Shown here: positions 1-64,000 of the stretch, piece by piece | Position numbering within the stretch: the stretch's first letter is position 1 | How the letters are laid out: each line of letters begins with the position of its first letter | Source: Oscillospiraceae bacterium | Lineage (GTDB): Bacteria; Bacillota; Clostridia; Oscillospirales; CAG-272 | NCBI GenBank assembly: GCA_015064685.1 | Contig: SVRT01000002.1 | Span: 90,768 to 154,767, forward strand | Length of the DNA stretch: 64,000 nucleotides | Direction: 5' to 3' | Position numbers and translations under genes: made by a program | The notes under the pieces: generated by a model | Told to the model about the DNA's origin: nothing | The model's database searches: none | Seen by the model: the letters and a program-made list of their open reading frames with translations, nothing else

Positions 1-327
1 GAAATCGAAGATAAGGCAATCAATTCCATTTACAGTGTTTGTGCCTACAGAAGAGAGAACAGCGTCTTGTGTGCCGAATATATAGCTGTCACTCGGCGAA
101 GTCCACACGAGAAGCTTAACGTCATCCTGACCGCCTATATTGCCTACAGATACAGCGTATTTTAAATAAATTGACTCGCTGAATGAAAGGTTTGTGGCAA
201 CGATATCCAGTTGCGGTTCTGCAGACCTTGATGAATCTATGGCTAATGCAGAGAAAACAATGACCAATGAAATCATCAAAAGAATCAAGGCAACTGAAAA
301 CATTCGACCATAATTTTGTTTTGTCAT
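1..327 (-). CDS. Partial secreted/surface protein (N-terminus only, runs off the left edge)
   Basis: Reverse-strand open frame from ATG at 327 to the edge: MTKQNYGRMFSVALILLMISLVIVFSALAIDSSRSAEPQLDIVATNLSFSESIYLKYAVSVGN...; signal peptide-like start, no stop in window, absent from ORF track. Confidence 0.75.
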   Translation of the reverse strand, partial: MTKQNYGRMFSVALILLMISLVIVFSALAIDSSRSAEPQLDIVATNLSFSESIYLKYAVSVGNIGGQDDVKLLVWTSPSDSYIFGTQDAVLSSVGTNTVNGIDCLIFDF

Positions 328-357
328 TATTCGCACCTCATCAATAAAAAGCGTTTA

Positions 358-501
358 TTACTCGGTATCCCATTCGCCCATATTGGGGTCTGAATGGGAT
401 GCTGTAATTATGTCATCGGCTGTTACAGACATAGCGTCTATTTTGGGTTCTTCATATGGTACTTTGTTTTTTTGTTCGATAGCTTCGCAAAATAAAAACA
501 T
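358..501 (-). CDS. Small peptide of 47 aa (MFLFCEAIEQKNKVPYEEPKIDAMSVTADDIITASHSDPNMGEWDTE)
   Basis: Complete reverse-strand ORF with an AGGAAA purine stretch just upstream; shorter than the ORF-track cut-off; resembles short (K)YExPxIxxxxxxxxDIITAS peptides known in Bacillota. Confidence 0.6.
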   Translation of the reverse strand: MFLFCEAIEQKNKVPYEEPKIDAMSVTADDIITASHSDPNMGEWDTE

Positions 502-771
502 ATTTTTTTCCTTTCGGCGCCATAAGCGTTTAATTTTCTTTTTACATTATACAAGATATCAGTTTAAAAGTCAATATATATTTTGTATTTTAATTGGCTT
601 AGAAAAAAAGTGGGAAAAAAACTGCTTAGTTTTCGAAAATATTAATTAAAATTTTACAATTGATATATTTTGAAAAAACTCTTGTTTTTTGTCAGAAACT
701 GTGTTATACTTATGATGCCTATGTGAAAATATAAATAAAATGGAACTTTAGTGCTATTTTTGCATTAAAAT

Positions 772-1545
772 ATGGGGTTTTATATGAATTTCGATCTGCA
801 AAAAGCGAGTTTGTCTAAAAGACTTTCTGCTTTCCTTATCGACTTTTTGATTTTCTGTCTTGTGGCTTTGGCTATTGCTCCGATAATATCCAATTTGGTT
901 GGTTACAATGCTAAGCTCAATGAGTTCAAGTCGTTTTATGACAAATATGAAGAGATTTACGGTATAGATACCAATATTTCAGCTGAGGAATACAATGCGC
1001 TTTCCGATGCTGATAAAATAAAATTCGATCAGGCAACTGCTGCTATCAATAGCGATAAAGAGATGCTCGATATGTACGCAGACCTCATCAGCTTGATCCT
1101 TCTGGTTATCTCGATTTCGATTTTACTTTCATTTATTATATTGGAGGTCGTTATACCTCTGATTTTTAAGAACGGTCAGACGCTCGGTAAAAAGATATTC
1201 GGAATAGCTGTTATGAGAACCGACGGTGTCAGGATCACACCTTTCCAGGTTTGTGTCAGAGCTATACTCGGTAAATTTACCGTTGAAACAATGTTCCCGC
1301 TGTTTTTGCTTCTCTTCGTATCCTTGGATATGATGGGGCTGATCGGCTTCTTGGTTATCGGTGCTTTGCTGATCCTCCAGATAGTTGTGATGATCGCTAC
1401 CAAAACGAATTCAATGATACACGATCTGTTTGCAGTTACCGTAACAGTTGATCTAACCAGCCAAACAATTTTTAATACCGTTGACGATCTCATCGAATAT
1501 AAGAAGAGAATTGCCGAGGAAAAGGCTAACGAAAAGCCTTACTGA
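772..1545 (+). CDS. RDD family membrane protein
   Basis: KASLSKRLSAFLIDFLIF start, FKNGQTLGKKIFGIAVMRTDG motif, several TM segments; start may be 784. Confidence 0.8.
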   Translation: MGFYMNFDLQKASLSKRLSAFLIDFLIFCLVALAIAPIISNLVGYNAKLNEFKSFYDKYEEIYGIDTNISAEEYNALSDADKIKFDQATAAINSDKEMLDMYADLISLILLVISISILLSFIILEVVIPLIFKNGQTLGKKIFGIAVMRTDGVRITPFQVCVRAILGKFTVETMFPLFLLLFVSLDMMGLIGFLVIGALLILQIVVMIATKTNSMIHDLFAVTVTVDLTSQTIFNTVDDLIEYKKRIAEEKANEKPY

Positions 1546-1624
1546 TACTCTTGTCAAAAAATAAAAAAACATATATACATATACCGCGAAAATCTTACGG
1601 TATATGAAACTTTCAGGAGGTTAT

Positions 1625-2728
1625 ATGAAAGTCGAACTGCAAAATCTAACAAAGATCTTCCCCAGCCGAAACAAAAAGTCGGGTGAGGAAGTGGTGGCGG
1701 TAAACGATTTTACCTTCACCATCCCCGACGGCAAGCTCGTCGGACTTCTCGGCCCCTCAGGCTGTGGAAAGAGTACCACTCTCTATATGATCAGTGGACT
1801 CCAGAAACCCTCTTCGGGCAAGATCTTCTTTGGAGAAGAGGATGTTACCGATCTTTCTCCAGAAAACAGAGGCGTAGGTCTCGTTTTCCAGAACTACGCG
1901 CTTTATCCTCATCTTACAGTTAAGCAGAACATTTTGTTCCCGCTTCAGAACCTCAGAGGAGCTGATAAGCTCGCTAAGGAAGAGATGCAGGAAAGAGCAC
2001 TCGAGGCAGCACGTCTCGTTCAGATCGACGAGCTTATGGACAGAAAGCCCAGCGAGCTCTCCGGCGGTCAGCAGCAGAGAGTTGCAATCGCACGTGCGCT
2101 TGTAAAGATGCCTCGCGTTCTTCTTCTCGATGAGCCTCTTTCCAACCTCGATGCTCGTCTCCGTCTTCAGACTCGTGAAGAGATCAGAAGAATCCAGAAG
2201 GAGACCGGTATCACCACTGTATTCGTAACACACGACCAGGAAGAGGCAATGTCTATTTCCGATATGATCGTTGTTATGAAGCTCGGTATTCTTCAGCAGA
2301 TCGGAAAGCCCCAGGAGATCTATGACGATCCTACCAATTTGTTCGTTGCAAAGTTCTTGGGAACACCTCCTATCAACGTATTCAAGGGCACAGTTAAGGA
2401 CGGTCAGCTTTACCTTGGTGATGCTGCTGTTCTCGACGTTAACGGCGTAGAGGATCAGGACGTTACTGTTGGTATCCGTCCCGAAGGATTTATTCCGGAT
2501 GCAAACGGAAAGCTCGTTTGCAAGCTCAACAACGTTGAGGTAATGGGACGTGACGTAAGCGTTGTCGCAGAGCATCCCGCATCTCTCAATCCTGTTGTTC
2601 GCTCCATTATCAACGCAGATTATGCTATCGATAACTCCGCTGAAACTGTTAGCTATACCCTTAAGCCTCACAAGGTATTCCTCTTTAACAGTGAAACTGA
2701 AGAAAGAATTCGTTACGAGGTGAAATAA
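1625..2728 (+). CDS. Carbohydrate ABC transporter ATP-binding protein (MalK/UgpC type)
   Basis: Walker A GPSGCGKST, signature LSGGQQQR, Walker B VLLLDEP; AGGAGG just upstream of ATG 1625 (track start 1604 is less likely). Confidence 0.9.
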   Translation: MKVELQNLTKIFPSRNKKSGEEVVAVNDFTFTIPDGKLVGLLGPSGCGKSTTLYMISGLQKPSSGKIFFGEEDVTDLSPENRGVGLVFQNYALYPHLTVKQNILFPLQNLRGADKLAKEEMQERALEAARLVQIDELMDRKPSELSGGQQQRVAIARALVKMPRVLLLDEPLSNLDARLRLQTREEIRRIQKETGITTVFVTHDQEEAMSISDMIVVMKLGILQQIGKPQEIYDDPTNLFVAKFLGTPPINVFKGTVKDGQLYLGDAAVLDVNGVEDQDVTVGIRPEGFIPDANGKLVCKLNNVEVMGRDVSVVAEHPASLNPVVRSIINADYAIDNSAETVSYTLKPHKVFLFNSETEERIRYEVK

Positions 2729-4569
2729 TGGTTGACAGTAAACATCAATGGAAAGCTTGGATATATCTGTTGCCGGCTATCATACTGCTCCTCATATTCA
2801 CAGTATGGCCCATTATCAACACGGTAGTTACAGCGTTCATATATGATGTAGAGTTCAACTTAGCTGCCATTCAGGTTGAAGAGACAGAAGACGGATGCCG
2901 CTTCTACCGTGCAGACGAAAAGGGCAACAAGTACTACATCAACGCCTCGAAAAATGACAAGGGCGCTATTGAATTGCAGTATTCATCCAAGGCTGATAGC
3001 TTATTCGTTTATAACGAGGAGCTTGGCGTTTGGACGACCGCTGTCGGTGAAAAGACATATTTCCTTGGCGCAGATAAGGAATCCGACCTCAACGTCATCG
3101 AGCTTACAGAAGACGTTGCTAATAAAATTGGAAACTCAATTTATCCCGCAGGCATATTTGCAGACGTTCCCAACAATCTTATTACGAAGGATTTTGTTTC
3201 CAAAACCGGATATAAGATGGGTGTTTTCAAAGGCTTGCCTGAGGCATACGTTTACGTTAATAACGTAACAAGTGACGGCTATATCAACGTAACCAATATA
3301 CTTGATGATGCCGCAAAGATCTGGCCTGAGACCGTTAAGGTAGACGGCGTGCGCGGATATAAGCTCTACGTTGAAGATGCAGAGCTCGTTAAGCATTACC
3401 TTACCGTTGTCGCGAGCGATGACGGCAAGCTTGAGCTTCAGTATGCTGACACAACAGAGAACATCTTCATTTACAATAAGGAAAGCAAGGCATGGACTTG
3501 CACTATTGAGGATGCTGTGTATTATCTTGCTCTCGACAGTGAGACAAACCACCTCGGTCTTTTCACGCTTGCTGACGTCGCTCAGGAGGGTATGCCCTCT
3601 CCCGTTACGTTCTATATGCACAGAGGTACTGCTTCCGAGGCAAAGGAGGTCTCCTCCCTTATTCAGGATAACGCATACCGTATAGGTGCCCACCGTAACG
3701 CAAATGGTACGCAGACATACCTCTCTGATTCTGCCTCTGAAAATGCAGGATTGAGACTCACAACAAGTGTTTCAGGTGACGCTGTATCAAAGGTTGGTAT
3801 GCATAACTTCGTTAAGGTCCTGACCGATGAGGGAAGTGACTTTATGGTTTGCTTGAAGAATACACTTATTCTTACAGTCATCACCGTACCGATCTCCACA
3901 ATACTCGCGCTTCTTATCGCGGTTGCGCTTAACTCGATCAAGCCTCTTCAGAAGCTCCTTCAGACTATCTTCTTCCTTCCTTACGTAACAAACTCCATTG
4001 CTATAGGAATGGTATTCGCGGCAATGTTTAATATCGTAGGATTGAACTCGGCTAATGAGTCTGTCGGTATCATAAATAACATTCTCGGTGTCTTTGGCAT
4101 TGAGCGTGTTAACTGGATCAACCAGGGTGCTCCCGCATGGGCAAGCTTTACCGCGCTGATCATTTACATTGTTTGGAATGCGCTTCCTTTCAAGATCCTC
4201 ATTCTTCTTGGAGGACTTCAGAGTATCAACAAGCAGTATTACGATGCTGCGAAGGTTGACGGCACACCCAAGTGGCGTGTTCTTCTCAGAATTACAGTTC
4301 CGCTCCTTTCTCCTATGCTTACCTACACGGTAATTACCAGCTTTATCGGCGGATTCAAGGAATATTCCAGCGTCGTCGGTATCTTTGGTGATGGAAGAGC
4401 AGTTCCCGGCGGTGCAAATATGAATACCATCGTCGGACACATTCAGGATCATCTTACTATTACCCGTGACTACGGTCTTGCAGGTGCAGCTGCGCTGATG
4501 CTCTTTGCGATCATCTTCGTTGTTACCATGATCAACCTCTGGGTAAGTAAGAAGAATACTCATTATTAA
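2728..4569 (+). CDS. MalF-type sugar ABC permease with a ~310 aa insert between TM1 and the core
   Basis: TM1 WIYLLPAIILLLIFTVWPIINTVVTAF, then a soluble beta-rich insert, then permease core with EAA-like motif YYDAAKVDGTPKWRVLLRITVPLLSP. Confidence 0.9.
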   Translation: MVDSKHQWKAWIYLLPAIILLLIFTVWPIINTVVTAFIYDVEFNLAAIQVEETEDGCRFYRADEKGNKYYINASKNDKGAIELQYSSKADSLFVYNEELGVWTTAVGEKTYFLGADKESDLNVIELTEDVANKIGNSIYPAGIFADVPNNLITKDFVSKTGYKMGVFKGLPEAYVYVNNVTSDGYINVTNILDDAAKIWPETVKVDGVRGYKLYVEDAELVKHYLTVVASDDGKLELQYADTTENIFIYNKESKAWTCTIEDAVYYLALDSETNHLGLFTLADVAQEGMPSPVTFYMHRGTASEAKEVSSLIQDNAYRIGAHRNANGTQTYLSDSASENAGLRLTTSVSGDAVSKVGMHNFVKVLTDEGSDFMVCLKNTLILTVITVPISTILALLIAVALNSIKPLQKLLQTIFFLPYVTNSIAIGMVFAAMFNIVGLNSANESVGIINNILGVFGIERVNWINQGAPAWASFTALIIYIVWNALPFKILILLGGLQSINKQYYDAAKVDGTPKWRVLLRITVPLLSPMLTYTVITSFIGGFKEYSSVVGIFGDGRAVPGGANMNTIVGHIQDHLTITRDYGLAGAAALMLFAIIFVVTMINLWVSKKNTHY

Positions 4570-4586
4570 GAAAGGAGGAAACAGAC

Positions 4587-5633
4587 ATGAAAAACAATGC
4601 ACAAGTTAAAGAAAAGTCAAAGGGAATGCAGGCACGTGATATTCAGCAGGTCGCTACTTCTCAGAAGTGGAGAAAAGTACTGTCGAACGTTATTACATAT
4701 ACCTTCCTTGGTATAATGGCTCTTATCGTGCTTTTCCCGTTCTACTTCATGATCATTTCCTCTTTGAAGTCGTTGGATGAGTATAGACTTCCTGTTCCCA
4801 CGCTTATTCCTCAGTCCTGGAAATTCCAGAACTATACGGATATCCTTATCCCCCGCGAGTGGGCTCTCGAAAACGGACTGGGTCATCTTATTTCCGCAGA
4901 TGCCGCAAGTAACGATTTCGACCTTTTCACCCTTCTCAGAAACACAATGTTTGTAGGAATTGTTTCTACTATTCTTTCTTTGGTTATTACAGTTCTTTCC
5001 GCATTCGCTTTCGCAAGATTGAAGTTTAAAGGTAAAAACGCTCTCTTTGCAGCTCTCCTCGGAACAATGATGATTCCCGGTGAGCTCTTCACGATCACAA
5101 ACTACGCAACCGTTATGACTAAGGACGGTTGGTTCCCGACGTTCTTTAATAACCTCGGAAATATGTTTGGTCTGTTTGGTGAAGATTTCCGTATTCCTAT
5201 GATGGATGCAAGCTATGCAGCCCTCATAGTTCCGTTCCTTGTAAGTATCTTCTACATATATCTGTTAAGACAGAATTTCCTGCAGATACCCAATGAGCTT
5301 TACCTCGCCGCTAAGGTCGACGGAACAAGTGATTTCAAGTATCTTTGCAAGGTTATGATTCCCTTGGCACTCCCCACTATCATTTCTATTACTATCTTGA
5401 AGATGATGGGTGCTTGGAACTCGTATATGTGGCCTCGACTCGTTGCAAACGATGAGGCTCACCGTCTTATCACAAACGGATTGCGTAATGCCTTCAACGA
5501 CGTATCGGGTAACACCGACTATCCCCGCCAGATGGCAGCAGTCGCGCTTGTTTCGCTCCCGCTCTTCCTTGTATTTATCTTCTTGAGAAAGTACATTATG
5601 AAGGGTGTAAGCCGTAGCGGTATCAAGGGTTAA
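4587..5633 (+). CDS. MalG-type sugar ABC permease
   Basis: EAA-like motif LYLAAKVDGTSDFKYLCKVMIPLALP, six-TM pattern, AAAGGAGG upstream. Confidence 0.92.
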   Translation: MKNNAQVKEKSKGMQARDIQQVATSQKWRKVLSNVITYTFLGIMALIVLFPFYFMIISSLKSLDEYRLPVPTLIPQSWKFQNYTDILIPREWALENGLGHLISADAASNDFDLFTLLRNTMFVGIVSTILSLVITVLSAFAFARLKFKGKNALFAALLGTMMIPGELFTITNYATVMTKDGWFPTFFNNLGNMFGLFGEDFRIPMMDASYAALIVPFLVSIFYIYLLRQNFLQIPNELYLAAKVDGTSDFKYLCKVMIPLALPTIISITILKMMGAWNSYMWPRLVANDEAHRLITNGLRNAFNDVSGNTDYPRQMAAVALVSLPLFLVFIFLRKYIMKGVSRSGIKG

Positions 5634-5702
5634 TCGCTTTTACATTTTTGTAAGGCTTAACACAAATAAAAAAAACAAACAAAAAAATGGAGGAAAAACA
5701 CC

Positions 5703-7256
5703 ATGAAAAAGATTCTTGCATTCATTTTGTTGTTCGCTCTTACTGTAGGTTGTTTCGTTTTTGTCGGATGTGACGTTAACGTTAACGTTAATGACGACGA
5801 AAAGGGTACAAGCGCTGAAACAGACGCTCCCGCTGAAACAAACAAGGGTAACACAGGCGATGACAACATCAAGGAAACCACCGGCGGTTCCGATGTAACT
5901 CCCGAGGAAACCGATCCTGATAACGGCGACGATGACCTTGAGAGTGATGAGGAAGGTTACGACGGAAGCGCAGTAACCGTTGTATTCTATCACACAATGG
6001 GTAGCAACCTGTCTGACGTTCTCAATATCTATATTGCAGAATTCAACAAGCTTTACCCCAACATTACCATCGAGCACCAGCAGGTGGGTGGTTATGACGA
6101 CGTTCGTGAGCAGATCAGTACTGAGATCACAGTTGGTAACCAGCCCAACATCGCGTACTGCTATCCCGACCACGTTGCTATGTACAACGTAACTAAGGCA
6201 GTTGTTCCGCTTGATTCTCTCATTGATAGCCTTGCTATCGTTGAACGTGCTGACGGAACTGAGGAGATGATGGGTCTTTCTCAGAAGCAGATCGATGATT
6301 TCATCGAGGGTTACTATAACGAAGGTAAGCAGTTTGGCGACGGTAAGATGTACACACTTCCTCTCTCCAAGTCAACTGAGGTTCTTTACTACAATAAGAC
6401 ATTCTTTGATCAGCACAATCTCACTCTCCCCACAACATGGGATGAGATGAAAGCTCTTTGCGCTAAGATCAAGGAGATCGATCCTAACTGCATTCCTCTC
6501 GGATATGACAGTGAGTCCAACTGGTTCATCACAATGTGCGAGCAGTACGGTACACCTTACACAAGTGCAACCGGCGAGCACTTCCTCTTCAATACTCCTG
6601 AAAACGTTGCATTCGTAAAGGAATTCAAGAGCTGGTACGATAAGGGCTACTTCACAACTCAGGAGCTCTTCGGTGCATACACATCCGGACTCTTTGTTTC
6701 TGAGACAAGCCCCAAGAGCTACATGTCCATCGGTTCTTCCGCAGGTGCAACTCACCAGCGTCCTACAAAGGGTAACGATGGTAAGTACCCCTTCGAGGTA
6801 GGTATCGCAACTATTCCTCAGGTTAATCCCGAAGATCCTAAGGTTATTTCTCAGGGACCCTCTCTCTGCATCTTTGATAAGGAAAACAAGCAGGAAGTTT
6901 ACGCTTCTTGGCTCTTCATGAAGTTCCTTACAACTAACATTGACTTCCAGGCAGAGTTCTCAATGGTTTCCGGTTACGTTCCTGTTCTTAAGTCCGTTGC
7001 AGAGCACGAGTACTACAAGAGCGCATTCCTTGATAAGGCAGACGGCGGCGACTATATCGCAGCTCTCTCTGCAAAGGTTTGCTTGTCTCAGGTAGATGCA
7101 TACTACACATCTCCCGCATTCAACGGTTCTTCCGTTGCTCGTGACCAGGTTGGTCTTCTTATGCAGAACTGCTTCGTATTCACAGGCGATAACATCGACG
7201 AGCAGATCCAGAAGGCATTCGAGGATGCTGTTGCTAAGTGCAAGTACCTCTCTTAA
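5703..7256 (+). CDS. Extracellular solute-binding lipoprotein (family 1 type)
   Basis: Lipobox VGC, acidic linker, AVTVVFYHTMGSNLSDVLNIYIAEFNKLYPNITIE; downstream of two permeases. Confidence 0.9.
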   Translation: MKKILAFILLFALTVGCFVFVGCDVNVNVNDDEKGTSAETDAPAETNKGNTGDDNIKETTGGSDVTPEETDPDNGDDDLESDEEGYDGSAVTVVFYHTMGSNLSDVLNIYIAEFNKLYPNITIEHQQVGGYDDVREQISTEITVGNQPNIAYCYPDHVAMYNVTKAVVPLDSLIDSLAIVERADGTEEMMGLSQKQIDDFIEGYYNEGKQFGDGKMYTLPLSKSTEVLYYNKTFFDQHNLTLPTTWDEMKALCAKIKEIDPNCIPLGYDSESNWFITMCEQYGTPYTSATGEHFLFNTPENVAFVKEFKSWYDKGYFTTQELFGAYTSGLFVSETSPKSYMSIGSSAGATHQRPTKGNDGKYPFEVGIATIPQVNPEDPKVISQGPSLCIFDKENKQEVYASWLFMKFLTTNIDFQAEFSMVSGYVPVLKSVAEHEYYKSAFLDKADGGDYIAALSAKVCLSQVDAYYTSPAFNGSSVARDQVGLLMQNCFVFTGDNIDEQIQKAFEDAVAKCKYLS

Positions 7257-7281
7257 TCTGATTACTTTTTACAGGTAATAT

Positions 7282-8757
7282 ATGAATAGTTTTAAGAAAA
7301 TTCTAGCTGTTGTAATGCTGGCATGCATCCTTCTCGGATGCATGGCAGCATGCGACACAAAAAAAGAAAATGATGGCGATAAGGAATCCCAGAAGATAGA
7401 ATCTACTGAGACCGAAAGCACACAGGGCACAGAAGTGCCCGAAACAGAAGGAGCTTCTGATCCCGAGAGCGAGTCAGCAAATGAGACCGATCCCGAGACA
7501 GATCCCGAAACAGAAGAGCCTGAATTCGTCGACTATGCCGACGAGCTCAAGCTTGATATGAATTCAGATACATTTAAGCAGACTGTTACAGTCAAGTCTT
7601 TTATTGACGGTGACACAACACACTTCAACGTTCCCACTTCCGTTATTGACACGGGTGTTCTCAAGGCAAGATATCTCGGTATCAACACCCCTGAGTCCAC
7701 CGGTAAGATAGAAGAGTGGGGAAAAGCCGCTTCTAACTTCACCAAGGAGAAGCTTTCATCCGCAACGTCGATCATAGTTGAATCCGACAATGCAAATCTG
7801 AATGCTGACTCCACCGGTGACAGATATCTCCTTTGGGTATGGTACAAGCCCGCAGGCTCTGATGAATACCGTAACCTTAATATCGAGATATTGCAGAACG
7901 GTCTTGCTATTGCATCGAATTCCGCTAACAACCGTTACGGAACAACATGTATGGCAGCTATTAACCAGGCAAAAGCATTCAAGATGGCTGTTTATTCCGG
8001 GCAGAAGGATCCCGATTTCTATTACGGCGAAGCTCAGGTCATTACTCTTAAGGAGTTGCGTTGCAATATCGAAGAGTACAACGGTACCAAGGTTGCGTTC
8101 ACAGGTATCATTACTGTGAACTATAACAACGGTGTTTACGTTGAGAGCTTTGACGAGGAGACAGGCATTTGGTATGGTATCTACGTATATTACGGATTCG
8201 GTATGAGTGGATCCGCGCTTGAGATCCTTACCGAAGGTAATGAGTCAAGAATCGTTGGAACCGTATCCTACTACGAAACCGGTGGAACGTATCAGGTTTC
8301 AGGACTTACGTACCGTGTAATGAATCCCGATGATCCGTCCAACATCAAGAAGCTTAGCGATGGACATTCTCCCGTATATCTCCCGACCACTCCCGACCGT
8401 TTTGTTAACGGAAAGGTTGACATTACTTTCACTGATGACGAGGAAACACAGACAACCGAAACATATAATTATGCTGAGGTCGCTATCAACTCCTCGATCA
8501 GCATGGAAGGTCTCAAGGTCAAGAGCGTATACACAACTACAACTGAGTCTAGCTACGGTGCAATGACTCTTACGTGTGAGGCGAACGGCGTTACAGTTGA
8601 CGTCCGCACAGACGTTTTCCGTGATGAGAACGGTGAATTGATAACTGCTGATTACTACCAGGGTAAAACCATTAACGTAAAGGGAATTATCGATTATTTC
8701 TCCGGAAATCATCAGATCAAGGTATTCTTACCTGAACATATTACAATAGTGGAATAA
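7282..8757 (+). CDS. SNase-like (thermonuclease) lipoprotein with C-terminal OB-like domains
   Basis: Lipobox LGCMAAC; VKSFIDGDTTHFNVP, KARYLGINTPES, STGDRYLLWVWYK, NLNIEILQNGLAIA match the staphylococcal nuclease fold. Confidence 0.82.
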   Translation: MNSFKKILAVVMLACILLGCMAACDTKKENDGDKESQKIESTETESTQGTEVPETEGASDPESESANETDPETDPETEEPEFVDYADELKLDMNSDTFKQTVTVKSFIDGDTTHFNVPTSVIDTGVLKARYLGINTPESTGKIEEWGKAASNFTKEKLSSATSIIVESDNANLNADSTGDRYLLWVWYKPAGSDEYRNLNIEILQNGLAIASNSANNRYGTTCMAAINQAKAFKMAVYSGQKDPDFYYGEAQVITLKELRCNIEEYNGTKVAFTGIITVNYNNGVYVESFDEETGIWYGIYVYYGFGMSGSALEILTEGNESRIVGTVSYYETGGTYQVSGLTYRVMNPDDPSNIKKLSDGHSPVYLPTTPDRFVNGKVDITFTDDEETQTTETYNYAEVAINSSISMEGLKVKSVYTTTTESSYGAMTLTCEANGVTVDVRTDVFRDENGELITADYYQGKTINVKGIIDYFSGNHQIKVFLPEHITIVE

Positions 8758-8791
8758 AAATTTTATAAAAAAATAAAATAAAGGAGTCACT

Positions 8792-11700
8792 ATGAAAAGA
8801 CTAATCGCAATTTGTCTTGCTATGGTACTTTGCCTTGCGGTATTCGTATCATGTGCAGACATCCAGGAAGGTGGCACCGAGACAGGTGACACAAACGCAG
8901 GTAACGAGACAGTTGTTGAGACTGATCCTGTTACAGAGCCCGCTGAAACAGATCCCGAGACAGATCCTGAGACAGATCCTGAAACTGATCCTGAGACTGA
9001 TCCCGAGTCTGCTCCCGAGTCTGAGACACCTGAGGTTGAGTATGATGCAGAGGCTGCTGTAGCGTTCATTAAGAACCTCTACAGAGATGACCTTCTTCTC
9101 AACAACGTTACAGCAAGCGACTTCACAGTAGTTGCAACTGTTCCTGTTGGAACTGTTACATACACTGTTGAGTGGTCTGTTGATAACGAGCTTGTTAAGG
9201 CTGTTAAGGGTGAGAACGAGTGGACTATCGACGTTGACGAAAAGGCAGCAGAGGCGCATACATATAAGCTCACCGCTACTGTTATTGCCGGCGACGGATC
9301 CACAGCTTCCATTTCCTTTGACCTCAATGTTCCCAAGTACAATGTTGCTTCCTTTGAAGAGTACATGGCTGCAGAGTCCGGTGCAACAATCACTATTGAG
9401 GGTATCGTTGTAGCAATGAATGGTAAGAGTGTTGGCAACTCCAGAAACCACCTCTTCCTCGCAGACGCATCCGGCAAGGGTGGTTACTACTGCTACCAGC
9501 TCGATTCTGACCCCGTAGCTGAGGGTGTTAAGATCGGTATGACCGTTTCCGTAACTGCTGTTGTATCTCCTTACTCAGGCATGCAGGAGACAAAGGGCGG
9601 TACATTCACTATCGTTGACGAGACTATCAAGACTGTTGAGCCTCTCGACATTACTGAAAAATTCGCTTCCGGCGCAGATCTTAAGAACTATGTTGGTCTC
9701 GCTGTAACCGTCAAGGGTGTTACCATTGCCGGTCAGGAGCTTGGTGGAACAAGCGAATACCTTAAGTTTGAACTTAATGGCAAAACCTCCTATATCAGAA
9801 CATACATCACAGATTTCCCCACAACTCTTTCTATCGTTAAGGATGAAAACGGTTCTGTAAGTAGCGCTGATAAGACCGCTATCGATGCAGCTCATGCAGA
9901 GAAGTTCGGCTGGACAGCAAATGCAACCGGTATCCTTGTACTCTACAGCGGCAATCCTTACCTCATTCCTATGGGTGTTGATTGCTTCGAGTATCTTGAG
10001 CTCGTAGAAAAGACTCCCGAGGAAAAGATTGCAGCAGAGCTTGATGCTCTTACTTTCAGCACATCCTTTACTGCTGATACAGTTGTTGATCTCCCTGCAG
10101 TTGGTACATACTACAACGAAGTAACCCTCGCATGGGCATCCGATAAGGACGCAATTGCTATCGCAGATGGCAAGGCAACTGTTACTGTTCCTGATGAGAC
10201 TGTTATAGTTAAGATTACTGTTACTGCTACATGTGGCGATGCAACAGCTACAAAGGAGATCGAGGTTAAGGTTTCCAAGGCAGTTACTACAATCGCTGAC
10301 GCTATTGCTATAGGTTCAGCTCAGGCTCACAATACTTACACTACCGGCAAGTATATTGTTGCAGGTATCATTAAGGATGTTTACGGCGAAGCATATGGCA
10401 ATATGCACATCGTTGACGAGCTTGGCAACGAGTTCACCGTATACGGAACCTACATTGACGGAACCAAGTATGGTGATTACACCGGTGCAAAGCCTGTTGC
10501 AGGCGACTACATCGTAGTTATCGGTGCTCTCGGTCAGTATAACGGTACTGCACAGATGAAGAACGCTGATCTTGTATCATTCATTACTCCTACATCCATT
10601 AAGGATGCTGCTGATAAGGGTGCTGCTATGACACAGGACACCTTTACCAACGAAAAGTATGTTGTAACTGGTACCGTTACCGAGATTAAGAGTGACAAGT
10701 ACGGAAATATGACTATTGTTGATGCAGAGGGTAATTCCATTTACCTCTACGGTCTCTACAGTGCAGATGGTACAACAAGATACGACGGAATGACTGTTAA
10801 GCCTGCAGTTGGTGATACAGTAACAGTTCTTGGTGTTGTTGGTAATTACAACGGCGCGCAGATGAAGAACTCTTGGCTCGTAGCTCATACAGTAGCTTCT
10901 TCCGATAACCCCGATCAGGGTGGTTCTGGTACACCTGATGATGGTGGCGATGAACCCACAACACCCGATACCCCTGCTACAGGCGTAGTTGATCCTGTTG
11001 TTGGTACTGCATACAAGTTCGGTATGGTACAGGGCAATCTTGATAACGCTGTTTACTACCTTGCAGGTGGCATGAACGGTTACTATATGGAAACAACCAC
11101 AGATGCTTCTGCTGCTCTCGATGTATATCTTGAGACAACAGAGGGTGGATACTATATGTACTGCATGGTTAACGGTGTAAAGACTTACATCAACTTTGTT
11201 GTAAGTGGAACACATGTAAACGGTGCTTACGAGACCACTGCTTCTACTGTATACACTTATAACGAGACAAGCAAGACGGTTATCGCAATCGTTAATGATA
11301 CTGAATACTGGCTTGGAACAAGAAATGACAAGACCTATACAACAATGGGTCCCTGCGCAGTTTCCTATAACGGATTCTACGGTCAGTTCTACGTATCCGG
11401 CGGTGCAACTACAGATCCTACTCCCGATCCCGATCCCACTCCCGATCCTGAGCCTACACCTAGCACAGGTCTCGTAGTTGGAACCGGTTACACCATTTCC
11501 GCAGCTAACGCAAACGGTCTTCTTTACTTCGATGGAACTGTCTCCAGCGGTCGTTTCAACGGTTCTAATGATGCTTCTAAGGCTGCTGTGGTTTACGTTG
11601 AGAATGCAACAAATGCAGGCGAATATCTTCTTTACTTCTTTGTAAATGGTACAAAGAACTATGTTGTTATGGAGGATAAGTCTGCAGGTGGTTCTTTTGC

Positions 11701-11854
11701 TACTGATGCAGCAAATGCAACCGTGTTTGAGTGGAACGCAGAGAAGAATACTCTCGCTGTTGCTGAAGATTCTAACAACCGTGCATTTGGTGTTGGCGCA
11801 ACAAGCACATACTCAAACTTCAGTGCTTACGATCTTACCGGCGCATATAACTGA
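8792..11854 (+). CDS. Large lipoprotein: TDPE-repeat linker, OB-fold-like repeats, Ig-like segment, two C-terminal beta-rich modules
   Basis: Lipobox VSCAD; (ETDPE)n linker; repeated KYIVAGIIKDV...GNMHIVD / KYVVTGTVTEI...GNMTIVD; AAGGAG upstream. Confidence 0.8.
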   Translation: MKRLIAICLAMVLCLAVFVSCADIQEGGTETGDTNAGNETVVETDPVTEPAETDPETDPETDPETDPETDPESAPESETPEVEYDAEAAVAFIKNLYRDDLLLNNVTASDFTVVATVPVGTVTYTVEWSVDNELVKAVKGENEWTIDVDEKAAEAHTYKLTATVIAGDGSTASISFDLNVPKYNVASFEEYMAAESGATITIEGIVVAMNGKSVGNSRNHLFLADASGKGGYYCYQLDSDPVAEGVKIGMTVSVTAVVSPYSGMQETKGGTFTIVDETIKTVEPLDITEKFASGADLKNYVGLAVTVKGVTIAGQELGGTSEYLKFELNGKTSYIRTYITDFPTTLSIVKDENGSVSSADKTAIDAAHAEKFGWTANATGILVLYSGNPYLIPMGVDCFEYLELVEKTPEEKIAAELDALTFSTSFTADTVVDLPAVGTYYNEVTLAWASDKDAIAIADGKATVTVPDETVIVKITVTATCGDATATKEIEVKVSKAVTTIADAIAIGSAQAHNTYTTGKYIVAGIIKDVYGEAYGNMHIVDELGNEFTVYGTYIDGTKYGDYTGAKPVAGDYIVVIGALGQYNGTAQMKNADLVSFITPTSIKDAADKGAAMTQDTFTNEKYVVTGTVTEIKSDKYGNMTIVDAEGNSIYLYGLYSADGTTRYDGMTVKPAVGDTVTVLGVVGNYNGAQMKNSWLVAHTVASSDNPDQGGSGTPDDGGDEPTTPDTPATGVVDPVVGTAYKFGMVQGNLDNAVYYLAGGMNGYYMETTTDASAALDVYLETTEGGYYMYCMVNGVKTYINFVVSGTHVNGAYETTASTVYTYNETSKTVIAIVNDTEYWLGTRNDKTYTTMGPCAVSYNGFYGQFYVSGGATTDPTPDPDPTPDPEPTPSTGLVVGTGYTISAANANGLLYFDGTVSSGRFNGSNDASKAAVVYVENATNAGEYLLYFFVNGTKNYVVMEDKSAGGSFATDAANATVFEWNAEKNTLAVAEDSNNRAFGVGATSTYSNFSAYDLTGAYN
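8938..9015 (+). repeat. 12-bp period repeat encoding the TDPE linker
   Basis: gagacagatcctgagacagatcctgaaactgatcctgagactgatcccgag. Confidence 0.85.
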
Positions 11855-11919
11855 GGTCAGTTCACTGCAGTTGAAGCAGAATAAGCTTTTTATTAGCTTT
11901 TATTCTAGAATATAATTTG

Positions 11920-11947
11920 AACCGCACCTTCGGGTGCGGTTCTTTTT
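11920..11947 (+). terminator. Rho-independent terminator
   Basis: ACCGCACC-TTCG-GGTGCGGT followed by TCTTTTT. Confidence 0.85.
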
Positions 11948-11959
11948 ACTTATATACTC

Positions 11960-11988
11960 TTGACTTTATGTACAAAATATGGTAGAAT
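11960..11988 (+). promoter_or_regulatory. Sigma-70-like promoter
   Basis: TTGACT-17 nt-TAGAAT upstream of the 12020 ORF. Confidence 0.6.
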
Positions 11989-12019
11989 AGGATGATAAGT
12001 AAAACGAGGAAAAAGGTGT

Positions 12020-13264
12020 ATGAATAATTTCTTTTTGAAAAAGAGTTTAGCATTAATTCTTGTATTAATGCTGTTATTTACAGTTGCTTGTGATTCTAAA
12101 GTTGATAATAATAATCAAAGTACAACAGGGGCTGAATCCAACGTTGAAACGTCATCGGATATAGAGACGAATACAGAAGAGGAATCACTCTCTGAATCCG
12201 ACAGATCAAGTGAAGAGATAACCGAAGAGCAAACAGAACCGGAAACAGAGTCACAGTCATCAACAGAGACAGAGGAAGAGACTACCGAAAATATTAGCGA
12301 GACTCACACAGAATCAGATACTGAAACAGTATCTGAAACAGAGAGCGAAAAAGAGACCGAAACACTTGATGCGGTAGATGAAGCAAGCAGAGACGAATTC
12401 TATGGGGATAGCGATCCCGCAGACAGCTATGAAGAGGCAATCGATCGCGCAACAAGAGGTGAAATAGCAGGAGCAGATACAGTACCGGATCAGGCGCCGA
12501 CAATTTCAGAATACAGACCCTCAGTTGACGGTATATATGTAAAAAACGTACATCCTTATTATATTGATGAGAACACTTACGTAGTTGTAAATGCATACGG
12601 ACAAGAGGTTTTAAGAGTTTACCGCGGCGGTGGATATATCACCCTCGAGGAAGTCGCGGCGTACATTTACGCTTTTGGTGAGCCTCCCGCAAATCACTCG
12701 TCAAGCAAAAGAACTAAGCCCAAGGATAGCATCTGGGGAGAGTATCTTCGCGTCAATAATACTAAATTCAGCGGAAATACAACCAGGTATCCTTATGAGC
12801 CCGTTCTTCCTCGAATAAATGGGTGCGGGGGAGATCTCCAATACTGGGAGATGGACATCGGCACTACCGGTAACGATTGCGATCCTTCATACTCGCCAAG
12901 AATATACAATAACGGTACTACGATCGTACGCGGTGCATCGCGTATAGTTTATACCTGGAATGATCTGAATAACAACGGAATAACAGATTCTACTGATATC
13001 GTTTACGTATTCTATACTTACAATCACTACAACGATTTCCAAGAGTATCTGAATTATTTCGGCGGTTGGGGAGATATGTTCGGTAATATCACCGGCGGCG
13101 GAGAAATATCCAGCAAAACGAACTATAATCCCACTCCCTACGTTCCAGTCTATAACGGATCACTTGTTGATAATAACACAACCGAGACAACAAATGATGC
13201 TTACATCATTTCCGTTATTCTTCCCACGGATCTTTATTATATGAACAAGTACAGAATTGCATAA
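12020..13264 (+). CDS. Lipoprotein with a C-terminal barnase-family (microbial ribonuclease) domain
   Basis: Lipobox VACD, E/T/S linker, then YITLEEVAAYIYAFGEPPAN ... FSGNTTRYPYEPVLP ... YWEMDI ... RGASRIVYT ... NHYNDFQEYL, following barnase motif order with E, R-x3-R and H conserved. Confidence 0.72.
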   Translation: MNNFFLKKSLALILVLMLLFTVACDSKVDNNNQSTTGAESNVETSSDIETNTEEESLSESDRSSEEITEEQTEPETESQSSTETEEETTENISETHTESDTETVSETESEKETETLDAVDEASRDEFYGDSDPADSYEEAIDRATRGEIAGADTVPDQAPTISEYRPSVDGIYVKNVHPYYIDENTYVVVNAYGQEVLRVYRGGGYITLEEVAAYIYAFGEPPANHSSSKRTKPKDSIWGEYLRVNNTKFSGNTTRYPYEPVLPRINGCGGDLQYWEMDIGTTGNDCDPSYSPRIYNNGTTIVRGASRIVYTWNDLNNNGITDSTDIVYVFYTYNHYNDFQEYLNYFGGWGDMFGNITGGGEISSKTNYNPTPYVPVYNGSLVDNNTTETTNDAYIISVILPTDLYYMNKYRIA

Positions 13265-13300
13265 CAAAAAATGCTTGCCTTAATCAAGGCAAGCATTTTT
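13265..13300. terminator. Bidirectional terminator between convergent genes
   Basis: aaaaatgcttgcctt-aatc-aaggcaagcattttt. Confidence 0.88.
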
Positions 13301-14008
13301 AATTGCGTTATATACAGAGAACTCTGTTCTGTCGTTTTGCATTGGGGTAATTGATATTAAATTATGATTTACTGCCACGGCATCAAGTTCAATATCATTC
13401 TGATCCTTGTCGGGGGTATAATAGCCCTTCTGTGCGTAAAGATTGTTTCCAACGGGTATAAATTCATCAGCGAAATAAGCGCGTCCCTGACGTGTAATCT
13501 TAACTCCATCAGCTACAGGGGGAATATTGATATTGTATATAGGATTGATATTTAAAAGATTGTTGTTTACAATGTAAGCATATGCTTTATCGAAATGCTC
13601 GGCGGCTGCTTCAAGAGTATCGGGAAAGGTGGAGAGAGCCAAAGCCTTATGATCGAGCGCGGCAGCTTCGAATATTGCACCGACTGTTCCAGAATAAACA
13701 ATATCTTTTCCGAGATTTGCCCCCTTATTTATGCCCGAAAGCACGAGATCATATTTTCTCTTCATACCGAGAATACCGTATCTTACACAGTCGGCAGGCG
13801 TCGAGTCAACAGAATATGCCTCAACACCGTAAAGATCTGATCTGTCAAGCACTTCAATTGGACGGACAAGCTCGATTCCGTGACCTTTTCCGCTTTGCTC
13901 GACCTTAGGTGCCACTATTGTGACTTCACCAAGCTTTTTCGCCCATTCAACAAGCAGTTTTATGCCAAGGGCTTCAATTCCGTCATCGTTTGTAATAAGA
14001 ATTCTCAT
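13280..14008 (-). CDS. surE: 5'/3'-nucleotidase SurE
   Basis: MRILITNDDGIEALGIKLL, SGINKGANLGKDIVYSGTVGAIFEAA. Confidence 0.95.
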   Translation of the reverse strand: MRILITNDDGIEALGIKLLVEWAKKLGEVTIVAPKVEQSGKGHGIELVRPIEVLDRSDLYGVEAYSVDSTPADCVRYGILGMKRKYDLVLSGINKGANLGKDIVYSGTVGAIFEAAALDHKALALSTFPDTLEAAAEHFDKAYAYIVNNNLLNINPIYNINIPPVADGVKITRQGRAYFADEFIPVGNNLYAQKGYYTPDKDQNDIELDAVAVNHNLISITPMQNDRTEFSVYNAIKNACLD

Positions 14009-14985
14009 AACCAGCCCTCGTGTGTGGATTTGTATTCCTTAAGAAGAGCATCGGCCTCGGAAAGAAGCTTTTTTATCTCCTTTTTGTTGAGAAGGGTAGC
14101 ACCGCATGCAGAAGCATGTCCTCCGCCGCGATATCTCTCGGCAATTTCGTTTACGTGAAGGAAACGGGAGCGAAGTCGCACTCTGATTGTGCCGTCGGGA
14201 GAGTCAATAAATGCGACCCAGATAAGAGAGCCTTTAATTGAATCAAGATAAGAGACCGCGGCACTTGCATTTTCCATTGTCAGATTGAATTTTTCCTTGA
14301 TAGCATCTGTAATGTGAATATATGCGACTCCGTTTTCGGTTATCTTCATCTTTTGGTAAACAAAGGACTCAAATTTGAAAAGCTCGAAATCCTTCATATA
14401 AAGATTTGCAAAAATCCATTCGGTATCAATGTTCTGTCGAAGCATAAGGCCCGCGAGTCTCATAGTCTCATCCGACACGTCGCGGAAGCGGAAACGACCC
14501 GAGTCTGTAACCATTCCGGTGTAAATATACGTTGCAGCCTCTTTATCTATAACGAGTTTATCGCTTAAAGCCTCATAAAATGCCGCAACCATTTCGCAGG
14601 TTGATGATCTGTCCTCTTCGACCCACTCAAGAGTACCGTAAGATTCAAGCGGAATATGGTGATCAAGCTTTACCAGCTCTTTACAAAGAGCATACTTTTG
14701 ATTTGATATACGCTTTGCGTTACCGGTATCAAGAACCATACCGAGAGAGGATGCATACATCGAATCATTGATCGGCTTATCCTCCTCTCCGAGAAAAGCA
14801 AGATATTCGGAAAAATCATCATTCTGAAGATAGATATCTTTTTCAGGAAATGAAAGCTGAAGGATTCTCTGAAGACCCTTGGTAGAGCCTACCGCATCTC
14901 CGTCGGGTCTGAAATGACGGAAAATAATGATCCTGTCATATTCCTTTATTTTATTGTATATTTCTATAATCTTTTCTTTGCTCAT
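14005..14985 (-). CDS. nrnA: DHH/DHHA1 phosphoesterase (NrnA-like)
   Basis: RHFRPDGDAVGS, VLDTGN, LDHH, GGGHASACGATL. Confidence 0.87.
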   Translation of the reverse strand: MSKEKIIEIYNKIKEYDRIIIFRHFRPDGDAVGSTKGLQRILQLSFPEKDIYLQNDDFSEYLAFLGEEDKPINDSMYASSLGMVLDTGNAKRISNQKYALCKELVKLDHHIPLESYGTLEWVEEDRSSTCEMVAAFYEALSDKLVIDKEAATYIYTGMVTDSGRFRFRDVSDETMRLAGLMLRQNIDTEWIFANLYMKDFELFKFESFVYQKMKITENGVAYIHITDAIKEKFNLTMENASAAVSYLDSIKGSLIWVAFIDSPDGTIRVRLRSRFLHVNEIAERYRGGGHASACGATLLNKKEIKKLLSEADALLKEYKSTHEGWL

Positions 14986-14987
14986 TA

Positions 14988-15923
14988 TTACACCTCAGTG
15001 ATTGCGTTAAGATCGGCAAGCATGCTCATCGCCTCGTCGCGGTTTTTGAGTGTTGCTCCACTTGCCTTTGCATGACCGCCACCACCGTATTTAACGGCGA
15101 TCGGGTTAATATTATACTTGCTTGAACGGATCTCACAGAGAACACCTGCGTCGGTTTCGGTAAAGTTTACCCAAACATCAACTCCGCGAATATCAGACAT
15201 CGTGCTGACCATTCCGCGAGAGATAGAGAAGGTATCAACGTTGTACGAGGCAAGCTCGTCCTTAGTTGTATAAATATAAGCGACGTTTTTCTCTGTGAAA
15301 TTAATTTTAAGAACAAACTGAGCTCTCAAACGAATGTAGCTAAAATCATCCGCATAAAGATTTGCGTAAATATCATTCGTATCAAATTTCTGCTCCATCA
15401 AAAATGACGCGAGTCTAAAGGTATTGGAGTTTGTCGAGTCGTAACGGAAGCGACCGGAATCGGTTACCATACCTGTGTAGAGCGATTTTGCCGCAAGGGA
15501 ATTGAGCTTGAGTGAACACTCTATTGCGAATTCTGCGATAAGTCCGCAGCAGCTTTCGTAAGTTGTGTTACGAATCTCAATATCAGTAAATTTTTCGCAG
15601 AAAATGTGATGGTCTACACATGCAGTAAGCTCCGCGGTTGCGTAACGGGCATCGCTGATAAGGGCAGTTGCAGACGTGTCTAGAACAATTGCAAGAGCAC
15701 CGTTGTAGTATTCATCGGGAATATCGTCGGTTTTGGAGTCCTCCATAAAGCCGAAGCGAACCGAAGAATCTCCAACAGCATAAACCTCTTTGCCGGGGAA
15801 ATTTTCCTTGATAATGTTCTTGAGTCCTATCTGACTTCCAAGGGCATCGCCGTCAGGGTTTGAGTGACGGTGGATTATTATTCTATCATATTTCTTTATT
15901 GCCTCTATAAGCTGTTCAAACAT
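14988..15923 (-). CDS. Second DHH/DHHA1 phosphoesterase (NrnA-like paralogue)
   Basis: RHSNPDGDALGSQ, VLDTSA, VDHH, GGGHAKASGATL; start moved to ATG 15923 after GGAG (track start 15935 is TTG). Confidence 0.87.
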   Translation of the reverse strand: MFEQLIEAIKKYDRIIIHRHSNPDGDALGSQIGLKNIIKENFPGKEVYAVGDSSVRFGFMEDSKTDDIPDEYYNGALAIVLDTSATALISDARYATAELTACVDHHIFCEKFTDIEIRNTTYESCCGLIAEFAIECSLKLNSLAAKSLYTGMVTDSGRFRYDSTNSNTFRLASFLMEQKFDTNDIYANLYADDFSYIRLRAQFVLKINFTEKNVAYIYTTKDELASYNVDTFSISRGMVSTMSDIRGVDVWVNFTETDAGVLCEIRSSKYNINPIAVKYGGGGHAKASGATLKNRDEAMSMLADLNAITEV

Positions 15924-15938
15924 ATCTATCTCCAAAAA

Positions 15939-17150
15939 TTATTTTTTTAAATGCTCAAAGTATCCCTTATATTCAATATGATAATCCGAGTCAGGGAAAA
16001 GGAACTGATGAAGCTCCACAAAGTAATCGTCCGTCATACTTGAAATAAAGTCAACTACGATTTGATTCTTTTCGGTTTCAATGTAAGGCGAGATCCTTTT
16101 GTAAGGTGTTTTTTCAACGAAAGCAATGTGCTCGGAATATATCGGTGAATCCTCGTTACCTTTTTCCAGATCATACATACAACGCTCATATATATCAGCC
16201 ATCATAGGCTTGATAGTTACGTCAAGCCTTGCAGAGGATACTGTCTTGTTATATATCTTTTCATAATTGTCGCGCTTTGACTGACGCAATGCTTCAAAGT
16301 GCTTCTTGTCCATTTTAATGGATCTTTGTCCGTAGCTGTTTTCAATAATATTGACCACAAGATTGTTAATTATCTCTGAATTGATCGATCCGATCTCCTC
16401 GTTGAAGAAATCCTTCTCGTTGACGTTCCTCGTTCTTATCGCATCCTGTCTGTCTTTTCCGAGATAAGCAATAATATCCGAAATGCGAACGACTGCCCCC
16501 TCAAGTGTGCAGGGGAGAAGCGCATTTGCTGTTTTTGTGTCCCATAGACATTCCTCCATAAGCTTGTCAAACTCTTCGAACGTCGGAACTGGAACGGGTA
16601 TATATTCTTGAAGCTCAAGCTCTCCGTTGTGACTTGCTATATCGTGAAGCGTCTGAAGGCTTATATTATGCGGAAAGAGCTTGTCAAAGACACGTACGGA
16701 CTGAATGTTATGATAAAAATGCTTTCCGCAGTGAGCAACGAACAACTCATTGAGATATTTTTCGCCTGTGTGAGCAAACGGTGGATGCCCCATATCGTGA
16801 CCGAGAGCAATCGCTTCAATAAGATCGGTATTTAAGTGAAGAGCGCAACCGATAGTGCGTGCTATTCTTGAAACGAGCTGTACATGAAGACTTCTTCGTG
16901 TCAAGTCATCATTTTTATATAAAGAATAAACCTGGGTCTTATCTGAATATCGGTTGAAATACGGGCTGTGCATTATTTTGTCGATATCATGCACGAACGG
17001 TTGACGCCAAATGGTTGATGTGTCTTTTGCAACCTTGTAGCGTCTTGTGACACAAGCGTTGTCGAAGCCAACCTTTAAGTAAGTTCCGTTTTCGCTTTCG
17101 TATTCCATTTTTTTTGTAAGTTCGGGGGATACTACCTCGAATTTAGGCAT
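15939..17150 (-). CDS. dgt: HD-domain dGTPase-like deoxynucleoside triphosphate triphosphohydrolase
   Basis: SPYFNRYSDKTQVY, DDLTRRSLHVQLVSRIARTIG, ALGHDMGHPPFAHTGE. Confidence 0.87.
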   Translation of the reverse strand: MPKFEVVSPELTKKMEYESENGTYLKVGFDNACVTRRYKVAKDTSTIWRQPFVHDIDKIMHSPYFNRYSDKTQVYSLYKNDDLTRRSLHVQLVSRIARTIGCALHLNTDLIEAIALGHDMGHPPFAHTGEKYLNELFVAHCGKHFYHNIQSVRVFDKLFPHNISLQTLHDIASHNGELELQEYIPVPVPTFEEFDKLMEECLWDTKTANALLPCTLEGAVVRISDIIAYLGKDRQDAIRTRNVNEKDFFNEEIGSINSEIINNLVVNIIENSYGQRSIKMDKKHFEALRQSKRDNYEKIYNKTVSSARLDVTIKPMMADIYERCMYDLEKGNEDSPIYSEHIAFVEKTPYKRISPYIETEKNQIVVDFISSMTDDYFVELHQFLFPDSDYHIEYKGYFEHLKK

Positions 17151-17245
17151 ATACTACCTCTCATAATTCTATATTTGTACACTATTCTTTATTATACAAC
17201 AGTATTTGTTTTTTTTCAAGTATAAAATTATAACAATTTATAAAT

Positions 17246-17274
17246 AACGGACGAAACAATTGGCTTCGTCCGTT
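17246..17274 (-). terminator. Inverted repeat after the 5'-nucleotidase gene, possible terminator
   Basis: AACGGACGAA-N9-TTCGTCCGTT; T-rich tract on the minus strand is weak. Confidence 0.55.
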
Positions 17275-17280
17275 GTAGGT

Positions 17281-19029
17281 TTACTTCCATCCACCGTTTT
17301 TGATAAATTCAGCAAGCAGGTCTCTTGCATACACACCATCGTCGAATCTTACGATCTCTGTCAGGCGATTGGAAGAATATGTAGAGGTATAAGTGTCAGT
17401 TATCAAATAATAAGTGGCATTGGGATCTATGCTGTTTTTGATGCTTTCGCCGTATTCACCGCAGTAAATGTAGTAATTTGAGTTCGATGTCTCTAAAAAC
17501 TTCTTATTAAGATCAGAGCCCTTTATCGAACAGAGAACAAGCTGATTATCGAAGGGAAGAAGCGACTGAAGATCGGAATATTTCACCTGTCCTGCATCAA
17601 GATCGTACGGACTTCTGGTGGATATGAATCCGCCTCCGAGAACGATATCATACTGATCTCCGAAAAGCTCAATACCTCTTTGGTAGTAAAGCTGAGCTAC
17701 AGTAGCCTTGATTTGAGACGAGTATTTTGCAGACGAGATCGTTCCGAGTACTTCATCCCCCTTTGCTATCTGGTCTTTATATTTCTCAAGAAGCTGATCG
17801 CGCAACGGATCTCCATCAAAGCTTGAATAACGTGAGGACTCAACGAATTCTGCTACACCGACAAAGGAGGTGAAGGTTACGGAGTTTATAGCGATCTCGA
17901 CGTGTGAAATACCCTTGTTTTCGCCTCCGTTCTGAAGATGGTAAACACCGTATTCATCTATAAGCACATATCTTTGATGTGTATGTCCCTCAAAAACGAG
18001 ATCAACGTATCCGTTTGAAAGCTCTGTATCGTAGTAGCTTGCAAGCTGCGCGCTACTCACTCTCGTGGGTGAATATTTGTTTTGTCCAAATCCGTCGTGA
18101 ATTGAATATACAATAAAATCAACACCTATAGAACGTAATCTTTCTGATTCGGCTTTAACAAGAGCAGTAAGATCATTTCCGACCTTGAAATAAACGGCGC
18201 TTGATTTATCGGCTGAAATTGAGGAATAGCAATCGCCAATTGCGCCAATTATTCCGACCTGGATTCCGTTACACTCAACGATTACAGATGCCTCGCAGTA
18301 ATCTACTCTTTGGTTTGTCTCACGGTCGTAGATATTAATAGCGAGAAGAGGGAATTCTGCAAGCTCGCAGTTGTCCTCAATGATCTCCTCACCCCAATCG
18401 TACTCGTGGTTGCCAAGAGTCATTGAAACAAAATCAAGCTCGTTCATCCACTCTGTGATAATAAATCCGTTTGTCAGATTTGATTCGGAGCTACCTTGCC
18501 ACATATCTCCGCTTGAAAGGAATACGGAGTTATCATCTGTATTCAGTGTGCTCTTTAAATAGGCAGTAAGCTCGTCAACACCGGAGTTTGAATCAGTGTC
18601 CTTGAATTTACCGTGAAGGTCGTTCAATGCATAGAAATCAATACTGATAATTAGGGAAACGTTACATACATCACATTCACCGTCGTCGTTTTGATCTGTG
18701 TGTTTATCACAGATGTCACTTGTATCGGTTTCTTCTTCAGTTGTTGTACCGTCATTTTTATCAGTATTGTCTTCTGAATCAAGTTCAGTTGTTTCTTTAG
18801 TTATAGAATCAGAATCTGAGCTTTCGATTTCAGGTGCGGTTTCTTCTACCGCAGGGCTATCGGAAGTTTTTTCCGATTCAATGTCCTGTTCGGTAGATAT
18901 GTAATCTTGTGTTTCTTGTTGCGTTGCATCGGTTTCTTTTTCTGCGTTTGTTAAATCACATCCGCAAAAGAGAGATATCAAGAGTAAAAGTGAAAGAGCG
19001 AATGATAATAATTTTACATTATATTTCAC
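17281..19029 (-). CDS. 5'-nucleotidase/UshA-like metallophosphoesterase lipoprotein
   Basis: Lipobox FCGCD, acidic linker, ALNDLHGKF, SSGDMWQGS, LGNHEYDWG, C-terminal 5'-nucleotidase-type domain. Confidence 0.88.
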   Translation of the reverse strand: MKYNVKLLSFALSLLLLISLFCGCDLTNAEKETDATQQETQDYISTEQDIESEKTSDSPAVEETAPEIESSDSDSITKETTELDSEDNTDKNDGTTTEEETDTSDICDKHTDQNDDGECDVCNVSLIISIDFYALNDLHGKFKDTDSNSGVDELTAYLKSTLNTDDNSVFLSSGDMWQGSSESNLTNGFIITEWMNELDFVSMTLGNHEYDWGEEIIEDNCELAEFPLLAINIYDRETNQRVDYCEASVIVECNGIQVGIIGAIGDCYSSISADKSSAVYFKVGNDLTALVKAESERLRSIGVDFIVYSIHDGFGQNKYSPTRVSSAQLASYYDTELSNGYVDLVFEGHTHQRYVLIDEYGVYHLQNGGENKGISHVEIAINSVTFTSFVGVAEFVESSRYSSFDGDPLRDQLLEKYKDQIAKGDEVLGTISSAKYSSQIKATVAQLYYQRGIELFGDQYDIVLGGGFISTRSPYDLDAGQVKYSDLQSLLPFDNQLVLCSIKGSDLNKKFLETSNSNYYIYCGEYGESIKNSIDPNATYYLITDTYTSTYSSNRLTEIVRFDDGVYARDLLAEFIKNGGWK

Positions 19030-19045
19030 AAATTCATTCCTCCTA

Positions 19046-19810
19046 TCAAAGATAGTTTATCAATAAAGCAATCCCCTCAATAATTACAAGATGTACGGGA
19101 TAAAAGAAGTAGAAGGCATACTTTAGCTTTTTGTTGCCTACCTTGCCATTATAAAAAAGAACAAAGAGTACAGATATGAGACAGAAAAACTGTATGCCCG
19201 TCATTCTGCCCCAAATGCACAGCGGGATCAAGCCCAAGGTGAAGGAGATTATTCTGAGCCAATGAGTGTCCAAATGTTTTAGCGTGTCACTAACCGGTAT
19301 ATTCTTAAAATCGAAGAGAGATGTGAATACAGGAACGAGCATTCCGCAGAAGCCGTACTCAAAATGAACGATCTCGAAAACAAAATACCCGCAAGCAAGT
19401 GCTATGAGGAAGATCAGAACAGCCCCAACTTTATTAATAAGTGATTCAGAGCAGAACAGCTGCTTTTTACTCCATTCAAGCAGGTAAATGTAAAGCACAG
19501 AAACGGAAAAAGTCATAAAAATATTTCCGTATATCTGACCGCCATAGAAGAAGTAGAAAATACCAAACAAAGCACCGATAGTAAAAAGCGTCAAAAAACG
19601 CTTCACTTTGTTTTTTGTATATCTGCATCCCTCTGCAATAAAGAACGCAAAAAGCGGAAAGGCAAGTCTACCAATTATTCTGAATGGCAAGTAGTCATTA
19701 AGAAGCTCAAGTCCTATGTGGTCTATTGCCATTAGAACACAAGCAATGATCTTTAAGGTAGAGCCGCTCAAAAATCCAATTTTATTATAGCTGTTTTCAA
19801 TATGCATCAT
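19046..19810 (-). CDS. TraX family membrane protein
   Basis: LSGSTLKIIACVLMAIDHIGL, RIIGRLAFPLFAFFIAEGCRYT. Confidence 0.85.
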   Translation of the reverse strand: MMHIENSYNKIGFLSGSTLKIIACVLMAIDHIGLELLNDYLPFRIIGRLAFPLFAFFIAEGCRYTKNKVKRFLTLFTIGALFGIFYFFYGGQIYGNIFMTFSVSVLYIYLLEWSKKQLFCSESLINKVGAVLIFLIALACGYFVFEIVHFEYGFCGMLVPVFTSLFDFKNIPVSDTLKHLDTHWLRIISFTLGLIPLCIWGRMTGIQFFCLISVLFVLFYNGKVGNKKLKYAFYFFYPVHLVIIEGIALLINYL

Positions 19811-20376
19811 TTATGCGTTGCTTTTTTCCAGCAGCTGTGGCACATTGCAACGTATGAGTCATTACCGCCTATAAGTATCTGACCGCCGCTTGTAACAACG
19901 TTGCCCTCTCCGTCAATTCTTGCGTTTACGATCGCCTTACTTCCGCAAGAACAAATCGTTTTGATCTCGTTTATTGAATCGGCAATTTCAAAAAGACGTC
20001 TGCTACCCTCAAAAAGGTTAGTCAAGAAGTCTGTTCTCAGTCCAAAGCAGAGAACGGGAATGTCAAGCTCATCAACGATTCTTCTAAGCTGATCTATTTG
20101 TTTAGCGGTGAAGAACTGACATTCGTCAGCAATAACTGCGTGATAACCATCAAGCTTATTAAATTCAGCGTAAAGATCTGTTTCGGGCTTAGCAATATAA
20201 GCGTGTTCGGAAAGACCTATTCTTGAACGAACTATATCAGCACCGTCTCTGTCGTCAAGCGAGGGCTTGATAAGCCATACTCGCATGCCTCTTTCTTCAT
20301 AGTTAAACTTAGTTATAAGTGCATTCGCTGTCTTGGATGAGCCCATTGCTCCGTATTTGAAATACAACTTTGCCAT
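19807..20376 (-). CDS. tdk: Thymidine kinase
   Basis: MAKLYFKYGAMGSSKT, DECQFF, CSCGSKAIVNARID; ATG 20376 has a good GAGGAG upstream. Confidence 0.93.
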   Translation of the reverse strand: MAKLYFKYGAMGSSKTANALITKFNYEERGMRVWLIKPSLDDRDGADIVRSRIGLSEHAYIAKPETDLYAEFNKLDGYHAVIADECQFFTAKQIDQLRRIVDELDIPVLCFGLRTDFLTNLFEGSRRLFEIADSINEIKTICSCGSKAIVNARIDGEGNVVTSGGQILIGGNDSYVAMCHSCWKKATHK

Positions 20377-20377
20377 C

Positions 20378-21601
20378 TTAATTCTCCTCAATCGCAGTAT
20401 TCAAAATAAGTCTTTCAACGATATCAACGACTTTGTTCAAGGATTCAACCGAAAGGAACTCAAATCTTGAGTGGAAGTTTTCGCCGCCTGTGCAAATGTT
20501 GGGACAGGGAAGACCCATAAATGAAAGTCTTGCTCCGTCTGTTCCTCCTCGAATAGGGCAAACAACGGGAGTTACCCCAACCTCAAGCATCGCTTTTTTG
20601 GCACGGTCTACTGTATACATATGATCGTCAATGATCTCTTTCATGTTGTAATAAGAGTCCCTGACTGTTGCAATGCAGGTTTCAGCACCGTATTTTTCAT
20701 TTATCGCGTTCGCACAATCTGTAAACAGTCTCTTTTTTTCGATAAACTTTTCCTTATCATGATCGCGAATGATATAAATAAGCTCGGCGTTTTCGCAGTC
20801 GCCATTCATATCGCAAAGATGGAAAAATCCTTCGTAACCCTCTGTTTTAGCTGGGATCTGATCGGGCGGGAGCATTGAATTGAATTCCATTGCAACAAGC
20901 TGTGCATTTTTCATTTTATCCTTTGCGGAACCGGGATGAATTGAAATACCGTTGAATACTGCCTTAGCTGCAGCAGCATTAAAATTCTCATATTCAAGCT
21001 CGCCAAGCGCGCCGCCGTCAACCGTATATGCGTAATCTGCTGCGAATTTCTGAACGTCGAAGTGATCCGCGCCTCGACCGATCTCCTCATCGGGAGTGAA
21101 GCATATCTTAATGCAGCCGTGAGGAGCGTTGCTTTTAATAATGCGTTCTACCGCGGAAACAATTGCGCACACACCGGCTTTATCGTCTGCGCCGAGAAGC
21201 GTTGTTCCGTCGGTAACTATAAGATGATCTCCAACGTAGTTTTTCAAGTTGGGATAATCGTTTTCGGTAAGGTATATTTCTTTTTCGCTGTTGAGACAGA
21301 CGTCTCCGCCCTTGTACTCAACGATCTTCGCATTTATGGGATAGTCCGCGCATGCGTCCGAGGTGTCTACGTGAGCGATAAGGCCCAATGTTACCTTTAC
21401 CTTGTCGGTGTTTGCGGGAAGAGTTGTGTAAAGATAGCCTTTTTGGTCGAGTTCTACGTCGGAAAGACCGAGCGAGATAAGCTCGTCGGCAAGATAACGG
21501 CTAAGGACAAGCTGCTTATCAGAGCTTGGAACCGTGTCCGATCCTTCGTCAGACATGGTGGGGAAAGAAACGTATTTTAAAAATCTGTTTGTGATATCCA
21601 T
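20378..21601 (-). CDS. pepT: Peptidase T
   Basis: DITNRFLKYVSFPTMSDE, GLIAHVDTSD, LGADDKAGVCAI, TPDEEIGRGADHFDV. Confidence 0.95.
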   Translation of the reverse strand: MDITNRFLKYVSFPTMSDEGSDTVPSSDKQLVLSRYLADELISLGLSDVELDQKGYLYTTLPANTDKVKVTLGLIAHVDTSDACADYPINAKIVEYKGGDVCLNSEKEIYLTENDYPNLKNYVGDHLIVTDGTTLLGADDKAGVCAIVSAVERIIKSNAPHGCIKICFTPDEEIGRGADHFDVQKFAADYAYTVDGGALGELEYENFNAAAAKAVFNGISIHPGSAKDKMKNAQLVAMEFNSMLPPDQIPAKTEGYEGFFHLCDMNGDCENAELIYIIRDHDKEKFIEKKRLFTDCANAINEKYGAETCIATVRDSYYNMKEIIDDHMYTVDRAKKAMLEVGVTPVVCPIRGGTDGARLSFMGLPCPNICTGGENFHSRFEFLSVESLNKVVDIVERLILNTAIEEN

Positions 21602-21694
21602 AATATCCCTCGTTTCGACAATTTCATATTTATTACATTATATCATAGTTTGAATCTTTCTACAAGCATTAAATCAGGATTATTTGAAAAAAAT

Positions 21695-21723
21695 TTGACA
21701 GGTGATGAATAAAGTGATATAAT
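21695..21723 (+). promoter_or_regulatory. Sigma-70-like promoter for glpK
   Basis: TTGACA-17 nt-TATAAT. Confidence 0.75.
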
Positions 21724-21760
21724 TGAATTGTAAATCAAAAAGTAAAGGATCTATCTGACA

Positions 21761-23275
21761 ATGAAAAAATACATTCTTGCCCTTGATGAGGGAACAACAA
21801 GCGCACGCGCGATACTTTTTGACCGTGAATCAAATATTATTTCCGTTGCACAGCACGAATTTCCTCAGTATTATCCGTATCCCGGATGGGTTGAGCAGGA
21901 GCCGATGGAGATTTATGCAAATCAGTATGCGGCACTTACAGAGTGTATCGCGAAAAGCGGAATCGATCCCGAGGAGATTGCGGCGGTCGGTATAACCAAT
22001 CAGCGCGAGACTGTCATTGCATGGAATAAAAACACGGGTAAACCTATTTGCCGTGCTATTGTCTGGCAATGCAGAAGAACTGCCGATATTTGCGATAAGT
22101 TAACAGATGACGGTCACGGCGACTATATAAGAAAAACAACGGGACTCAGAATCGATCCGTATTTCAGTGGAACAAAGATCAAATGGATACTTGATAACGT
22201 GTGTGGCGCTAAAGAAATGGCAAGCAACGGTGAACTTTTGGTAGGTACAGTTGACACTTGGCTTACATGGAAGTTGACAGAAGGAAAGGTTTTCGTCACA
22301 GACGTCACAAATGCGTCCAGGACCATGCTTTGCAACATACATACCGGTCAATGGGACGAAAGAATGCTCGAAATACTTGATATCCCGAGATCGATATTAC
22401 CTGATATTAAAAGCAGTAGCGAAATATACGGATATTTTGAGTGTATGGGATCAAAGCTGCCGATCGCAGGAATGGCAGGAGACCAGCAGGCAGCACTCTT
22501 CGGACAATGCTGCTTTGAATCAGGAGAGGCAAAGAATACCTACGGAACGGGATGCTTCCTCTTGGCACACACAGGAACCAAAGCAGTAGAAAGCCAGAAT
22601 GGACTCTTGACTACGGTTGCCGCGACAGAAAAGGGAAAGATGTTGGAGTATGCGCTTGAAGGTAGCGTTTTCGTTGGCGGGGCAATTGTCAGATGGCTTC
22701 GAGATGAGCTTAAATTTATCAGAAAATCGTCAGAAAGTGAGAAATATGCCCTTGAGGTTGAAAACAATGGCGGAGTTTATCTTGTCCCGGCGTTTTCCGG
22801 ACTTGGTGCTCCATTCTGGGATATGCGCGCTTCGGGAACTATCGTAGGTCTTACAGCCGGATCAAATAAAAACCATATTATTCGCGCCGCTTTAGAATCG
22901 ATAGCATATCAGTCAGAGGACGTTATCTCTGCTATGAATGAAGATATTAAGCTATTTAAAGCCGATACCACTGAAATTATTTCAAGTCTCAGAGTTGACG
23001 GAGGCGCATCTGCAAACGATCTTCTGATGCAAATGCAGAGTGATATTTCGGGTATTGAGGTCATCAGACCAACAAGTGCCGAGGCTACTGCCGCAGGCGC
23101 CGCCTATCTTGCGGGACTTGCAACAGGATTCTATAAAAGCCGCGATGAGCTTAAGGAATTAATGAGTATAAAAAACACCTTTATACCCACTATTACTGAA
23201 GAAGAAAGACTTCAAAGCATTACCAAATGGCATAAGGCTATCAAGGCGTGCCGCGCCTTTTCAGAGGAGGAATAA
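21761..23275 (+). CDS. glpK: Glycerol kinase
   Basis: [52 protein letters not shown]. Confidence 0.95.
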
Positions 23276-23277
23276 CA

Positions 23278-24204
23278 ATGAGTATTGAAATAATAAAGAA
23301 AAAAGTGCGCTCAAGCGACGGTATACATAATCTTGCAGGTGTTATCTATCTGCCGCAAGGTGAAATCAAGGGAATATATCACGTTGTACACGGAATGACC
23401 GAACATATCGGAAGATATGACAGATTTATGAGAGATATAGCCGATTTGGGATTTCTCTGCTTTGGATATGATAACCTTGGACACGGGTATACCGCAAAAG
23501 ATAAAAGTGAGCTTGGCTATATTGCCAAAAAGAATGGCTGGGATCTACTTGCCAAGGACGTTAAGGTTTATTCGGATGCAATAAGAGCAGACTACGGAAA
23601 GGATCTGCCGTACTATCTTATGGGACACAGTATGGGCTCATTTATCGTAAGACTTGCAGCTGAAAAATATGTGACACCCACAAAGCTTATTATTATGGGA
23701 ACAGGTGGACCTAATCCTGCTGCAGGTGCCGGACTTGCTGTTATAGAGACTATCAAGCTCTTCAAAGGCGATAGATATATTTCAAAGTTTGTTGACAAGC
23801 TCGCATTCGGCAGCTACAACAAAAAGTTTACCGATAACGATTCAAATAACAGCTCTTGGCTCACAACTGATATGTCAGTCAGAAAGCAATACTGGTCGGA
23901 TGATTTCTGCACTTTCAAATTTACCGTTAGTGCAATGGGTGATCTTATCCGTGTAATGAAATATTCTAACCGTAAAGCATGGTTTAAGAATATTTCATCA
24001 AACCTTCCTATTCTTCTCGTATCAGGCGAGGAAGATCCCGTAGGAAACTACGGAAAAGGAGTTATCTACGTAGGAGAAACATTAAAAAAGCACGGTAAAA
24101 ATGCCGCTTATATTTTATATAATGGTGCAAGACACGAAATACTCAATGATTTTACCTATGATCAGGTAAAAAATGATATTATTTCGTTTATTGAGGGAGA
24201 ATAA
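23278..24204 (+). CDS. Alpha/beta hydrolase (monoacylglycerol lipase/lysophospholipase-like)
   Basis: HGMTEHIGRY, GYDNLGHG, LMGHSMGSFIVR; start 23278 after GAGGAGG. Confidence 0.88.
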   Translation: MSIEIIKKKVRSSDGIHNLAGVIYLPQGEIKGIYHVVHGMTEHIGRYDRFMRDIADLGFLCFGYDNLGHGYTAKDKSELGYIAKKNGWDLLAKDVKVYSDAIRADYGKDLPYYLMGHSMGSFIVRLAAEKYVTPTKLIIMGTGGPNPAAGAGLAVIETIKLFKGDRYISKFVDKLAFGSYNKKFTDNDSNNSSWLTTDMSVRKQYWSDDFCTFKFTVSAMGDLIRVMKYSNRKAWFKNISSNLPILLVSGEEDPVGNYGKGVIYVGETLKKHGKNAAYILYNGARHEILNDFTYDQVKNDIISFIEGE

Positions 24205-24207
24205 AAA

Positions 24208-24735
24208 ATGAATCATAGCGAACTGATTAGAGTCCGTCAATCCTGCCGCGCATACGATCACGAAAAAGCAGTTGAAAAAGAAAAGCTTAATGCCATTCTT
24301 GAAGCAGGAAGGCTGGCGCCGTCTGCCTGCAACGGTCAACCGTATCACATAACCGTTTGTGAGGGTGAAACTGCTAAGAAGGTTGCCGAGTGTGTGACAG
24401 GACTGGGAATGAATAAATTTGCTAAGGATGCACCTATTCTCCTTGTTATTTCCGAAGAGGATTACGTTGCAAGCGCAGCTTTCGGAGCAAAGGTTAAGAA
24501 AAACGATTACAGATCAATTGACATAGGTATACTTGCAGCTTACCTTACAAGTGAAGCAGCAGACATAGGTCTTGGTACGTGTATACTCGGCTGGTTTGAC
24601 GATGAGAAAATAAGAGCAATTTGCTCACTTGATAAGCCCGTCAGACTTGTAATAACTCTTGGATATCCCAAAGCAGATGAAAAAATTCGCGAGAAGAAGC
24701 GTAAAAATATTGACGAATTGGTTACGTATAAGTGA
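24208..24735 (+). CDS. Nitroreductase family protein
   Basis: RQSCRAYDHEKAVEKEKLNAILEAGRLAPSACNGQP, GLGTCILGWF. Confidence 0.9.
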   Translation: MNHSELIRVRQSCRAYDHEKAVEKEKLNAILEAGRLAPSACNGQPYHITVCEGETAKKVAECVTGLGMNKFAKDAPILLVISEEDYVASAAFGAKVKKNDYRSIDIGILAAYLTSEAADIGLGTCILGWFDDEKIRAICSLDKPVRLVITLGYPKADEKIREKKRKNIDELVTYK

Positions 24736-24768
24736 AAAAAAGGCTTTCCCTCCTCGGGAAAGCCTTTA
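24735..24768. terminator. Terminator between convergent genes
   Basis: aaaaaaaggctttccc-tcct-cgggaaagccttt. Confidence 0.85.
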
Positions 24769-24780
24769 AAATTTTAAAAA

Positions 24781-26664
24781 TCAGTTTTTGAAATCCATAA
24801 ATCCTATCGCACCCTCAAGATTGATCCTCTCAATGGTCATCGCGTAATAGAACATAGTATCAAGCACGCCTTGGAGCTTGTCCTCGTATTTCCATGCAAG
24901 ATCGATAGACTCGTCACGGAGCTTGTTGCCGCCCTCAATATCTCCGTCAAGACGGATAACGATACCTCTACCGAGAGTGAGGTATATCTGTCTGTGAAGC
25001 TCTAAAAGCTCCCAGGATGCCTTGTGGCAGGGATCGGTAACGGTTGAAATTCTCGAGGAAATAAGAGGCTCGATTTCCTCCATCGCTTTAACTGCTGCAC
25101 GCATATCTTTTTTGAATTGATCGCGGTCAACCTTTACTTGGCTTCTTATAGCGCCGATATCAAATCCTCTTGAAAGGGTTGCAAAATAATTGCAAAGATA
25201 TTCAGTGTCCTCATTACCAAAGCTTGCAGAGTAAAGATCCTTTTTAACCTCATTAAAATCAGTATTGATATTCCAAAGCGTTCTCGCCATCGTTGTCATT
25301 GCGATCGAGGTAGGGAACGCGTTTCTCTGAAGCTGACAGCTGATAAGACCGCTCATACCGAGACCCGTGAAATTCTTGATATCCTGATGAAGCACCTTTG
25401 CGATGCATTCACCGCCTGCATCGAGAATATGGTCCCACATAAGATGATAGTCAAAGTCAACTGCGTCTCCCTCGGGACAGAACTGCTCCCATACGTACAT
25501 TGAAGAAAGATTTTCGTCAACAGAACGAGGCAAACTGTACGCATTGATTTGATATTTTGGCACAGTCTTTATCTTGTACTCGCTTGGGAAAGATTCGCCA
25601 AATGTCCTCGAGATCGGAGCAAACATCATAATTATGTTGTCGCTATGCTCGATCTTCTCATGAATGGGTGGATTGGTTTTATTTCCGCTGATCGAGAAGA
25701 CGACCTTGTTCTTCCATCCGCGCTTGTTGAACTCTCTGGTTATAATGTTGACCATATTCACGTAATAATCAGAGTAATGATATTTTGTGCATTCGGGGCA
25801 TTCGCAGGTGTTGTTCGGGAAATCGCCAAGCCAGAAATGAATAACGTCTGATTCGGGATTTTTCTCAACGTAATCTATAACCGCACCCGTCATTTTCTCG
25901 ATAACATAAGGATTGGAGTAACAGAGCTGTGTTGCAACCGGAGAGTTTTCGTAAACGTATCGTTTTCCGCCAACCATTGCACATATATCCTTGTATTCCT
26001 GCGGAATGGTATCGGGATCTACAGGATCCCAACCGTTATTTTTGATTCCAAAGGGCTCGCACGTCCAACCGTGTCCCATTCTCTGAAGGAGAAGACCGCG
26101 TTTCTTGATCTCACGTGTCATTATCTTAACGTATTCGACTGCTTTTTCTTCAGTAAATGTCTCCGGTTGCTTATAAGGATTTTTTCTGTGACCGTACCAT
26201 CTGTCAAAGAAGATAAATGCATCGTCAAACTGAATATAATACCCGTTCATACCGACCTTGGGAAGCCATTCTATCATATCCAGAACGTTCTCAATGGATA
26301 CTGCGCCCTCTATACACATAACACGGTGACGGCGGTCAGCTGCTTCGTGAATATTCACGTCGCAGGGAATACAGTTCTGAGGTATGTATGTTCCTTTTTC
26401 GCCGGGACGGTTCCACTTTATACCCCACTCGCTGAGCAAGCGGTAAACGCCTATAAGAACACTTCTTTCGTTTGATCCCGCAATGAAACCTTTTTTATCA
26501 TTAACCTTGATCTCAATCGCGTCGTCATACACCTTATCCTTGATCTTTTCATCGGTTATTCCGAGATCGTCAAATAGTTCAAGATCGATTTCGGCATTAA
26601 CTCCGATAATCGAAAGATATTTGTCAAGCTCTTGTCTTGCAAATCCAATAACATCGTATTTCAA
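24781..26664 (-). CDS. DUF4838-type putative glycoside hydrolase, cytoplasmic
   Basis: GSNERSVLIGVYRLLSEWGIKWNRPGEKGTYIP, FWLGDFPNNTCECPECTKY; proposed TTG start at 26664 after TTGGAGGTGC. Confidence 0.7.
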   Translation of the reverse strand: MKYDVIGFARQELDKYLSIIGVNAEIDLELFDDLGITDEKIKDKVYDDAIEIKVNDKKGFIAGSNERSVLIGVYRLLSEWGIKWNRPGEKGTYIPQNCIPCDVNIHEAADRRHRVMCIEGAVSIENVLDMIEWLPKVGMNGYYIQFDDAFIFFDRWYGHRKNPYKQPETFTEEKAVEYVKIMTREIKKRGLLLQRMGHGWTCEPFGIKNNGWDPVDPDTIPQEYKDICAMVGGKRYVYENSPVATQLCYSNPYVIEKMTGAVIDYVEKNPESDVIHFWLGDFPNNTCECPECTKYHYSDYYVNMVNIITREFNKRGWKNKVVFSISGNKTNPPIHEKIEHSDNIIMMFAPISRTFGESFPSEYKIKTVPKYQINAYSLPRSVDENLSSMYVWEQFCPEGDAVDFDYHLMWDHILDAGGECIAKVLHQDIKNFTGLGMSGLISCQLQRNAFPTSIAMTTMARTLWNINTDFNEVKKDLYSASFGNEDTEYLCNYFATLSRGFDIGAIRSQVKVDRDQFKKDMRAAVKAMEEIEPLISSRISTVTDPCHKASWELLELHRQIYLTLGRGIVIRLDGDIEGGNKLRDESIDLAWKYEDKLQGVLDTMFYYAMTIERINLEGAIGFMDFKN

Positions 26665-26881
26665 AATAGCACCTCCAAGATAATCATCATAAATGATGTC
26701 CATAAAATGATTGTATCACATTTTACTTGAAAAAACAATAATAATATTGCATATTACTTGCACTATATTGATATTTTGGAACATAATACAACAAAATAAT
26801 TATTTTATTTTTTTATGTTGAAAAAAAAGTGTTTTCGTGTTAGAATATATTATAAAGTCAATGAAAGGAGCTGGAAGGAAA

Positions 26882-27925
26882 ATGTTAAAAAGGATTGCTT
26901 CATTTATATTATCTATCCTATTTGTTTTAGGATGTGCGGTTGGTTGTAGCGGAATATATCGCGAACCTCAATCAGCAACCTATTACGGACTGTTTGACAG
27001 CTATGTAACGATAAGCTCCTATTCGTCTGATTCTGAGGAGGAGTTTCTGTCCAATTGCGAGGCAATTCATGAAATGCTCCGAAAATACAACAAGTTATTC
27101 GATATATATCGGGAATATAATGGAATAAATAACCTATGTACAGTCAACAGAGAAGCAGGTAAATCGCCCGTAGAGGTTGACGGTGATCTGCTTGATTTTA
27201 TAGATTTTTCCATACAATTATCCATAAAAACAGATCTTGAGGTCAATATCGCGATGGGTTCGGTTTTAAAGCTCTGGCATGACGCCCGAGAATCTGCAAA
27301 CGAAGATTCCAAGCCATATTTACCCGAAAAATCAGCTCTTGAAAGCGCATTTGCTCATACTGATATTGAATCAATAGTTATTGATAGAGAAAATAGCACA
27401 ATCTTCATCACGGATCCCGAAACACAAATAGACGTCGGAGCTATTGCAAAGGGATATGCCGCACAGAAGGCAGCCGATCTTCTAAGGTCAAGAAATGCTG
27501 ACGGATATATTCTTGATCTTGGAGGAAATATCGTCGCTGTAGGAACCAGAGAAAAGGGTAAAGGCTGGACGACGGGAATAAGAAATCCCGATAAAAATTC
27601 TTCTGAAAGCTTCATTGCAAAAATTGAAATATCCAACGTTTCATGCGTTACTTCGGGTGATTACGAAAGATATTTTTCCTTTAATGGGAAGGATTATCAT
27701 CATATCATTGACAAGGATACACTCGAGCCTGCCGCTTATTTCAGGTCAGTAACAGTACTTTGCTCAGACAGTGCCACGGCTGACGCTTTGTCAACAGCAC
27801 TATTCTGTATGTCGATTGAAGACGGTAAAAAGCTTATTTCAAGATTTAACAACGTAGAGGTCGTTTGGGTACTTTACGACGGTAGCATTCAAAAAACAGA
27901 CGGAGTCAAGATTTTAGCACAATGA
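26882..27925 (+). CDS. apbE: FAD:protein FMN transferase lipoprotein
   Basis: Lipobox VGCSG, IDVGAIAKGYAAQKAADLL, ILDLGGNIVAVG, SGDYERYF, HIIDKDT; track start 26837 extended. Confidence 0.92.
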   Translation: MLKRIASFILSILFVLGCAVGCSGIYREPQSATYYGLFDSYVTISSYSSDSEEEFLSNCEAIHEMLRKYNKLFDIYREYNGINNLCTVNREAGKSPVEVDGDLLDFIDFSIQLSIKTDLEVNIAMGSVLKLWHDARESANEDSKPYLPEKSALESAFAHTDIESIVIDRENSTIFITDPETQIDVGAIAKGYAAQKAADLLRSRNADGYILDLGGNIVAVGTREKGKGWTTGIRNPDKNSSESFIAKIEISNVSCVTSGDYERYFSFNGKDYHHIIDKDTLEPAAYFRSVTVLCSDSATADALSTALFCMSIEDGKKLISRFNNVEVVWVLYDGSIQKTDGVKILAQ

Positions 27926-27957
27926 TAAAGTAATTTTTGTCAATTTTGTCTTTTTAC

Positions 27958-27986
27958 TTGACATGTCGACACAAAAAAGATATAAT
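27958..27986 (+). promoter_or_regulatory. Sigma-70-like promoter for the rnf operon
   Basis: TTGACA-17 nt-TATAAT. Confidence 0.8.
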
Positions 27987-28085
27987 ATATATTGTTAAAT
28001 TAAATGCACATGCGGCATAATTTTGGTTGATCCATATTTTTGCCGCATAAATTTATTTTACCGTTTAAAGAAAGGGTATTGGTTA

Positions 28086-29420
28086 ATGTTTGGAATTCGA
28101 TACATAGGAAACACGCATATACCTCACTATAAGGAGACGGCAACACTTGCCTCAATTGATATGCCTGCTCCGCAGAGCGTCCTCTTACCGATGGTTCAAC
28201 ACATCGGCGCTCCTGCCACTCCAATAGTAAATCCCGGCGATACCGTCAAGATCGGACAGAAGATCGCCGAGGCATCAGGATACGTCTCATCGCCTATCTT
28301 TGCTCCCATTTCCGGAAAGATTGAAAAGTTTGAAGAGTTTCTTCGTCCCGATGGAAAAAAGGTGCAGGCTATACGTATCACCTCCGATGGTGAAATGGCT
28401 ATCCATGAAAGCGTACAGCCCAAGAATATTGACAATCTTGACGATCTTATCGTTGCAGCTCGTGAATCGGGAGTTGTTGGTCTTGGCGGTGCAGGGTTTC
28501 CCCTTGCCGTTAAGCTTGACGTTTTAAAGAAAGAGACAATAGATACCGTTATCTTGAACGGTGCGGAGTGCGAGCCTTACATAACTAGTGACACACGTAC
28601 TATGATCGACCGTGCGAATGATATCAGATACGGCGTTGAGCTTCTTTTAAAGCACGCTCCCGCGGTAAAGCAGTACGTGATCGGAATCGAGAAAAACAAG
28701 CCCGAAGCAATTGTAAAAATGCGCGAGACCTTTGCTGACATCTCAAACGTTACTGTAAAGGCGCTTCCTCCCAGATACCCTCAGGGAGCTGAGAAGGTGC
28801 TTATATACAACACGGTTCGCCGCGTAGTTCCGGAGGGCAAGCTCCCGAGTGACGTTAACGTAGTCGTTTTGAATATCACTTCGATCGCAGTTCTTGCAAA
28901 ATATTGCAGAACAGGAATGCCTCTTGTCAGAAAAAGCGTAACGCTGGACGGTAGCGCAGTTGCGCACCCCAAGAATATCAAAGCGCCCATAGGAACGTCG
29001 GTAAAGGAGATCATTGAGTTTGGCGGTGGAACCAAGGGCGAGGTCGGCAAGGTGCTCCTCGGCGGGCCTATGATGGGTAGCGCTATCGCATCCACTGACG
29101 ATCCGATCATAAAAACAACAGGTGCGATCACTATTCTGTCTAAAGAGGACGTACGAATCCCTGAGCATACTGCATGTATCCGTTGCGGTAGATGCTCCGA
29201 GGCTTGTCCTCATCTTCTCAAGCCCGTAAATTATTCCGATGCTTTAAAGCTTACAAGCAGAGAAGACAAAATGAAAATTCTTGAAAAGAACAAGATAATG
29301 CTTTGCGTTGAGTGCGGAAGCTGTTCATTCGTATGTCCCGCAGGACGCCCGCTCGTTCTCAACAATAAGATCGCGAAAGCGGAATACCGCGAATATCTCG
29401 CGGAGCAAAATAAAAGGTAA
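28086..29420 (+). CDS. rnfC: Rnf complex subunit C
   Basis: VGLGGAGFPLAVKL, NGAECEPYIT, 4Fe-4S CIRCGRCSEACP and CVECGSCSFVCP; start at MFGIRYIGN. Confidence 0.95.
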   Translation: MFGIRYIGNTHIPHYKETATLASIDMPAPQSVLLPMVQHIGAPATPIVNPGDTVKIGQKIAEASGYVSSPIFAPISGKIEKFEEFLRPDGKKVQAIRITSDGEMAIHESVQPKNIDNLDDLIVAARESGVVGLGGAGFPLAVKLDVLKKETIDTVILNGAECEPYITSDTRTMIDRANDIRYGVELLLKHAPAVKQYVIGIEKNKPEAIVKMRETFADISNVTVKALPPRYPQGAEKVLIYNTVRRVVPEGKLPSDVNVVVLNITSIAVLAKYCRTGMPLVRKSVTLDGSAVAHPKNIKAPIGTSVKEIIEFGGGTKGEVGKVLLGGPMMGSAIASTDDPIIKTTGAITILSKEDVRIPEHTACIRCGRCSEACPHLLKPVNYSDALKLTSREDKMKILEKNKIMLCVECGSCSFVCPAGRPLVLNNKIAKAEYREYLAEQNKR

Positions 29421-29431
29421 GGAGGCACAAA

Positions 29432-30370
29432 ATGGATAATCATCTTATCGTTACATCATCACCGCATATTCATTCTCACGCTACAACGAGAAACATTATG
29501 CGTGACGTTCTGATCGCACTCCTTCCCGCGACAGTAGCATCGATTGTCCTTTTCGGCTTCAAGGCTGCGCTTATGATCGCTGTTTGCCTTGTAAGTGCCG
29601 TTTTATCCGAATTCTTTTTCAACATCATTACGAAGAAAAAGCAAACAATCGGTGATTGCAGTGCGGCAATAACGGGGCTTTTGCTCGCACTTAACCTTTC
29701 AACAAAGGTTGAGCTTTGGCAATGCGCTATCGGTTCAATGTTTGCTATAATAGTAGTTAAGTGCCTTTTCGGAGGTCTTGGCAAAAACTTTGCTAATCCT
29801 GCGATCTCAGGAAGAGTATTCCTCATAATAGCATTCGGTGCAGTTGCAGGTGGCGCGCAAACACAGTTTGCAGAAATAGCAACAGGTGCAACTCCCTTGT
29901 ATGCCATCGAGAACGGCGGAACTCTTCCTTCGCTTCTTGATATGTTCCTCGGAAACAGAGGCGGAGCTATCGGTGAAACGTGTGCTCTTGCATTGCTTCT
30001 TGGACTTGCCTATTTGTTGGTCAGAAAGATAATCAGCTGGCATATTCCCGTGATATATGTTGCTACGGTTTTTGTTCTTTCGCTAATAATCAAGCAGGAT
30101 CTTACTATTGCACTTTACGAGGTGCTCGGCGGTGGACTTCTGATCGGTGCGATCTTTATGGCTACCGACTACGTTACCTCTCCGTCAGGAAGAACAGGCA
30201 AGATCATTTTTGCACTTGGATGCGGAATAATAACCGTTCTTATCAGATTCTGGGGATCATATCCCGAGGGTGTTTCCTTTGCGATACTCTTTATGAACAT
30301 CCTCACACCTTATCTTGATCAGATACACGTAATAAAGCCGCTTGGAGGTATTAAAAATGCTAAAAAGTAA
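29432..30370 (+). CDS. rnfD: Rnf complex subunit D
   Basis: SSPHIHSHATTRNIMRDVLIALLPA, MATDYVTSPSGRTGKIIF. Confidence 0.95.
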   Translation: MDNHLIVTSSPHIHSHATTRNIMRDVLIALLPATVASIVLFGFKAALMIAVCLVSAVLSEFFFNIITKKKQTIGDCSAAITGLLLALNLSTKVELWQCAIGSMFAIIVVKCLFGGLGKNFANPAISGRVFLIIAFGAVAGGAQTQFAEIATGATPLYAIENGGTLPSLLDMFLGNRGGAIGETCALALLLGLAYLLVRKIISWHIPVIYVATVFVLSLIIKQDLTIALYEVLGGGLLIGAIFMATDYVTSPSGRTGKIIFALGCGIITVLIRFWGSYPEGVSFAILFMNILTPYLDQIHVIKPLGGIKNAKK

Positions 30371-30869
30371 ATTAATGCCCACAATCGTACTTTCAGTTAT
30401 TTGTGTTTGCGTTGTTGCGATCCTTGCGACAGTAAATATCTTTACAGCACCTGTAATTACAGCAAGTCAAGAAGCAAAGACACAACAGGCACTCCTTGAG
30501 GTTATGCCCGATGGAGGTAGCTTTGAAGAGATAACAGACCGTACAGCACTCCCCACAGAGGTTACCGCGGTCTATAAATCATCAAACGGCGGTTACGTTT
30601 TCAGAATGACGGCAAAGGGATATAAAACCGGACTTGTCATTATGTGCGGAATCGACGAAAACGGAGTTGTAACGGGTGCAAAATACATTCAGTCAAGTGA
30701 AACTCTTGGAGCTGAGAACGAGCTTGGCACAAAATATGTTGGAAAGAATGCAGCTGACTATGCATCCGTAGATATTATTTCCGGAGCAACTCTTACTTGC
30801 AAAGGATATCAAGAGGCGATCTCCATTGCATTCCGTTCATTTGAAATACTTACGGGAGGGGAAGAATAA
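30357..30869 (+). CDS. rnfG: Rnf complex subunit G
   Basis: FMN-binding SGATLT motif, N-terminal TM, overlaps rnfD. Confidence 0.92.
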   Translation: MLKSKLMPTIVLSVICVCVVAILATVNIFTAPVITASQEAKTQQALLEVMPDGGSFEEITDRTALPTEVTAVYKSSNGGYVFRMTAKGYKTGLVIMCGIDENGVVTGAKYIQSSETLGAENELGTKYVGKNAADYASVDIISGATLTCKGYQEAISIAFRSFEILTGGEE

Positions 30870-31573
30870 TGTCTGATAAGAAAAAGCTTTCAATACTTCT
30901 CAAGGGTATTATTCAGGAAAACCCCGTCCTAATACTTGTTCTTGGAACCTGTCCTACGCTTGCAACTACTAACTCGGTTATTTCCGCTCTCTCTATGGGA
31001 ATTGCCGCTACGGTTGTACTCATTTGCTCCAATCTCGTTATTTCATTGCTTAGAAAAATTATTCCCGACACGGTCAGAATTCCGTGTTATATAGTAATTA
31101 TTGCAGGCTTTGTAACTGCAGTACAAATGCTTCTTCAGGCATATCTGCCGTCAATTTACGATATGCTCGGCGTATATCTCGCGCTTATCGTAGTTAACTG
31201 TATAATACTCGGAAGAGCAGAAATGTTCGCAAGAAAGAATCCTGTTGGAGACTCAATTCTTGACGGTCTCGGAATGGGTATAGGCTTCCTTGTAGCGCTT
31301 CTCATTATGGCAACGATCAGAGAAGTGCTTGGAGCAGGCTCATTTGCAGGATTTGAAATTCCTGTACTCTCTCAGTTTAAGATTCCGATACTCACTCAAG
31401 CTCCCGGCGGTTATCTTGTATTTGGCATAGTAATTGCTGTAATGAATGCGATCACCGCAAAGCAGGGAGGAGTCAAGAGAAAATCCTTCTCCTGCGAGGG
31501 CTGTGCTATGAAGGACGGCTGCTCGAAGGAAAGCTGTGAAATGAAGGAAAAGGAGGATAAGACTGATGTATAA
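30869..31573 (+). CDS. rnfE: Rnf complex subunit E
   Basis: LLKGIIQENPVLILVLGTCPTLATTNS; Cys-rich C-terminal tail. Confidence 0.95.
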   Translation: MSDKKKLSILLKGIIQENPVLILVLGTCPTLATTNSVISALSMGIAATVVLICSNLVISLLRKIIPDTVRIPCYIVIIAGFVTAVQMLLQAYLPSIYDMLGVYLALIVVNCIILGRAEMFARKNPVGDSILDGLGMGIGFLVALLIMATIREVLGAGSFAGFEIPVLSQFKIPILTQAPGGYLVFGIVIAVMNAITAKQGGVKRKSFSCEGCAMKDGCSKESCEMKEKEDKTDV

Positions 31574-32159
31574 GGAGCTTATACTTATCCTCATGGGCGG
31601 AGTCCTTGTTAATAACTACGTCCTTCAGCAATTCCTTGGAATATGTCCTTTCCTGGGAGTTTCAAAAAAATTCGATCAGGCAAGCGGAATGGGTATTGCC
31701 GTTACATTCGTAATGCTTTTTGCAACGGCGGCTACTTGGCCTATTTATACCTACATACTTGTACCCTCCAAGCTTGAGTATCTTCAGACGATCATATTCA
31801 TTCTCGTAATTGCAACACTCGTTCAGTTTGTTGAGATCATCTTAAAGCGTTTTATTCCCGCGCTATTCAAGGCGCTTGGAGTATATCTGCCTCTTATCAC
31901 TACAAACTGTGCAGTTCTTGGTGTTACGCTTAATAATATAACCGACGGATATAATTTCGTTGAGTCTATGATCTCATCTCTCGGAGTCGGCGTTGGCTTC
32001 TGGCTCGCTATGGTTCTTTTTGCGGGTGTGCGCTCGAGAATATCAGAGACCGCCCCCACAAAATCCTTCCGCGGACTCCCCGTGACTCTAATTGCTGCAT
32101 CAATTGTTGCAATGTCATTTTACGGATTCTCGGGCATTGTTGAGAATCTCTTGGCATAA
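31566..32159 (+). CDS. rnfA: Rnf complex subunit A
   Basis: LVNNYVLQQFLGICPFLGVSKKFDQASGMGIAVTFVM. Confidence 0.95.
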   Translation: MYKELILILMGGVLVNNYVLQQFLGICPFLGVSKKFDQASGMGIAVTFVMLFATAATWPIYTYILVPSKLEYLQTIIFILVIATLVQFVEIILKRFIPALFKALGVYLPLITTNCAVLGVTLNNITDGYNFVESMISSLGVGVGFWLAMVLFAGVRSRISETAPTKSFRGLPVTLIAASIVAMSFYGFSGIVENLLA

Positions 32160-32171
32160 GGAGGCAAGAAA

Positions 32172-32984
32172 ATGGAAATATTGATACCTGTACTTATATG
32201 CCTTGCAATAGCCGCCGTATGTGCAGTTATTTTGACACTTACGTCTCACTTTTTTTCAGTCAAGGTTGACGAAACAGAAGAAAAGATAAGAGATTGCCTC
32301 GCAGGCGCTAACTGTGGTGCGTGCGGATACAGCGGATGTGACGGTTACGCAAAAGCTCTTGCCGATAAGTCCTGTACTAAAACGAACCTTTGCACCCCAG
32401 GCGGTGATTCAGTCTCAAAGCAGATCTCTGAAATACTCGGTGTTGAGGCGGAAGATGTCGTTGAGATGGTTGCCTACGTTGCTTGCAACGGCAACTGTAA
32501 CGCTCTTCCTAAGCGTTATACATACCAGGGAAATAAGAGCTGTAAGATTGCCAATATGAACTATGCCGGAGACAAGATGTGTACGTATGCATGTCTCGGT
32601 TACGGCGACTGTGCGGCGGTTTGTCCCAACGATGCTATAAACATAGTTGACGGAGTCGCTGTTGTTGACAGCAAAAAATGTATCGGATGCGGTCTTTGTG
32701 CAAAGACCTGTCCTAAAAAGATGATTCATCTTATCCGTGATGAAGAGCGCGTTATAGTCGCTTGCTCAAATCACGATAAGGGTGCAGTAACAAAGAAGAT
32801 CTGCTCAAACGGATGTATCGGTTGCGGACTTTGCAAGCGCAACTGTCCCGAGGGTGCGATCACAATCGATAACAATCTTGCCGTGATTGACTATGAAAAG
32901 TGTGTTAAGTGCGGCAAATGTGCCGAGGTATGTCCCGTAGGATGTCTCAAGGAATCCTGCTTCATTGGCGCAACCAAACAGTAA
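32172..32984 (+). CDS. rnfB: Rnf complex subunit B
   Basis: CLAGANCGACGYSGCDGYA and several 4Fe-4S motifs. Confidence 0.95.
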   Translation: MEILIPVLICLAIAAVCAVILTLTSHFFSVKVDETEEKIRDCLAGANCGACGYSGCDGYAKALADKSCTKTNLCTPGGDSVSKQISEILGVEAEDVVEMVAYVACNGNCNALPKRYTYQGNKSCKIANMNYAGDKMCTYACLGYGDCAAVCPNDAINIVDGVAVVDSKKCIGCGLCAKTCPKKMIHLIRDEERVIVACSNHDKGAVTKKICSNGCIGCGLCKRNCPEGAITIDNNLAVIDYEKCVKCGKCAEVCPVGCLKESCFIGATKQ

Positions 32985-33005
32985 ATTTGCGGAGGCAAAG
33001 CGATC

Positions 33006-33374
33006 ATGGAAAAGAAAAGAAGCACAAGATACGATATTCTTTTGATTTCCGCGTTGCTTTGCCTTTCTTTAATTATTGGACTCGTTGTTTTCCTTACAAG
33101 ACGTGAAGGTGCCTACGTAGTTATTGAAATAAACGGAAAAGAGACTGCGAAGTATTCACTCAGCATTGACGGAGAGTATTCAATAAATGGAGGAACTAAT
33201 ATTTTAGTCGTTAAGGATGGGGAAGCATATCTCACTTATGCCGACTGTCCGGATAAGACTTGCGTAAAGACAGGGAAGATAAAACACGTTGGAGAGAGCA
33301 TTATCTGTTTGCCAAACAGGGTAGCTATCACAATTAAAGGCAACACCGAGGACGGTGTCGATATCGTTTCATGA
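33006..33374 (+). CDS. NusG domain II-containing protein
   Basis: N-terminal TM; YADCPDKTCVKTGKIKHVGESIICLPNRVAITI. Confidence 0.88.
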   Translation: MEKKRSTRYDILLISALLCLSLIIGLVVFLTRREGAYVVIEINGKETAKYSLSIDGEYSINGGTNILVVKDGEAYLTYADCPDKTCVKTGKIKHVGESIICLPNRVAITIKGNTEDGVDIVS

Positions 33375-33381
33375 GGTGGTT

Positions 33382-33867
33382 ATGAATAAGAATAAAAAAA
33401 TAGCTTTACTGGGTGTCCTTGCTGCGCTTGCAATAGTGTTATCCTATCTTGAATCCCTTATCCCGCCTCTTGTAGCTATACCCGGTGTTAAGATCGGACT
33501 CGCAAATATTGCAGTCATGCTTGCCCTATATAAATTGAGCGTCAAAGAAGCCGCTTTGATCTCAATTTGCAGAAATCTTGTGATCTTTCTGCTTTTCGGT
33601 GGTCTTTTAGCACTTTTATACAGTCTCGCAGGATCAATATTGAGCCTTACGGTGATGTTCATTCTTAAAAAATTCACACCGTTCAGCGAGATCGGCGTAA
33701 GTGTAGCAGGTGGTGTAACCCACAATATAGCACAAATCGTTGTGGCAGTCTTTACATTCAGTACACCGTCATTGATGCTATACCTTCCTGTTTTGCTTGT
33801 ATCAGGCACAATAGCGGGCATAGTTATCGGAATATGCTCAGGTGTAATCATAAAAAAAATCAAATAA
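33382..33867 (+). CDS. Gx transporter family protein (heptaprenyl diphosphate synthase component I-like)
   Basis: ALAIVLSYLESLIPPLVAIPGVKIGLANIAVMLALY; start MNKNKK. Confidence 0.88.
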   Translation: MNKNKKIALLGVLAALAIVLSYLESLIPPLVAIPGVKIGLANIAVMLALYKLSVKEAALISICRNLVIFLLFGGLLALLYSLAGSILSLTVMFILKKFTPFSEIGVSVAGGVTHNIAQIVVAVFTFSTPSLMLYLPVLLVSGTIAGIVIGICSGVIIKKIK

Positions 33868-33894
33868 TCTCTTGGAGATATAGAGGATAATATA

Positions 33895-35127
33895 ATGACT
33901 AATAAATTTTTAATTATACTGATAGTTTTGATGAGCGGAATTTACCAAACCGTTCTTAATATTGTAAAACACCGTTCTGCAAACAACCCTACTCCGCAAA
34001 ACGTCTCCGACGTTTATGATGCTCAAACGTATGCAAAATGGAAGAGATACAGCGCTGAACACTGTAAGCTGAGTATTGCTTCGGGCATAGTATCGTGCCT
34101 TATATCGATTGCACTTTTGGCGACAAATACTTACAGCCTATTTGCTTCACTTTTTTCAAACGATCTTTTTATACAGCTGCTTGCTGTAATTATTTTGGAA
34201 ACAGTAGTAGGAACTGTAGTAGGATGTGTTGAAAGCTATATTTCAACAATGAAGATAGAAGAGAAGTACGGCTTCAACCGTTCAACGATGAAAACCTTTA
34301 TCTTTGATCAAATAAGATCACTCTTACTGGCTCTCGGCATCTCACTTGCTATCTCTTCCTTGCTAACCCTTTATTTCAGCATCGGCGACTGGATCTTCAT
34401 TCTCTTTGCAGGAGTAATGTTCGCATTTGGACTTCTAATATCCTTCCTTTATCCTTTCTTTTCAAGGATCGGCAATAAATTTGTCCCTCTTGAGGAGGGA
34501 GAACTTAAGGATATGCTTATGGAGCTTCTCAATAAGCACGGATACAAGGTAAAAGCGATAGAGGTAATGGACGCTTCAAGACGTACTACCAAGCTCAACG
34601 CCTACATCACGGGATTCGGTAAAACTAAGACCATAGTTCTGTACGATAACCTCGTAAATGCAATGACCCCCGATGAGATATGCGCAGTATTTGCGCACGA
34701 GCTCGGTCACGGCTTAAACAGAGACGTCTTTAAAAGTCAGCTCTTCAATCTCTTGCAGTTTTTCGTAATGGCAGCAATTGCGTGTCTCTGCGTCCGCGAG
34801 CCGTCGCTCCACACAGATTTTGGATTTACAGAGGTCAACTTCGGCTTCGCCTATATACTTATTGGTGTCATTTTAGGACTTGTCCAACCATTTCTTGCCT
34901 TGTTCAGTAATGCAAGAAGCAGAAAAGCAGAGTACAGAGCCGACAGACAAGCCGTCAAGGAAGGCTACGGCAAACCGATGATATCTGCACTCAAAAAGCT
35001 TGCCCGTGATAATTTTGCTCACATTTCACCATCGAAGATTAACGTTTTGCTCGATTATAGCCATCCGCCGCTTGCAGACAGAATAGCAGCGGTGCAAAAA
35101 GAGCTCGACAAAATATCGGAGGAATAA
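33895..35127 (+). CDS. M48 family (Ste24-like) metallopeptidase
   Basis: HELGHGLNRD zinc motif, multi-TM N-terminus, FNRSTMKTFIFDQ. Confidence 0.92.
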   Translation: MTNKFLIILIVLMSGIYQTVLNIVKHRSANNPTPQNVSDVYDAQTYAKWKRYSAEHCKLSIASGIVSCLISIALLATNTYSLFASLFSNDLFIQLLAVIILETVVGTVVGCVESYISTMKIEEKYGFNRSTMKTFIFDQIRSLLLALGISLAISSLLTLYFSIGDWIFILFAGVMFAFGLLISFLYPFFSRIGNKFVPLEEGELKDMLMELLNKHGYKVKAIEVMDASRRTTKLNAYITGFGKTKTIVLYDNLVNAMTPDEICAVFAHELGHGLNRDVFKSQLFNLLQFFVMAAIACLCVREPSLHTDFGFTEVNFGFAYILIGVILGLVQPFLALFSNARSRKAEYRADRQAVKEGYGKPMISALKKLARDNFAHISPSKINVLLDYSHPPLADRIAAVQKELDKISEE

Positions 35128-35129
35128 CA

Positions 35130-35585
35130 ATGCTTAAAATTGGCGATAAAGCACCGAATTTCATACTTCAGGATAAAAACGGAAATAGCGTCTCACTGTC
35201 AGACTTTCTCGGCAAAAAAGTAGTGGTATATTTCTATCCGAAGGACAACACACCCGGCTGCACCCGTCAGGCGTGCGCTTTTGCATCAAATTATGAAAAA
35301 TTCAACGCTCTCGACGTCACGGTCATCGGAATCAGTAAGGATAGCGTAGCATCGCATCAAAAATTTGCCGAAAAATTCGCACTTCCGTTCATTCTATTGT
35401 CCGACCCCGATCTTGATGCAATCAAGGCATTTGGTGTATGGCAGGAAAAGAAGAATTACGGAAAAACTATAATGGGAGTCGTAAGATCCACCTTTATAAT
35501 TGATGAAAATGGCATCATCGAACACGTAATGCCCAAGGTCAAGCCCGATACAAACGCCGAAGAAATACTCGAAATACTTAAATAA
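35130..35585 (+). CDS. bcp: Thioredoxin-dependent thiol peroxidase (Bcp family)
   Basis: VVYFYPKDNTPGCTRQACAFA. Confidence 0.93.
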   Translation: MLKIGDKAPNFILQDKNGNSVSLSDFLGKKVVVYFYPKDNTPGCTRQACAFASNYEKFNALDVTVIGISKDSVASHQKFAEKFALPFILLSDPDLDAIKAFGVWQEKKNYGKTIMGVVRSTFIIDENGIIEHVMPKVKPDTNAEEILEILK

Positions 35586-35597
35586 AAGGAGAACGAA

Positions 35598-36149
35598 ATG
35601 TCAGAATTTTTAGCAGCCGTCGAATCGGTCCACCCAATACTCGTATGCCTTCTTGTATGCGCGGCGAAAATTGTAGAAATAACAATTCAATCTCTCAAGA
35701 CCTGCATGATGGTCAAGGGTCAGCGCCTTAAGGCGGCAGGACTCGGCTTTATCGAATGCACGATTTGGGGTCTCGTTATTTCAACTCTCATCGGATCTCT
35801 TGGAGACAATCTCTTCCTTTTATTGTTCTATTGCTGCGGTTATGCAACGGGACTTTTCCTCGGCTCAACGCTTGAAAGCAAGATAGCGCTCGGAACATCT
35901 AACCTTGAGCTTATAGCGAATGACACAAGCACAGAAAAGATCACCGCATACCTGAAAGATAATAACCGTGGATATACCGTATTTGAAGGACACGGATCAA
36001 AAGAGAAAATGAATATGATCTTTATCGTACTCTCAAGAAAGGAAACTCCAAAGGTTCTCAAGGAAATACGTCAATCCTGCGACGGTAAGGTGTTCGTCGT
36101 TGCCTCTGAAATAAGCAAGTATGCAGGCGGCTACGGAATGGTAAAATAA
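35598..36149 (+). CDS. DUF2179/DUF5698-like membrane protein
   Basis: N-terminal TMs, GYTVFEGHGSKEKMNMIFIVLSRKE domain. Confidence 0.72.
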   Translation: MSEFLAAVESVHPILVCLLVCAAKIVEITIQSLKTCMMVKGQRLKAAGLGFIECTIWGLVISTLIGSLGDNLFLLLFYCCGYATGLFLGSTLESKIALGTSNLELIANDTSTEKITAYLKDNNRGYTVFEGHGSKEKMNMIFIVLSRKETPKVLKEIRQSCDGKVFVVASEISKYAGGYGMVK

Positions 36150-36161
36150 TAGGTGAGAAAG

Positions 36162-37367
36162 ATGAAATTTGATTTTGATTCAATAATGGACCGACACGGT
36201 ATGGACGCAATGGCTGTTGACAACCTCGGAAACGGTTGGGCGCCCGGCGCACCAATGGAGGGCTATGATGCCATTCCAATGTGGGTTGCTGACATGAATT
36301 TTCCGACAGTCCCTACCGTTTGTGAATACATAATTAAAAGAGCATCCCATCCCGCGTTCGGTTACTTTGAAACAAGAAACGAATATTACGATGCAATTAT
36401 CAATTGGCAAGGCGCAAGGAATGGAATGAGTGGTATACTTCCTGAAAATATCGGATACGAGAACGGAGTGCTCGGCGGTGTCCTTTCTGCCATTGGCACA
36501 TTTACATCTAAAGGAGACAACGTACTTGTCCATTCACCTGTATATCTAGGCTTCTCGATGTCTCTTAAAAATGCGGGATATAATATTGTTACAAGTCCTC
36601 TTTATCTTGATGAAAACAACATCTGGCGCATTGACTTTGACGATATGGAGAAGAAAATTGCTGAGAATAATATTCACGCCGCAATCTTTTGCTCACCTCA
36701 CAACCCGACAGGACGCGTGTGGGAAAAATGGGAGATAGAGCGTGTTATGGAAATATATAAAAAATATGACGTTTACGTGGTTTCTGACGAGATCTGGTCT
36801 GATATCATCCTAACCGGGCACAAGCATATCCCAACTCAGTCGGTAAGTGAGGATGCCAAGAATCGCACTGTAGCGATGTATGCCCCCTCAAAGACCTTCA
36901 ATCTTGCGGGACTTATAGGAGCTTATCATATAGTCTATAATAATCGCATACGCGACAGGATAAAAAAAGAAGCATCGCTTTCACACTATAATTCGATGAA
37001 CGTTCTATCCATGCACGCACTTATCGGTGCATATCAAAGGGAAGGACACGAGTGGGTTGATGAGCTGTGCAGCGTTATCACACATAATATCGAGTATGCC
37101 TATGCATATGTGGGTGAAAACTTCAAGGGTGTAACTGCATCAATGCCGCAAGGCACTTATATGTTATTTATTGATTGCAAGGACTGGCTTGAGGAACATA
37201 AAATGACACTCGACGAGCTTTTGAAGCGCGGTTGGGATGTTGGAGTAACCTGGCAGGACGGTAGACAACACGGCGGAACAACTCACATAAGACTTAACCT
37301 CGCCTTGCCTCTCAGCAGAGTCAAAGAAGCATTTGACAGAATGAATAAACTTGTTTTTAATAAATGA
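36162..37367 (+). CDS. patB: MalY/PatB family PLP-dependent aminotransferase / cystathionine beta-lyase
   Basis: PMWVADMNFPTVPTV, CSPHNPTGRVW, SDEIWSDI, YAPSKTFNLAGL. Confidence 0.9.
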   Translation: MKFDFDSIMDRHGMDAMAVDNLGNGWAPGAPMEGYDAIPMWVADMNFPTVPTVCEYIIKRASHPAFGYFETRNEYYDAIINWQGARNGMSGILPENIGYENGVLGGVLSAIGTFTSKGDNVLVHSPVYLGFSMSLKNAGYNIVTSPLYLDENNIWRIDFDDMEKKIAENNIHAAIFCSPHNPTGRVWEKWEIERVMEIYKKYDVYVVSDEIWSDIILTGHKHIPTQSVSEDAKNRTVAMYAPSKTFNLAGLIGAYHIVYNNRIRDRIKKEASLSHYNSMNVLSMHALIGAYQREGHEWVDELCSVITHNIEYAYAYVGENFKGVTASMPQGTYMLFIDCKDWLEEHKMTLDELLKRGWDVGVTWQDGRQHGGTTHIRLNLALPLSRVKEAFDRMNKLVFNK

Positions 37368-37372
37368 TAAAC

Positions 37373-37401
37373 TGGTGGCAGAAGATTCTGCCACCTTTTT
37401 T
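37373..37401 (+). terminator. Rho-independent terminator after patB/malY
   Basis: GGTGGCAGAA-GA-TTCTGCCACC then TTTTTT. Confidence 0.9.
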
Positions 37402-37413
37402 GATGCAAAAGCA

Positions 37414-37442
37414 TTGACAAATTACATTATTTGCTCTATAAT
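37414..37442 (+). promoter_or_regulatory. Sigma-70 promoter for the regulator gene
   Basis: TTGACA-17 nt-TATAAT. Confidence 0.85.
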
Positions 37443-37454
37443 ATATAATGTATA

Positions 37455-37468
37455 TTCGCTAAAGCGAA
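37455..37468. promoter_or_regulatory. Dyad TTCGC-N4-GCGAA (candidate operator) in the leader
   Basis: TTCGCTAAAGCGAA between promoter and AGGAGG; same architecture recurs downstream of the gene. Confidence 0.6.
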
Positions 37469-37479
37469 CAGGAGGCAAT

Positions 37480-38697
37480 ATGGAATTCATTACCGTAAAG
37501 CAGGCAGCAGAAAAATGGGGTGTCAGTACAAGACGTGTTCAAGTCCTTTGTGCGCAGGACCGCGTCAAAGGGGCATACCGTTTCGGCAGGTCGTGGATGA
37601 TACCCGAGAAAGCAGTACTACCCAATGCGTACCGCACCGAGGAAGAGAAAATGCCAATGCCAAGACGCAGTCCTTTTCTTGATATGACCGATCTGTATAA
37701 TAAGGCAGGCGGAGCTGATGAGTGTGCTGAAATGCTGATCAACCGCCCGGAAGCATACGCCCTTTTCGAAGCACAGCTTGCATACAGACGCGGTGAGATC
37801 GATAAGGTATACGACCGTGCAAGATTTTTCCTTTCGTCACATTCGGGCTTTTACGCGATACTAGGCGGAGGAATGTTGCTTGCGCAGTGTGCAATATGGC
37901 GCGGAGACTTTGCTCTTTGGACTGAGGCAAAAAAACACATTTGCGAAGCACCTTGTCAGACAAAAGAAGAAAGGGAAATAATTTCACTTTCACTTGCAAT
38001 AATCGACAGTTCTGTCTATGATAACAAGGATTATCCCGAATGGTTCAAATCCGGAAACTTCGAAACCTTGCCAGCAGATGCACATCCTGCGGCAAAGGTA
38101 TTTTACGTCAAGTATCTCTATATGGCGGCTTACGCAATAGCATCCGGAAAGCTTCAATACGAAGGAGCGCAGGGGCTCGCCGTAATGAAAATGATCCCGA
38201 ATGCTGTCGAGCCGCTGATCACACAATCGGTTGTTGATAAGACAGTAATTCCCGAAATATTCCTCAGAATGTCCTGCGCAGTGGCATATCACAATTCAGG
38301 AGAAAGAGAAAAGGCTATAAAGCACATTGATAAAGCAATCGCCTTAGCTCTTCCCGATAAGCTATACGGCATTCTGACTGAATACATAAGGCATTTTAAC
38401 GGCCTTCTTGAGGAGAGGCTTTTACTTGTTGATGAGCGTGCTTTGAACGAGATTAATGAACTATATGACAGATATAGGCTCGGATGGGCAAGGCTTTCCG
38501 GGCAGGTAAGGAACAAGCAGATTGCGACCAACCTTACACCCAGGGAACACGAGGTTGCAAAGCTCAAGACATTCGGCTTCAAGCCAAAGCAGATTGGAGA
38601 GATGCTTTATCTTTCTGAGTCTATGGTGAGATATCTTATCACTCAAATAGCAAATAAAGCCGGCTGTGATGAAGATGACTTTTCGGAAATTATTTAA
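37480..38697 (+). CDS. Hybrid regulator: N-terminal excisionase/MerR-like HTH, C-terminal LuxR-type HTH
   Basis: MEFITVKQAAEKWGVSTRRVQVLCAQDRVKGAYRFGRSWMIP ... LTPREHEVAKLKTFGFKPKQIGEMLYLSESMVRYLI; AGGAGG before ATG 37480. Confidence 0.85.
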   Translation: MEFITVKQAAEKWGVSTRRVQVLCAQDRVKGAYRFGRSWMIPEKAVLPNAYRTEEEKMPMPRRSPFLDMTDLYNKAGGADECAEMLINRPEAYALFEAQLAYRRGEIDKVYDRARFFLSSHSGFYAILGGGMLLAQCAIWRGDFALWTEAKKHICEAPCQTKEEREIISLSLAIIDSSVYDNKDYPEWFKSGNFETLPADAHPAAKVFYVKYLYMAAYAIASGKLQYEGAQGLAVMKMIPNAVEPLITQSVVDKTVIPEIFLRMSCAVAYHNSGEREKAIKHIDKAIALALPDKLYGILTEYIRHFNGLLEERLLLVDERALNEINELYDRYRLGWARLSGQVRNKQIATNLTPREHEVAKLKTFGFKPKQIGEMLYLSESMVRYLITQIANKAGCDEDDFSEII

Positions 38698-38701
38698 CCT
38701 G

Positions 38702-38749
38702 TTCGCGTATGCGAATAGGCTTCAATGGCGAACTGTTCGCAGTGGCGAA
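38702..38749. promoter_or_regulatory. Two TTCGC-N4-GCGAA dyads with an extra GCGAA half-site
   Basis: TTCGCGTATGCGAA (38702-38715), GCGAA (38728-38732), TTCGCAGTGGCGAA (38736-38749). Confidence 0.6.
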
Positions 38750-38789
38750 TAGATTTGATTGAACAAAATAATGACTTTCATATCAAATG

Positions 38790-38832
38790 ACGTGATTTTT
38801 CTCTTTTTTAAAGGAAAAATCACGTTATTTTT
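38790..38832 (+). terminator. Terminator downstream of the regulator
   Basis: ACGTGATTTTT-N14-AAAAATCACGT then TATTTTTAT. Confidence 0.75.
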
Positions 38833-38965
38833 ATCTTACCAAATTGCGTTTATTTGGATAAAAACCGCAATAATAATTGTTGAAATTCGCCGATGTTCTC
38901 TAGTGACAAATCTTTTTTCCGTATGATATAATGTTACCACGATCAAAGGAAAGGAGAACCCCCTC

Positions 38966-39286
38966 ATGGAAAAAAGAAGAGAAGGCGATCTCTACCAATC
39001 AGTCGAAATCTACGGCAAAGTATTCGATATATACTATGGGTATTACGAGGATTTTGAAAGAAACAGTAAGTATAATGATCCCGTGCCGGTGTATCCCGAT
39101 CTGGTGACAAATCCCGAGTACAACGATGAAGCGTACAGGATCGTAACACAAATGCAGATTGCGTGTGACGATTATTCGGGCAAGCACGGCGAGGACCGAT
39201 GCGGTCTGTGTTCTCATTTTGAAAAGGGAAGCAATCTATTCGGACTGTGTACTTGTGAGAACCAAAGAAACAAAGAAAATAAATAA
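38966..39286 (+). CDS. Conserved-looking small protein with Cys motif, unknown function
   Basis: AGGAGAA upstream; CGLCSHFEKGSNLFGLCTCENQ C-terminus; TATAAT at 38927. Confidence 0.65.
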   Translation: MEKRREGDLYQSVEIYGKVFDIYYGYYEDFERNSKYNDPVPVYPDLVTNPEYNDEAYRIVTQMQIACDDYSGKHGEDRCGLCSHFEKGSNLFGLCTCENQRNKENK

Positions 39287-39321
39287 TTCACATACATTTT
39301 ATTTAGTTGGAGGAAAACACC

Positions 39322-41853
39322 ATGAAAAAAACCAAAAGCAAAATCGGTCTCTTATCACTGATCGGACTTACGTTAATGCTTAGCATAATAATTGCTATGG
39401 GCATTATCTCATCGAGTGCAACCGATGAAACAAGCGGATCAATATTGGATGATGTCGATATACCACCTGTCGCGTATCCTCATCAGGACACATCTTCCTT
39501 TGATGTTGACATGAATGCATTGTATTCATGCTTCTCCGAAACACTTGAATTAGATTATGCTGACGGAATAGTCAGAATAGAAGATATGGAATACGCAGAA
39601 GTTTATTATAATTCTCCTAACGGGTTTTTTCCGTTAGAACTTGTGGATGGATATTGGACAGCCGAGATTGGGGAAAGAAGAAACGATTATTCAAACGGTG
39701 ATTACGAAATAGTCAATATAACTTCTTCAAAAAATAAAAACGGCATCTATTGGCGCATAAACTACATCGACGGGAAATTAGATCCCTATATTAACTTTGT
39801 TAAATACGAGCCATACATTGAAATGATCATTAATGCCAAATCAGATTCATTAAGATTTCTCTATATGATTGATGAATATAACGTTGATGATACATATTCA
39901 AAGGGTGTTCTGCAAACCCACAGTGTAAGTAACAATAATGTCGAGCCTAGTAAAACTGTTTATTATAATCCGGATAAAACAGCAAAATACGCTACGGTAT
40001 ATTTAAACGGATATTACTACTATTTCCCGGGCCAGGGCTGGTCAAGTAATTGGTCAATATTCACCCCTTGCGATGCGCCTGCAGGATATGAGGACGCAGA
40101 CGAAATATACTTTACGTCAGATTGTCCCTCATTTTTCCCCTGTGAGCATCCTGAATGGTCTGAGGCGAGTTGTACTTTGCCCAAAACATGCATGAAATGT
40201 GGCGAGACCGAGGGCGAATCTCTTGGCGGTCACGTCTGGGGAGAGCTTGGAAGCGAAAACAGATCTATCTGCACGGTTTGCAATGAAAAAATAATCCCTG
40301 ATTTTGATTTTATCGTTGGAGCATACAATGATCTCAGCGAAGCTGGATTCCAGTCACAAAAAATCAGAGATGCGCTTCCTGCTGAAATCGAGGTTAAATA
40401 CGAGAATGGCAAGTATATGGTAAAAGACTTCGGTGGTGTCACCGCAACCGGATTCACCGACATCGATTATATTAGAACCGATCTCACACTTGTCGACGGA
40501 TACTGGATATACGAGGTAAGCGAAGAAATATACAATAGCGATGACATATCGATTTACGTGGAGTTTTTCGGCGAGGATGATATTTGGGAAATTGAGTACT
40601 GTGACGGAATTTTCTACGGTGCTATTCAATTGGTAGATAGGACACCCAACAATTATAAATGTATTCTTATTTACCTTGACTACGATTTAGTTGAAACCAT
40701 TTACGTGGTCGGAGAAAGGGAATACAGAGACGAATATGTGAATGGCATATTCAACGCTCAACAAGTTTTTTCCGAAGTTGATGGTTACGGCGTATATGTA
40801 GAATACGATTCAACCGGCAACATCGAATATGTGAGTGCATATGGTGATGATCATAACTTCTATTACTACTATCCCGAATACGGCTGGAAGAATACACCGG
40901 TTAGCTACGATGATCCTCAATACTCCTGCGATGCCCCGAAGGGATTTGAAAACGCAGACGTTAACTTCTTTATGAGCGTAGCCCCCTTCACACTGGGCTG
41001 CACCCATGAGGAATATACCCCTGCTAACTGCACTAATCCCGAAAGATGTGCAGTATGCGGAAGAGCAAAAGATGGAACCGAAGCTCTTGGACATACAGTT
41101 GTCACTGTAGAGAAGAAAGAGCCCTCTTGCTCCGGTGTTGGGTATTCGGAGTGGACTTATTGCTCGGTTTGTGAAGAAATACTTGAAGAACCTGATGAGA
41201 TCCCATCGCTCGGACATGACATCGTCACCGATGCAGCAGTTGCTCCCACATGCACAGAAACAGGGCTTACCGAAGGCTCTCACTGCACAAGATGCAGCGA
41301 AGCAACCGTAGAGCAGACCGAGGTTCCCGCGCTCGGACATGACAAGGTAACCGATGCAGCAGTCGCTCCCACATGCACGGAAACAGGCCTTTCAGAGGGA
41401 TATCATTGCTCAAGATGTGATGAAATTATCACAGAGCAGACCGAGGTTTCCGCGCTTGGACATGACAAGGTAACCGATGCAGCAGTCGCTCCCACATGCA
41501 CGGAAACAGGTCTTTCAGAGGGATATCATTGCTCAAGATGTGATGAAATTATCACAGAGCAGACCGAAGTTCCCGCACTTGGACACGATTACAAGGACGC
41601 AACCACTTCAGCTCCCAAGACCTGCAAGTTATGCGGCCATACAGTAGGTGATCCGCTTCCCGTAGAGTCCGAAACAGATGCGGCAGACGAGACCGAGAAG
41701 ACAGAGGAGAGCACAAAAGCCGAGGCGACCAAAAAGCCCGATGATAAGAAAGAGAAAAATAATAACGGATGCAAATCAAGCATCGGCTTCGTTTCTATAT
41801 CTGCTGCAGTTATCTTGGGTGCGATCTGCATCTTCAAGAAGAAAAAGAACTAA
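39322..41853 (+). CDS. Secreted/surface protein with duplicated N-terminal module, CxxC/GH repeats and C-terminal TM anchor
   Basis: Signal peptide; GAGGA before ATG 39322; repeats APTCTETGLSEGYHCSRCDEIITEQTEVPALGHD; terminal TM followed by KKKKN. Confidence 0.85.
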   Translation: MKKTKSKIGLLSLIGLTLMLSIIIAMGIISSSATDETSGSILDDVDIPPVAYPHQDTSSFDVDMNALYSCFSETLELDYADGIVRIEDMEYAEVYYNSPNGFFPLELVDGYWTAEIGERRNDYSNGDYEIVNITSSKNKNGIYWRINYIDGKLDPYINFVKYEPYIEMIINAKSDSLRFLYMIDEYNVDDTYSKGVLQTHSVSNNNVEPSKTVYYNPDKTAKYATVYLNGYYYYFPGQGWSSNWSIFTPCDAPAGYEDADEIYFTSDCPSFFPCEHPEWSEASCTLPKTCMKCGETEGESLGGHVWGELGSENRSICTVCNEKIIPDFDFIVGAYNDLSEAGFQSQKIRDALPAEIEVKYENGKYMVKDFGGVTATGFTDIDYIRTDLTLVDGYWIYEVSEEIYNSDDISIYVEFFGEDDIWEIEYCDGIFYGAIQLVDRTPNNYKCILIYLDYDLVETIYVVGEREYRDEYVNGIFNAQQVFSEVDGYGVYVEYDSTGNIEYVSAYGDDHNFYYYYPEYGWKNTPVSYDDPQYSCDAPKGFENADVNFFMSVAPFTLGCTHEEYTPANCTNPERCAVCGRAKDGTEALGHTVVTVEKKEPSCSGVGYSEWTYCSVCEEILEEPDEIPSLGHDIVTDAAVAPTCTETGLTEGSHCTRCSEATVEQTEVPALGHDKVTDAAVAPTCTETGLSEGYHCSRCDEIITEQTEVSALGHDKVTDAAVAPTCTETGLSEGYHCSRCDEIITEQTEVPALGHDYKDATTSAPKTCKLCGHTVGDPLPVESETDAADETEKTEESTKAEATKKPDDKKEKNNNGCKSSIGFVSISAAVILGAICIFKKKKN
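41212..41580 (+). repeat. Tandem 123-bp (41 aa) coding repeat, the last two copies nearly identical
   Basis: GGACATGACAAGGTAACCGATGCAGCAGTCGCTCCC starts at 41335 and 41458; a more diverged copy precedes them. Confidence 0.88.
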
Positions 41854-41885
41854 AGTCTGATAAATAGCGAAAACACAAAATAGCA

Positions 41886-41927
41886 TGCCCTTGGAGAGGG
41901 AATCAAGCCTTCTCCAAGGGCTTTTTA
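41886..41927 (+). terminator. Rho-independent terminator
   Basis: GCCCTTGGAGA...TCTCCAAGGGC then TTTTTAT. Confidence 0.85.
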
Positions 41928-41989
41928 TATCAAAAACGCCCTATTTTGCCACAATTCAAAAAAAATTTACATTTATTTCAAAAAACATC

Positions 41990-42018
41990 TTGCACACTGT
42001 ATGCGTAAATGATAAAAT
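41990..42018 (+). promoter_or_regulatory. Sigma-70-like promoter
   Basis: TTGCAC-17 nt-TAAAAT upstream of the TasA-type gene. Confidence 0.6.
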
Positions 42019-42062
42019 GTTTCTATCCAGCATCCAAAATACATTTTGTGGAAGGATTTGTT

Positions 42063-45000
42063 ATGAAAAACACAACAAAAAAGATCGTTTCCAGTGTTAT
42101 TGCACTCGCACTTTCTTTTCTCATGCTCATCGGCACGACTTGGGCATGGTTTACAGACAGTGTAACAAGCGCAGGAAATAAGATCCAGGCAGGAAACCTC
42201 AAGCTTGATCTTGAACTTCTTGATCAAGAGACAGGCGTATGGAATTCCATCAAGGACAGTAAAGAACCCCTCTTTACACACGAGAATTGGGAACCCGGCT
42301 ATACCGACGTAACCATTCTTAAGGTAGAGAACGAGGGAAGCCTTGCTCTCAAATGGGAGGCAAGATTTGTCTCTGCGAACGGTGTATCCAAGCTCGCAGA
42401 AGCGATCGACGTCTACGTAAAGCCCAGCGAGACTGAATTGTCCTATCCCGCAGGCAGAGATGAGATCACCGCTGCAAACGGCTGGGAAATGGTTGGCTCA
42501 CTTGACAAATTTATTGACACACTTTCAGATACAACCTACGGAGACCTTCTCCCGGGTAAGTGCGCATACCTCGGTATCGCTCTCAAGATGAGAGAGAATG
42601 CAGGCAACGAGTACCAGAATCTCACACTCGGCGCATTTGATATTCTCATCGTTGCAACTCAAAAGGCATATGAATCAGACGACCTCGGCGACGATTATGA
42701 CAATAATGCAGAATGGCCCGAGTTCGAGATGAACTTCGAGACAACAAAGTCTCTTGACGGCGTTGCAACACTCTATAACGAGCTTGCCGAGGATGTAATC
42801 ATCCGTCACGAGGCAACAGGCGCGTATGCGGTCGTTCCCGCGGGCGTAAAGCTTAAGGATGGCGCAACCGAGCTCAAGTTCTCGGGTAAGTCCTTAGCAA
42901 CGGGCGGAACCATCTCCGACTCCGCGAGAAACTACGATATCCACATCGAGGGAATCGCTGATGATAACACCAAGTGCATCACCGTCTACATAGGCGCGAT
43001 CCTTCCCGCAAACCTCGCTGATACAGCGCTCAAGCTCTACCACGAGGACACTCTTATGACGAGAGTCAATAGCGTATCCGATTTCGCTATGAACAACCAG
43101 TTCACCTACGATCCCGCAACGGGCGCAGTAGTCCTCTACGTCGATAACTTCTCAGTCTTCTCGGCAGTGCAGTCAAATGCTGACGAGTGGGACGGCACGT
43201 CCGACACAACCTGGTATAACGAAAACGATACCGAGTTCACTCTCACAACCGCAGAGCAATTCGCAGGCTTCAGAGACCTCGTTGACGGCGGAAATACCTT
43301 CGCAGGTAAGACTGTTAAGCTCGGCGCAGACATTGACCTCGCAGACAAGCCCTTCGACCCCATCGGCTTTGGTTATTACGACGATGATAATTCTGACGGC
43401 AAGACAAACTATAGCGTCTTCATGGGTACCTTCGACGGTGCAGGTCGTACCATCTACAACCTCTACGAGAATTGCTGGGAGCTTGACCCCGATAAGACAA
43501 ACTACAGCACCTACACATACAGCACCGCGGGCGCAGGACTCTTCGCATCCATCAAGGACGCAACCATTAAGAACCTCGCTGTAAGCGGCGCAGAGATCGT
43601 TTTCGAATGCGTAGATATGGGCGTAGTCGTTGGCTACGCGCAGGGAACCTGCCACTTTGAAAATATAGTTGTAACAGACTCCAACATCGCAAACTATAAC
43701 CGCTACACAGGCGGCGTAGTCGGTGAGGTAAGCTACGGTCCTTACGGCATCGATACAAGCCTTGGCTACAGCCACACCTTCAAGAATGTCACCGTCGACT
43801 CCTCTGTTAAGGTCTCAGGCCTTTGGGGATCATTCGGCTGCGGAATGGGCGGTGTTATCGGCGGTAAGTGGGGCGATGCAACCGTTAAGATGGAGAACGT
43901 TATCTCCGCTGCAGAGATGGACGTCTACAACGACGTCGTATCCGCATACCAGTGGTATGCATTCCGCGGATGCGGTATGCTTATCGGACATACCGAGGAG
44001 CCTTATTCCGACGGTAGACACTCGGGCAACGCGACAGCAAGCTTCCTTACCTGCGAAAACGTCAAGGTCTACTACGGCGATTGGGTAAATTACCACTACT
44101 ATGAATTTGAAGACCAGGATAACGCAACAGGTCGGAGTTATCCTTGGGTAAGAGCCGAGGAAGGCGAGTATTGCGACCCATTCTCTAACATCAGATACGG
44201 CGTTCCCACCCACGAAGGCGTAAAGGTCAGCGACCTTACCGAGGAAGAACTCACGGCAGTAGCAACCGACTATACCCCCATCGTCTTCGACCAGCTCTAC
44301 GGCGCCGACCGCGGTATGTACGGTACCGCCACGCACGAGGGTGTAACTGTAAACAAAACGAACGTAAAAACCGTTTATATTCACAATAATGAATCTTGGA
44401 CCAATCTCAAACTTGATTATTGGTATAAGAATGGCGAAGACACTTGGACAAACCTCCTTGAATCCATTGTTCTTACCCCTGTTGAAGGCGAAACCGATAT
44501 CTATAAGCTTCAAATTCCTCATTATGCAGATAGCTTTAAGATTACTGGTGACAATAATAAGGAAATCACCTTCCGTCTTATTGATGTAGCAAATAACGGA
44601 TTCTATACCCTTGAAGGAACACATACACATGATTTCAGCGTTAATGACAAATGCATTTGCGGATGTATAAAAGCAACGCTTAACATTAAGAATTATGCGG
44701 AAGCAAACAGTTGGGAAAACGGTGAACAATATGCAGAAATCGTTATTAATAGTGATATTGAAGTAACCGCCAGCTCCAACGGAAATAATGCTAAGTATTA
44801 TACTAGCGGAAATAACTGGAGAATTTATCAAAGTGATAGTGGAACATTTAAGATATCTTCCACAAGCGGAAACATCATTTCTGTTAAGGTAACTTATAGT
44901 TTTGGCAATACAGGTATTCTTACATTAGGCAATGAACAAATAAATTCAGAAGCAGTAGTTGAGGTAAATGACGTTTCCGCAACGTTTGGTGTAGGTAATA

Positions 45001-46592
45001 CCGGAAGTGCTACTAACGGTCAAGTTAGAATAACCGCTATTGAAGTAATTTACTCAACAGCACTTGCATGTGAGCACAAACAAATTACAACTGAAACAAA
45101 GAGTCCTACTTGCACAGAATCTGGATACACAGCTAAAAAGTGCGTTGAATGTGGAAAGATAATTGAAAAGGATGCTGGTGATCCTGCAACAGGTCACTCT
45201 TATAGCGGAGAAGTTACTAAGCAACCGACCTGTACAGAACAAGGATTAACGACCTTTACTTGTGCAAAATGTCAATCAAGCTATCAAGAAAAAATCTCTG
45301 CAACAGGACATACGGATGTTACTACCGATAACGACCACAGATGTGATGTTTGTGGTACTGAAAATGTGACAGAACACGATTACACTGACGGTGTTTGTAA
45401 TTGTGGTGCAGAGGAACCTAGTTTAGAACCCGAGCATACATGCGAAAGCATATGTAGTACATGTAAAAAATGTACTGATAAAGAATGCAACGACGCCGCA
45501 TGTGCCGACAAGTGCGTTTGCTCGACTGACACACCGGCAACTCCTACTTGGGAAAAAGTTGATCTAGCTGATATCCAATCCACCGACGTTGTTATTATTG
45601 TTTGGACTAAAGTAACCGAATCATGGGCAATGTCCAATGACAATGGTACAGGTTCTGCGCCTGCCGCCGTCAAAGTAACAGTCGATGGTAACAATTTGAC
45701 TGGCACAATTACTGACAATATCAAGTGGAACATTTCCAACGATAATGGCTATTTAACTATCTATCCCAACGGAACTACTGAAACATGGCTCTACTGTACA
45801 AATACGAATAACGGAGTTCGTGTAGGTACAAATGCTAATAATAAAGTATTTACCATCGATGCATCAAGCGGCTATCTTAAAAATACGGCAACAGAACGTT
45901 ATCTTGGTGTCTATACAACAAATCCTGATGTTCGTTGTTACACTAATACAACGGGAAATACTGCTGGACAGACACTTTCCTTCTATAAATGTTCCGGCTC
46001 CGAAGGTGGAGAAGAAACAACTCCTTGCGAACACACCAACATAATCACAACAACAGTAGATGCAACTTGCACAGAAGCAGGTTCTACCACCGTAACTTGT
46101 GATGATTGCGGTGAAACCATTAGCTCTGAAGTAATCGAAGCAACAGGCCACCAATATGAAAATGGTATCTGCTCTGTCTGTGATGCTAAAGAATCCGCAT
46201 CACTATCAAATGCAACCTTAAGTTTTACAGACAGTACATCTCGTACTGAATTCAGTACTTTGAAACAGGTATGGGTACAAAACGGTATAACATTTACAAA
46301 TAACAAGTCATCGAGTACAAATAATGTTGCAGACTATTCTAACCCCGTTCGTTTGTATGCAAATTCTGAGGTAATTGTTAAGGGGGCAGGCATGACGGAA
46401 ATCGTTTTCGATTGTAATAGCTCATCTTATGCTACAGCACTTCAGAATTCTATTGGAACTGTAGACGGTGCAAACGTAACTATCAGCAGCGACAAAGTAA
46501 CTGTTACATTTGATTCTGCACGTGATAGTTTTACCATTGCAAAAGTTACTGCACAGGTCAGAATTGATTCCATTACAGTTAACCCCCAGTAA
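42063..46592 (+). CDS. Giant TasA/camelysin-type (SipW-dependent signal) multidomain surface protein
   Basis: MKNTTKKIVSSVIALALSFLMLIGTTWAWFTDSVTSAGNKIQAGNLKLDLEL; GLUG/beta-helix-like middle; CxxC/GH repeats; further beta-rich modules. Confidence 0.85.
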   Translation: MKNTTKKIVSSVIALALSFLMLIGTTWAWFTDSVTSAGNKIQAGNLKLDLELLDQETGVWNSIKDSKEPLFTHENWEPGYTDVTILKVENEGSLALKWEARFVSANGVSKLAEAIDVYVKPSETELSYPAGRDEITAANGWEMVGSLDKFIDTLSDTTYGDLLPGKCAYLGIALKMRENAGNEYQNLTLGAFDILIVATQKAYESDDLGDDYDNNAEWPEFEMNFETTKSLDGVATLYNELAEDVIIRHEATGAYAVVPAGVKLKDGATELKFSGKSLATGGTISDSARNYDIHIEGIADDNTKCITVYIGAILPANLADTALKLYHEDTLMTRVNSVSDFAMNNQFTYDPATGAVVLYVDNFSVFSAVQSNADEWDGTSDTTWYNENDTEFTLTTAEQFAGFRDLVDGGNTFAGKTVKLGADIDLADKPFDPIGFGYYDDDNSDGKTNYSVFMGTFDGAGRTIYNLYENCWELDPDKTNYSTYTYSTAGAGLFASIKDATIKNLAVSGAEIVFECVDMGVVVGYAQGTCHFENIVVTDSNIANYNRYTGGVVGEVSYGPYGIDTSLGYSHTFKNVTVDSSVKVSGLWGSFGCGMGGVIGGKWGDATVKMENVISAAEMDVYNDVVSAYQWYAFRGCGMLIGHTEEPYSDGRHSGNATASFLTCENVKVYYGDWVNYHYYEFEDQDNATGRSYPWVRAEEGEYCDPFSNIRYGVPTHEGVKVSDLTEEELTAVATDYTPIVFDQLYGADRGMYGTATHEGVTVNKTNVKTVYIHNNESWTNLKLDYWYKNGEDTWTNLLESIVLTPVEGETDIYKLQIPHYADSFKITGDNNKEITFRLIDVANNGFYTLEGTHTHDFSVNDKCICGCIKATLNIKNYAEANSWENGEQYAEIVINSDIEVTASSNGNNAKYYTSGNNWRIYQSDSGTFKISSTSGNIISVKVTYSFGNTGILTLGNEQINSEAVVEVNDVSATFGVGNTGSATNGQVRITAIEVIYSTALACEHKQITTETKSPTCTESGYTAKKCVECGKIIEKDAGDPATGHSYSGEVTKQPTCTEQGLTTFTCAKCQSSYQEKISATGHTDVTTDNDHRCDVCGTENVTEHDYTDGVCNCGAEEPSLEPEHTCESICSTCKKCTDKECNDAACADKCVCSTDTPATPTWEKVDLADIQSTDVVIIVWTKVTESWAMSNDNGTGSAPAAVKVTVDGNNLTGTITDNIKWNISNDNGYLTIYPNGTTETWLYCTNTNNGVRVGTNANNKVFTIDASSGYLKNTATERYLGVYTTNPDVRCYTNTTGNTAGQTLSFYKCSGSEGGEETTPCEHTNIITTTVDATCTEAGSTTVTCDDCGETISSEVIEATGHQYENGICSVCDAKESASLSNATLSFTDSTSRTEFSTLKQVWVQNGITFTNNKSSSTNNVADYSNPVRLYANSEVIVKGAGMTEIVFDCNSSSYATALQNSIGTVDGANVTISSDKVTVTFDSARDSFTIAKVTAQVRIDSITVNPQ

Positions 46593-46605
46593 AAGACACA
46601 TTCCC

Positions 46606-46634
46606 AGCACGCGCCTTCGGGCGCGTGCTTTTTT
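46606..46634 (+). terminator. Rho-independent terminator
   Basis: AGCACGCGCC-TTCG-GGCGCGTGCT then TTTTT. Confidence 0.9.
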
Positions 46635-46742
46635 CATCCTTAACACACAAATGCCAAAAGGCCCGACAACAAATCCCAGCCATTTTAAGATCCCAAACCT
46701 GTAAATGAACCATAAATAAATTAATAAAATGTAAATATCCGC

Positions 46743-46771
46743 TTGCATTTTTTCACATTTAGTGTTATAAT
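46743..46771 (+). promoter_or_regulatory. Sigma-70-like promoter for the malQ locus
   Basis: TTGCAT-17 nt-TATAAT. Confidence 0.7.
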
Positions 46772-46825
46772 CACAATAGCATAATGTGCAAAATATATAA
46801 ATCTCAACAGAAAGGGTGAACAACT

Positions 46826-48319
46826 TTGGAAAATTACACCAAAAACTTTGGATTCAAACACAAAAGCGGCATTTTGATGCCGATAAGCAGCCTCCCGTCA
46901 AAATACGGAATCGGATCGTTTGGCAAATCAGCCTACGATTTTATCGATTTTCTTGATAAAACAGGTCAGAAATGTTGGCAGGTACTGCCGCTCAACCCCA
47001 CCTCGTACGGAGACAGCCCCTACCAGTCTCCTGCGTCCGCGGCAGGCAACCCTTATTTTATTGATCTTGATATCCTCGTCAAAAAGCATCTTCTTACCAA
47101 AGAAGAGGTGCTTGCTCTCAAGAACGACTCAAAAAAGATCGATTATGGCTGGCTCTTCAACACTCGATACAGCGCGTTGAGAACTGCTCACTCGCGCTTC
47201 GTTGAAAACAAGGAGTATAAGGCATTCCTCAAGGCAAATGCATCTTGGGTAGAGGACTACGCGCTCTTTATGGCACTCAAGATCCACTATAATTACTGTC
47301 AGTGGACTCTCTGGGCAGACGAGCATCGCGACTACTCAAAGGCTCAGCTTTGCAAGGACGAATTCGAGACAGAGATGTCATTTTGGCGTTGGGTTCAGTT
47401 CGAATTTTCAGCTCAGTGGCAGAATATAGTAAAATACGCGCACTCAAAGGATATCGTCATTATCGGCGATATGCCTATATACGTCGCACACGACAGTATG
47501 GACGTTTGGGCATCGCCCGAGCAGTTCCTGCTTGATGAAAACTTCAATCCCACGGTCGTTGCAGGATGTCCTCCCGACGGATATTCTCCCGACGGTCAGC
47601 TTTGGGGCAATCCTATCTATAATTGGGCTCTTATGAAGGAGCAGGGCTTTAGCTGGTGGATCAAGAGAGTTGGCTCTGCATTCCGTCTCTACGATATCCT
47701 CAGAATCGACCATTTCCGCGGCTTTGCAGGCTATTACAACATCCCGCACGGCGATAGCACCGCAAGAAACGGCAAATGGGATTCCGCACCCGGAATCGAG
47801 CTTTTCGAAGCTATCGGAAACAAATATCCCAAGTCCAAGATCATCGCAGAGGACCTCGGATTTATCACAGACGACGTCCGCGAGCTTCTCGTAAAGACCG
47901 GATTCCCCGGAATGAAGATGCTCCAATTCGGCGTTTACAAGGATGATGACGAGTATATGCCCAGAATGTTTACAACACCCAACTGTGTTGTATATCCTTC
48001 CTCCCACGACTCCGACTGCACTTATACCTGGCTTTGTGAGCTTCCCGAGGATGCAAAGGCGAGATTAGCTCGCGAATGCCCGAGAAACACAAAGCAGCCA
48101 AGAACCTATGACGTTATCGAGCTTGCGCTCGGAAGCATCGCAAACCTTGCCATTATTCCTATGCAGGACTATCTTGTTCTCTCAAATGAAGAGGGAAGAA
48201 TGAATACCCCCTCAACCGCTTCGGGCAACTGGGGCTGGAGAATCAGCTCAAGATACAACACCGAAAGCCTTAGAAACAAGATCCGCGCTCTCACAGTTAA
48301 GACCAAGCGCCAGAAATAA
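46826..48319 (+). CDS. malQ: 4-alpha-glucanotransferase
   Basis: GILMPISSLPSKYGIGSFGKSAYDFIDFL, LRIDHFRGFAGYYNIP, AEDLGFITDDV. Confidence 0.95.
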   Translation: MENYTKNFGFKHKSGILMPISSLPSKYGIGSFGKSAYDFIDFLDKTGQKCWQVLPLNPTSYGDSPYQSPASAAGNPYFIDLDILVKKHLLTKEEVLALKNDSKKIDYGWLFNTRYSALRTAHSRFVENKEYKAFLKANASWVEDYALFMALKIHYNYCQWTLWADEHRDYSKAQLCKDEFETEMSFWRWVQFEFSAQWQNIVKYAHSKDIVIIGDMPIYVAHDSMDVWASPEQFLLDENFNPTVVAGCPPDGYSPDGQLWGNPIYNWALMKEQGFSWWIKRVGSAFRLYDILRIDHFRGFAGYYNIPHGDSTARNGKWDSAPGIELFEAIGNKYPKSKIIAEDLGFITDDVRELLVKTGFPGMKMLQFGVYKDDDEYMPRMFTTPNCVVYPSSHDSDCTYTWLCELPEDAKARLARECPRNTKQPRTYDVIELALGSIANLAIIPMQDYLVLSNEEGRMNTPSTASGNWGWRISSRYNTESLRNKIRALTVKTKRQK

Positions 48320-48344
48320 AACTTTATAGGATAGGAGAAGAATT

Positions 48345-51065
48345 ATGAAAAAATATATCAGAATTCTTTGCTTGACACTCGTAATTATTATGTCTTTTTC
48401 GGTTATACTGACATCATGTACAAATACCGACAAGGGCAATGAAACCTCGCCCGAAACAAACACAGAAGCCCCCACAGAGGGCTCTAACGACGAAAAGGAA
48501 ACCACTCCGGAGCATAACTATCCTGATTACGAATACCAACTTCCTCTCGAGAACGGTTACAACCAGCTAACCCTTTACTGGAACTACAACGGCACGTATG
48601 AAAACTGTGACGTTTGGATCTGGTGGGGAGACAAGGCTGGACGGGGATATCTTTTCCACGAATGTGAATACGGCGCAAAGGTAGTCATTAACGTTCCCGA
48701 GGACGTGACCGAGGTCGGATTTATCGTCCGTAAGGACTGCTCTGAGCCCGGCGGCAGCTCCTGGGGTTCAGCCACCAAGGACTACGATCAGGACAGATTT
48801 GCGATCATCGAAGGTAAGGAAACTGTAATCTACCTCAAATCCGGTGACGCATCACAGTATAAGAGCAATGATGGGGGAAAGACTCTCGAAATGATAAAGA
48901 AGTTCTCAATTGCCGGAATGGCAGACGCGCACAAAATTGAATATAAGGTAACTCCCAAGGTAACTATCTCAGACCTAAGCCAGGTCAAGGTCTACGAGGG
49001 AGAAAGAGAGATCAAGGTCGCATCTGTCTCCACTCTCGGCAGATCCGCAGCATCAGGCTACATTGAGGTTGAAGAAAGCCTTGATCTTGCAAAGAATTAC
49101 AGAGTTGAGATAGAAGGCTACGGCTCTAAGACAGTTGTTCCAACAACAATATTTGACAGCGATTATTTCGCTGAAAACTTCCACTATGACGGCACCGACC
49201 TCGGTAACGTCATAAACGGTGACACAACCACCTTCAAGGTCTGGGCGCCCACCGCATCCAAGGTCGTTCTCAATCTCTACAGCGACGGTCACACAGACTC
49301 TCTTATAAAGAGCGTAGATATGGTTCTCGGTGAAAAGGGTGTCTGGTCACACACCGAGAATTGCGGACACGGCACGTATTACACTTACACAGTAACAACT
49401 TCCGTAGGAACCCAGACGGCAACAGACCCCTATGCAAAGTCTGCAGGCGTTAACGGAAACAGAAGTATGGTCGTTGACCTCTCGCTTACAAATCCCGAGG
49501 GATGGGAAAGCACAAGCTTCACTTCAGACATCGATAGCTATTCCGATGCTGTGATCTGGGAAGTACACGTAAGAGACTTCTCAAATAAGATTGCATCCTC
49601 ACAGTATAAGGGCAAATATCTTGCATTTACCGAGCGCGGTCTTGTCAACGAGCATGGCACCCCCGTTGGAGTTGACTATCTTGTTGAGCTTGGAATTACA
49701 CACGTGCATCTTCTTCCCGTATACGACTACGCAACAGTTGATGAATCAAATCCAGATGCTGAATTCAACTGGGGATACGATCCCAAGAACTACAACGTAC
49801 CCGAGGGAAGCTATTCCACCGATCCTTATAACGGTGAGGTCAGAATCAAAGAATTCAAGCAGATGGTGATGGCTCTTCACGCAGCAGGTATCGGTGTTGT
49901 TATGGACGTTGTTTATAACCATACCTACGATGCAAACAGCTCGTTTAACAGAATTGTTCCTTATTACTATTACAGATATACCAATACAGGCGCTAACTCA
50001 TCTGCAAGCGGCTGCGGAAACGATACCGCGTCCGAGAGATATATGTACGGTAAGTTTATGGTCGAATCTACCTCGTATTGGGTAAGCGAGTATAAGCTTG
50101 ACGGACTTCGCTTCGACCTTATGGGTCTCCACGATCTTGAAACCATGCAAGAGGTTGAAAATGCAGTTCATACGATCAATCCCAAGGCGATCATTTACGG
50201 TGAGGGCTGGACAATGGGATCGACTATCGACGGAAGCAAGCAGGCAAATCAGTCCAATATAAGCGAAATAGTTCCCGCAGACGGCGCAATCGGTGGAATT
50301 GCCGTATTTAACGATGCCATCAGAGACGGACTCAAGGGAAGTGTATTTGACAAAGCATCCAAGGGATATATCAGCGGCGCTTATAAGGCAAATACGTCCA
50401 AGGTTGTATTCGGAATCAAGGGCGGTACAGGAACAGGTATCGGTTGGGCAGTTGATAACGCTATGGTCATCAACTACATGAGCGCACACGATAACAACAC
50501 TCTCTGGGATAAGCTTCTACTCTCGAATCCTGATGATAGCGATGACAATCGCAACAAGATGAACAATCTCGGTGCGGCAATCATTATGATCTCCAAGGGA
50601 ACACCGTTCTGGCAGGCAGGAGAGGAAATGCTCCGAACAAAGGACGGCGATGAGAACAGCTACAAGTCCAGTGATGCTATCAATAATATCGATTGGAGTG
50701 TTCTTGCGGAAGGTAATAGAGAATATTCAACTATGCTCTATTATAAGGGCCTTATCGAGATGCGCAAAGCATACGGTATCTTTACAAACGTAAGTGCTCA
50801 GATCACCCATGTCGAAACGGGAAGCGGATTGCTTGTTGTTTCCTTTGACGACGGTCAGGGTGGAAAAGCAATGGCGGTCATCAATCCTCATAAGACAACT
50901 CTTCCTTATAATCTTGAAGGTGAGTGGAATCTCATAGCCGACGGAACCGGCGCAGGCGCGCAGGCAATAGCACGCGAAAACGGAAGCGTTTCTGTCGACT
51001 CGTTAAGTGTAAGAATTTACGTAAATGACGCGATCCTCGTAAGCTCCGATAATACAGCTAACTGA
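48345..51065 (+). CDS. pulA: Type I pullulanase, lipoprotein with CBM41-like N-terminus
   Basis: Lipobox TSC; LTLYWNYNGTYENCDVWIW (CBM41-like); VWEVHVRDFS, VVYNHTY, LDGLRFDLMGLHD. Confidence 0.92.
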   Translation: MKKYIRILCLTLVIIMSFSVILTSCTNTDKGNETSPETNTEAPTEGSNDEKETTPEHNYPDYEYQLPLENGYNQLTLYWNYNGTYENCDVWIWWGDKAGRGYLFHECEYGAKVVINVPEDVTEVGFIVRKDCSEPGGSSWGSATKDYDQDRFAIIEGKETVIYLKSGDASQYKSNDGGKTLEMIKKFSIAGMADAHKIEYKVTPKVTISDLSQVKVYEGEREIKVASVSTLGRSAASGYIEVEESLDLAKNYRVEIEGYGSKTVVPTTIFDSDYFAENFHYDGTDLGNVINGDTTTFKVWAPTASKVVLNLYSDGHTDSLIKSVDMVLGEKGVWSHTENCGHGTYYTYTVTTSVGTQTATDPYAKSAGVNGNRSMVVDLSLTNPEGWESTSFTSDIDSYSDAVIWEVHVRDFSNKIASSQYKGKYLAFTERGLVNEHGTPVGVDYLVELGITHVHLLPVYDYATVDESNPDAEFNWGYDPKNYNVPEGSYSTDPYNGEVRIKEFKQMVMALHAAGIGVVMDVVYNHTYDANSSFNRIVPYYYYRYTNTGANSSASGCGNDTASERYMYGKFMVESTSYWVSEYKLDGLRFDLMGLHDLETMQEVENAVHTINPKAIIYGEGWTMGSTIDGSKQANQSNISEIVPADGAIGGIAVFNDAIRDGLKGSVFDKASKGYISGAYKANTSKVVFGIKGGTGTGIGWAVDNAMVINYMSAHDNNTLWDKLLLSNPDDSDDNRNKMNNLGAAIIMISKGTPFWQAGEEMLRTKDGDENSYKSSDAINNIDWSVLAEGNREYSTMLYYKGLIEMRKAYGIFTNVSAQITHVETGSGLLVVSFDDGQGGKAMAVINPHKTTLPYNLEGEWNLIADGTGAGAQAIARENGSVSVDSLSVRIYVNDAILVSSDNTAN

Positions 51066-51076
51066 TAGGAGGATTT

Positions 51077-53107
51077 ATGAAAATCAATAAATCGTTATTG
51101 GTATCTCTCTTAGCTTTACTCATCGCGCTTCTGACTCTGTCATCCTGCAATGTTCCTGAAGGGACAGAAAAGGATACAGAGGGCGAAACACAGATAACTT
51201 CTGATTGGAGACCCAACGATATGAATCTAAATCTTTCTTCGGATTCACTATATGTAAAAAAGGTTGAAAACCTGACTGACGACTTCATTATGGGCATGGA
51301 CGCATCCTGCGTTCCTGCCCTTGAAGCGGGCGGAGTCAAGTATTACGACTATAACGGAGAAGAGAAAGACGTCTACAAGATACTCGCCGAAAACGGTATC
51401 AACTATATCCGTGTGCGTGTTTGGAATGATCCATTTGATGAAAACGGCAAGGGATATGGCGGCGGCAATTGCGATATTGAAAACGCGATCGCAATCGGCA
51501 AGCGCGCAACCGAGAACGGAATGAAGCTTTTGGTCAATTTCCATTATTCTGATTTTTGGGCTGATCCCGCAAAGCAGATGACGCCTAAGGCGTGGGTTGG
51601 AATGACCATTGATGAAAAATCAGATGCTTTGTATAAGTATACAAAGGAATGTCTTGAAAAGCTTATATCAGCAGGTGTCGACGTCGGCATGGTACAGATA
51701 GGAAACGAGACTAACGGAGCTATGTGCGGCGAATCAAGCAGCGCTCTCGGCGGATGGAAAAAGATCACTCAGCTTATGTCAGCAGGCTCTCGCGCAGTTC
51801 GTGAGGTCTGCCCTAATGCGCTTATAGCAATTCATTTCGCTAATCCCGAAAAGACAGAAAGCTACGTAAGCTACAGTAAAAATCTCGATTACTACGGCGT
51901 TGATTACGACGTTTTCGCATCCTCGTACTATCCTTACTGGCACGGAACACTTGATAATCTTGCCGAAGTATTGACCAAGGTAGCCGAAACATATAATAAA
52001 AAAGTAATGGTTGCCGAAACGTCCTATGCTTTCACACCCGAAAATACCGATTTTTACGGCAATACCGTTGGAGAAGGTGACGGATACGTAAAGAATTACC
52101 CGTATACTATCCAAGGACAGGCAAATCTCGTTCGTGACGTGATCGATACAGTTGCGAACAAGACCAAAAACGGCATCGGTGTTTTCTATTGGGAGGGAAC
52201 ATGGATCTCCGCAGGAGGAGACAGTTATGAAGAGAATCTCGCTCTTTGGGAGAAGCACGGCTCGGGATGGGCATCATCCTATGCCGCAGATTACGATCCC
52301 GATGACGCAGGACAGTGGTACGGTGGATGTGCCGTAGATAACCAGGCATTCTTTGATGCAAGCGGTAAGGTAACTGAAGCATTGAAGGTATTTGCGCTTG
52401 TAAGAACAGGGAATTCTGTTGACGTAAAGGTCGATGCTGTTGAAGACGTTAGTCTCATCATCGATTTAAACGGTGATATCGTTCTCCCTGAAACCGTGAA
52501 TGCGATAATGTCGGATAACTCAAGAAAAGCTGTTCCTGTAGAGTGGCATAACGTAGATACTGAGGCTATGAAGCAGGGCGGTGTAGCGAAATATGATATC
52601 ATCGGCACAGCAGACGGAATGACATCACATTGCTACGTTTCAATGGTCGAATATAATTTCCTTGAAAACTGGAGCTTTGAGGACGGCGAAACAGCCTGGA
52701 CCGCTAACGCAATCAAGAGCTTTGACGAGCTCTGCATTGAAAACAAGGTAACCGATTCTCTCACTGGCGATAAGCACTATCATTTTTGGGGCGCTGCGGC
52801 AAACGCGGTCGAATTTACACTTGAGCAAGAGGTTAAGAATCTCAAAAGCGGAAAATATAACTACTCCATCTCGATAATGGGCGGTGACGGAGGAGTAACG
52901 GAAATCTACGCATACGTTAAGATCAACGGCGAGATAGTTCATACCGCCGACACTCAAATCACCGTCTACGATGAATGGCACACAGCTACGATCAACAACA
53001 TTGAATATTCAGAGGGCGATACTATAACAGTTGGAATTTACGTTAAGTGTGCAGGTCCCAACGCATGGGGCAAGATAGACGATGCGCTCCTCAATTCAGT
53101 CAAGTAA
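51077..53107 (+). CDS. GH53 arabinogalactan endo-1,4-beta-galactanase, lipoprotein with Ig-like and CBM-like C-terminus
   Basis: Lipobox SSCN; FIMGMDASCVPALEAGGVKYYD, INYIRVRVWNDPFDENGKGYGGGNCD, VQIGNETNGAMCGE. Confidence 0.92.
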   Translation: MKINKSLLVSLLALLIALLTLSSCNVPEGTEKDTEGETQITSDWRPNDMNLNLSSDSLYVKKVENLTDDFIMGMDASCVPALEAGGVKYYDYNGEEKDVYKILAENGINYIRVRVWNDPFDENGKGYGGGNCDIENAIAIGKRATENGMKLLVNFHYSDFWADPAKQMTPKAWVGMTIDEKSDALYKYTKECLEKLISAGVDVGMVQIGNETNGAMCGESSSALGGWKKITQLMSAGSRAVREVCPNALIAIHFANPEKTESYVSYSKNLDYYGVDYDVFASSYYPYWHGTLDNLAEVLTKVAETYNKKVMVAETSYAFTPENTDFYGNTVGEGDGYVKNYPYTIQGQANLVRDVIDTVANKTKNGIGVFYWEGTWISAGGDSYEENLALWEKHGSGWASSYAADYDPDDAGQWYGGCAVDNQAFFDASGKVTEALKVFALVRTGNSVDVKVDAVEDVSLIIDLNGDIVLPETVNAIMSDNSRKAVPVEWHNVDTEAMKQGGVAKYDIIGTADGMTSHCYVSMVEYNFLENWSFEDGETAWTANAIKSFDELCIENKVTDSLTGDKHYHFWGAAANAVEFTLEQEVKNLKSGKYNYSISIMGGDGGVTEIYAYVKINGEIVHTADTQITVYDEWHTATINNIEYSEGDTITVGIYVKCAGPNAWGKIDDALLNSVK

Positions 53108-53126
53108 GCAAAACAAAGGTCACACT

Positions 53127-54764
53127 ATGAATAATATGAAAAAAATTATTAAAATTGCCGCAGGTCTCTTTCTTTCGGCTCTGATGCTGCTTTCGGTGGT
53201 ATCCTGCAATCAAACTCCTGTCACTCAGGATCAGCCCGAATCAGAAAAAGAGCTTGAGCCGATGAAGGATCCTATTGACGACAATTACAGAACATTTTAT
53301 CAGGTCTTCGTTGGCTCGTTCTCCGACGGAAACGGTGACGGAATAGGAGATCTCAGAGGTCTTATCAACCGTATAGATTACCTCAATGACGGTAATATTA
53401 ACTCAGGAAAGAGTCTCGGTGTTCAGGGTATCTGGCTCTCGCCAATCTTCTCCTCACCCTCGTATCACAAATACGATGCAAGCAACTACTACAAGGTAGA
53501 TTGGAGATTCGGTGAAGAAAAGGATCTCGTTGAACTTGCAAACATTTGCGAGGAGCGCAATATCAAACTGATTATGGATCTTGCGATCAATCACACCTCA
53601 AATCAGCACGCGTGGTTCCAGCAGTTCAAGGAAGCACGTATGAACGGTGATACCGAAAACAAATACTATGATTACTATTCCTGTGTAACGTCCGAGGAAA
53701 AGCAAGGTGGAATCCAATATCAGAAGATCGCAGGTGTAGATTTTTGGTTTGAATGTAACTTTGACGGAGCTATGCCCGAGCTTAACTTTGATAATCCCGA
53801 GGTAAGGGAAGAGATGCTCAACGTTGCAAGATATTATCTTGACCTCGGAATTGACGGATTCAGATTTGACGCTGTAAAGTATATCTATTACGGAAATACT
53901 GCCAAGAGCGTTGAATTCTGGGAATGGTATATGGACGAGCTCAGGAAAGATTATCCGGATATCTACTGTGTAGGAGAATGTTGGTCGGGTGAGACCGAGA
54001 TCCTTGAGTACTACAGTGCTATGAATTGTTTCAACTTCGCGATGTCGCAAGCAGAAGGTGTTGTTGCCACAGCAGCGAGAGGAAATACTAATATAGCGCA
54101 GTACTTGAATTATATTGATAGTTTTCAAGCAAAAGTTCTTGAAAAGAACCCCGACGGAATGGTAATGCCGTTCCTCTCCAATCACGATATGGATAGAATA
54201 GCAGGCGCATTTGTTACTGAAAATAACATGCGAATGGCTGCAAACCTCTATCTCCTTTCCCCCGGATCTCCCGTGATCTATTACGGAGAAGAGATTGGAA
54301 TGAGGGGCTCGCGCGGAAGTGAAAGCACAGATGCTAATCGCCGTTTGGCTATGCTTTGGGGAGACGATGATATCATCCGTGACCCCGTAGGATCTACTTA
54401 TCCCGCAAAGAATCAGATCAAGACAACAGTCGCCGATCAGCTTGAGGACGAAAACAGTCTCTACAATTATTATTGCAAGCTTATCGCCATAAGACACAAA
54501 TACCCTGCAATCGCGCGCGGTGACTATAATCCTGTAACAACCGGCGAAAAGAATGTCGGCGGATTTGTTATTGAATACAATAATGAAAAGCTCATTCTTT
54601 TCCATAACACTTCAACCAAATCAATATCTATCGATCTTTCAAAATGTAAAGACCTTGACGGATATTCCTTCTCACAGATATGTGACAGTATTGGCGTCGG
54701 CAATGCAAAATTGGAGGGAACAATTTTGACTATTGAAGGACAGACAAGCGTTTTAGTTAAATAA
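53127..54764 (+). CDS. GH13 alpha-amylase family lipoprotein
   Basis: Lipobox VSCN; YQVFVGSFSDGNGDGIGDLRGL, DLAINHTS, GFRFDAVKYI, SNHDMDR. Confidence 0.93.
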   Translation: MNNMKKIIKIAAGLFLSALMLLSVVSCNQTPVTQDQPESEKELEPMKDPIDDNYRTFYQVFVGSFSDGNGDGIGDLRGLINRIDYLNDGNINSGKSLGVQGIWLSPIFSSPSYHKYDASNYYKVDWRFGEEKDLVELANICEERNIKLIMDLAINHTSNQHAWFQQFKEARMNGDTENKYYDYYSCVTSEEKQGGIQYQKIAGVDFWFECNFDGAMPELNFDNPEVREEMLNVARYYLDLGIDGFRFDAVKYIYYGNTAKSVEFWEWYMDELRKDYPDIYCVGECWSGETEILEYYSAMNCFNFAMSQAEGVVATAARGNTNIAQYLNYIDSFQAKVLEKNPDGMVMPFLSNHDMDRIAGAFVTENNMRMAANLYLLSPGSPVIYYGEEIGMRGSRGSESTDANRRLAMLWGDDDIIRDPVGSTYPAKNQIKTTVADQLEDENSLYNYYCKLIAIRHKYPAIARGDYNPVTTGEKNVGGFVIEYNNEKLILFHNTSTKSISIDLSKCKDLDGYSFSQICDSIGVGNAKLEGTILTIEGQTSVLVK

Positions 54765-54844
54765 AGTTGCTTTAGCAAATCGCCGAAATTTTCAGGACTG
54801 ATTTGTGAAAAACGCCAAAAATCAACTTAAAGTTGTTTTTATTA

Positions 54845-54873
54845 TTGACAATTTGGTGAAATAATAGTATAAT
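54845..54873 (+). promoter_or_regulatory. Sigma-70 promoter for the second ABC operon
   Basis: TTGACA-17 nt-TATAAT. Confidence 0.8.
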
Positions 54874-54927
54874 ACATTAGGTACGGCTAAGTACTAAATA
54901 AAACATTTTAACGGAGGTTTACTTATT

Positions 54928-56523
54928 ATGAAAATGAGTAAAATCTTATCTCTGCTTTTGGCGCTCCTTATGGTCGTTGCATGCTTCGTAGCATGTAATC
55001 CCGCAGCCAACAACGGTGACGGCGACGAAACCAAGGCTCCTAACAGCGGAGATGAAGGAAACAAGCAGCCCACTGTTGAGGAAATAGTTGAAGCATACAA
55101 AGGCACCTATGACATCAGCATTTGGGTATCCGAACTCGCAGGTGTTGCTGAGCTTACACAGCAGCAGATCGACGCGTTCGAAAAGAAGTATCCCGGAATC
55201 GTTATTAACGCTTCCATCGAGGGTGTTACAGAGGCAGACGCAGGCTCTAAGGTAGTTGCAGACGTTGCTTCCGCTCCCGACATTTACTGCTTCGCACAGG
55301 ACCAGCTTGCTCGTCTTGTTCAGGCAGCTGCTCTCGCAGTTCCCCCCGAGGTTATTGCTAACAACCTCAAGGCTAACAACGATGGCGGTTCTGTAAAGGC
55401 TGCTTCCGTTGCAGGAAACCTTTACGCTTATCCTATGACAAGTGACAACGGTTACTACATGTACTACAACACCAGCATCATCTCCGAAGAGGACGCAGAG
55501 AGCCTCGAGAAGATCATCGCTGCATGTGAGAAGAACGGCGTTAAGTTCCGTTTTGCACTTGAGAACGCATGGTACACAGCATCCTTCTTCTTTGCAACAG
55601 GATGCCATTCCAACTGGACAATGGACGCTGAGGGTAACTTCAACGCAGTTGACGATACTTTCAACTCCGCAGCAGGTCTCGCAGCAATGAAGGGCATGCA
55701 GATGCTCGCTCACTCTACTTGCTACGATTCCAACGCTGATATCTTTACCGATGCAGGCGTAGTTATCACAGGTATCTGGAACGCTACAGCAGCAGAGGAG
55801 CACTTTGGTGCAAACTTCGGTGCAACCGATCTTCCTTCCTTCACCGTTGACGGTGAGACATACCACCTCGGTTCTTACACCGGTAACAAGCTTATGGGTG
55901 TTAAGCCCCAGTCCGACGAAAAGAGAGCAGCTGTTCTTGCTCTTCTCGCTGAGTTCTTGACCAGCGAAGAGTGCCAGATGCAGAGATATACCCAGTTCCA
56001 GTGGGGTCCCTCCAACAAGAATGCTCAGGCTTCTGATGCAGTTCAGGCTAACCCCTCCCTCGCAGCTCTTGCAAAGCAGGGTGAATACGGTCAGCCTCAG
56101 GGCCAGATCCACGGCGCATGGTGGGATATCGCAAAGGTTCTCGGAGCAGACGCTAAGGCAGCTACCTCCGATGCAGACCTCCAGGCAGCTCTTAATGCAT
56201 ACGATGCAGCAATCGAAGCAGTTCTCACTATGAGTGACGAAGCTAAGCAGGCATGGTCCGTTATCGGTAGCCTTTGCGGAACTTCTTGGGACACAGACTT
56301 CGCAATGAAGGCTGACGGCGAGAACACTTGGGTATCTGATGTTCTCGAGCTCAACGCAGGCGATGAGTTCAAGGTACGTCAGGGTGCAGCTTGGGACGTT
56401 AACTTCGGTGCTAACGGTGAGCCCAACGGTGCAAACATCGTTGTTGAGACAGCAGGTAAGTTCATCGTTAAGCTCGTTTACGACGGCACAACAGCAACAG
56501 TTGAGCTTGTTCCCGCAGAATAA
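54928..56523 (+). CDS. Maltodextrin-type solute-binding lipoprotein with C-terminal SusE/F-like extension
   Basis: Lipobox VACN; DISIWVSELAGVAELTQQQIDAFEKKYPGI; C-terminus SVIGSLCGTSWDTDFAMKADGENTWVSDVLELNAGDEFKVRQGAAWDVNFGANGEPNGANIVV. Confidence 0.9.
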   Translation: MKMSKILSLLLALLMVVACFVACNPAANNGDGDETKAPNSGDEGNKQPTVEEIVEAYKGTYDISIWVSELAGVAELTQQQIDAFEKKYPGIVINASIEGVTEADAGSKVVADVASAPDIYCFAQDQLARLVQAAALAVPPEVIANNLKANNDGGSVKAASVAGNLYAYPMTSDNGYYMYYNTSIISEEDAESLEKIIAACEKNGVKFRFALENAWYTASFFFATGCHSNWTMDAEGNFNAVDDTFNSAAGLAAMKGMQMLAHSTCYDSNADIFTDAGVVITGIWNATAAEEHFGANFGATDLPSFTVDGETYHLGSYTGNKLMGVKPQSDEKRAAVLALLAEFLTSEECQMQRYTQFQWGPSNKNAQASDAVQANPSLAALAKQGEYGQPQGQIHGAWWDIAKVLGADAKAATSDADLQAALNAYDAAIEAVLTMSDEAKQAWSVIGSLCGTSWDTDFAMKADGENTWVSDVLELNAGDEFKVRQGAAWDVNFGANGEPNGANIVVETAGKFIVKLVYDGTTATVELVPAE

Positions 56524-56534
56524 TTAATAAATTT

Positions 56535-56635
56535 GAAGGTTTTGGGGGCGCAAGCCCCCAGCCTTCGGGAAAAAGGCATTGTTAGCCGAAATACAAGGAC
56601 AACAAGCGTCTTGTGTAGCGGCTAACAATGCCTTT
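56535..56635 (+). repeat. Two consecutive strong hairpins between SBP and permease genes
   Basis: GAAGG-TTT-TGGGGGC-GCAA-GCCCCCA-G-CCTTC (56535-56566), then perfect 17-bp stem AAAGGCATTGTTAGCCG/CGGCTAACAATGCCTTT (56572-56588 with 56619-56635). Confidence 0.85.
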
Positions 56636-56696
56636 CATTATAAACCCTTATATAATCATAAAAAGGAGCTATATAAACTCGGTTTATATTTTTACT

Positions 56697-58271
56697 ATGA
56701 AAAGATTAAGCGATTTAGAATATTTAAAGCTGAATAAATGGAAGGCTTTTTGGTATAACGTAGCCCTCTTTATATGTTCGATACCGAACTTTCTTTTAAA
56801 GGGCTTGCGTGCCATTTGGAAATTGATTAAAAATATAGGAATTGGAATAAAGAATGAGTTCGTTGATATCGGCTCTACCTTTATCAAAGGAAACTGGGCG
56901 GTTAAGCTCTCCTATATTATTTTTGGATTAGGAAACATATACTACGGACAGGTAATGCGCGGAATATTCTTCTTCTTGTTTGAGGTAATATTCATTGGAT
57001 ATATGCTTGTTCCCAGCGGCGGTCTTTATTGGCTTGGAAAGAGCAATCTCTTCCAAGTTGGTCAAACTGTAGGTACCGTAGGTCCTCGTAAAGAAGTAGT
57101 TAGCGGACTTTTGGGTAAAACAGAGATAACAATTTACGGTGACGACTCCGTAAAGGTTTTACTTTACGCTCTTTTGACAGTTTTCTTTATGGTAGCGTTC
57201 CTCTATACCTGGAGACTCCAGGTAAAGCAGTGCCGCATCTGTATGGACATCACCGCAAAGGGAAAGAAGGTCAGAAGCGGCAAGGAGGATATGAAGTCCT
57301 TGCTTGATGACCAATTCCATAAAACTCTCCTTTCGTTGCCTCTTGCAGGTATTTTAATTTTTACAGTTCTGCCTATCATTTACATGATACTCGTTGCTTT
57401 CACAAGCTACGATGCTGCGCACGACGGTTATTCAAACCTCTTCTCGTGGGTAGGACTTGAGAATTTCAACGCCTTGTTCGACTTCGGTTACGGCGGTCTC
57501 GGTCTTGCATTCGGAGAGATCCTCTCGTGGACTCTGATGTGGTCATTCTTCGCAACATTCTCCAACTACTTCCTTGGAATGCTCGTTGCAATAATGATCA
57601 ACAAGAAGGGAATTAAGATCAAAAAATTCTGGAGAACCGTACTTGTAATGACGATTGCGATTCCTCAGTTCGTTTCACTTCTTTACGTATCTCACCTTTT
57701 CGATTCATCGGGAATTATTGGTAAGCTTCTCGGTCAGATACCCTTTATAAGCAATTATCTCAACGCAAATCACTTTATTTCTCTGTGGGATTCACCGGTT
57801 GTGGCGAAGATTCTTCTTATCGTCATAAACATTTGGGTAGGTATACCTTATATCATGCTTATGGCAACCGGTATTCTTATGAATATTCCCCAGGACCTCT
57901 ATGAGTCAGCGAGAATCGACGGGGCAAGCTCCTATCAACAGTTTACAAAGATCACTCTTCCTTATATGCTCTTTGTAACAGGACCTTACCTTCTTACCAG
58001 CTTCGTAGGTAACCTTAACAACTTTAACGTTATCTACCTTCTGTCAGGCGGTAACCCGCTCAATACCGACATCGGTGTTGCGGGAGGCGCATCTGTAGGA
58101 CATACAGACTTGCTTGTAACGTGGTTGTTCAAGATGACCTTCGGAAGCACGGAAAGCAAGTACTATATGGCTTCGATCATCGGTATTCTTGTCTTCCTGG
58201 TCGTAGCGATACTCTCGCTGATCGTCTACAATGTAATTCCGTCAACTAAGAATGAGGAGGATTACAAATAA
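56697..58271 (+). CDS. MalF-type maltodextrin ABC permease with extended N-terminus
   Basis: LYESARIDGASSYQQFTKITLPYM EAA-like motif; N-terminal extension with extra TMs; start 56697 or upstream in the track ORF (56628). Confidence 0.88.
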   Translation: MKRLSDLEYLKLNKWKAFWYNVALFICSIPNFLLKGLRAIWKLIKNIGIGIKNEFVDIGSTFIKGNWAVKLSYIIFGLGNIYYGQVMRGIFFFLFEVIFIGYMLVPSGGLYWLGKSNLFQVGQTVGTVGPRKEVVSGLLGKTEITIYGDDSVKVLLYALLTVFFMVAFLYTWRLQVKQCRICMDITAKGKKVRSGKEDMKSLLDDQFHKTLLSLPLAGILIFTVLPIIYMILVAFTSYDAAHDGYSNLFSWVGLENFNALFDFGYGGLGLAFGEILSWTLMWSFFATFSNYFLGMLVAIMINKKGIKIKKFWRTVLVMTIAIPQFVSLLYVSHLFDSSGIIGKLLGQIPFISNYLNANHFISLWDSPVVAKILLIVINIWVGIPYIMLMATGILMNIPQDLYESARIDGASSYQQFTKITLPYMLFVTGPYLLTSFVGNLNNFNVIYLLSGGNPLNTDIGVAGGASVGHTDLLVTWLFKMTFGSTESKYYMASIIGILVFLVVAILSLIVYNVIPSTKNEEDYK

Positions 58272-59155
58272 TGCGTAAAAACAAAGATAATAAGATCCGT
58301 AAAAGAGGTCTGGGTGCGAAAGCAAGCAGAAACCTCGGCAATACGATAATTTACATTATCCTCATATTGATCACCCTGGTGTGGCTGTTCCCATTCTTTG
58401 GAATTCTCCTTGAGTCCTTCAAGGTTGAGACAAGAATGCAGACCAGCTATCTCTGGCCTCAGAAGTTCGGATTTGATAACTATATCAGACTCTTTAAGGA
58501 AACAGACTTCCTTGTTTGGTTCAAAAACACCGCTATAATGGGTGTTGCAACGTCTATTTTGCAGACAATTTTCATTCTTTCAATGAGCTACGTTCTTTCA
58601 AGACTTCGCTTCAAGGGAAGAAAGGCACTTATGAACTTCATGCTCATCCTCGGAATGTTCCCCGGATTCCTTACGATGATCCTCATCTATAAGGTATTTT
58701 ATGATTTTGGACTCACCGCTAATATGGCGCCTTTAGGACTTATAATTGTCTACTGTGCAAGCAGTGGAATGGGATATTACGTATCAAAGGGATTCTTTGA
58801 TACTATCCCTAAGAGCCTTGACGAAGCCGCAAGAGTTGACGGTGCAACGCGCTTCCAGGTATTTTATAAGGTTATCATGCCTTTGTCAAAGCCTATCGTA
58901 ATCTATACGATACTTATGGGCTTTATGGCACCTTGGGGTGACTTCATGATGGCAAGCTATCTCATCCATGAGAACAGCCAGGGTATGAACGTTGCAGTCG
59001 GAATGTTCGAATGGCTTTCAAGAGCGAATATGAACTTAAATTATACTATGTTCTGTGCCGCAGGCGTTATCGTGGCAATCCCCGTCGTAGCAGTCTTCCT
59101 TGCATTGCAGAAGTACTATGTAGAAGGCGTTACGGGCGGAGCAGTAAAAGGATAA
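58271..59155 (+). CDS. MalG-type maltodextrin ABC permease
   Basis: SLDEAARVDGATRFQVFYKVIMPLSKP. Confidence 0.93.
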   Translation: MRKNKDNKIRKRGLGAKASRNLGNTIIYIILILITLVWLFPFFGILLESFKVETRMQTSYLWPQKFGFDNYIRLFKETDFLVWFKNTAIMGVATSILQTIFILSMSYVLSRLRFKGRKALMNFMLILGMFPGFLTMILIYKVFYDFGLTANMAPLGLIIVYCASSGMGYYVSKGFFDTIPKSLDEAARVDGATRFQVFYKVIMPLSKPIVIYTILMGFMAPWGDFMMASYLIHENSQGMNVAVGMFEWLSRANMNLNYTMFCAAGVIVAIPVVAVFLALQKYYVEGVTGGAVKG

Positions 59156-59167
59156 GAGGTAAATATT

Positions 59168-60292
59168 ATGGCAAGTGTTAAATTAACAAACGTAAAGAAG
59201 ATATACGGCAAGGACACGGTTGCGGTTCAGGATTTCAACCTTGATATTGCCGATAAAGAATTTATCGTTTTCGTAGGTCCCTCGGGATGCGGAAAGTCCA
59301 CAACTCTCCGTATGATCGCAGGACTTGAGGATATCTCTGCGGGAACGGTTGAGATCGACGGTGTTGTAGTAAACGACCTTCAGCCCAGAGACAGAGATAT
59401 AGCGATGGTTTTCCAGAACTACGCGCTTTATCCTCATCTTACAGTTTTTGAGAATATGGCATTCAGCTTGAGACTCAAGAATGTTCCCAATGATATCGTA
59501 TATGAAAAGGTTACTCAGGCAGCTGAGATCCTCGGCATCACAGATTACCTTACAAGAAAGCCCAGGGCTCTTTCGGGCGGTCAGAGACAGAGAGTTGCGA
59601 TCGGACGTGCAATGGTAAGAGACAGTAAGGTATTCCTTATGGATGAGCCTCTCTCAAACCTCGACGCCAAGCTCCGTAACCAGATGAGAGCTGAGATCAT
59701 ACTTCTTCGTCAGAAGATCGATACAACCTTCATCTACGTTACACACGACCAAACCGAGGCTATGACGCTTGGTGACCGTATCGTAATTATGAAAGACGGA
59801 TTCATTCAGCAGGTTGGCACACCTACAGAGGTGTTTGATATGCCTCTCAATCTCTTCGTTGCGGAGTTCATCGGTGCACCTAAGATGAACACCTTCAAGA
59901 CTAATCTTGTATGTGAGGGCGGTAAGTACTATGTAACTCCTTACGGCTCCAAGATCGAGGTTACTGGTAAGAAGGCAGAAATGCTTAAGAGCAAGGGAAT
60001 TACCTCCGGAGAAATCATCCTTGGTGTGCGTCCCGAGCATTTCGTGCTTTCCAACGCAAGCAATCCCGGAGCAATTCCTTGCAAGATCGTTGTAAACGAG
60101 ATGATGGGTAGCGAGCTTCACCTTCACGTGCTTGAGGAGAACGGCGATAGACTTATCGTTCGTATCCCCACAGTATCACTTGATGATGATCAGCGTAATA
60201 TGCTTACCTACGGACATACCATCTACGTAACCTTCGAAGGAAAGGTAATGCATTTCTTCGATAAGGATACAGAGCAGAATCTTCTCATCTGA
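59168..60292 (+). CDS. Carbohydrate ABC transporter ATP-binding protein (MsmK/UgpC type)
   Basis: GPSGCGKSTTLRMIAGLEDI, LSGGQRQRVAIGRAMVR, FLMDEPLSNLDAKLR, TOBE-type C-terminus. Confidence 0.94.
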   Translation: MASVKLTNVKKIYGKDTVAVQDFNLDIADKEFIVFVGPSGCGKSTTLRMIAGLEDISAGTVEIDGVVVNDLQPRDRDIAMVFQNYALYPHLTVFENMAFSLRLKNVPNDIVYEKVTQAAEILGITDYLTRKPRALSGGQRQRVAIGRAMVRDSKVFLMDEPLSNLDAKLRNQMRAEIILLRQKIDTTFIYVTHDQTEAMTLGDRIVIMKDGFIQQVGTPTEVFDMPLNLFVAEFIGAPKMNTFKTNLVCEGGKYYVTPYGSKIEVTGKKAEMLKSKGITSGEIILGVRPEHFVLSNASNPGAIPCKIVVNEMMGSELHLHVLEENGDRLIVRIPTVSLDDDQRNMLTYGHTIYVTFEGKVMHFFDKDTEQNLLI

Positions 60293-60302
60293 GAAAAATA
60301 AC

Positions 60303-60341
60303 AAAAAAGCATTGAAGCACAAAAGGCTTCAATGCTTTTTT
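60303..60341. terminator. Bidirectional terminator
   Basis: AAAAAGCATTGAAGC...GCTTCAATGCTTTTT. Confidence 0.88.
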
Positions 60342-60362
60342 GTTGTAATAGTGACATGTAGA

Positions 60363-62948
60363 TCAACTTCTGCTTTCCGAAAGCTTACGCACGAATTCTG
60401 TAATCTCGTTACCTATTCGAGTAAGCTCTTCAAGAAATTCCTTAGCCGTCATACGTGATATACCCGAATGAACAGCAGAGAATTGCAACAATCTGTCATC
60501 GGTCACCATTCTGATGCTGTAATCGGGACCAAGCTCGTGCATCAGCTTTTCAATATATGCATCCGCAGTTTGATCGGATTTAGTATATACCACCTTGTAT
60601 CCGTCATGCTCAAACTCAGAGCCCTCGCCATCCTTGACAAGATAAGCATCGAATACAAGTACTAGATCGGTCTTTGTGTATGAAACGTAGTTGCTAAGGA
60701 GATCCATAAGCTCCTCGCGAGCCTTTTCAAGACTGAAAAGAGAAGTCTTTTTCAGATTATCGTCAGAGTAAATAAGATTGTATCCATCCACAATAACCAT
60801 ATTTCTCTGCGAGCGTATCACCTTTGATTTATGTGGCTTTTCTTTCTTGTTTTCGGAGATCGATTTAGGCTCACTGTATCTTCTGCGTTTTATCGGTCCG
60901 TAAATTCGAAGCATAATTGCTTCAAGCTCTTCATCACTTATACTGTATCTTCGCGCAAGTGTTGATGCTCTCGGTATTATGGTCTCGCTGGATGCTGAAA
61001 TTTTCACGTTAGCGTCGAGATGCTTATATGAGTCGACTTCACTCCAATGCAAAGTAAAACCCGCGCCGTGAGCACAAAAAACCGAGTGAGGAGGGTTTTC
61101 AAGGTCTCCCTCGGGATCATAACCAACACAAGAGACGATTTCATCTTGATTGTGGCACGGCTCATACCCGTCAGAGGTGCAGAAAAGTCTGCCCTCGCCG
61201 CGTGTATAAGCAATCACGTCTCTTGTATAATCGTAAAGGGTAGCGACAGGCGCTCTGCCGCATATGGTAGTGCGCTCTGTATCAGATCCATCAAGTTCAA
61301 AGTCTGCAAAACGCGCTTGAAGATCAGACATGGCTCTGCCAACACAGGACGATGGAATTTCAAGCCTGAATTTGTAATATGGCTCAAGCAAAGTGCATCC
61401 CGCTTTCATAAGTCCGTGTCTGACTGCTCGATAAGTCGCCTCGCGGAAATCCCCGCCCTCAGTATGCTTAAGATGTGCTTTACCGGCAACAAGAGTTATC
61501 TTAGTATCTGTAAGTAAAGCGCCGGTAAGCGTGCCGCGGTGATCCTTTTCATAAAGGTGAGTCAAAATTAGCCTTTGCCAGTTGAGATCAAGCTGATTTT
61601 CAGGCAAACGAGTGTCAAAGATCAATCCGGTGCCTTTAGGTTGAGGCTCAATGAGAAGTTGAACCTCTGCATAGTGTCGTAAAGGCTCAAAATGACCGAC
61701 TCCGACTGCCTTTTGCGCAGCTTTTTCCTTGTATAGAATTTTTCCGGCACCAAACTCACAATCAAGTGAAAAACGGTCCTTTATCAGTCGCTTAATTAAC
61801 TCTGTCTGAACCTCACCCATAATACGCGCTTCTATTTGCGCGAGTTCTTCGTTCCACATAAGGTGTAATGATGGCTCTTCTTCCTCAAGCTCCTTAAGCT
61901 TGGGGAAATAAAGTCGCTTATCACATCCGTCGGGGAGGAGAATAGCGTAAGAAAGCACAGGCTCAAGTATTGGCTTTTGAGTATCCTGCTCAAGTCCCAA
62001 GCCCTGACCCACATAAGACGCGGAAAGTCCGATAACAGCACATATTTCTCCCGCGGAGGCATTATCTACCTGCTCAAACTTATCGCCCGAATAAAGCCTG
62101 ATTTGACTGATCTTCTCGGTAGTGCGAATACCGTCCTCAGAAAGATATGTTATCTCATCCCGAGCAGAGAGAGTCCCGCCGGTGATCTTCATATAGGTAA
62201 GCCTCGTGGCACCTATACGTGAAATTTTGTAAACAGTTGCGCCAAAACGTTCGCCGTCATATTGTGACGGTAAAGTATACTTATCAAGCACGTCAAGAAG
62301 ATGATCTATACCTTGCATTCTCAAAGCGGAACCGAAAAGACAGGGAAAGAGCTTGCGGTTGCTAATAAGATAAGCTATATCCTCGTCATCGATTCCTTCG
62401 CCCGAAAGATAGCTCTCCATGAAATCCTCGTGAACGTAAGCCAGCTTTTCTTCAAGCTCTTCGCGCCCTTGGGCTTCCATAAACCCGACGCACAGAGGCG
62501 AAAGAACGTCCGAAAGATCTTTCTCAATATCTTCCTTGAGCTTTATTGCAAGGTCGCACTTGTTAACGAAAATAAACGTAGGAACACCGTAATGCTCAAG
62601 AAGCTGCCAGAGAGTGCGAGTGTGATTCTGAACTCCGTCAGATGCGCTTATAACTAAAACAGCGTAGTCAAGAAGGGAAAGCGTGCGCTCTGTTTCAGTG
62701 GAAAAATCCACGTGACCCGGTGTATCAAGAAGGATAAAATCGCAATGCTCACTTGAAAATTTCGCTTGCTTGGAAAAAATGGTGATCCCGCGCTCGCGTT
62801 CAATTACATTTGTGTCGAGATATGTATTTTTGTGATCAACTCGCCCCAAAGTCCTGATCTTACCCGAAATATACAGTAACGCTTCGCTGAGCGTTGTTTT
62901 GCCTGCATCAACGTGTGCAAGTATACCGATAGTAATCTTCTTTTTCAC
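60363..62948 (-). CDS. TetM/EF-G-like translational GTPase fused to C-terminal Rae1/YacP-like NYN domain
   Basis: GILAHVDAGKTTLSEALLY, RERGITIFSKQA, LLDTPGHVDFSTE, VNKCDL; C-terminal MVIVDGYNLIYSD...VLVFDAYLV...VVYTKSDQTADAYIEKL...MVTDDRLLQ; GTG start 62948 after AAAGGAGGG. Confidence 0.88.
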   Translation of the reverse strand: MKKKITIGILAHVDAGKTTLSEALLYISGKIRTLGRVDHKNTYLDTNVIERERGITIFSKQAKFSSEHCDFILLDTPGHVDFSTETERTLSLLDYAVLVISASDGVQNHTRTLWQLLEHYGVPTFIFVNKCDLAIKLKEDIEKDLSDVLSPLCVGFMEAQGREELEEKLAYVHEDFMESYLSGEGIDDEDIAYLISNRKLFPCLFGSALRMQGIDHLLDVLDKYTLPSQYDGERFGATVYKISRIGATRLTYMKITGGTLSARDEITYLSEDGIRTTEKISQIRLYSGDKFEQVDNASAGEICAVIGLSASYVGQGLGLEQDTQKPILEPVLSYAILLPDGCDKRLYFPKLKELEEEEPSLHLMWNEELAQIEARIMGEVQTELIKRLIKDRFSLDCEFGAGKILYKEKAAQKAVGVGHFEPLRHYAEVQLLIEPQPKGTGLIFDTRLPENQLDLNWQRLILTHLYEKDHRGTLTGALLTDTKITLVAGKAHLKHTEGGDFREATYRAVRHGLMKAGCTLLEPYYKFRLEIPSSCVGRAMSDLQARFADFELDGSDTERTTICGRAPVATLYDYTRDVIAYTRGEGRLFCTSDGYEPCHNQDEIVSCVGYDPEGDLENPPHSVFCAHGAGFTLHWSEVDSYKHLDANVKISASSETIIPRASTLARRYSISDEELEAIMLRIYGPIKRRRYSEPKSISENKKEKPHKSKVIRSQRNMVIVDGYNLIYSDDNLKKTSLFSLEKAREELMDLLSNYVSYTKTDLVLVFDAYLVKDGEGSEFEHDGYKVVYTKSDQTADAYIEKLMHELGPDYSIRMVTDDRLLQFSAVHSGISRMTAKEFLEELTRIGNEITEFVRKLSESRS

Positions 62949-63149
62949 TTTCTCCCTCCTTTCTGTGTTACAACACATTTATTATACCATATACTAAAAA
63001 ATGTTTCAATAGAAAAAACACATATTCAGAGTTAACATCTTTTATTTTTCATTGCTCCTTGCAATAGCGCAAAATGCATATAATACAAAAAGGAAGAGAT
63101 TAGCACGGGGAAGGTAGAAATCGATATCAATCAAATACTCTCGTATCAA

Positions 63150-63263
63150 ATGCGGTTGCTTTGCAAGACGCTTCTTGAGGCTTGTCATAAGTTTTATTCC
63201 GATCCCGAAAAAGTTAAAAAGTACGAGGAATGGAAGCGGTCCGGAGAAGAGAACAAGCAATAA
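63150..63263 (+). pseudogene. Short ORF/remnant (MRLLCKTLLEACHKFYSDPEKVKKYEEWKRSGEENKQ)
   Basis: Reads in frame to TAA at 63261; resembles small hypothetical proteins seen in mobile elements (from memory). Confidence 0.4.
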
Positions 63264-63552
63264 GAAAAGGCGGCATCGAAAGGTGTCACCTAATTCTATT
63301 TGCACCGATAGATCACAGAAAATGCACCGCTTATTTTTGAAAACTGCATCTCCTAAAAAGCATAATTACATTATAGATATAAGCCTTATTTCGTCCTGAA
63401 AATGACCTTAAAATGTAACGAAAAGATTTACGTCATAAGAATTATAATGTAACGCTCAATTTAGGGGGGGTGAAAAAGTGTTGATTTGACAAGGGTTTTA
63501 AGTAAAAAAATAAGAACTACCGTTTCAATACAAACTGTATCAAAATAGATGT

Positions 63553-64000
63553 ATGTGGGTGGACGAAACGTACAGAGTCGTTCTTTTCGGTCATCGCTAC
63601 TTTGAAGGACATCGAGCACTCGATGAGCACCTTGAACCGCTTTTGAAGGATGTTATTCGAACGAAACCCTTCGTAGAGATATACATCGGTCGCAACGGAG
63701 AGTTTGATATCTATGCTGCATCGGTAGTGAAGCGAGTTCAGAATGCGATGGGAAAGGAAAACAGCGAATTTATCTGCGTGCTGCCATACCCGGAGAAGGA
63801 TATGGTATACTAAGAGGCATATTACGATAATGTCATGATCCCCGAGTGCATCGGCAGAACTCATCCCAAGTGTGCCATTACCAAGCGCAACCGCTGGATG
63901 GTAGAAGCGTGCGACCTTTTTATCTGCTACGTTGAGAGGGAAGATGGCGGCGCTTATACCGCAATGAAATATGCAAAGAAGCTTGAAAAGAAAGTAATCA
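63553..64000 (+). pseudogene. SLOG/DUF1273-like gene interrupted by in-frame TAA and cut by the window edge
   Basis: MWVDETYRVVLFGHRYFEGHR...ICVLPYPEKDMVY* then same frame EAYYDNVMIPECIGRTHPKCAITKRNRWMVEACDLFICYVEREDGGAYTAMKYAKKLEKKVI. Confidence 0.75.

Follow-up and report, generated by a model that had tools for sequence, protein, structure and literature searches.

Within the window, the 64,000-nucleotide stretch of DNA analyzed here, we have found a gene block that probably functions as a nucleic-acid foraging cassette, for whose importer we infer nucleosides, nucleotides or short oligonucleotides to be the substrate. The block, all of which lies on the forward strand of a genome assembled to 2.4 Mb in 36 contigs, opens with an RDD-family membrane protein (772-1545; PF06271 E 1e-14) and continues with an ABC importer (1604-7256). 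The three consecutive lipoprotein genes that the first-pass annotation had placed behind this importer are all present, and they code for an SNase lipoprotein (7282-8757), an OB lipoprotein (8792-11854) and a barnase-like RNase lipoprotein (12020-13264). Inspection by eye reveals a signal peptide and a lipobox cysteine in each of these three proteins.

The importer is composed of a MalK/UgpC-type ATPase (1604-2728; PF00005 E 1.5e-37, with OB_MalK), a MalF/UgpA-type permease of 613 amino acids (2728-4569; BPD_transp_1 E 5e-18), a MalG/UgpE-type permease (4587-5633; BPD_transp_1 E 1.4e-16) and a UgpB-like binding protein (SBP), likewise a lipoprotein (5703-7256; SBP_bac_8 E 2.8e-38). A MalK-type ATPase, two BPD_transp_1 permeases and one SBP_bac_8 protein together place the system in the CUT1 (MalFGK/Ugp) type, although its subunits score below the equivalog or subfamily cut-offs for MalF, UgpC and UgpB (UgpC subfamily model E 6e-103 for the ATPase and MalF model NF008232 E 1.6e-25 for the permease, each under its cut-off). 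When a profile of the SBP is compared with the PDB, it matches the sugar-binding protein 7c0x (E 5e-23) and UgpB (E 5e-17); the solved structures closest to it carry annotations for binding sugar or glycerol-3-phosphate, and none for nucleosides. A match to the mycoplasma P68 model at E 4e-8, which is under the model's cut-off, weakly supports homology between the Clostridia and mycoplasma SBPs.

A phylum-wide survey with strict thresholds returned, beyond the cassette itself, only a paralogous transporter clade. One paralogous MalF-MalG-SBP importer resides on contig C36 of the same genome (L083:7006-12079), where an OB-fold lipoprotein (PF01336 E 3e-9) comes after it and a nuclease does not. 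Genome G231 has a comparable set that includes an ATPase (L084). A wider family of importers with OB-lipoprotein partners and another substrate may exist. Because the L083 paralogue has an OB lipoprotein without a nuclease, the presence of an OB partner does not in itself indicate nucleic acid as the substrate. The window also carries a second CUT1-type importer (56628-60292), with two permeases and an ATPase that is about 40% identical to that of the cassette.

The thermonuclease motifs noted earlier in the first lipoprotein proved genuine. This 491-residue protein scores 38.9 bits against PF00565 (cut-off 21; E 1.3e-9) and matches the NucI model at E 7e-11, and a search of solved structures with its profile picks out thermonucleases at E 1.4e-11. 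All 17 homologues keep D111, R130, E138 and R181, the counterparts of the catalytic residues D21, R35, E43 and R87. The position of the calcium ligand D40 is occupied by N135 in the window protein and by D in some homologues. Downstream of the SNase domain are two C-terminal OB-like domains, and this half of the protein is colinear with the first two OB domains of the OB lipoprotein (hhalign 88.7% and 42%).

The OB lipoprotein itself (1020 amino acids) exhibits a series of domains comprising an Ig-like domain, OB1-OB2, aBig_2, a duplicated OB3-OB4 and two C-terminal beta-rich domains. The repeated OB-like segments reported in the first-pass annotation represent a true internal duplication within residues of about 499-712 (43% identity over 115 amino acids, E 6e-26), and PF01336 matches eight of 14 homologues (best E 4.6e-12), the window protein itself being sub-threshold. 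A predicted model has a pLDDT of about 88 over the first 440 or so modelled residues, at the N-terminus. Its top PDB matches are HIN-200, telomere end-binding protein alpha and RPA (E 2e-6 to 1e-3), all of which are DNA-binding tandem OB proteins, and some beta-rich surface proteins are also among the matches; with a multidomain query such as this one, overall TM-scores come out low. The OB lipoprotein probably binds nucleic acid, of which a fold alone is no proof. Elsewhere in the window (42009-46592), GHTYSGEVTKQPTCTEQG-type repeats occur in a surface protein of 1527 amino acids. One portion of that protein is 50% identical over 129 amino acids to the end of a truncated OB-lipoprotein reading frame in genome G007 (L071:2-919).

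Two further features tie the OB lipoprotein to the importer. In the window genome and three close relatives, the MalF permease carries an insert of approximately 310 residues (2842-3777) in its first extracytoplasmic loop, at a position that we take to be that of the P2 loop of Escherichia coli MalF; most MalF orthologues beyond these nearest four genomes are about 312 amino acids long. The insert consists of copies of the C-terminal domain of the OB lipoprotein. A profile built exclusively from the C-terminal domains of OB lipoproteins detects the insert with E 3.5e-24 (Z=10000) and picks up neither a shuffled decoy nor any unrelated protein among 369, and hhalign aligns the insert with the OB-lipoprotein C-terminus at a probability of 98%. 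By these profile comparisons, the MalF loop domain is homologous to the C-terminus of the OB lipoprotein. In addition, a second SBP encoded by genome G005 is joined with an OB lipoprotein into a single protein of 1477 amino acids. This fusion (L069:7154-11587, contig C12) begins with many cysteine-containing GHTPGAEATCTTAQTCTVC-type repeats, which are followed by a full SBP and then by the OB lipoprotein with its C-terminal domain.

The gene neighborhood is strongly conserved among the 297 genomes that we surveyed from one Clostridia family. The SNase is found in 74 genomes, the SBP in 74 and both in 73, and the two genes are contiguous on the same strand in 72 of these 73 pairs (gap 2-81 bp, median 33 bp; 29-30 genera), the remaining pair being split over two contigs. 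Thus, as in mycoplasmas, an SNase lipoprotein gene is contiguous with SBP and ABC genes across species. The order RDD-MalK-MalF-MalG-SBP-SNase-OB is unchanged across the 73 loci wherever contigs allow. An RDD gene is present at 57 of them, with the remainder mostly limited by contig ends, and an OB gene went undetected at only three of the 48 loci with enough downstream sequence. These tallies should be read with the understanding that MAG contig ends blur adjacency counts and that close relatives share ancestry, such that genome counts are not independent events. Two further families in the order have the cassette as well; in one of them only SNase and OB genes were found, on a short contig. 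The relatives that are named originate from the guts of sheep and goats. The same importer-SNase-OB block is present in a rabbit-gut MAG labelled as Bacilli (L056, CANQJU010000002.1, GC 0.30), for which horizontal transfer or a mislabelled bin are both possible explanations. Nuclease domain matches, retention of catalytic residues and conservation of the neighborhood are the points on which sequence analysis could have refuted the first-pass annotation, and on each of them the evidence came out in its favor.

Downstream of the OB lipoprotein gene, a predicted intrinsic terminator (11919-11942, forward strand) closes the importer/SNase/OB unit with a 10-pair hairpin followed by TTTTT (-19.7 kcal/mol, z -6.55). 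It is followed by a sigma-A-like promoter for the RNase gene (11960-11988, forward strand; TTGACT-17-TAGAAT with a TG extension), which is a consensus match only. On account of these two elements ahead of the RNase gene, we rejected a single operon extending from 1.6 to 13.3 kb. The distribution of the RNase is also looser than that of the core genes. It was found in 38 genomes of the family survey, a count that leaves out three more distant matches, and 33 of these genomes also carry the SNase. Among these 33, the RNase gene is located directly downstream of the cassette in 12 and on another contig, in some cases at a contig end, in 18; it is absent from 41 of the 74 SNase genomes. Judging from these sequence signals and from this distribution, the RNase gene is its own transcription unit and an optional accessory, not a core member. 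The earlier interpretation of the lipoproteins is thus supported, with the amendment that the RNase gene does not share one continuous operon with the importer, SNase and OB genes, being set apart by a terminator and a promoter and often unlinked.

The assignment of the third lipoprotein (414 amino acids) as a barnase-type protein is borne out by its relatives. The window protein scores 18.3 bits against PF00545, for which the family cut-off is 24 (E 0.0035), and the model matches all 11 aligned members at E<=0.1 (best 1.7e-5). Residues E277, R304, R308 and H336, equivalent to E73, R83, R87 and H102 of barnase, are invariant in these 11 members, including one that is only 33% identical, and the R83-x3-R87 spacing of barnase is preserved. 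We use the label 'barnase-like' because the catalytic residues are kept, although the window protein falls under the PF00545 cut-off. Against the PDB, a profile of the family yields matches that are mostly barnases, at E 0.16 only, and a phmmer search with the sequence alone gave only marginal, unrelated matches; an AlphaFold model made from the alignment is poor (pLDDT 53), and a PDB fold search with it was uninformative. A divergent barnase-like lipoprotein from genome G031 with 33% identity that keeps the catalytic E, R, R and H (L075:7086-8303) is encoded near other Thr-rich lipoproteins and distant from the importer. We also considered barstar as a conserved partner and rejected it, since it is present in the window genome and G007 and was not found in several RNase-bearing relatives. 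The missing barstar fits export of the RNase as a lipoprotein, which does not decide the role of the protein.

Convergent with the RNase gene, on the reverse strand, is a run of genes for nucleotide metabolism. It includes a cytosolic SurE 5'/3'-nucleotidase (13280-14008; TIGR00087, above cut-off), two copies of an NrnA-like DHH phosphoesterase of the oligoribonuclease/PAP phosphatase type (14005-14985 and 14988-15935; NF053633 E 3e-70 and E 1e-68, both under cut-off), a dGTPase-like HD protein and then a 5'-nucleotidase-family lipoprotein that could be an extracellular nucleotidase (17281-19029; Metallophos E 4e-7, 5_nucleotid_C E 2e-6). A single gene (19046-19810) separates the latter from a thymidine kinase (19807-20391, reverse strand; NF003300, above cut-off). 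Among 79 relatives, SurE is found in 16, namely all 15 cassette genomes and G001, whose contig begins inside an OB-lipoprotein tail that is followed by an RNase, evidently a cassette remnant. NrnA occurs in those 16 genomes and additionally in G039. The co-occurrence of SurE and NrnA with the cassette has a Fisher p of about 1e-14 to 1e-15 when kinship is ignored. This association is more than adjacency, because the SurE-NrnA-NrnA block was not found beside the cassette in at least four genomes (G008, G013, G031 and G042), of which G013 and G031 are made doubtful by contig ends. Genes for deoC, deoB-cdd, pdp, deoD or tdk are located within approximately 9-11 kb of 14 of the 73 loci, in at least seven arrangements, and a thymidine kinase gene is present at 11. 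The 5'-nucleotidase lipoprotein was found at two of the 73 loci and so was discarded as a fixed member, and we found no secreted nucleotidase among the conserved cassette members at these loci.

Taken together, these observations extend a link between nucleases and importer that originally rested on gene order: family-wide adjacency, the SBP-OB fusion, the domain shared by MalF and the OB lipoprotein, the co-occurrence of SurE and NrnA, and the nearby deo genes now all bear on it. In the mechanism that we consider probable, the membrane-anchored SNase would cut extracellular DNA and RNA at the cell surface, and the barnase-like RNase, where present, would cut extracellular RNA. With their tandem OB domains, the SNase and OB lipoproteins would keep the polymer, or pieces of it, close to the importer, and the UgpB-like SBP would pass nucleosides, nucleotides or short oligonucleotides to the CUT1-type MalFGK importer. 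Once inside, oligonucleotides and nucleotides would be finished by NrnA-type phosphoesterases and SurE, and nucleosides would be salvaged or catabolized by thymidine kinase or by DeoC/DeoB/Pdp/DeoD. Weighing against this mechanism are the sugar and glycerol-3-phosphate annotations of the SBP's solved relatives, the lack of a secreted nucleotidase among the conserved members, the nuclease-free paralogue with its OB lipoprotein, and N135 at the calcium-ligand position of the SNase.

What crosses the membrane could be narrower than this. We tentatively entertain, as a possibility that we would not yet favor, that the importer takes nucleotides or short oligonucleotides and not free nucleosides, which would make it an equivalent, for nucleic acid, of maltodextrin import. 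After cutting by endonucleases at the surface, fragments would be presented by the OB lipoproteins together with the loop domain of MalF, and the CUT1 importer would carry 3'-nucleotides or 2-4-mers to be finished by cytosolic NrnA and SurE. Phosphorylated products are favored because NrnA and SurE are cytosolic and co-occur with the cassette and because there is no fixed secreted nucleotidase, whereas nucleosides are favored by a precedent from Mycoplasma bovis (PMC12838404).

Other explanations dispense with feeding on nucleic acid or with part of the module. The nucleases might defend against extracellular DNA of host or microbial origin, such as that of traps, biofilm or mucus or incoming DNA, with the importer carrying an unrelated sugar as a mere neighbor. 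Surface SNases of pathogens do dismantle neutrophil traps (PMC9740415), and the nearest solved SBP relatives bind sugar and glycerol-3-phosphate. However, the contiguity of 72 of the 73 SBP-SNase pairs across 29-30 genera, the fusion of an SBP to an OB lipoprotein in one relative, the domain common to MalF and the OB lipoprotein and the co-occurrence of SurE and NrnA all speak against this explanation, which we judge unlikely. The UgpB/UgpC-like subunits, together with the fact that B. subtilis YhcR reclaims phosphate from DNA with NucA and NucB (PMC11458576), raise the prospect that the cassette scavenges phosphate or phosphodiesters, wherein nuclease products and glycerophosphodiesters enter through the Ugp-like importer mainly as a source of phosphorus. 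Yet the genes that are repeatedly linked are those of nucleoside and nucleotide enzymes, and a general reading of the cluster brought no phosphate-uptake gene to notice; this proposal is very unlikely in our estimation. Also rather unlikely, though less so, is the idea that the third lipoprotein, while having the barnase fold, serves some other purpose, such as that of a toxin acting on competitors, and lies outside the feeding module. Its separate transcription unit, its placement on a different contig in 18 of the 33 genomes (at contig ends in some) and its absence from 41 of 74 SNase genomes are consistent with such a role; against it stand the presence of the cassette in 33 of the 38 RNase genomes, in 12 of which the RNase gene is directly downstream, and the failure to find barstar in several RNase-bearing genomes, the last of which fits export and does not settle the role.

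Several known systems resemble the foraging cassette in part. YhcR of B. subtilis is a single sortase-anchored, multidomain protein with SNase, OB and 5'-nucleotidase domains, and we know of no dedicated importer in its operon. In the window, by contrast, the functions are divided among lipoproteins that accompany a CUT1 importer. The likeness is to YhcR as a cell-surface, calcium-dependent nuclease that reclaims DNA (PMC11458576).

As an idea, the pairing of importer and SNase has precedents in mycoplasmas and Izemoplasmatales. Mycoplasma operons that join an SNase lipoprotein to ABC genes include MAG_5030 to MAG_5070 of M. agalactiae, mhp379 of M. hyopneumoniae and MHO_0730 of M. hominis, and the SNase has been proposed to supply the importer with nucleic-acid precursors (PMC3585158, PMC9740415). 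The M. agalactiae SNase gene shares a transcript with the ABC genes and that of a putative SBP (PMC3585158). The Clostridia locus likewise has a surface SNase lipoprotein beside a sugar-type ABC importer and, like M. agalactiae, an SBP lipoprotein. It differs in that the nuclease gene comes after the SBP gene, and in the addition of the RDD gene, the OB lipoprotein, the MalF loop domain, the optional barnase-like RNase and the linked SurE and NrnA. In M. bovis, a UgpE-type permease of the operon MBOVPG45_0747-0751 is required for nucleoside uptake and the use of extracellular DNA, as judged from metabolomics of a mutant (PMC12838404), and this operon as described, unlike the window locus, has no nuclease.

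Izemoplasmatales possess larger loci for DNA and RNA degradation, and nucleic acid is degraded and used by these organisms (PMC8397711, PMC10470597, PMC8289736). Secreted nucleases, ABC transporters and nucleotide enzymes are clustered there as in the window (Xianfuyuplasma, PMC8397711; Hujiaoplasma, PMC10470597; MAGs, PMC8289736), and the Hujiaoplasma locus includes an extracellular ribonuclease and NrnA (PMC10470597). Growth promotion by DNA has been shown for Xianfuyuplasma (PMC8397711). Compared by described gene content, the Izemoplasmatales sets differ from the window locus, for example in including an EddB-type nuclease and a phosphate transporter. In the part of the literature that we covered, we found no prior description of the OB-lipoprotein partner, the SBP-OB fusion, the domain shared by MalF and the OB lipoprotein or the co-occurrence with SurE and NrnA.

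Until now, it was chiefly for mycoplasmas, with their reduced genomes, that ABC import of nucleic-acid products coupled to nucleases had been proposed. Roughly one in four of the 297 genomes sampled from one Clostridia family carries a fixed gene block that follows this logic, and the OB-fold lipoproteins, the SBP-OB fusion and the domain common to permease loop and lipoprotein suggest how such a system is built. The question of its substrate can be tested directly with one purified binding protein. For the uncultured bacteria of the herbivore gut that carry it, the cassette suggests a diet of nucleic acid.

Follow-up and report, generated by a model that had tools for sequence, protein, structure and literature searches.

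Protein folding and toxin-inhibitor pairing have a model enzyme in barnase, which is usually considered together with barstar. Barnase and binase (RNase Ba, PF00545) are guanyl-specific microbial ribonucleases. The RNase Sa family of Streptomyces belongs to the same superfamily. Its members are smaller and give a weaker structural match to the model described below than barnase (Z about 5 over 87 residues). Within the same order as the source genome, a homologous catalytic domain is found in canonical barnase-barstar pairs (loci L021, L022 and L117) and in a broken pair on contig C34 of the source genome. Calcium loops of the Dx[DN]xDG type occur outside EF-hands, and a strand-loop-strand context is known for such motifs (PMC3123361). 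That paper names no barnase and no ribonuclease of any sort.

The window, i.e. the whole 64-kb stretch of DNA analysed, encodes a predicted barnase-type ribonuclease lipoprotein (12020..13264, +; 414 aa, ATG start). The predicted fold is common to barnase over 98 of 109 residues, and E73, R83, R87, H102, Y103, D75 and the guanine-loop E60 of barnase have counterparts. Compared with barnase and binase, the protein adds a lipoprotein form, an acidic linker, an N-terminal beta extension, a 16-residue insert after the Glu strand, an EF-type loop in the next hairpin and a 30-residue C-terminal extension; an adjacent barstar is absent. In the open-access papers searched, no description was found of a barnase branch combining a calcium-type loop, two terminal extensions, a lipoprotein form and a barstar-free setting. 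We read the product as a lipid-anchored barnase-type endoribonuclease, probably guanyl-preferring, which would serve the scavenging of extracellular RNA (probability about 0.8).

A purine-rich, Shine-Dalgarno-like sequence, AGGAAAAAGG (12007..12016, +), lies in front of the start codon. Further upstream, a promoter-like site (11960..11988, +; TTGACT-17-TAGAAT, a TG preceding the second hexamer) matches the consensus in 10 of 12 positions; the region as a whole shows no excess of such sites. An intrinsic-terminator-like hairpin of ten pairs followed by TTTTT (11919..11942; a consensus match, not proof) is located between the gene for an upstream OB-fold lipoprotein and the ribonuclease gene. 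Because this strong terminator-like hairpin and the promoter-like site separate the upstream neighbour, the ribonuclease gene is probably a transcription unit of its own, under its own promoter and without a shared operon with the SNase gene described below. An inverted repeat directly after the stop codon (13266..13299), read from the sequence and absent from the scan listing, overlaps the convergent gene for SurE at its end and is a possible two-way terminator.

The translation starts with a predicted signal peptide, whose hydrophobic segment ends in the lipobox FTVA-C24 (12020..12091, +). The lipobox pattern is present in 68 of 85 relatives and visible by eye in most of the others. An acidic, Ser/Thr-rich linker of about 134 residues follows (residues 25-158; 12092..12493, +), with 34% Asp plus Glu and 31% Ser plus Thr. 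The lipobox and this composition bear out the acidic-lipoprotein architecture proposed in an earlier, sequence-only reading of the gene. In other relatives, the domain scan placed Big_2, OB-fold-like or 5'-nucleotidase domains at the position of the linker. NCBIfam matches of the window protein fall almost entirely in the signal peptide and the linker and were discarded. Assignment to a defence system was rejected, as the only PADLOC matches arise from the low-complexity linker. The part predicted to be folded comprises a conserved N-terminal beta extension (residues 160-203; 12497..12628, +; pLDDT 94-97), the barnase-like domain (residues 204-344; 12629..13051, +), delimited by structural alignment to 1ban_C and by profile alignment, and a conserved C-terminal extension NYFGGWGDMFGNITGGGEISSKTNYNPTPYV (residues 345-375; 13052..13144, +), seen in the model and in relatives. 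Both extensions are missing in barnase.

Single-sequence searches detected the kinship weakly or not at all. The window protein matches PF00545 with 18.3 bits (E 0.0035), below the gathering cut-off of 24 bits, a value set by curators and no biological feature. A PDB search with this sequence missed barnase and gave just one weak match, to a calcium loop. In the family as a whole, the signal goes well beyond chance: 76 of 77 aligned relatives match PF00545, and an hhalign comparison with 21 canonical barnases from related genomes, aligned as one profile, reached a probability of 97.9% (E 3e-13, 108 columns, 34% identity), a statistically significant homology to the barnase-type superfamily. 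The canonical set itself matches barnase structures at E 1e-43. Since the members tested score mostly below the standard Pfam cut-off, genes of this kind probably carry a "hypothetical" annotation.

An AlphaFold2 model built from 77 sequences has a mean pLDDT of 84.7 and a pTM of 0.82 and is poor only in the last 30 or so residues. It aligns to barnase 1ban_C with Z 8.5 and an rmsd of 2.1 A over 98 of 109 residues, although a best Z of 7-8 is possible without kinship and such a value does not by itself decide the matter. The aligned range (model positions 45..185, i.e. protein residues 204-344) agrees with that of the profile alignment (45-186). In the structural alignment of the Foldseek candidates, barnase and binase occupy ranks 1-33 (Z up to 8.5), with RNase Sa next; Foldseek alone returned nothing at E < 1, with RNase Sa as best match (E 1.3). 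The combination of structural Z and profile-profile result makes a strong case for barnase fold and kinship. The barnase-family call of the sequence-only reading thus holds in both profile and model comparisons, which support a place for the window protein in the barnase-type microbial ribonuclease superfamily, with a predicted catalytic domain of known kind.

Two segments of the domain correspond to gaps in the canonical barnases, one of 16 residues (287-302) and one of 12 residues around 313-324 in the hhalign alignment. The first insert, CDPSYSPRIYNNGTTI (12878..12925, +), lies between the Glu and Arg strands; its Y296, N297 and G299 are invariant among relatives. The second, DLNNNGITDSTD (residues 315-326; 12962..12997, +), is an EF-hand-type, calcium-loop-like insert in the hairpin that connects the Arg with the His strand. 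Once Asp, Asn and Glu are counted as equivalent, its conservation becomes apparent: the share of these residues at loop positions 1, 3, 5, 9 and 12 is 0.93, 0.96, 0.93, 0.98 and 0.99 in 85 relatives, compared with 0.01-0.15 at the other positions except position 11 (0.69). The oxygen ligands expected of a Dx[DN]xDG-type loop are thus in place, and the calcium-loop-like insert reported earlier for the single protein is a family-wide trait. A strict version of the EF-loop pattern fits 65 of 85 relatives; shuffling the loop letters gives a mean of 0.01. Matches to EF-hand Pfam models are weak (EF-hand_6 in two relatives, EF-hand_1 in one). The loop sits between predicted strands 149-156 and 171-174 (model numbering) and so shares the strand-loop-strand context and the ligand spacing 1, 3, 5, 9, 12 with the loops outside EF-hands (PMC3123361); most family members differ from these in lacking Gly at position 6. 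Residues 315-326 are regarded as a putative, probable Ca2+ binder. In about 13 of 85 members, scattered over the tree, the pattern is absent or degraded.

Cysteines are found at position 269 in 78 and at position 287 in 76 of 85 relatives. Pairing of the two had been suggested. Exactly one of them is present in 14 members and neither in one, and the losses are uncorrelated (Fisher p 0.56, 85 relatives), so that an obligatory C269-C287 disulfide was rejected.

Genome contigs contain at least 135 relatives. Of the best 80, nearly all belong to Clostridia from ruminants and other gut sources; the few others come from Bacilli, Erysipelotrichaceae, Acholeplasmatales and a Lachnospiraceae bin. Matches occurred in 21 of 196 related genomes, three of them weak, in 4 of 295 genomes of an order-level draw, and in the window genome only among 398 genomes drawn across the phylum. 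The distribution is narrow and patchy. The distant relative L019 (1444-2661, -) passes the PF00545 gathering cut-off (25.0 bits). Its long loop lacks calcium ligands, its C-terminal extension is family-like, and no barstar was found nearby. L019 was rejected as an intermediate form, its branch being very long and its tree placement unsure.

A barstar profile built for this analysis recovers the barstar beside canonical barnases. It detected none in the 64-kb window, in agreement with the earlier impression from the open reading frames, and none in the loci of 80 relatives (up to 12.7 kb). Canonical barnases in related genomes of the order, which lack the inserts, differ in this respect: by coordinates, 20 of 23 adjoin a barstar (Fisher p about 1e-18, indicative only because the sequences are related). 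Eight of the ten family-carrying genomes in the barstar-scanned set, some of them incomplete, had no barstar at all. The source genome has a single barstar, located on contig C34 and not in the window. It is intact and stands beside the genome's own canonical barnase, a fragment interrupted by TGA, near a capsid-like gene (L109 2055-2619, G000); barnase fragment and barstar are perhaps a prophage remnant.

The scavenging ribonuclease might be refined, compatibly with that reading, by a dependence of its activity on extracellular Ca2+. Under such gating the enzyme would be inactive inside the producing cell, and barstar would therefore be unneeded: in this barstar-free branch, the EF-hand-type loop would permit activity only in the calcium-rich outside and so substitute for a protein inhibitor. 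The idea is attractive in view of the conserved ligand positions, the placement of the loop in the hairpin between the strands bearing R304/R308 and H336, the absence of barstar beside all 81 loci and its complete absence from most of the scanned family genomes. It is weakened by the roughly 13 members that lack the full ligand set and likewise have no barstar nearby. Moreover, Sec export in unfolded form could alone protect the cell. Gating is thus a tentative and on balance unlikely proposal; either unfolded export or calcium gating may be the reason for doing without barstar.

The neighbouring genes point to nucleic acid catabolism. Upstream and on the same strand lie, in this order, the genes for a solute-binding protein, a thermonuclease-type SNase lipoprotein (7282..8757, +; PF00565, E 1.3e-9), conserved together with the ribonuclease, and a lipoprotein in which the domain search found an OB-fold-like and an atrophied Ig-like domain (8792..11854, +). 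Downstream, a convergent set encodes SurE, two DHH phosphoesterases and an HD-domain phosphohydrolase (13280..17150, -; domain search and synteny). It is followed by a 5'-nucleotidase-type lipoprotein (17281..19029, -; Metallophos and 5_nucleotid_C) and then by thymidine kinase. Of 60 testable loci, 35 have SurE/DHH genes at most 5 kb downstream; an SNase gene lies upstream in 24 of 56. The linkage is retained in some loci despite a changed order or orientation (L034, L050, L070, L095, L096). Relatives in Bacilli and Acholeplasmatales occur without these neighbours, and the linkage derives partly from common descent among related genomes. In the sister pair L050 and L055, the ribonuclease domain is located C-terminally in a 5'-nucleotidase protein encoded by a single open reading frame (3964-6669, 902 aa, and 3928-6675, 916 aa, respectively), in the order 5'-nucleotidase, OB-like stretch, ribonuclease domain. 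The 5'-nucleotidase domain of these fusions is homologous to the product of the window gene 17281..19029. Confined to one sister pair, the fusion may be a single event.

Several further observations concern other proteins of the window. In the SNase lipoprotein (7282-8757, +), the usual calcium-ligand Asp of RxxxxDTPE reads Asn (ARYLGINTPE); the gene order around it recurs in relatives. The segment HTDQNDDGECDVC of the 5'-nucleotidase lipoprotein (17281-19029, -) is a Dx[DN]xDG-like stretch. A ribosomal-protection-type GTPase (60363-62978, -), TetM-like at its N-terminus by eye, has a C-terminal segment resembling an NYN-type nuclease domain (MVIVDGYNLIY). A very large, secreted-looking protein of 1527 aa (42009-46592, +) carries repeated CxxC-type motifs and Glu/Thr/His-rich repeats; the same kind recurs at 39307-41853.

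A role as interbacterial toxin, i.e. a surface-held, polymorphic-toxin-like effector directed against the RNA of competitors, has to be weighed against these data. Barnase domains are known as tips of polymorphic toxins, and canonical barnase-barstar pairs occur in related genomes. The window gene, however, adjoins no immunity gene, its product has a lipoprotein architecture, and a scan of 18 longer relatives detected no toxin-delivery domain. In sequence, the catalytic domain is uniform and not exchanged; the neighbouring genes serve nucleic acid catabolism, and the fusion partner is a nucleotidase. A toxin function is accordingly considered improbable.

The motifs that the sequence-only reading had compared with barnase are all present in the translation of 12020-13264, in barnase order. 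Residues of barnase are given in barnase numbering (E73, R83, R87, H102). By hhalign, E277 (12848..12850, +) aligns with the catalytic E73, R304 and R308 (12929..12943, +) with R83 and R87, and H336-Y337 (13025..13030, +) with H102-Y103, as had been proposed for the Glu, the Arg-x3-Arg pair and the His. Each is conserved in 86 of 86 sequences, as is D279. Their clustering in space follows only from the alignment to barnase and is to that extent a prediction. The place of the guanine-loop residues R59-E60 is taken by Y259-E260 (12794..12799, +), with Y259 in 85 and E260 in 84 of the 86 sequences. The loop thus retains a counterpart of Glu60 and has Tyr in place of R59 and Pro in place of N58. 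A catalytically inactive, RNA-binding surface protein would fit these two replacements, the lack of an exact K27 counterpart (K230 lies one place off) and the purely predicted status of the activity, but it is the least probable reading, given that Glu, both Arg, His and Tyr are invariant across divergence down to about 55% identity and that canonical relatives adjoining barstar also carry Tyr at the R59 place.

Sequence homology, the fold prediction, conserved residues, the loop pattern, gene linkage, the fusion and the lack of an adjacent barstar are results of the analysis. For the lipid-anchored scavenging ribonuclease, we infer from them RNase activity with guanine preference, Ca2+ binding, a surface location and a nutritional role, which may be combined as follows. 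The protein would be exported and lipid-anchored, the acidic linker holding the catalytic domain at a distance from the membrane. RNA cleavage would proceed by 2',3'-cyclic transesterification with E277 as base and H336 as acid, R304 and R308 assisting, and Y259-E260 would confer the preference for guanine. The calcium-type loop, located at the hairpin tip between Arg strand and His strand, is a probable extracellular Ca2+ binder that would stiffen the active-site sheet. Together with the SNase lipoprotein, the 5'-nucleotidase lipoprotein and the neighbouring oligonucleotide and nucleotide hydrolases, the ribonuclease would convert extracellular RNA and DNA to nucleosides and phosphate. The bacterium would then feed on RNA broken down outside the cell.

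A conserved barnase branch that is predicted to be surface-located, has no inhibitor gene next to it, bears a calcium-type loop near the active-site strands and is linked to genes for nucleotide hydrolysis would offer a simple test of how cells tolerate a potent RNase of their own. Little-known Clostridia of ruminants and the hindgut may, moreover, use RNA as a nutrient.
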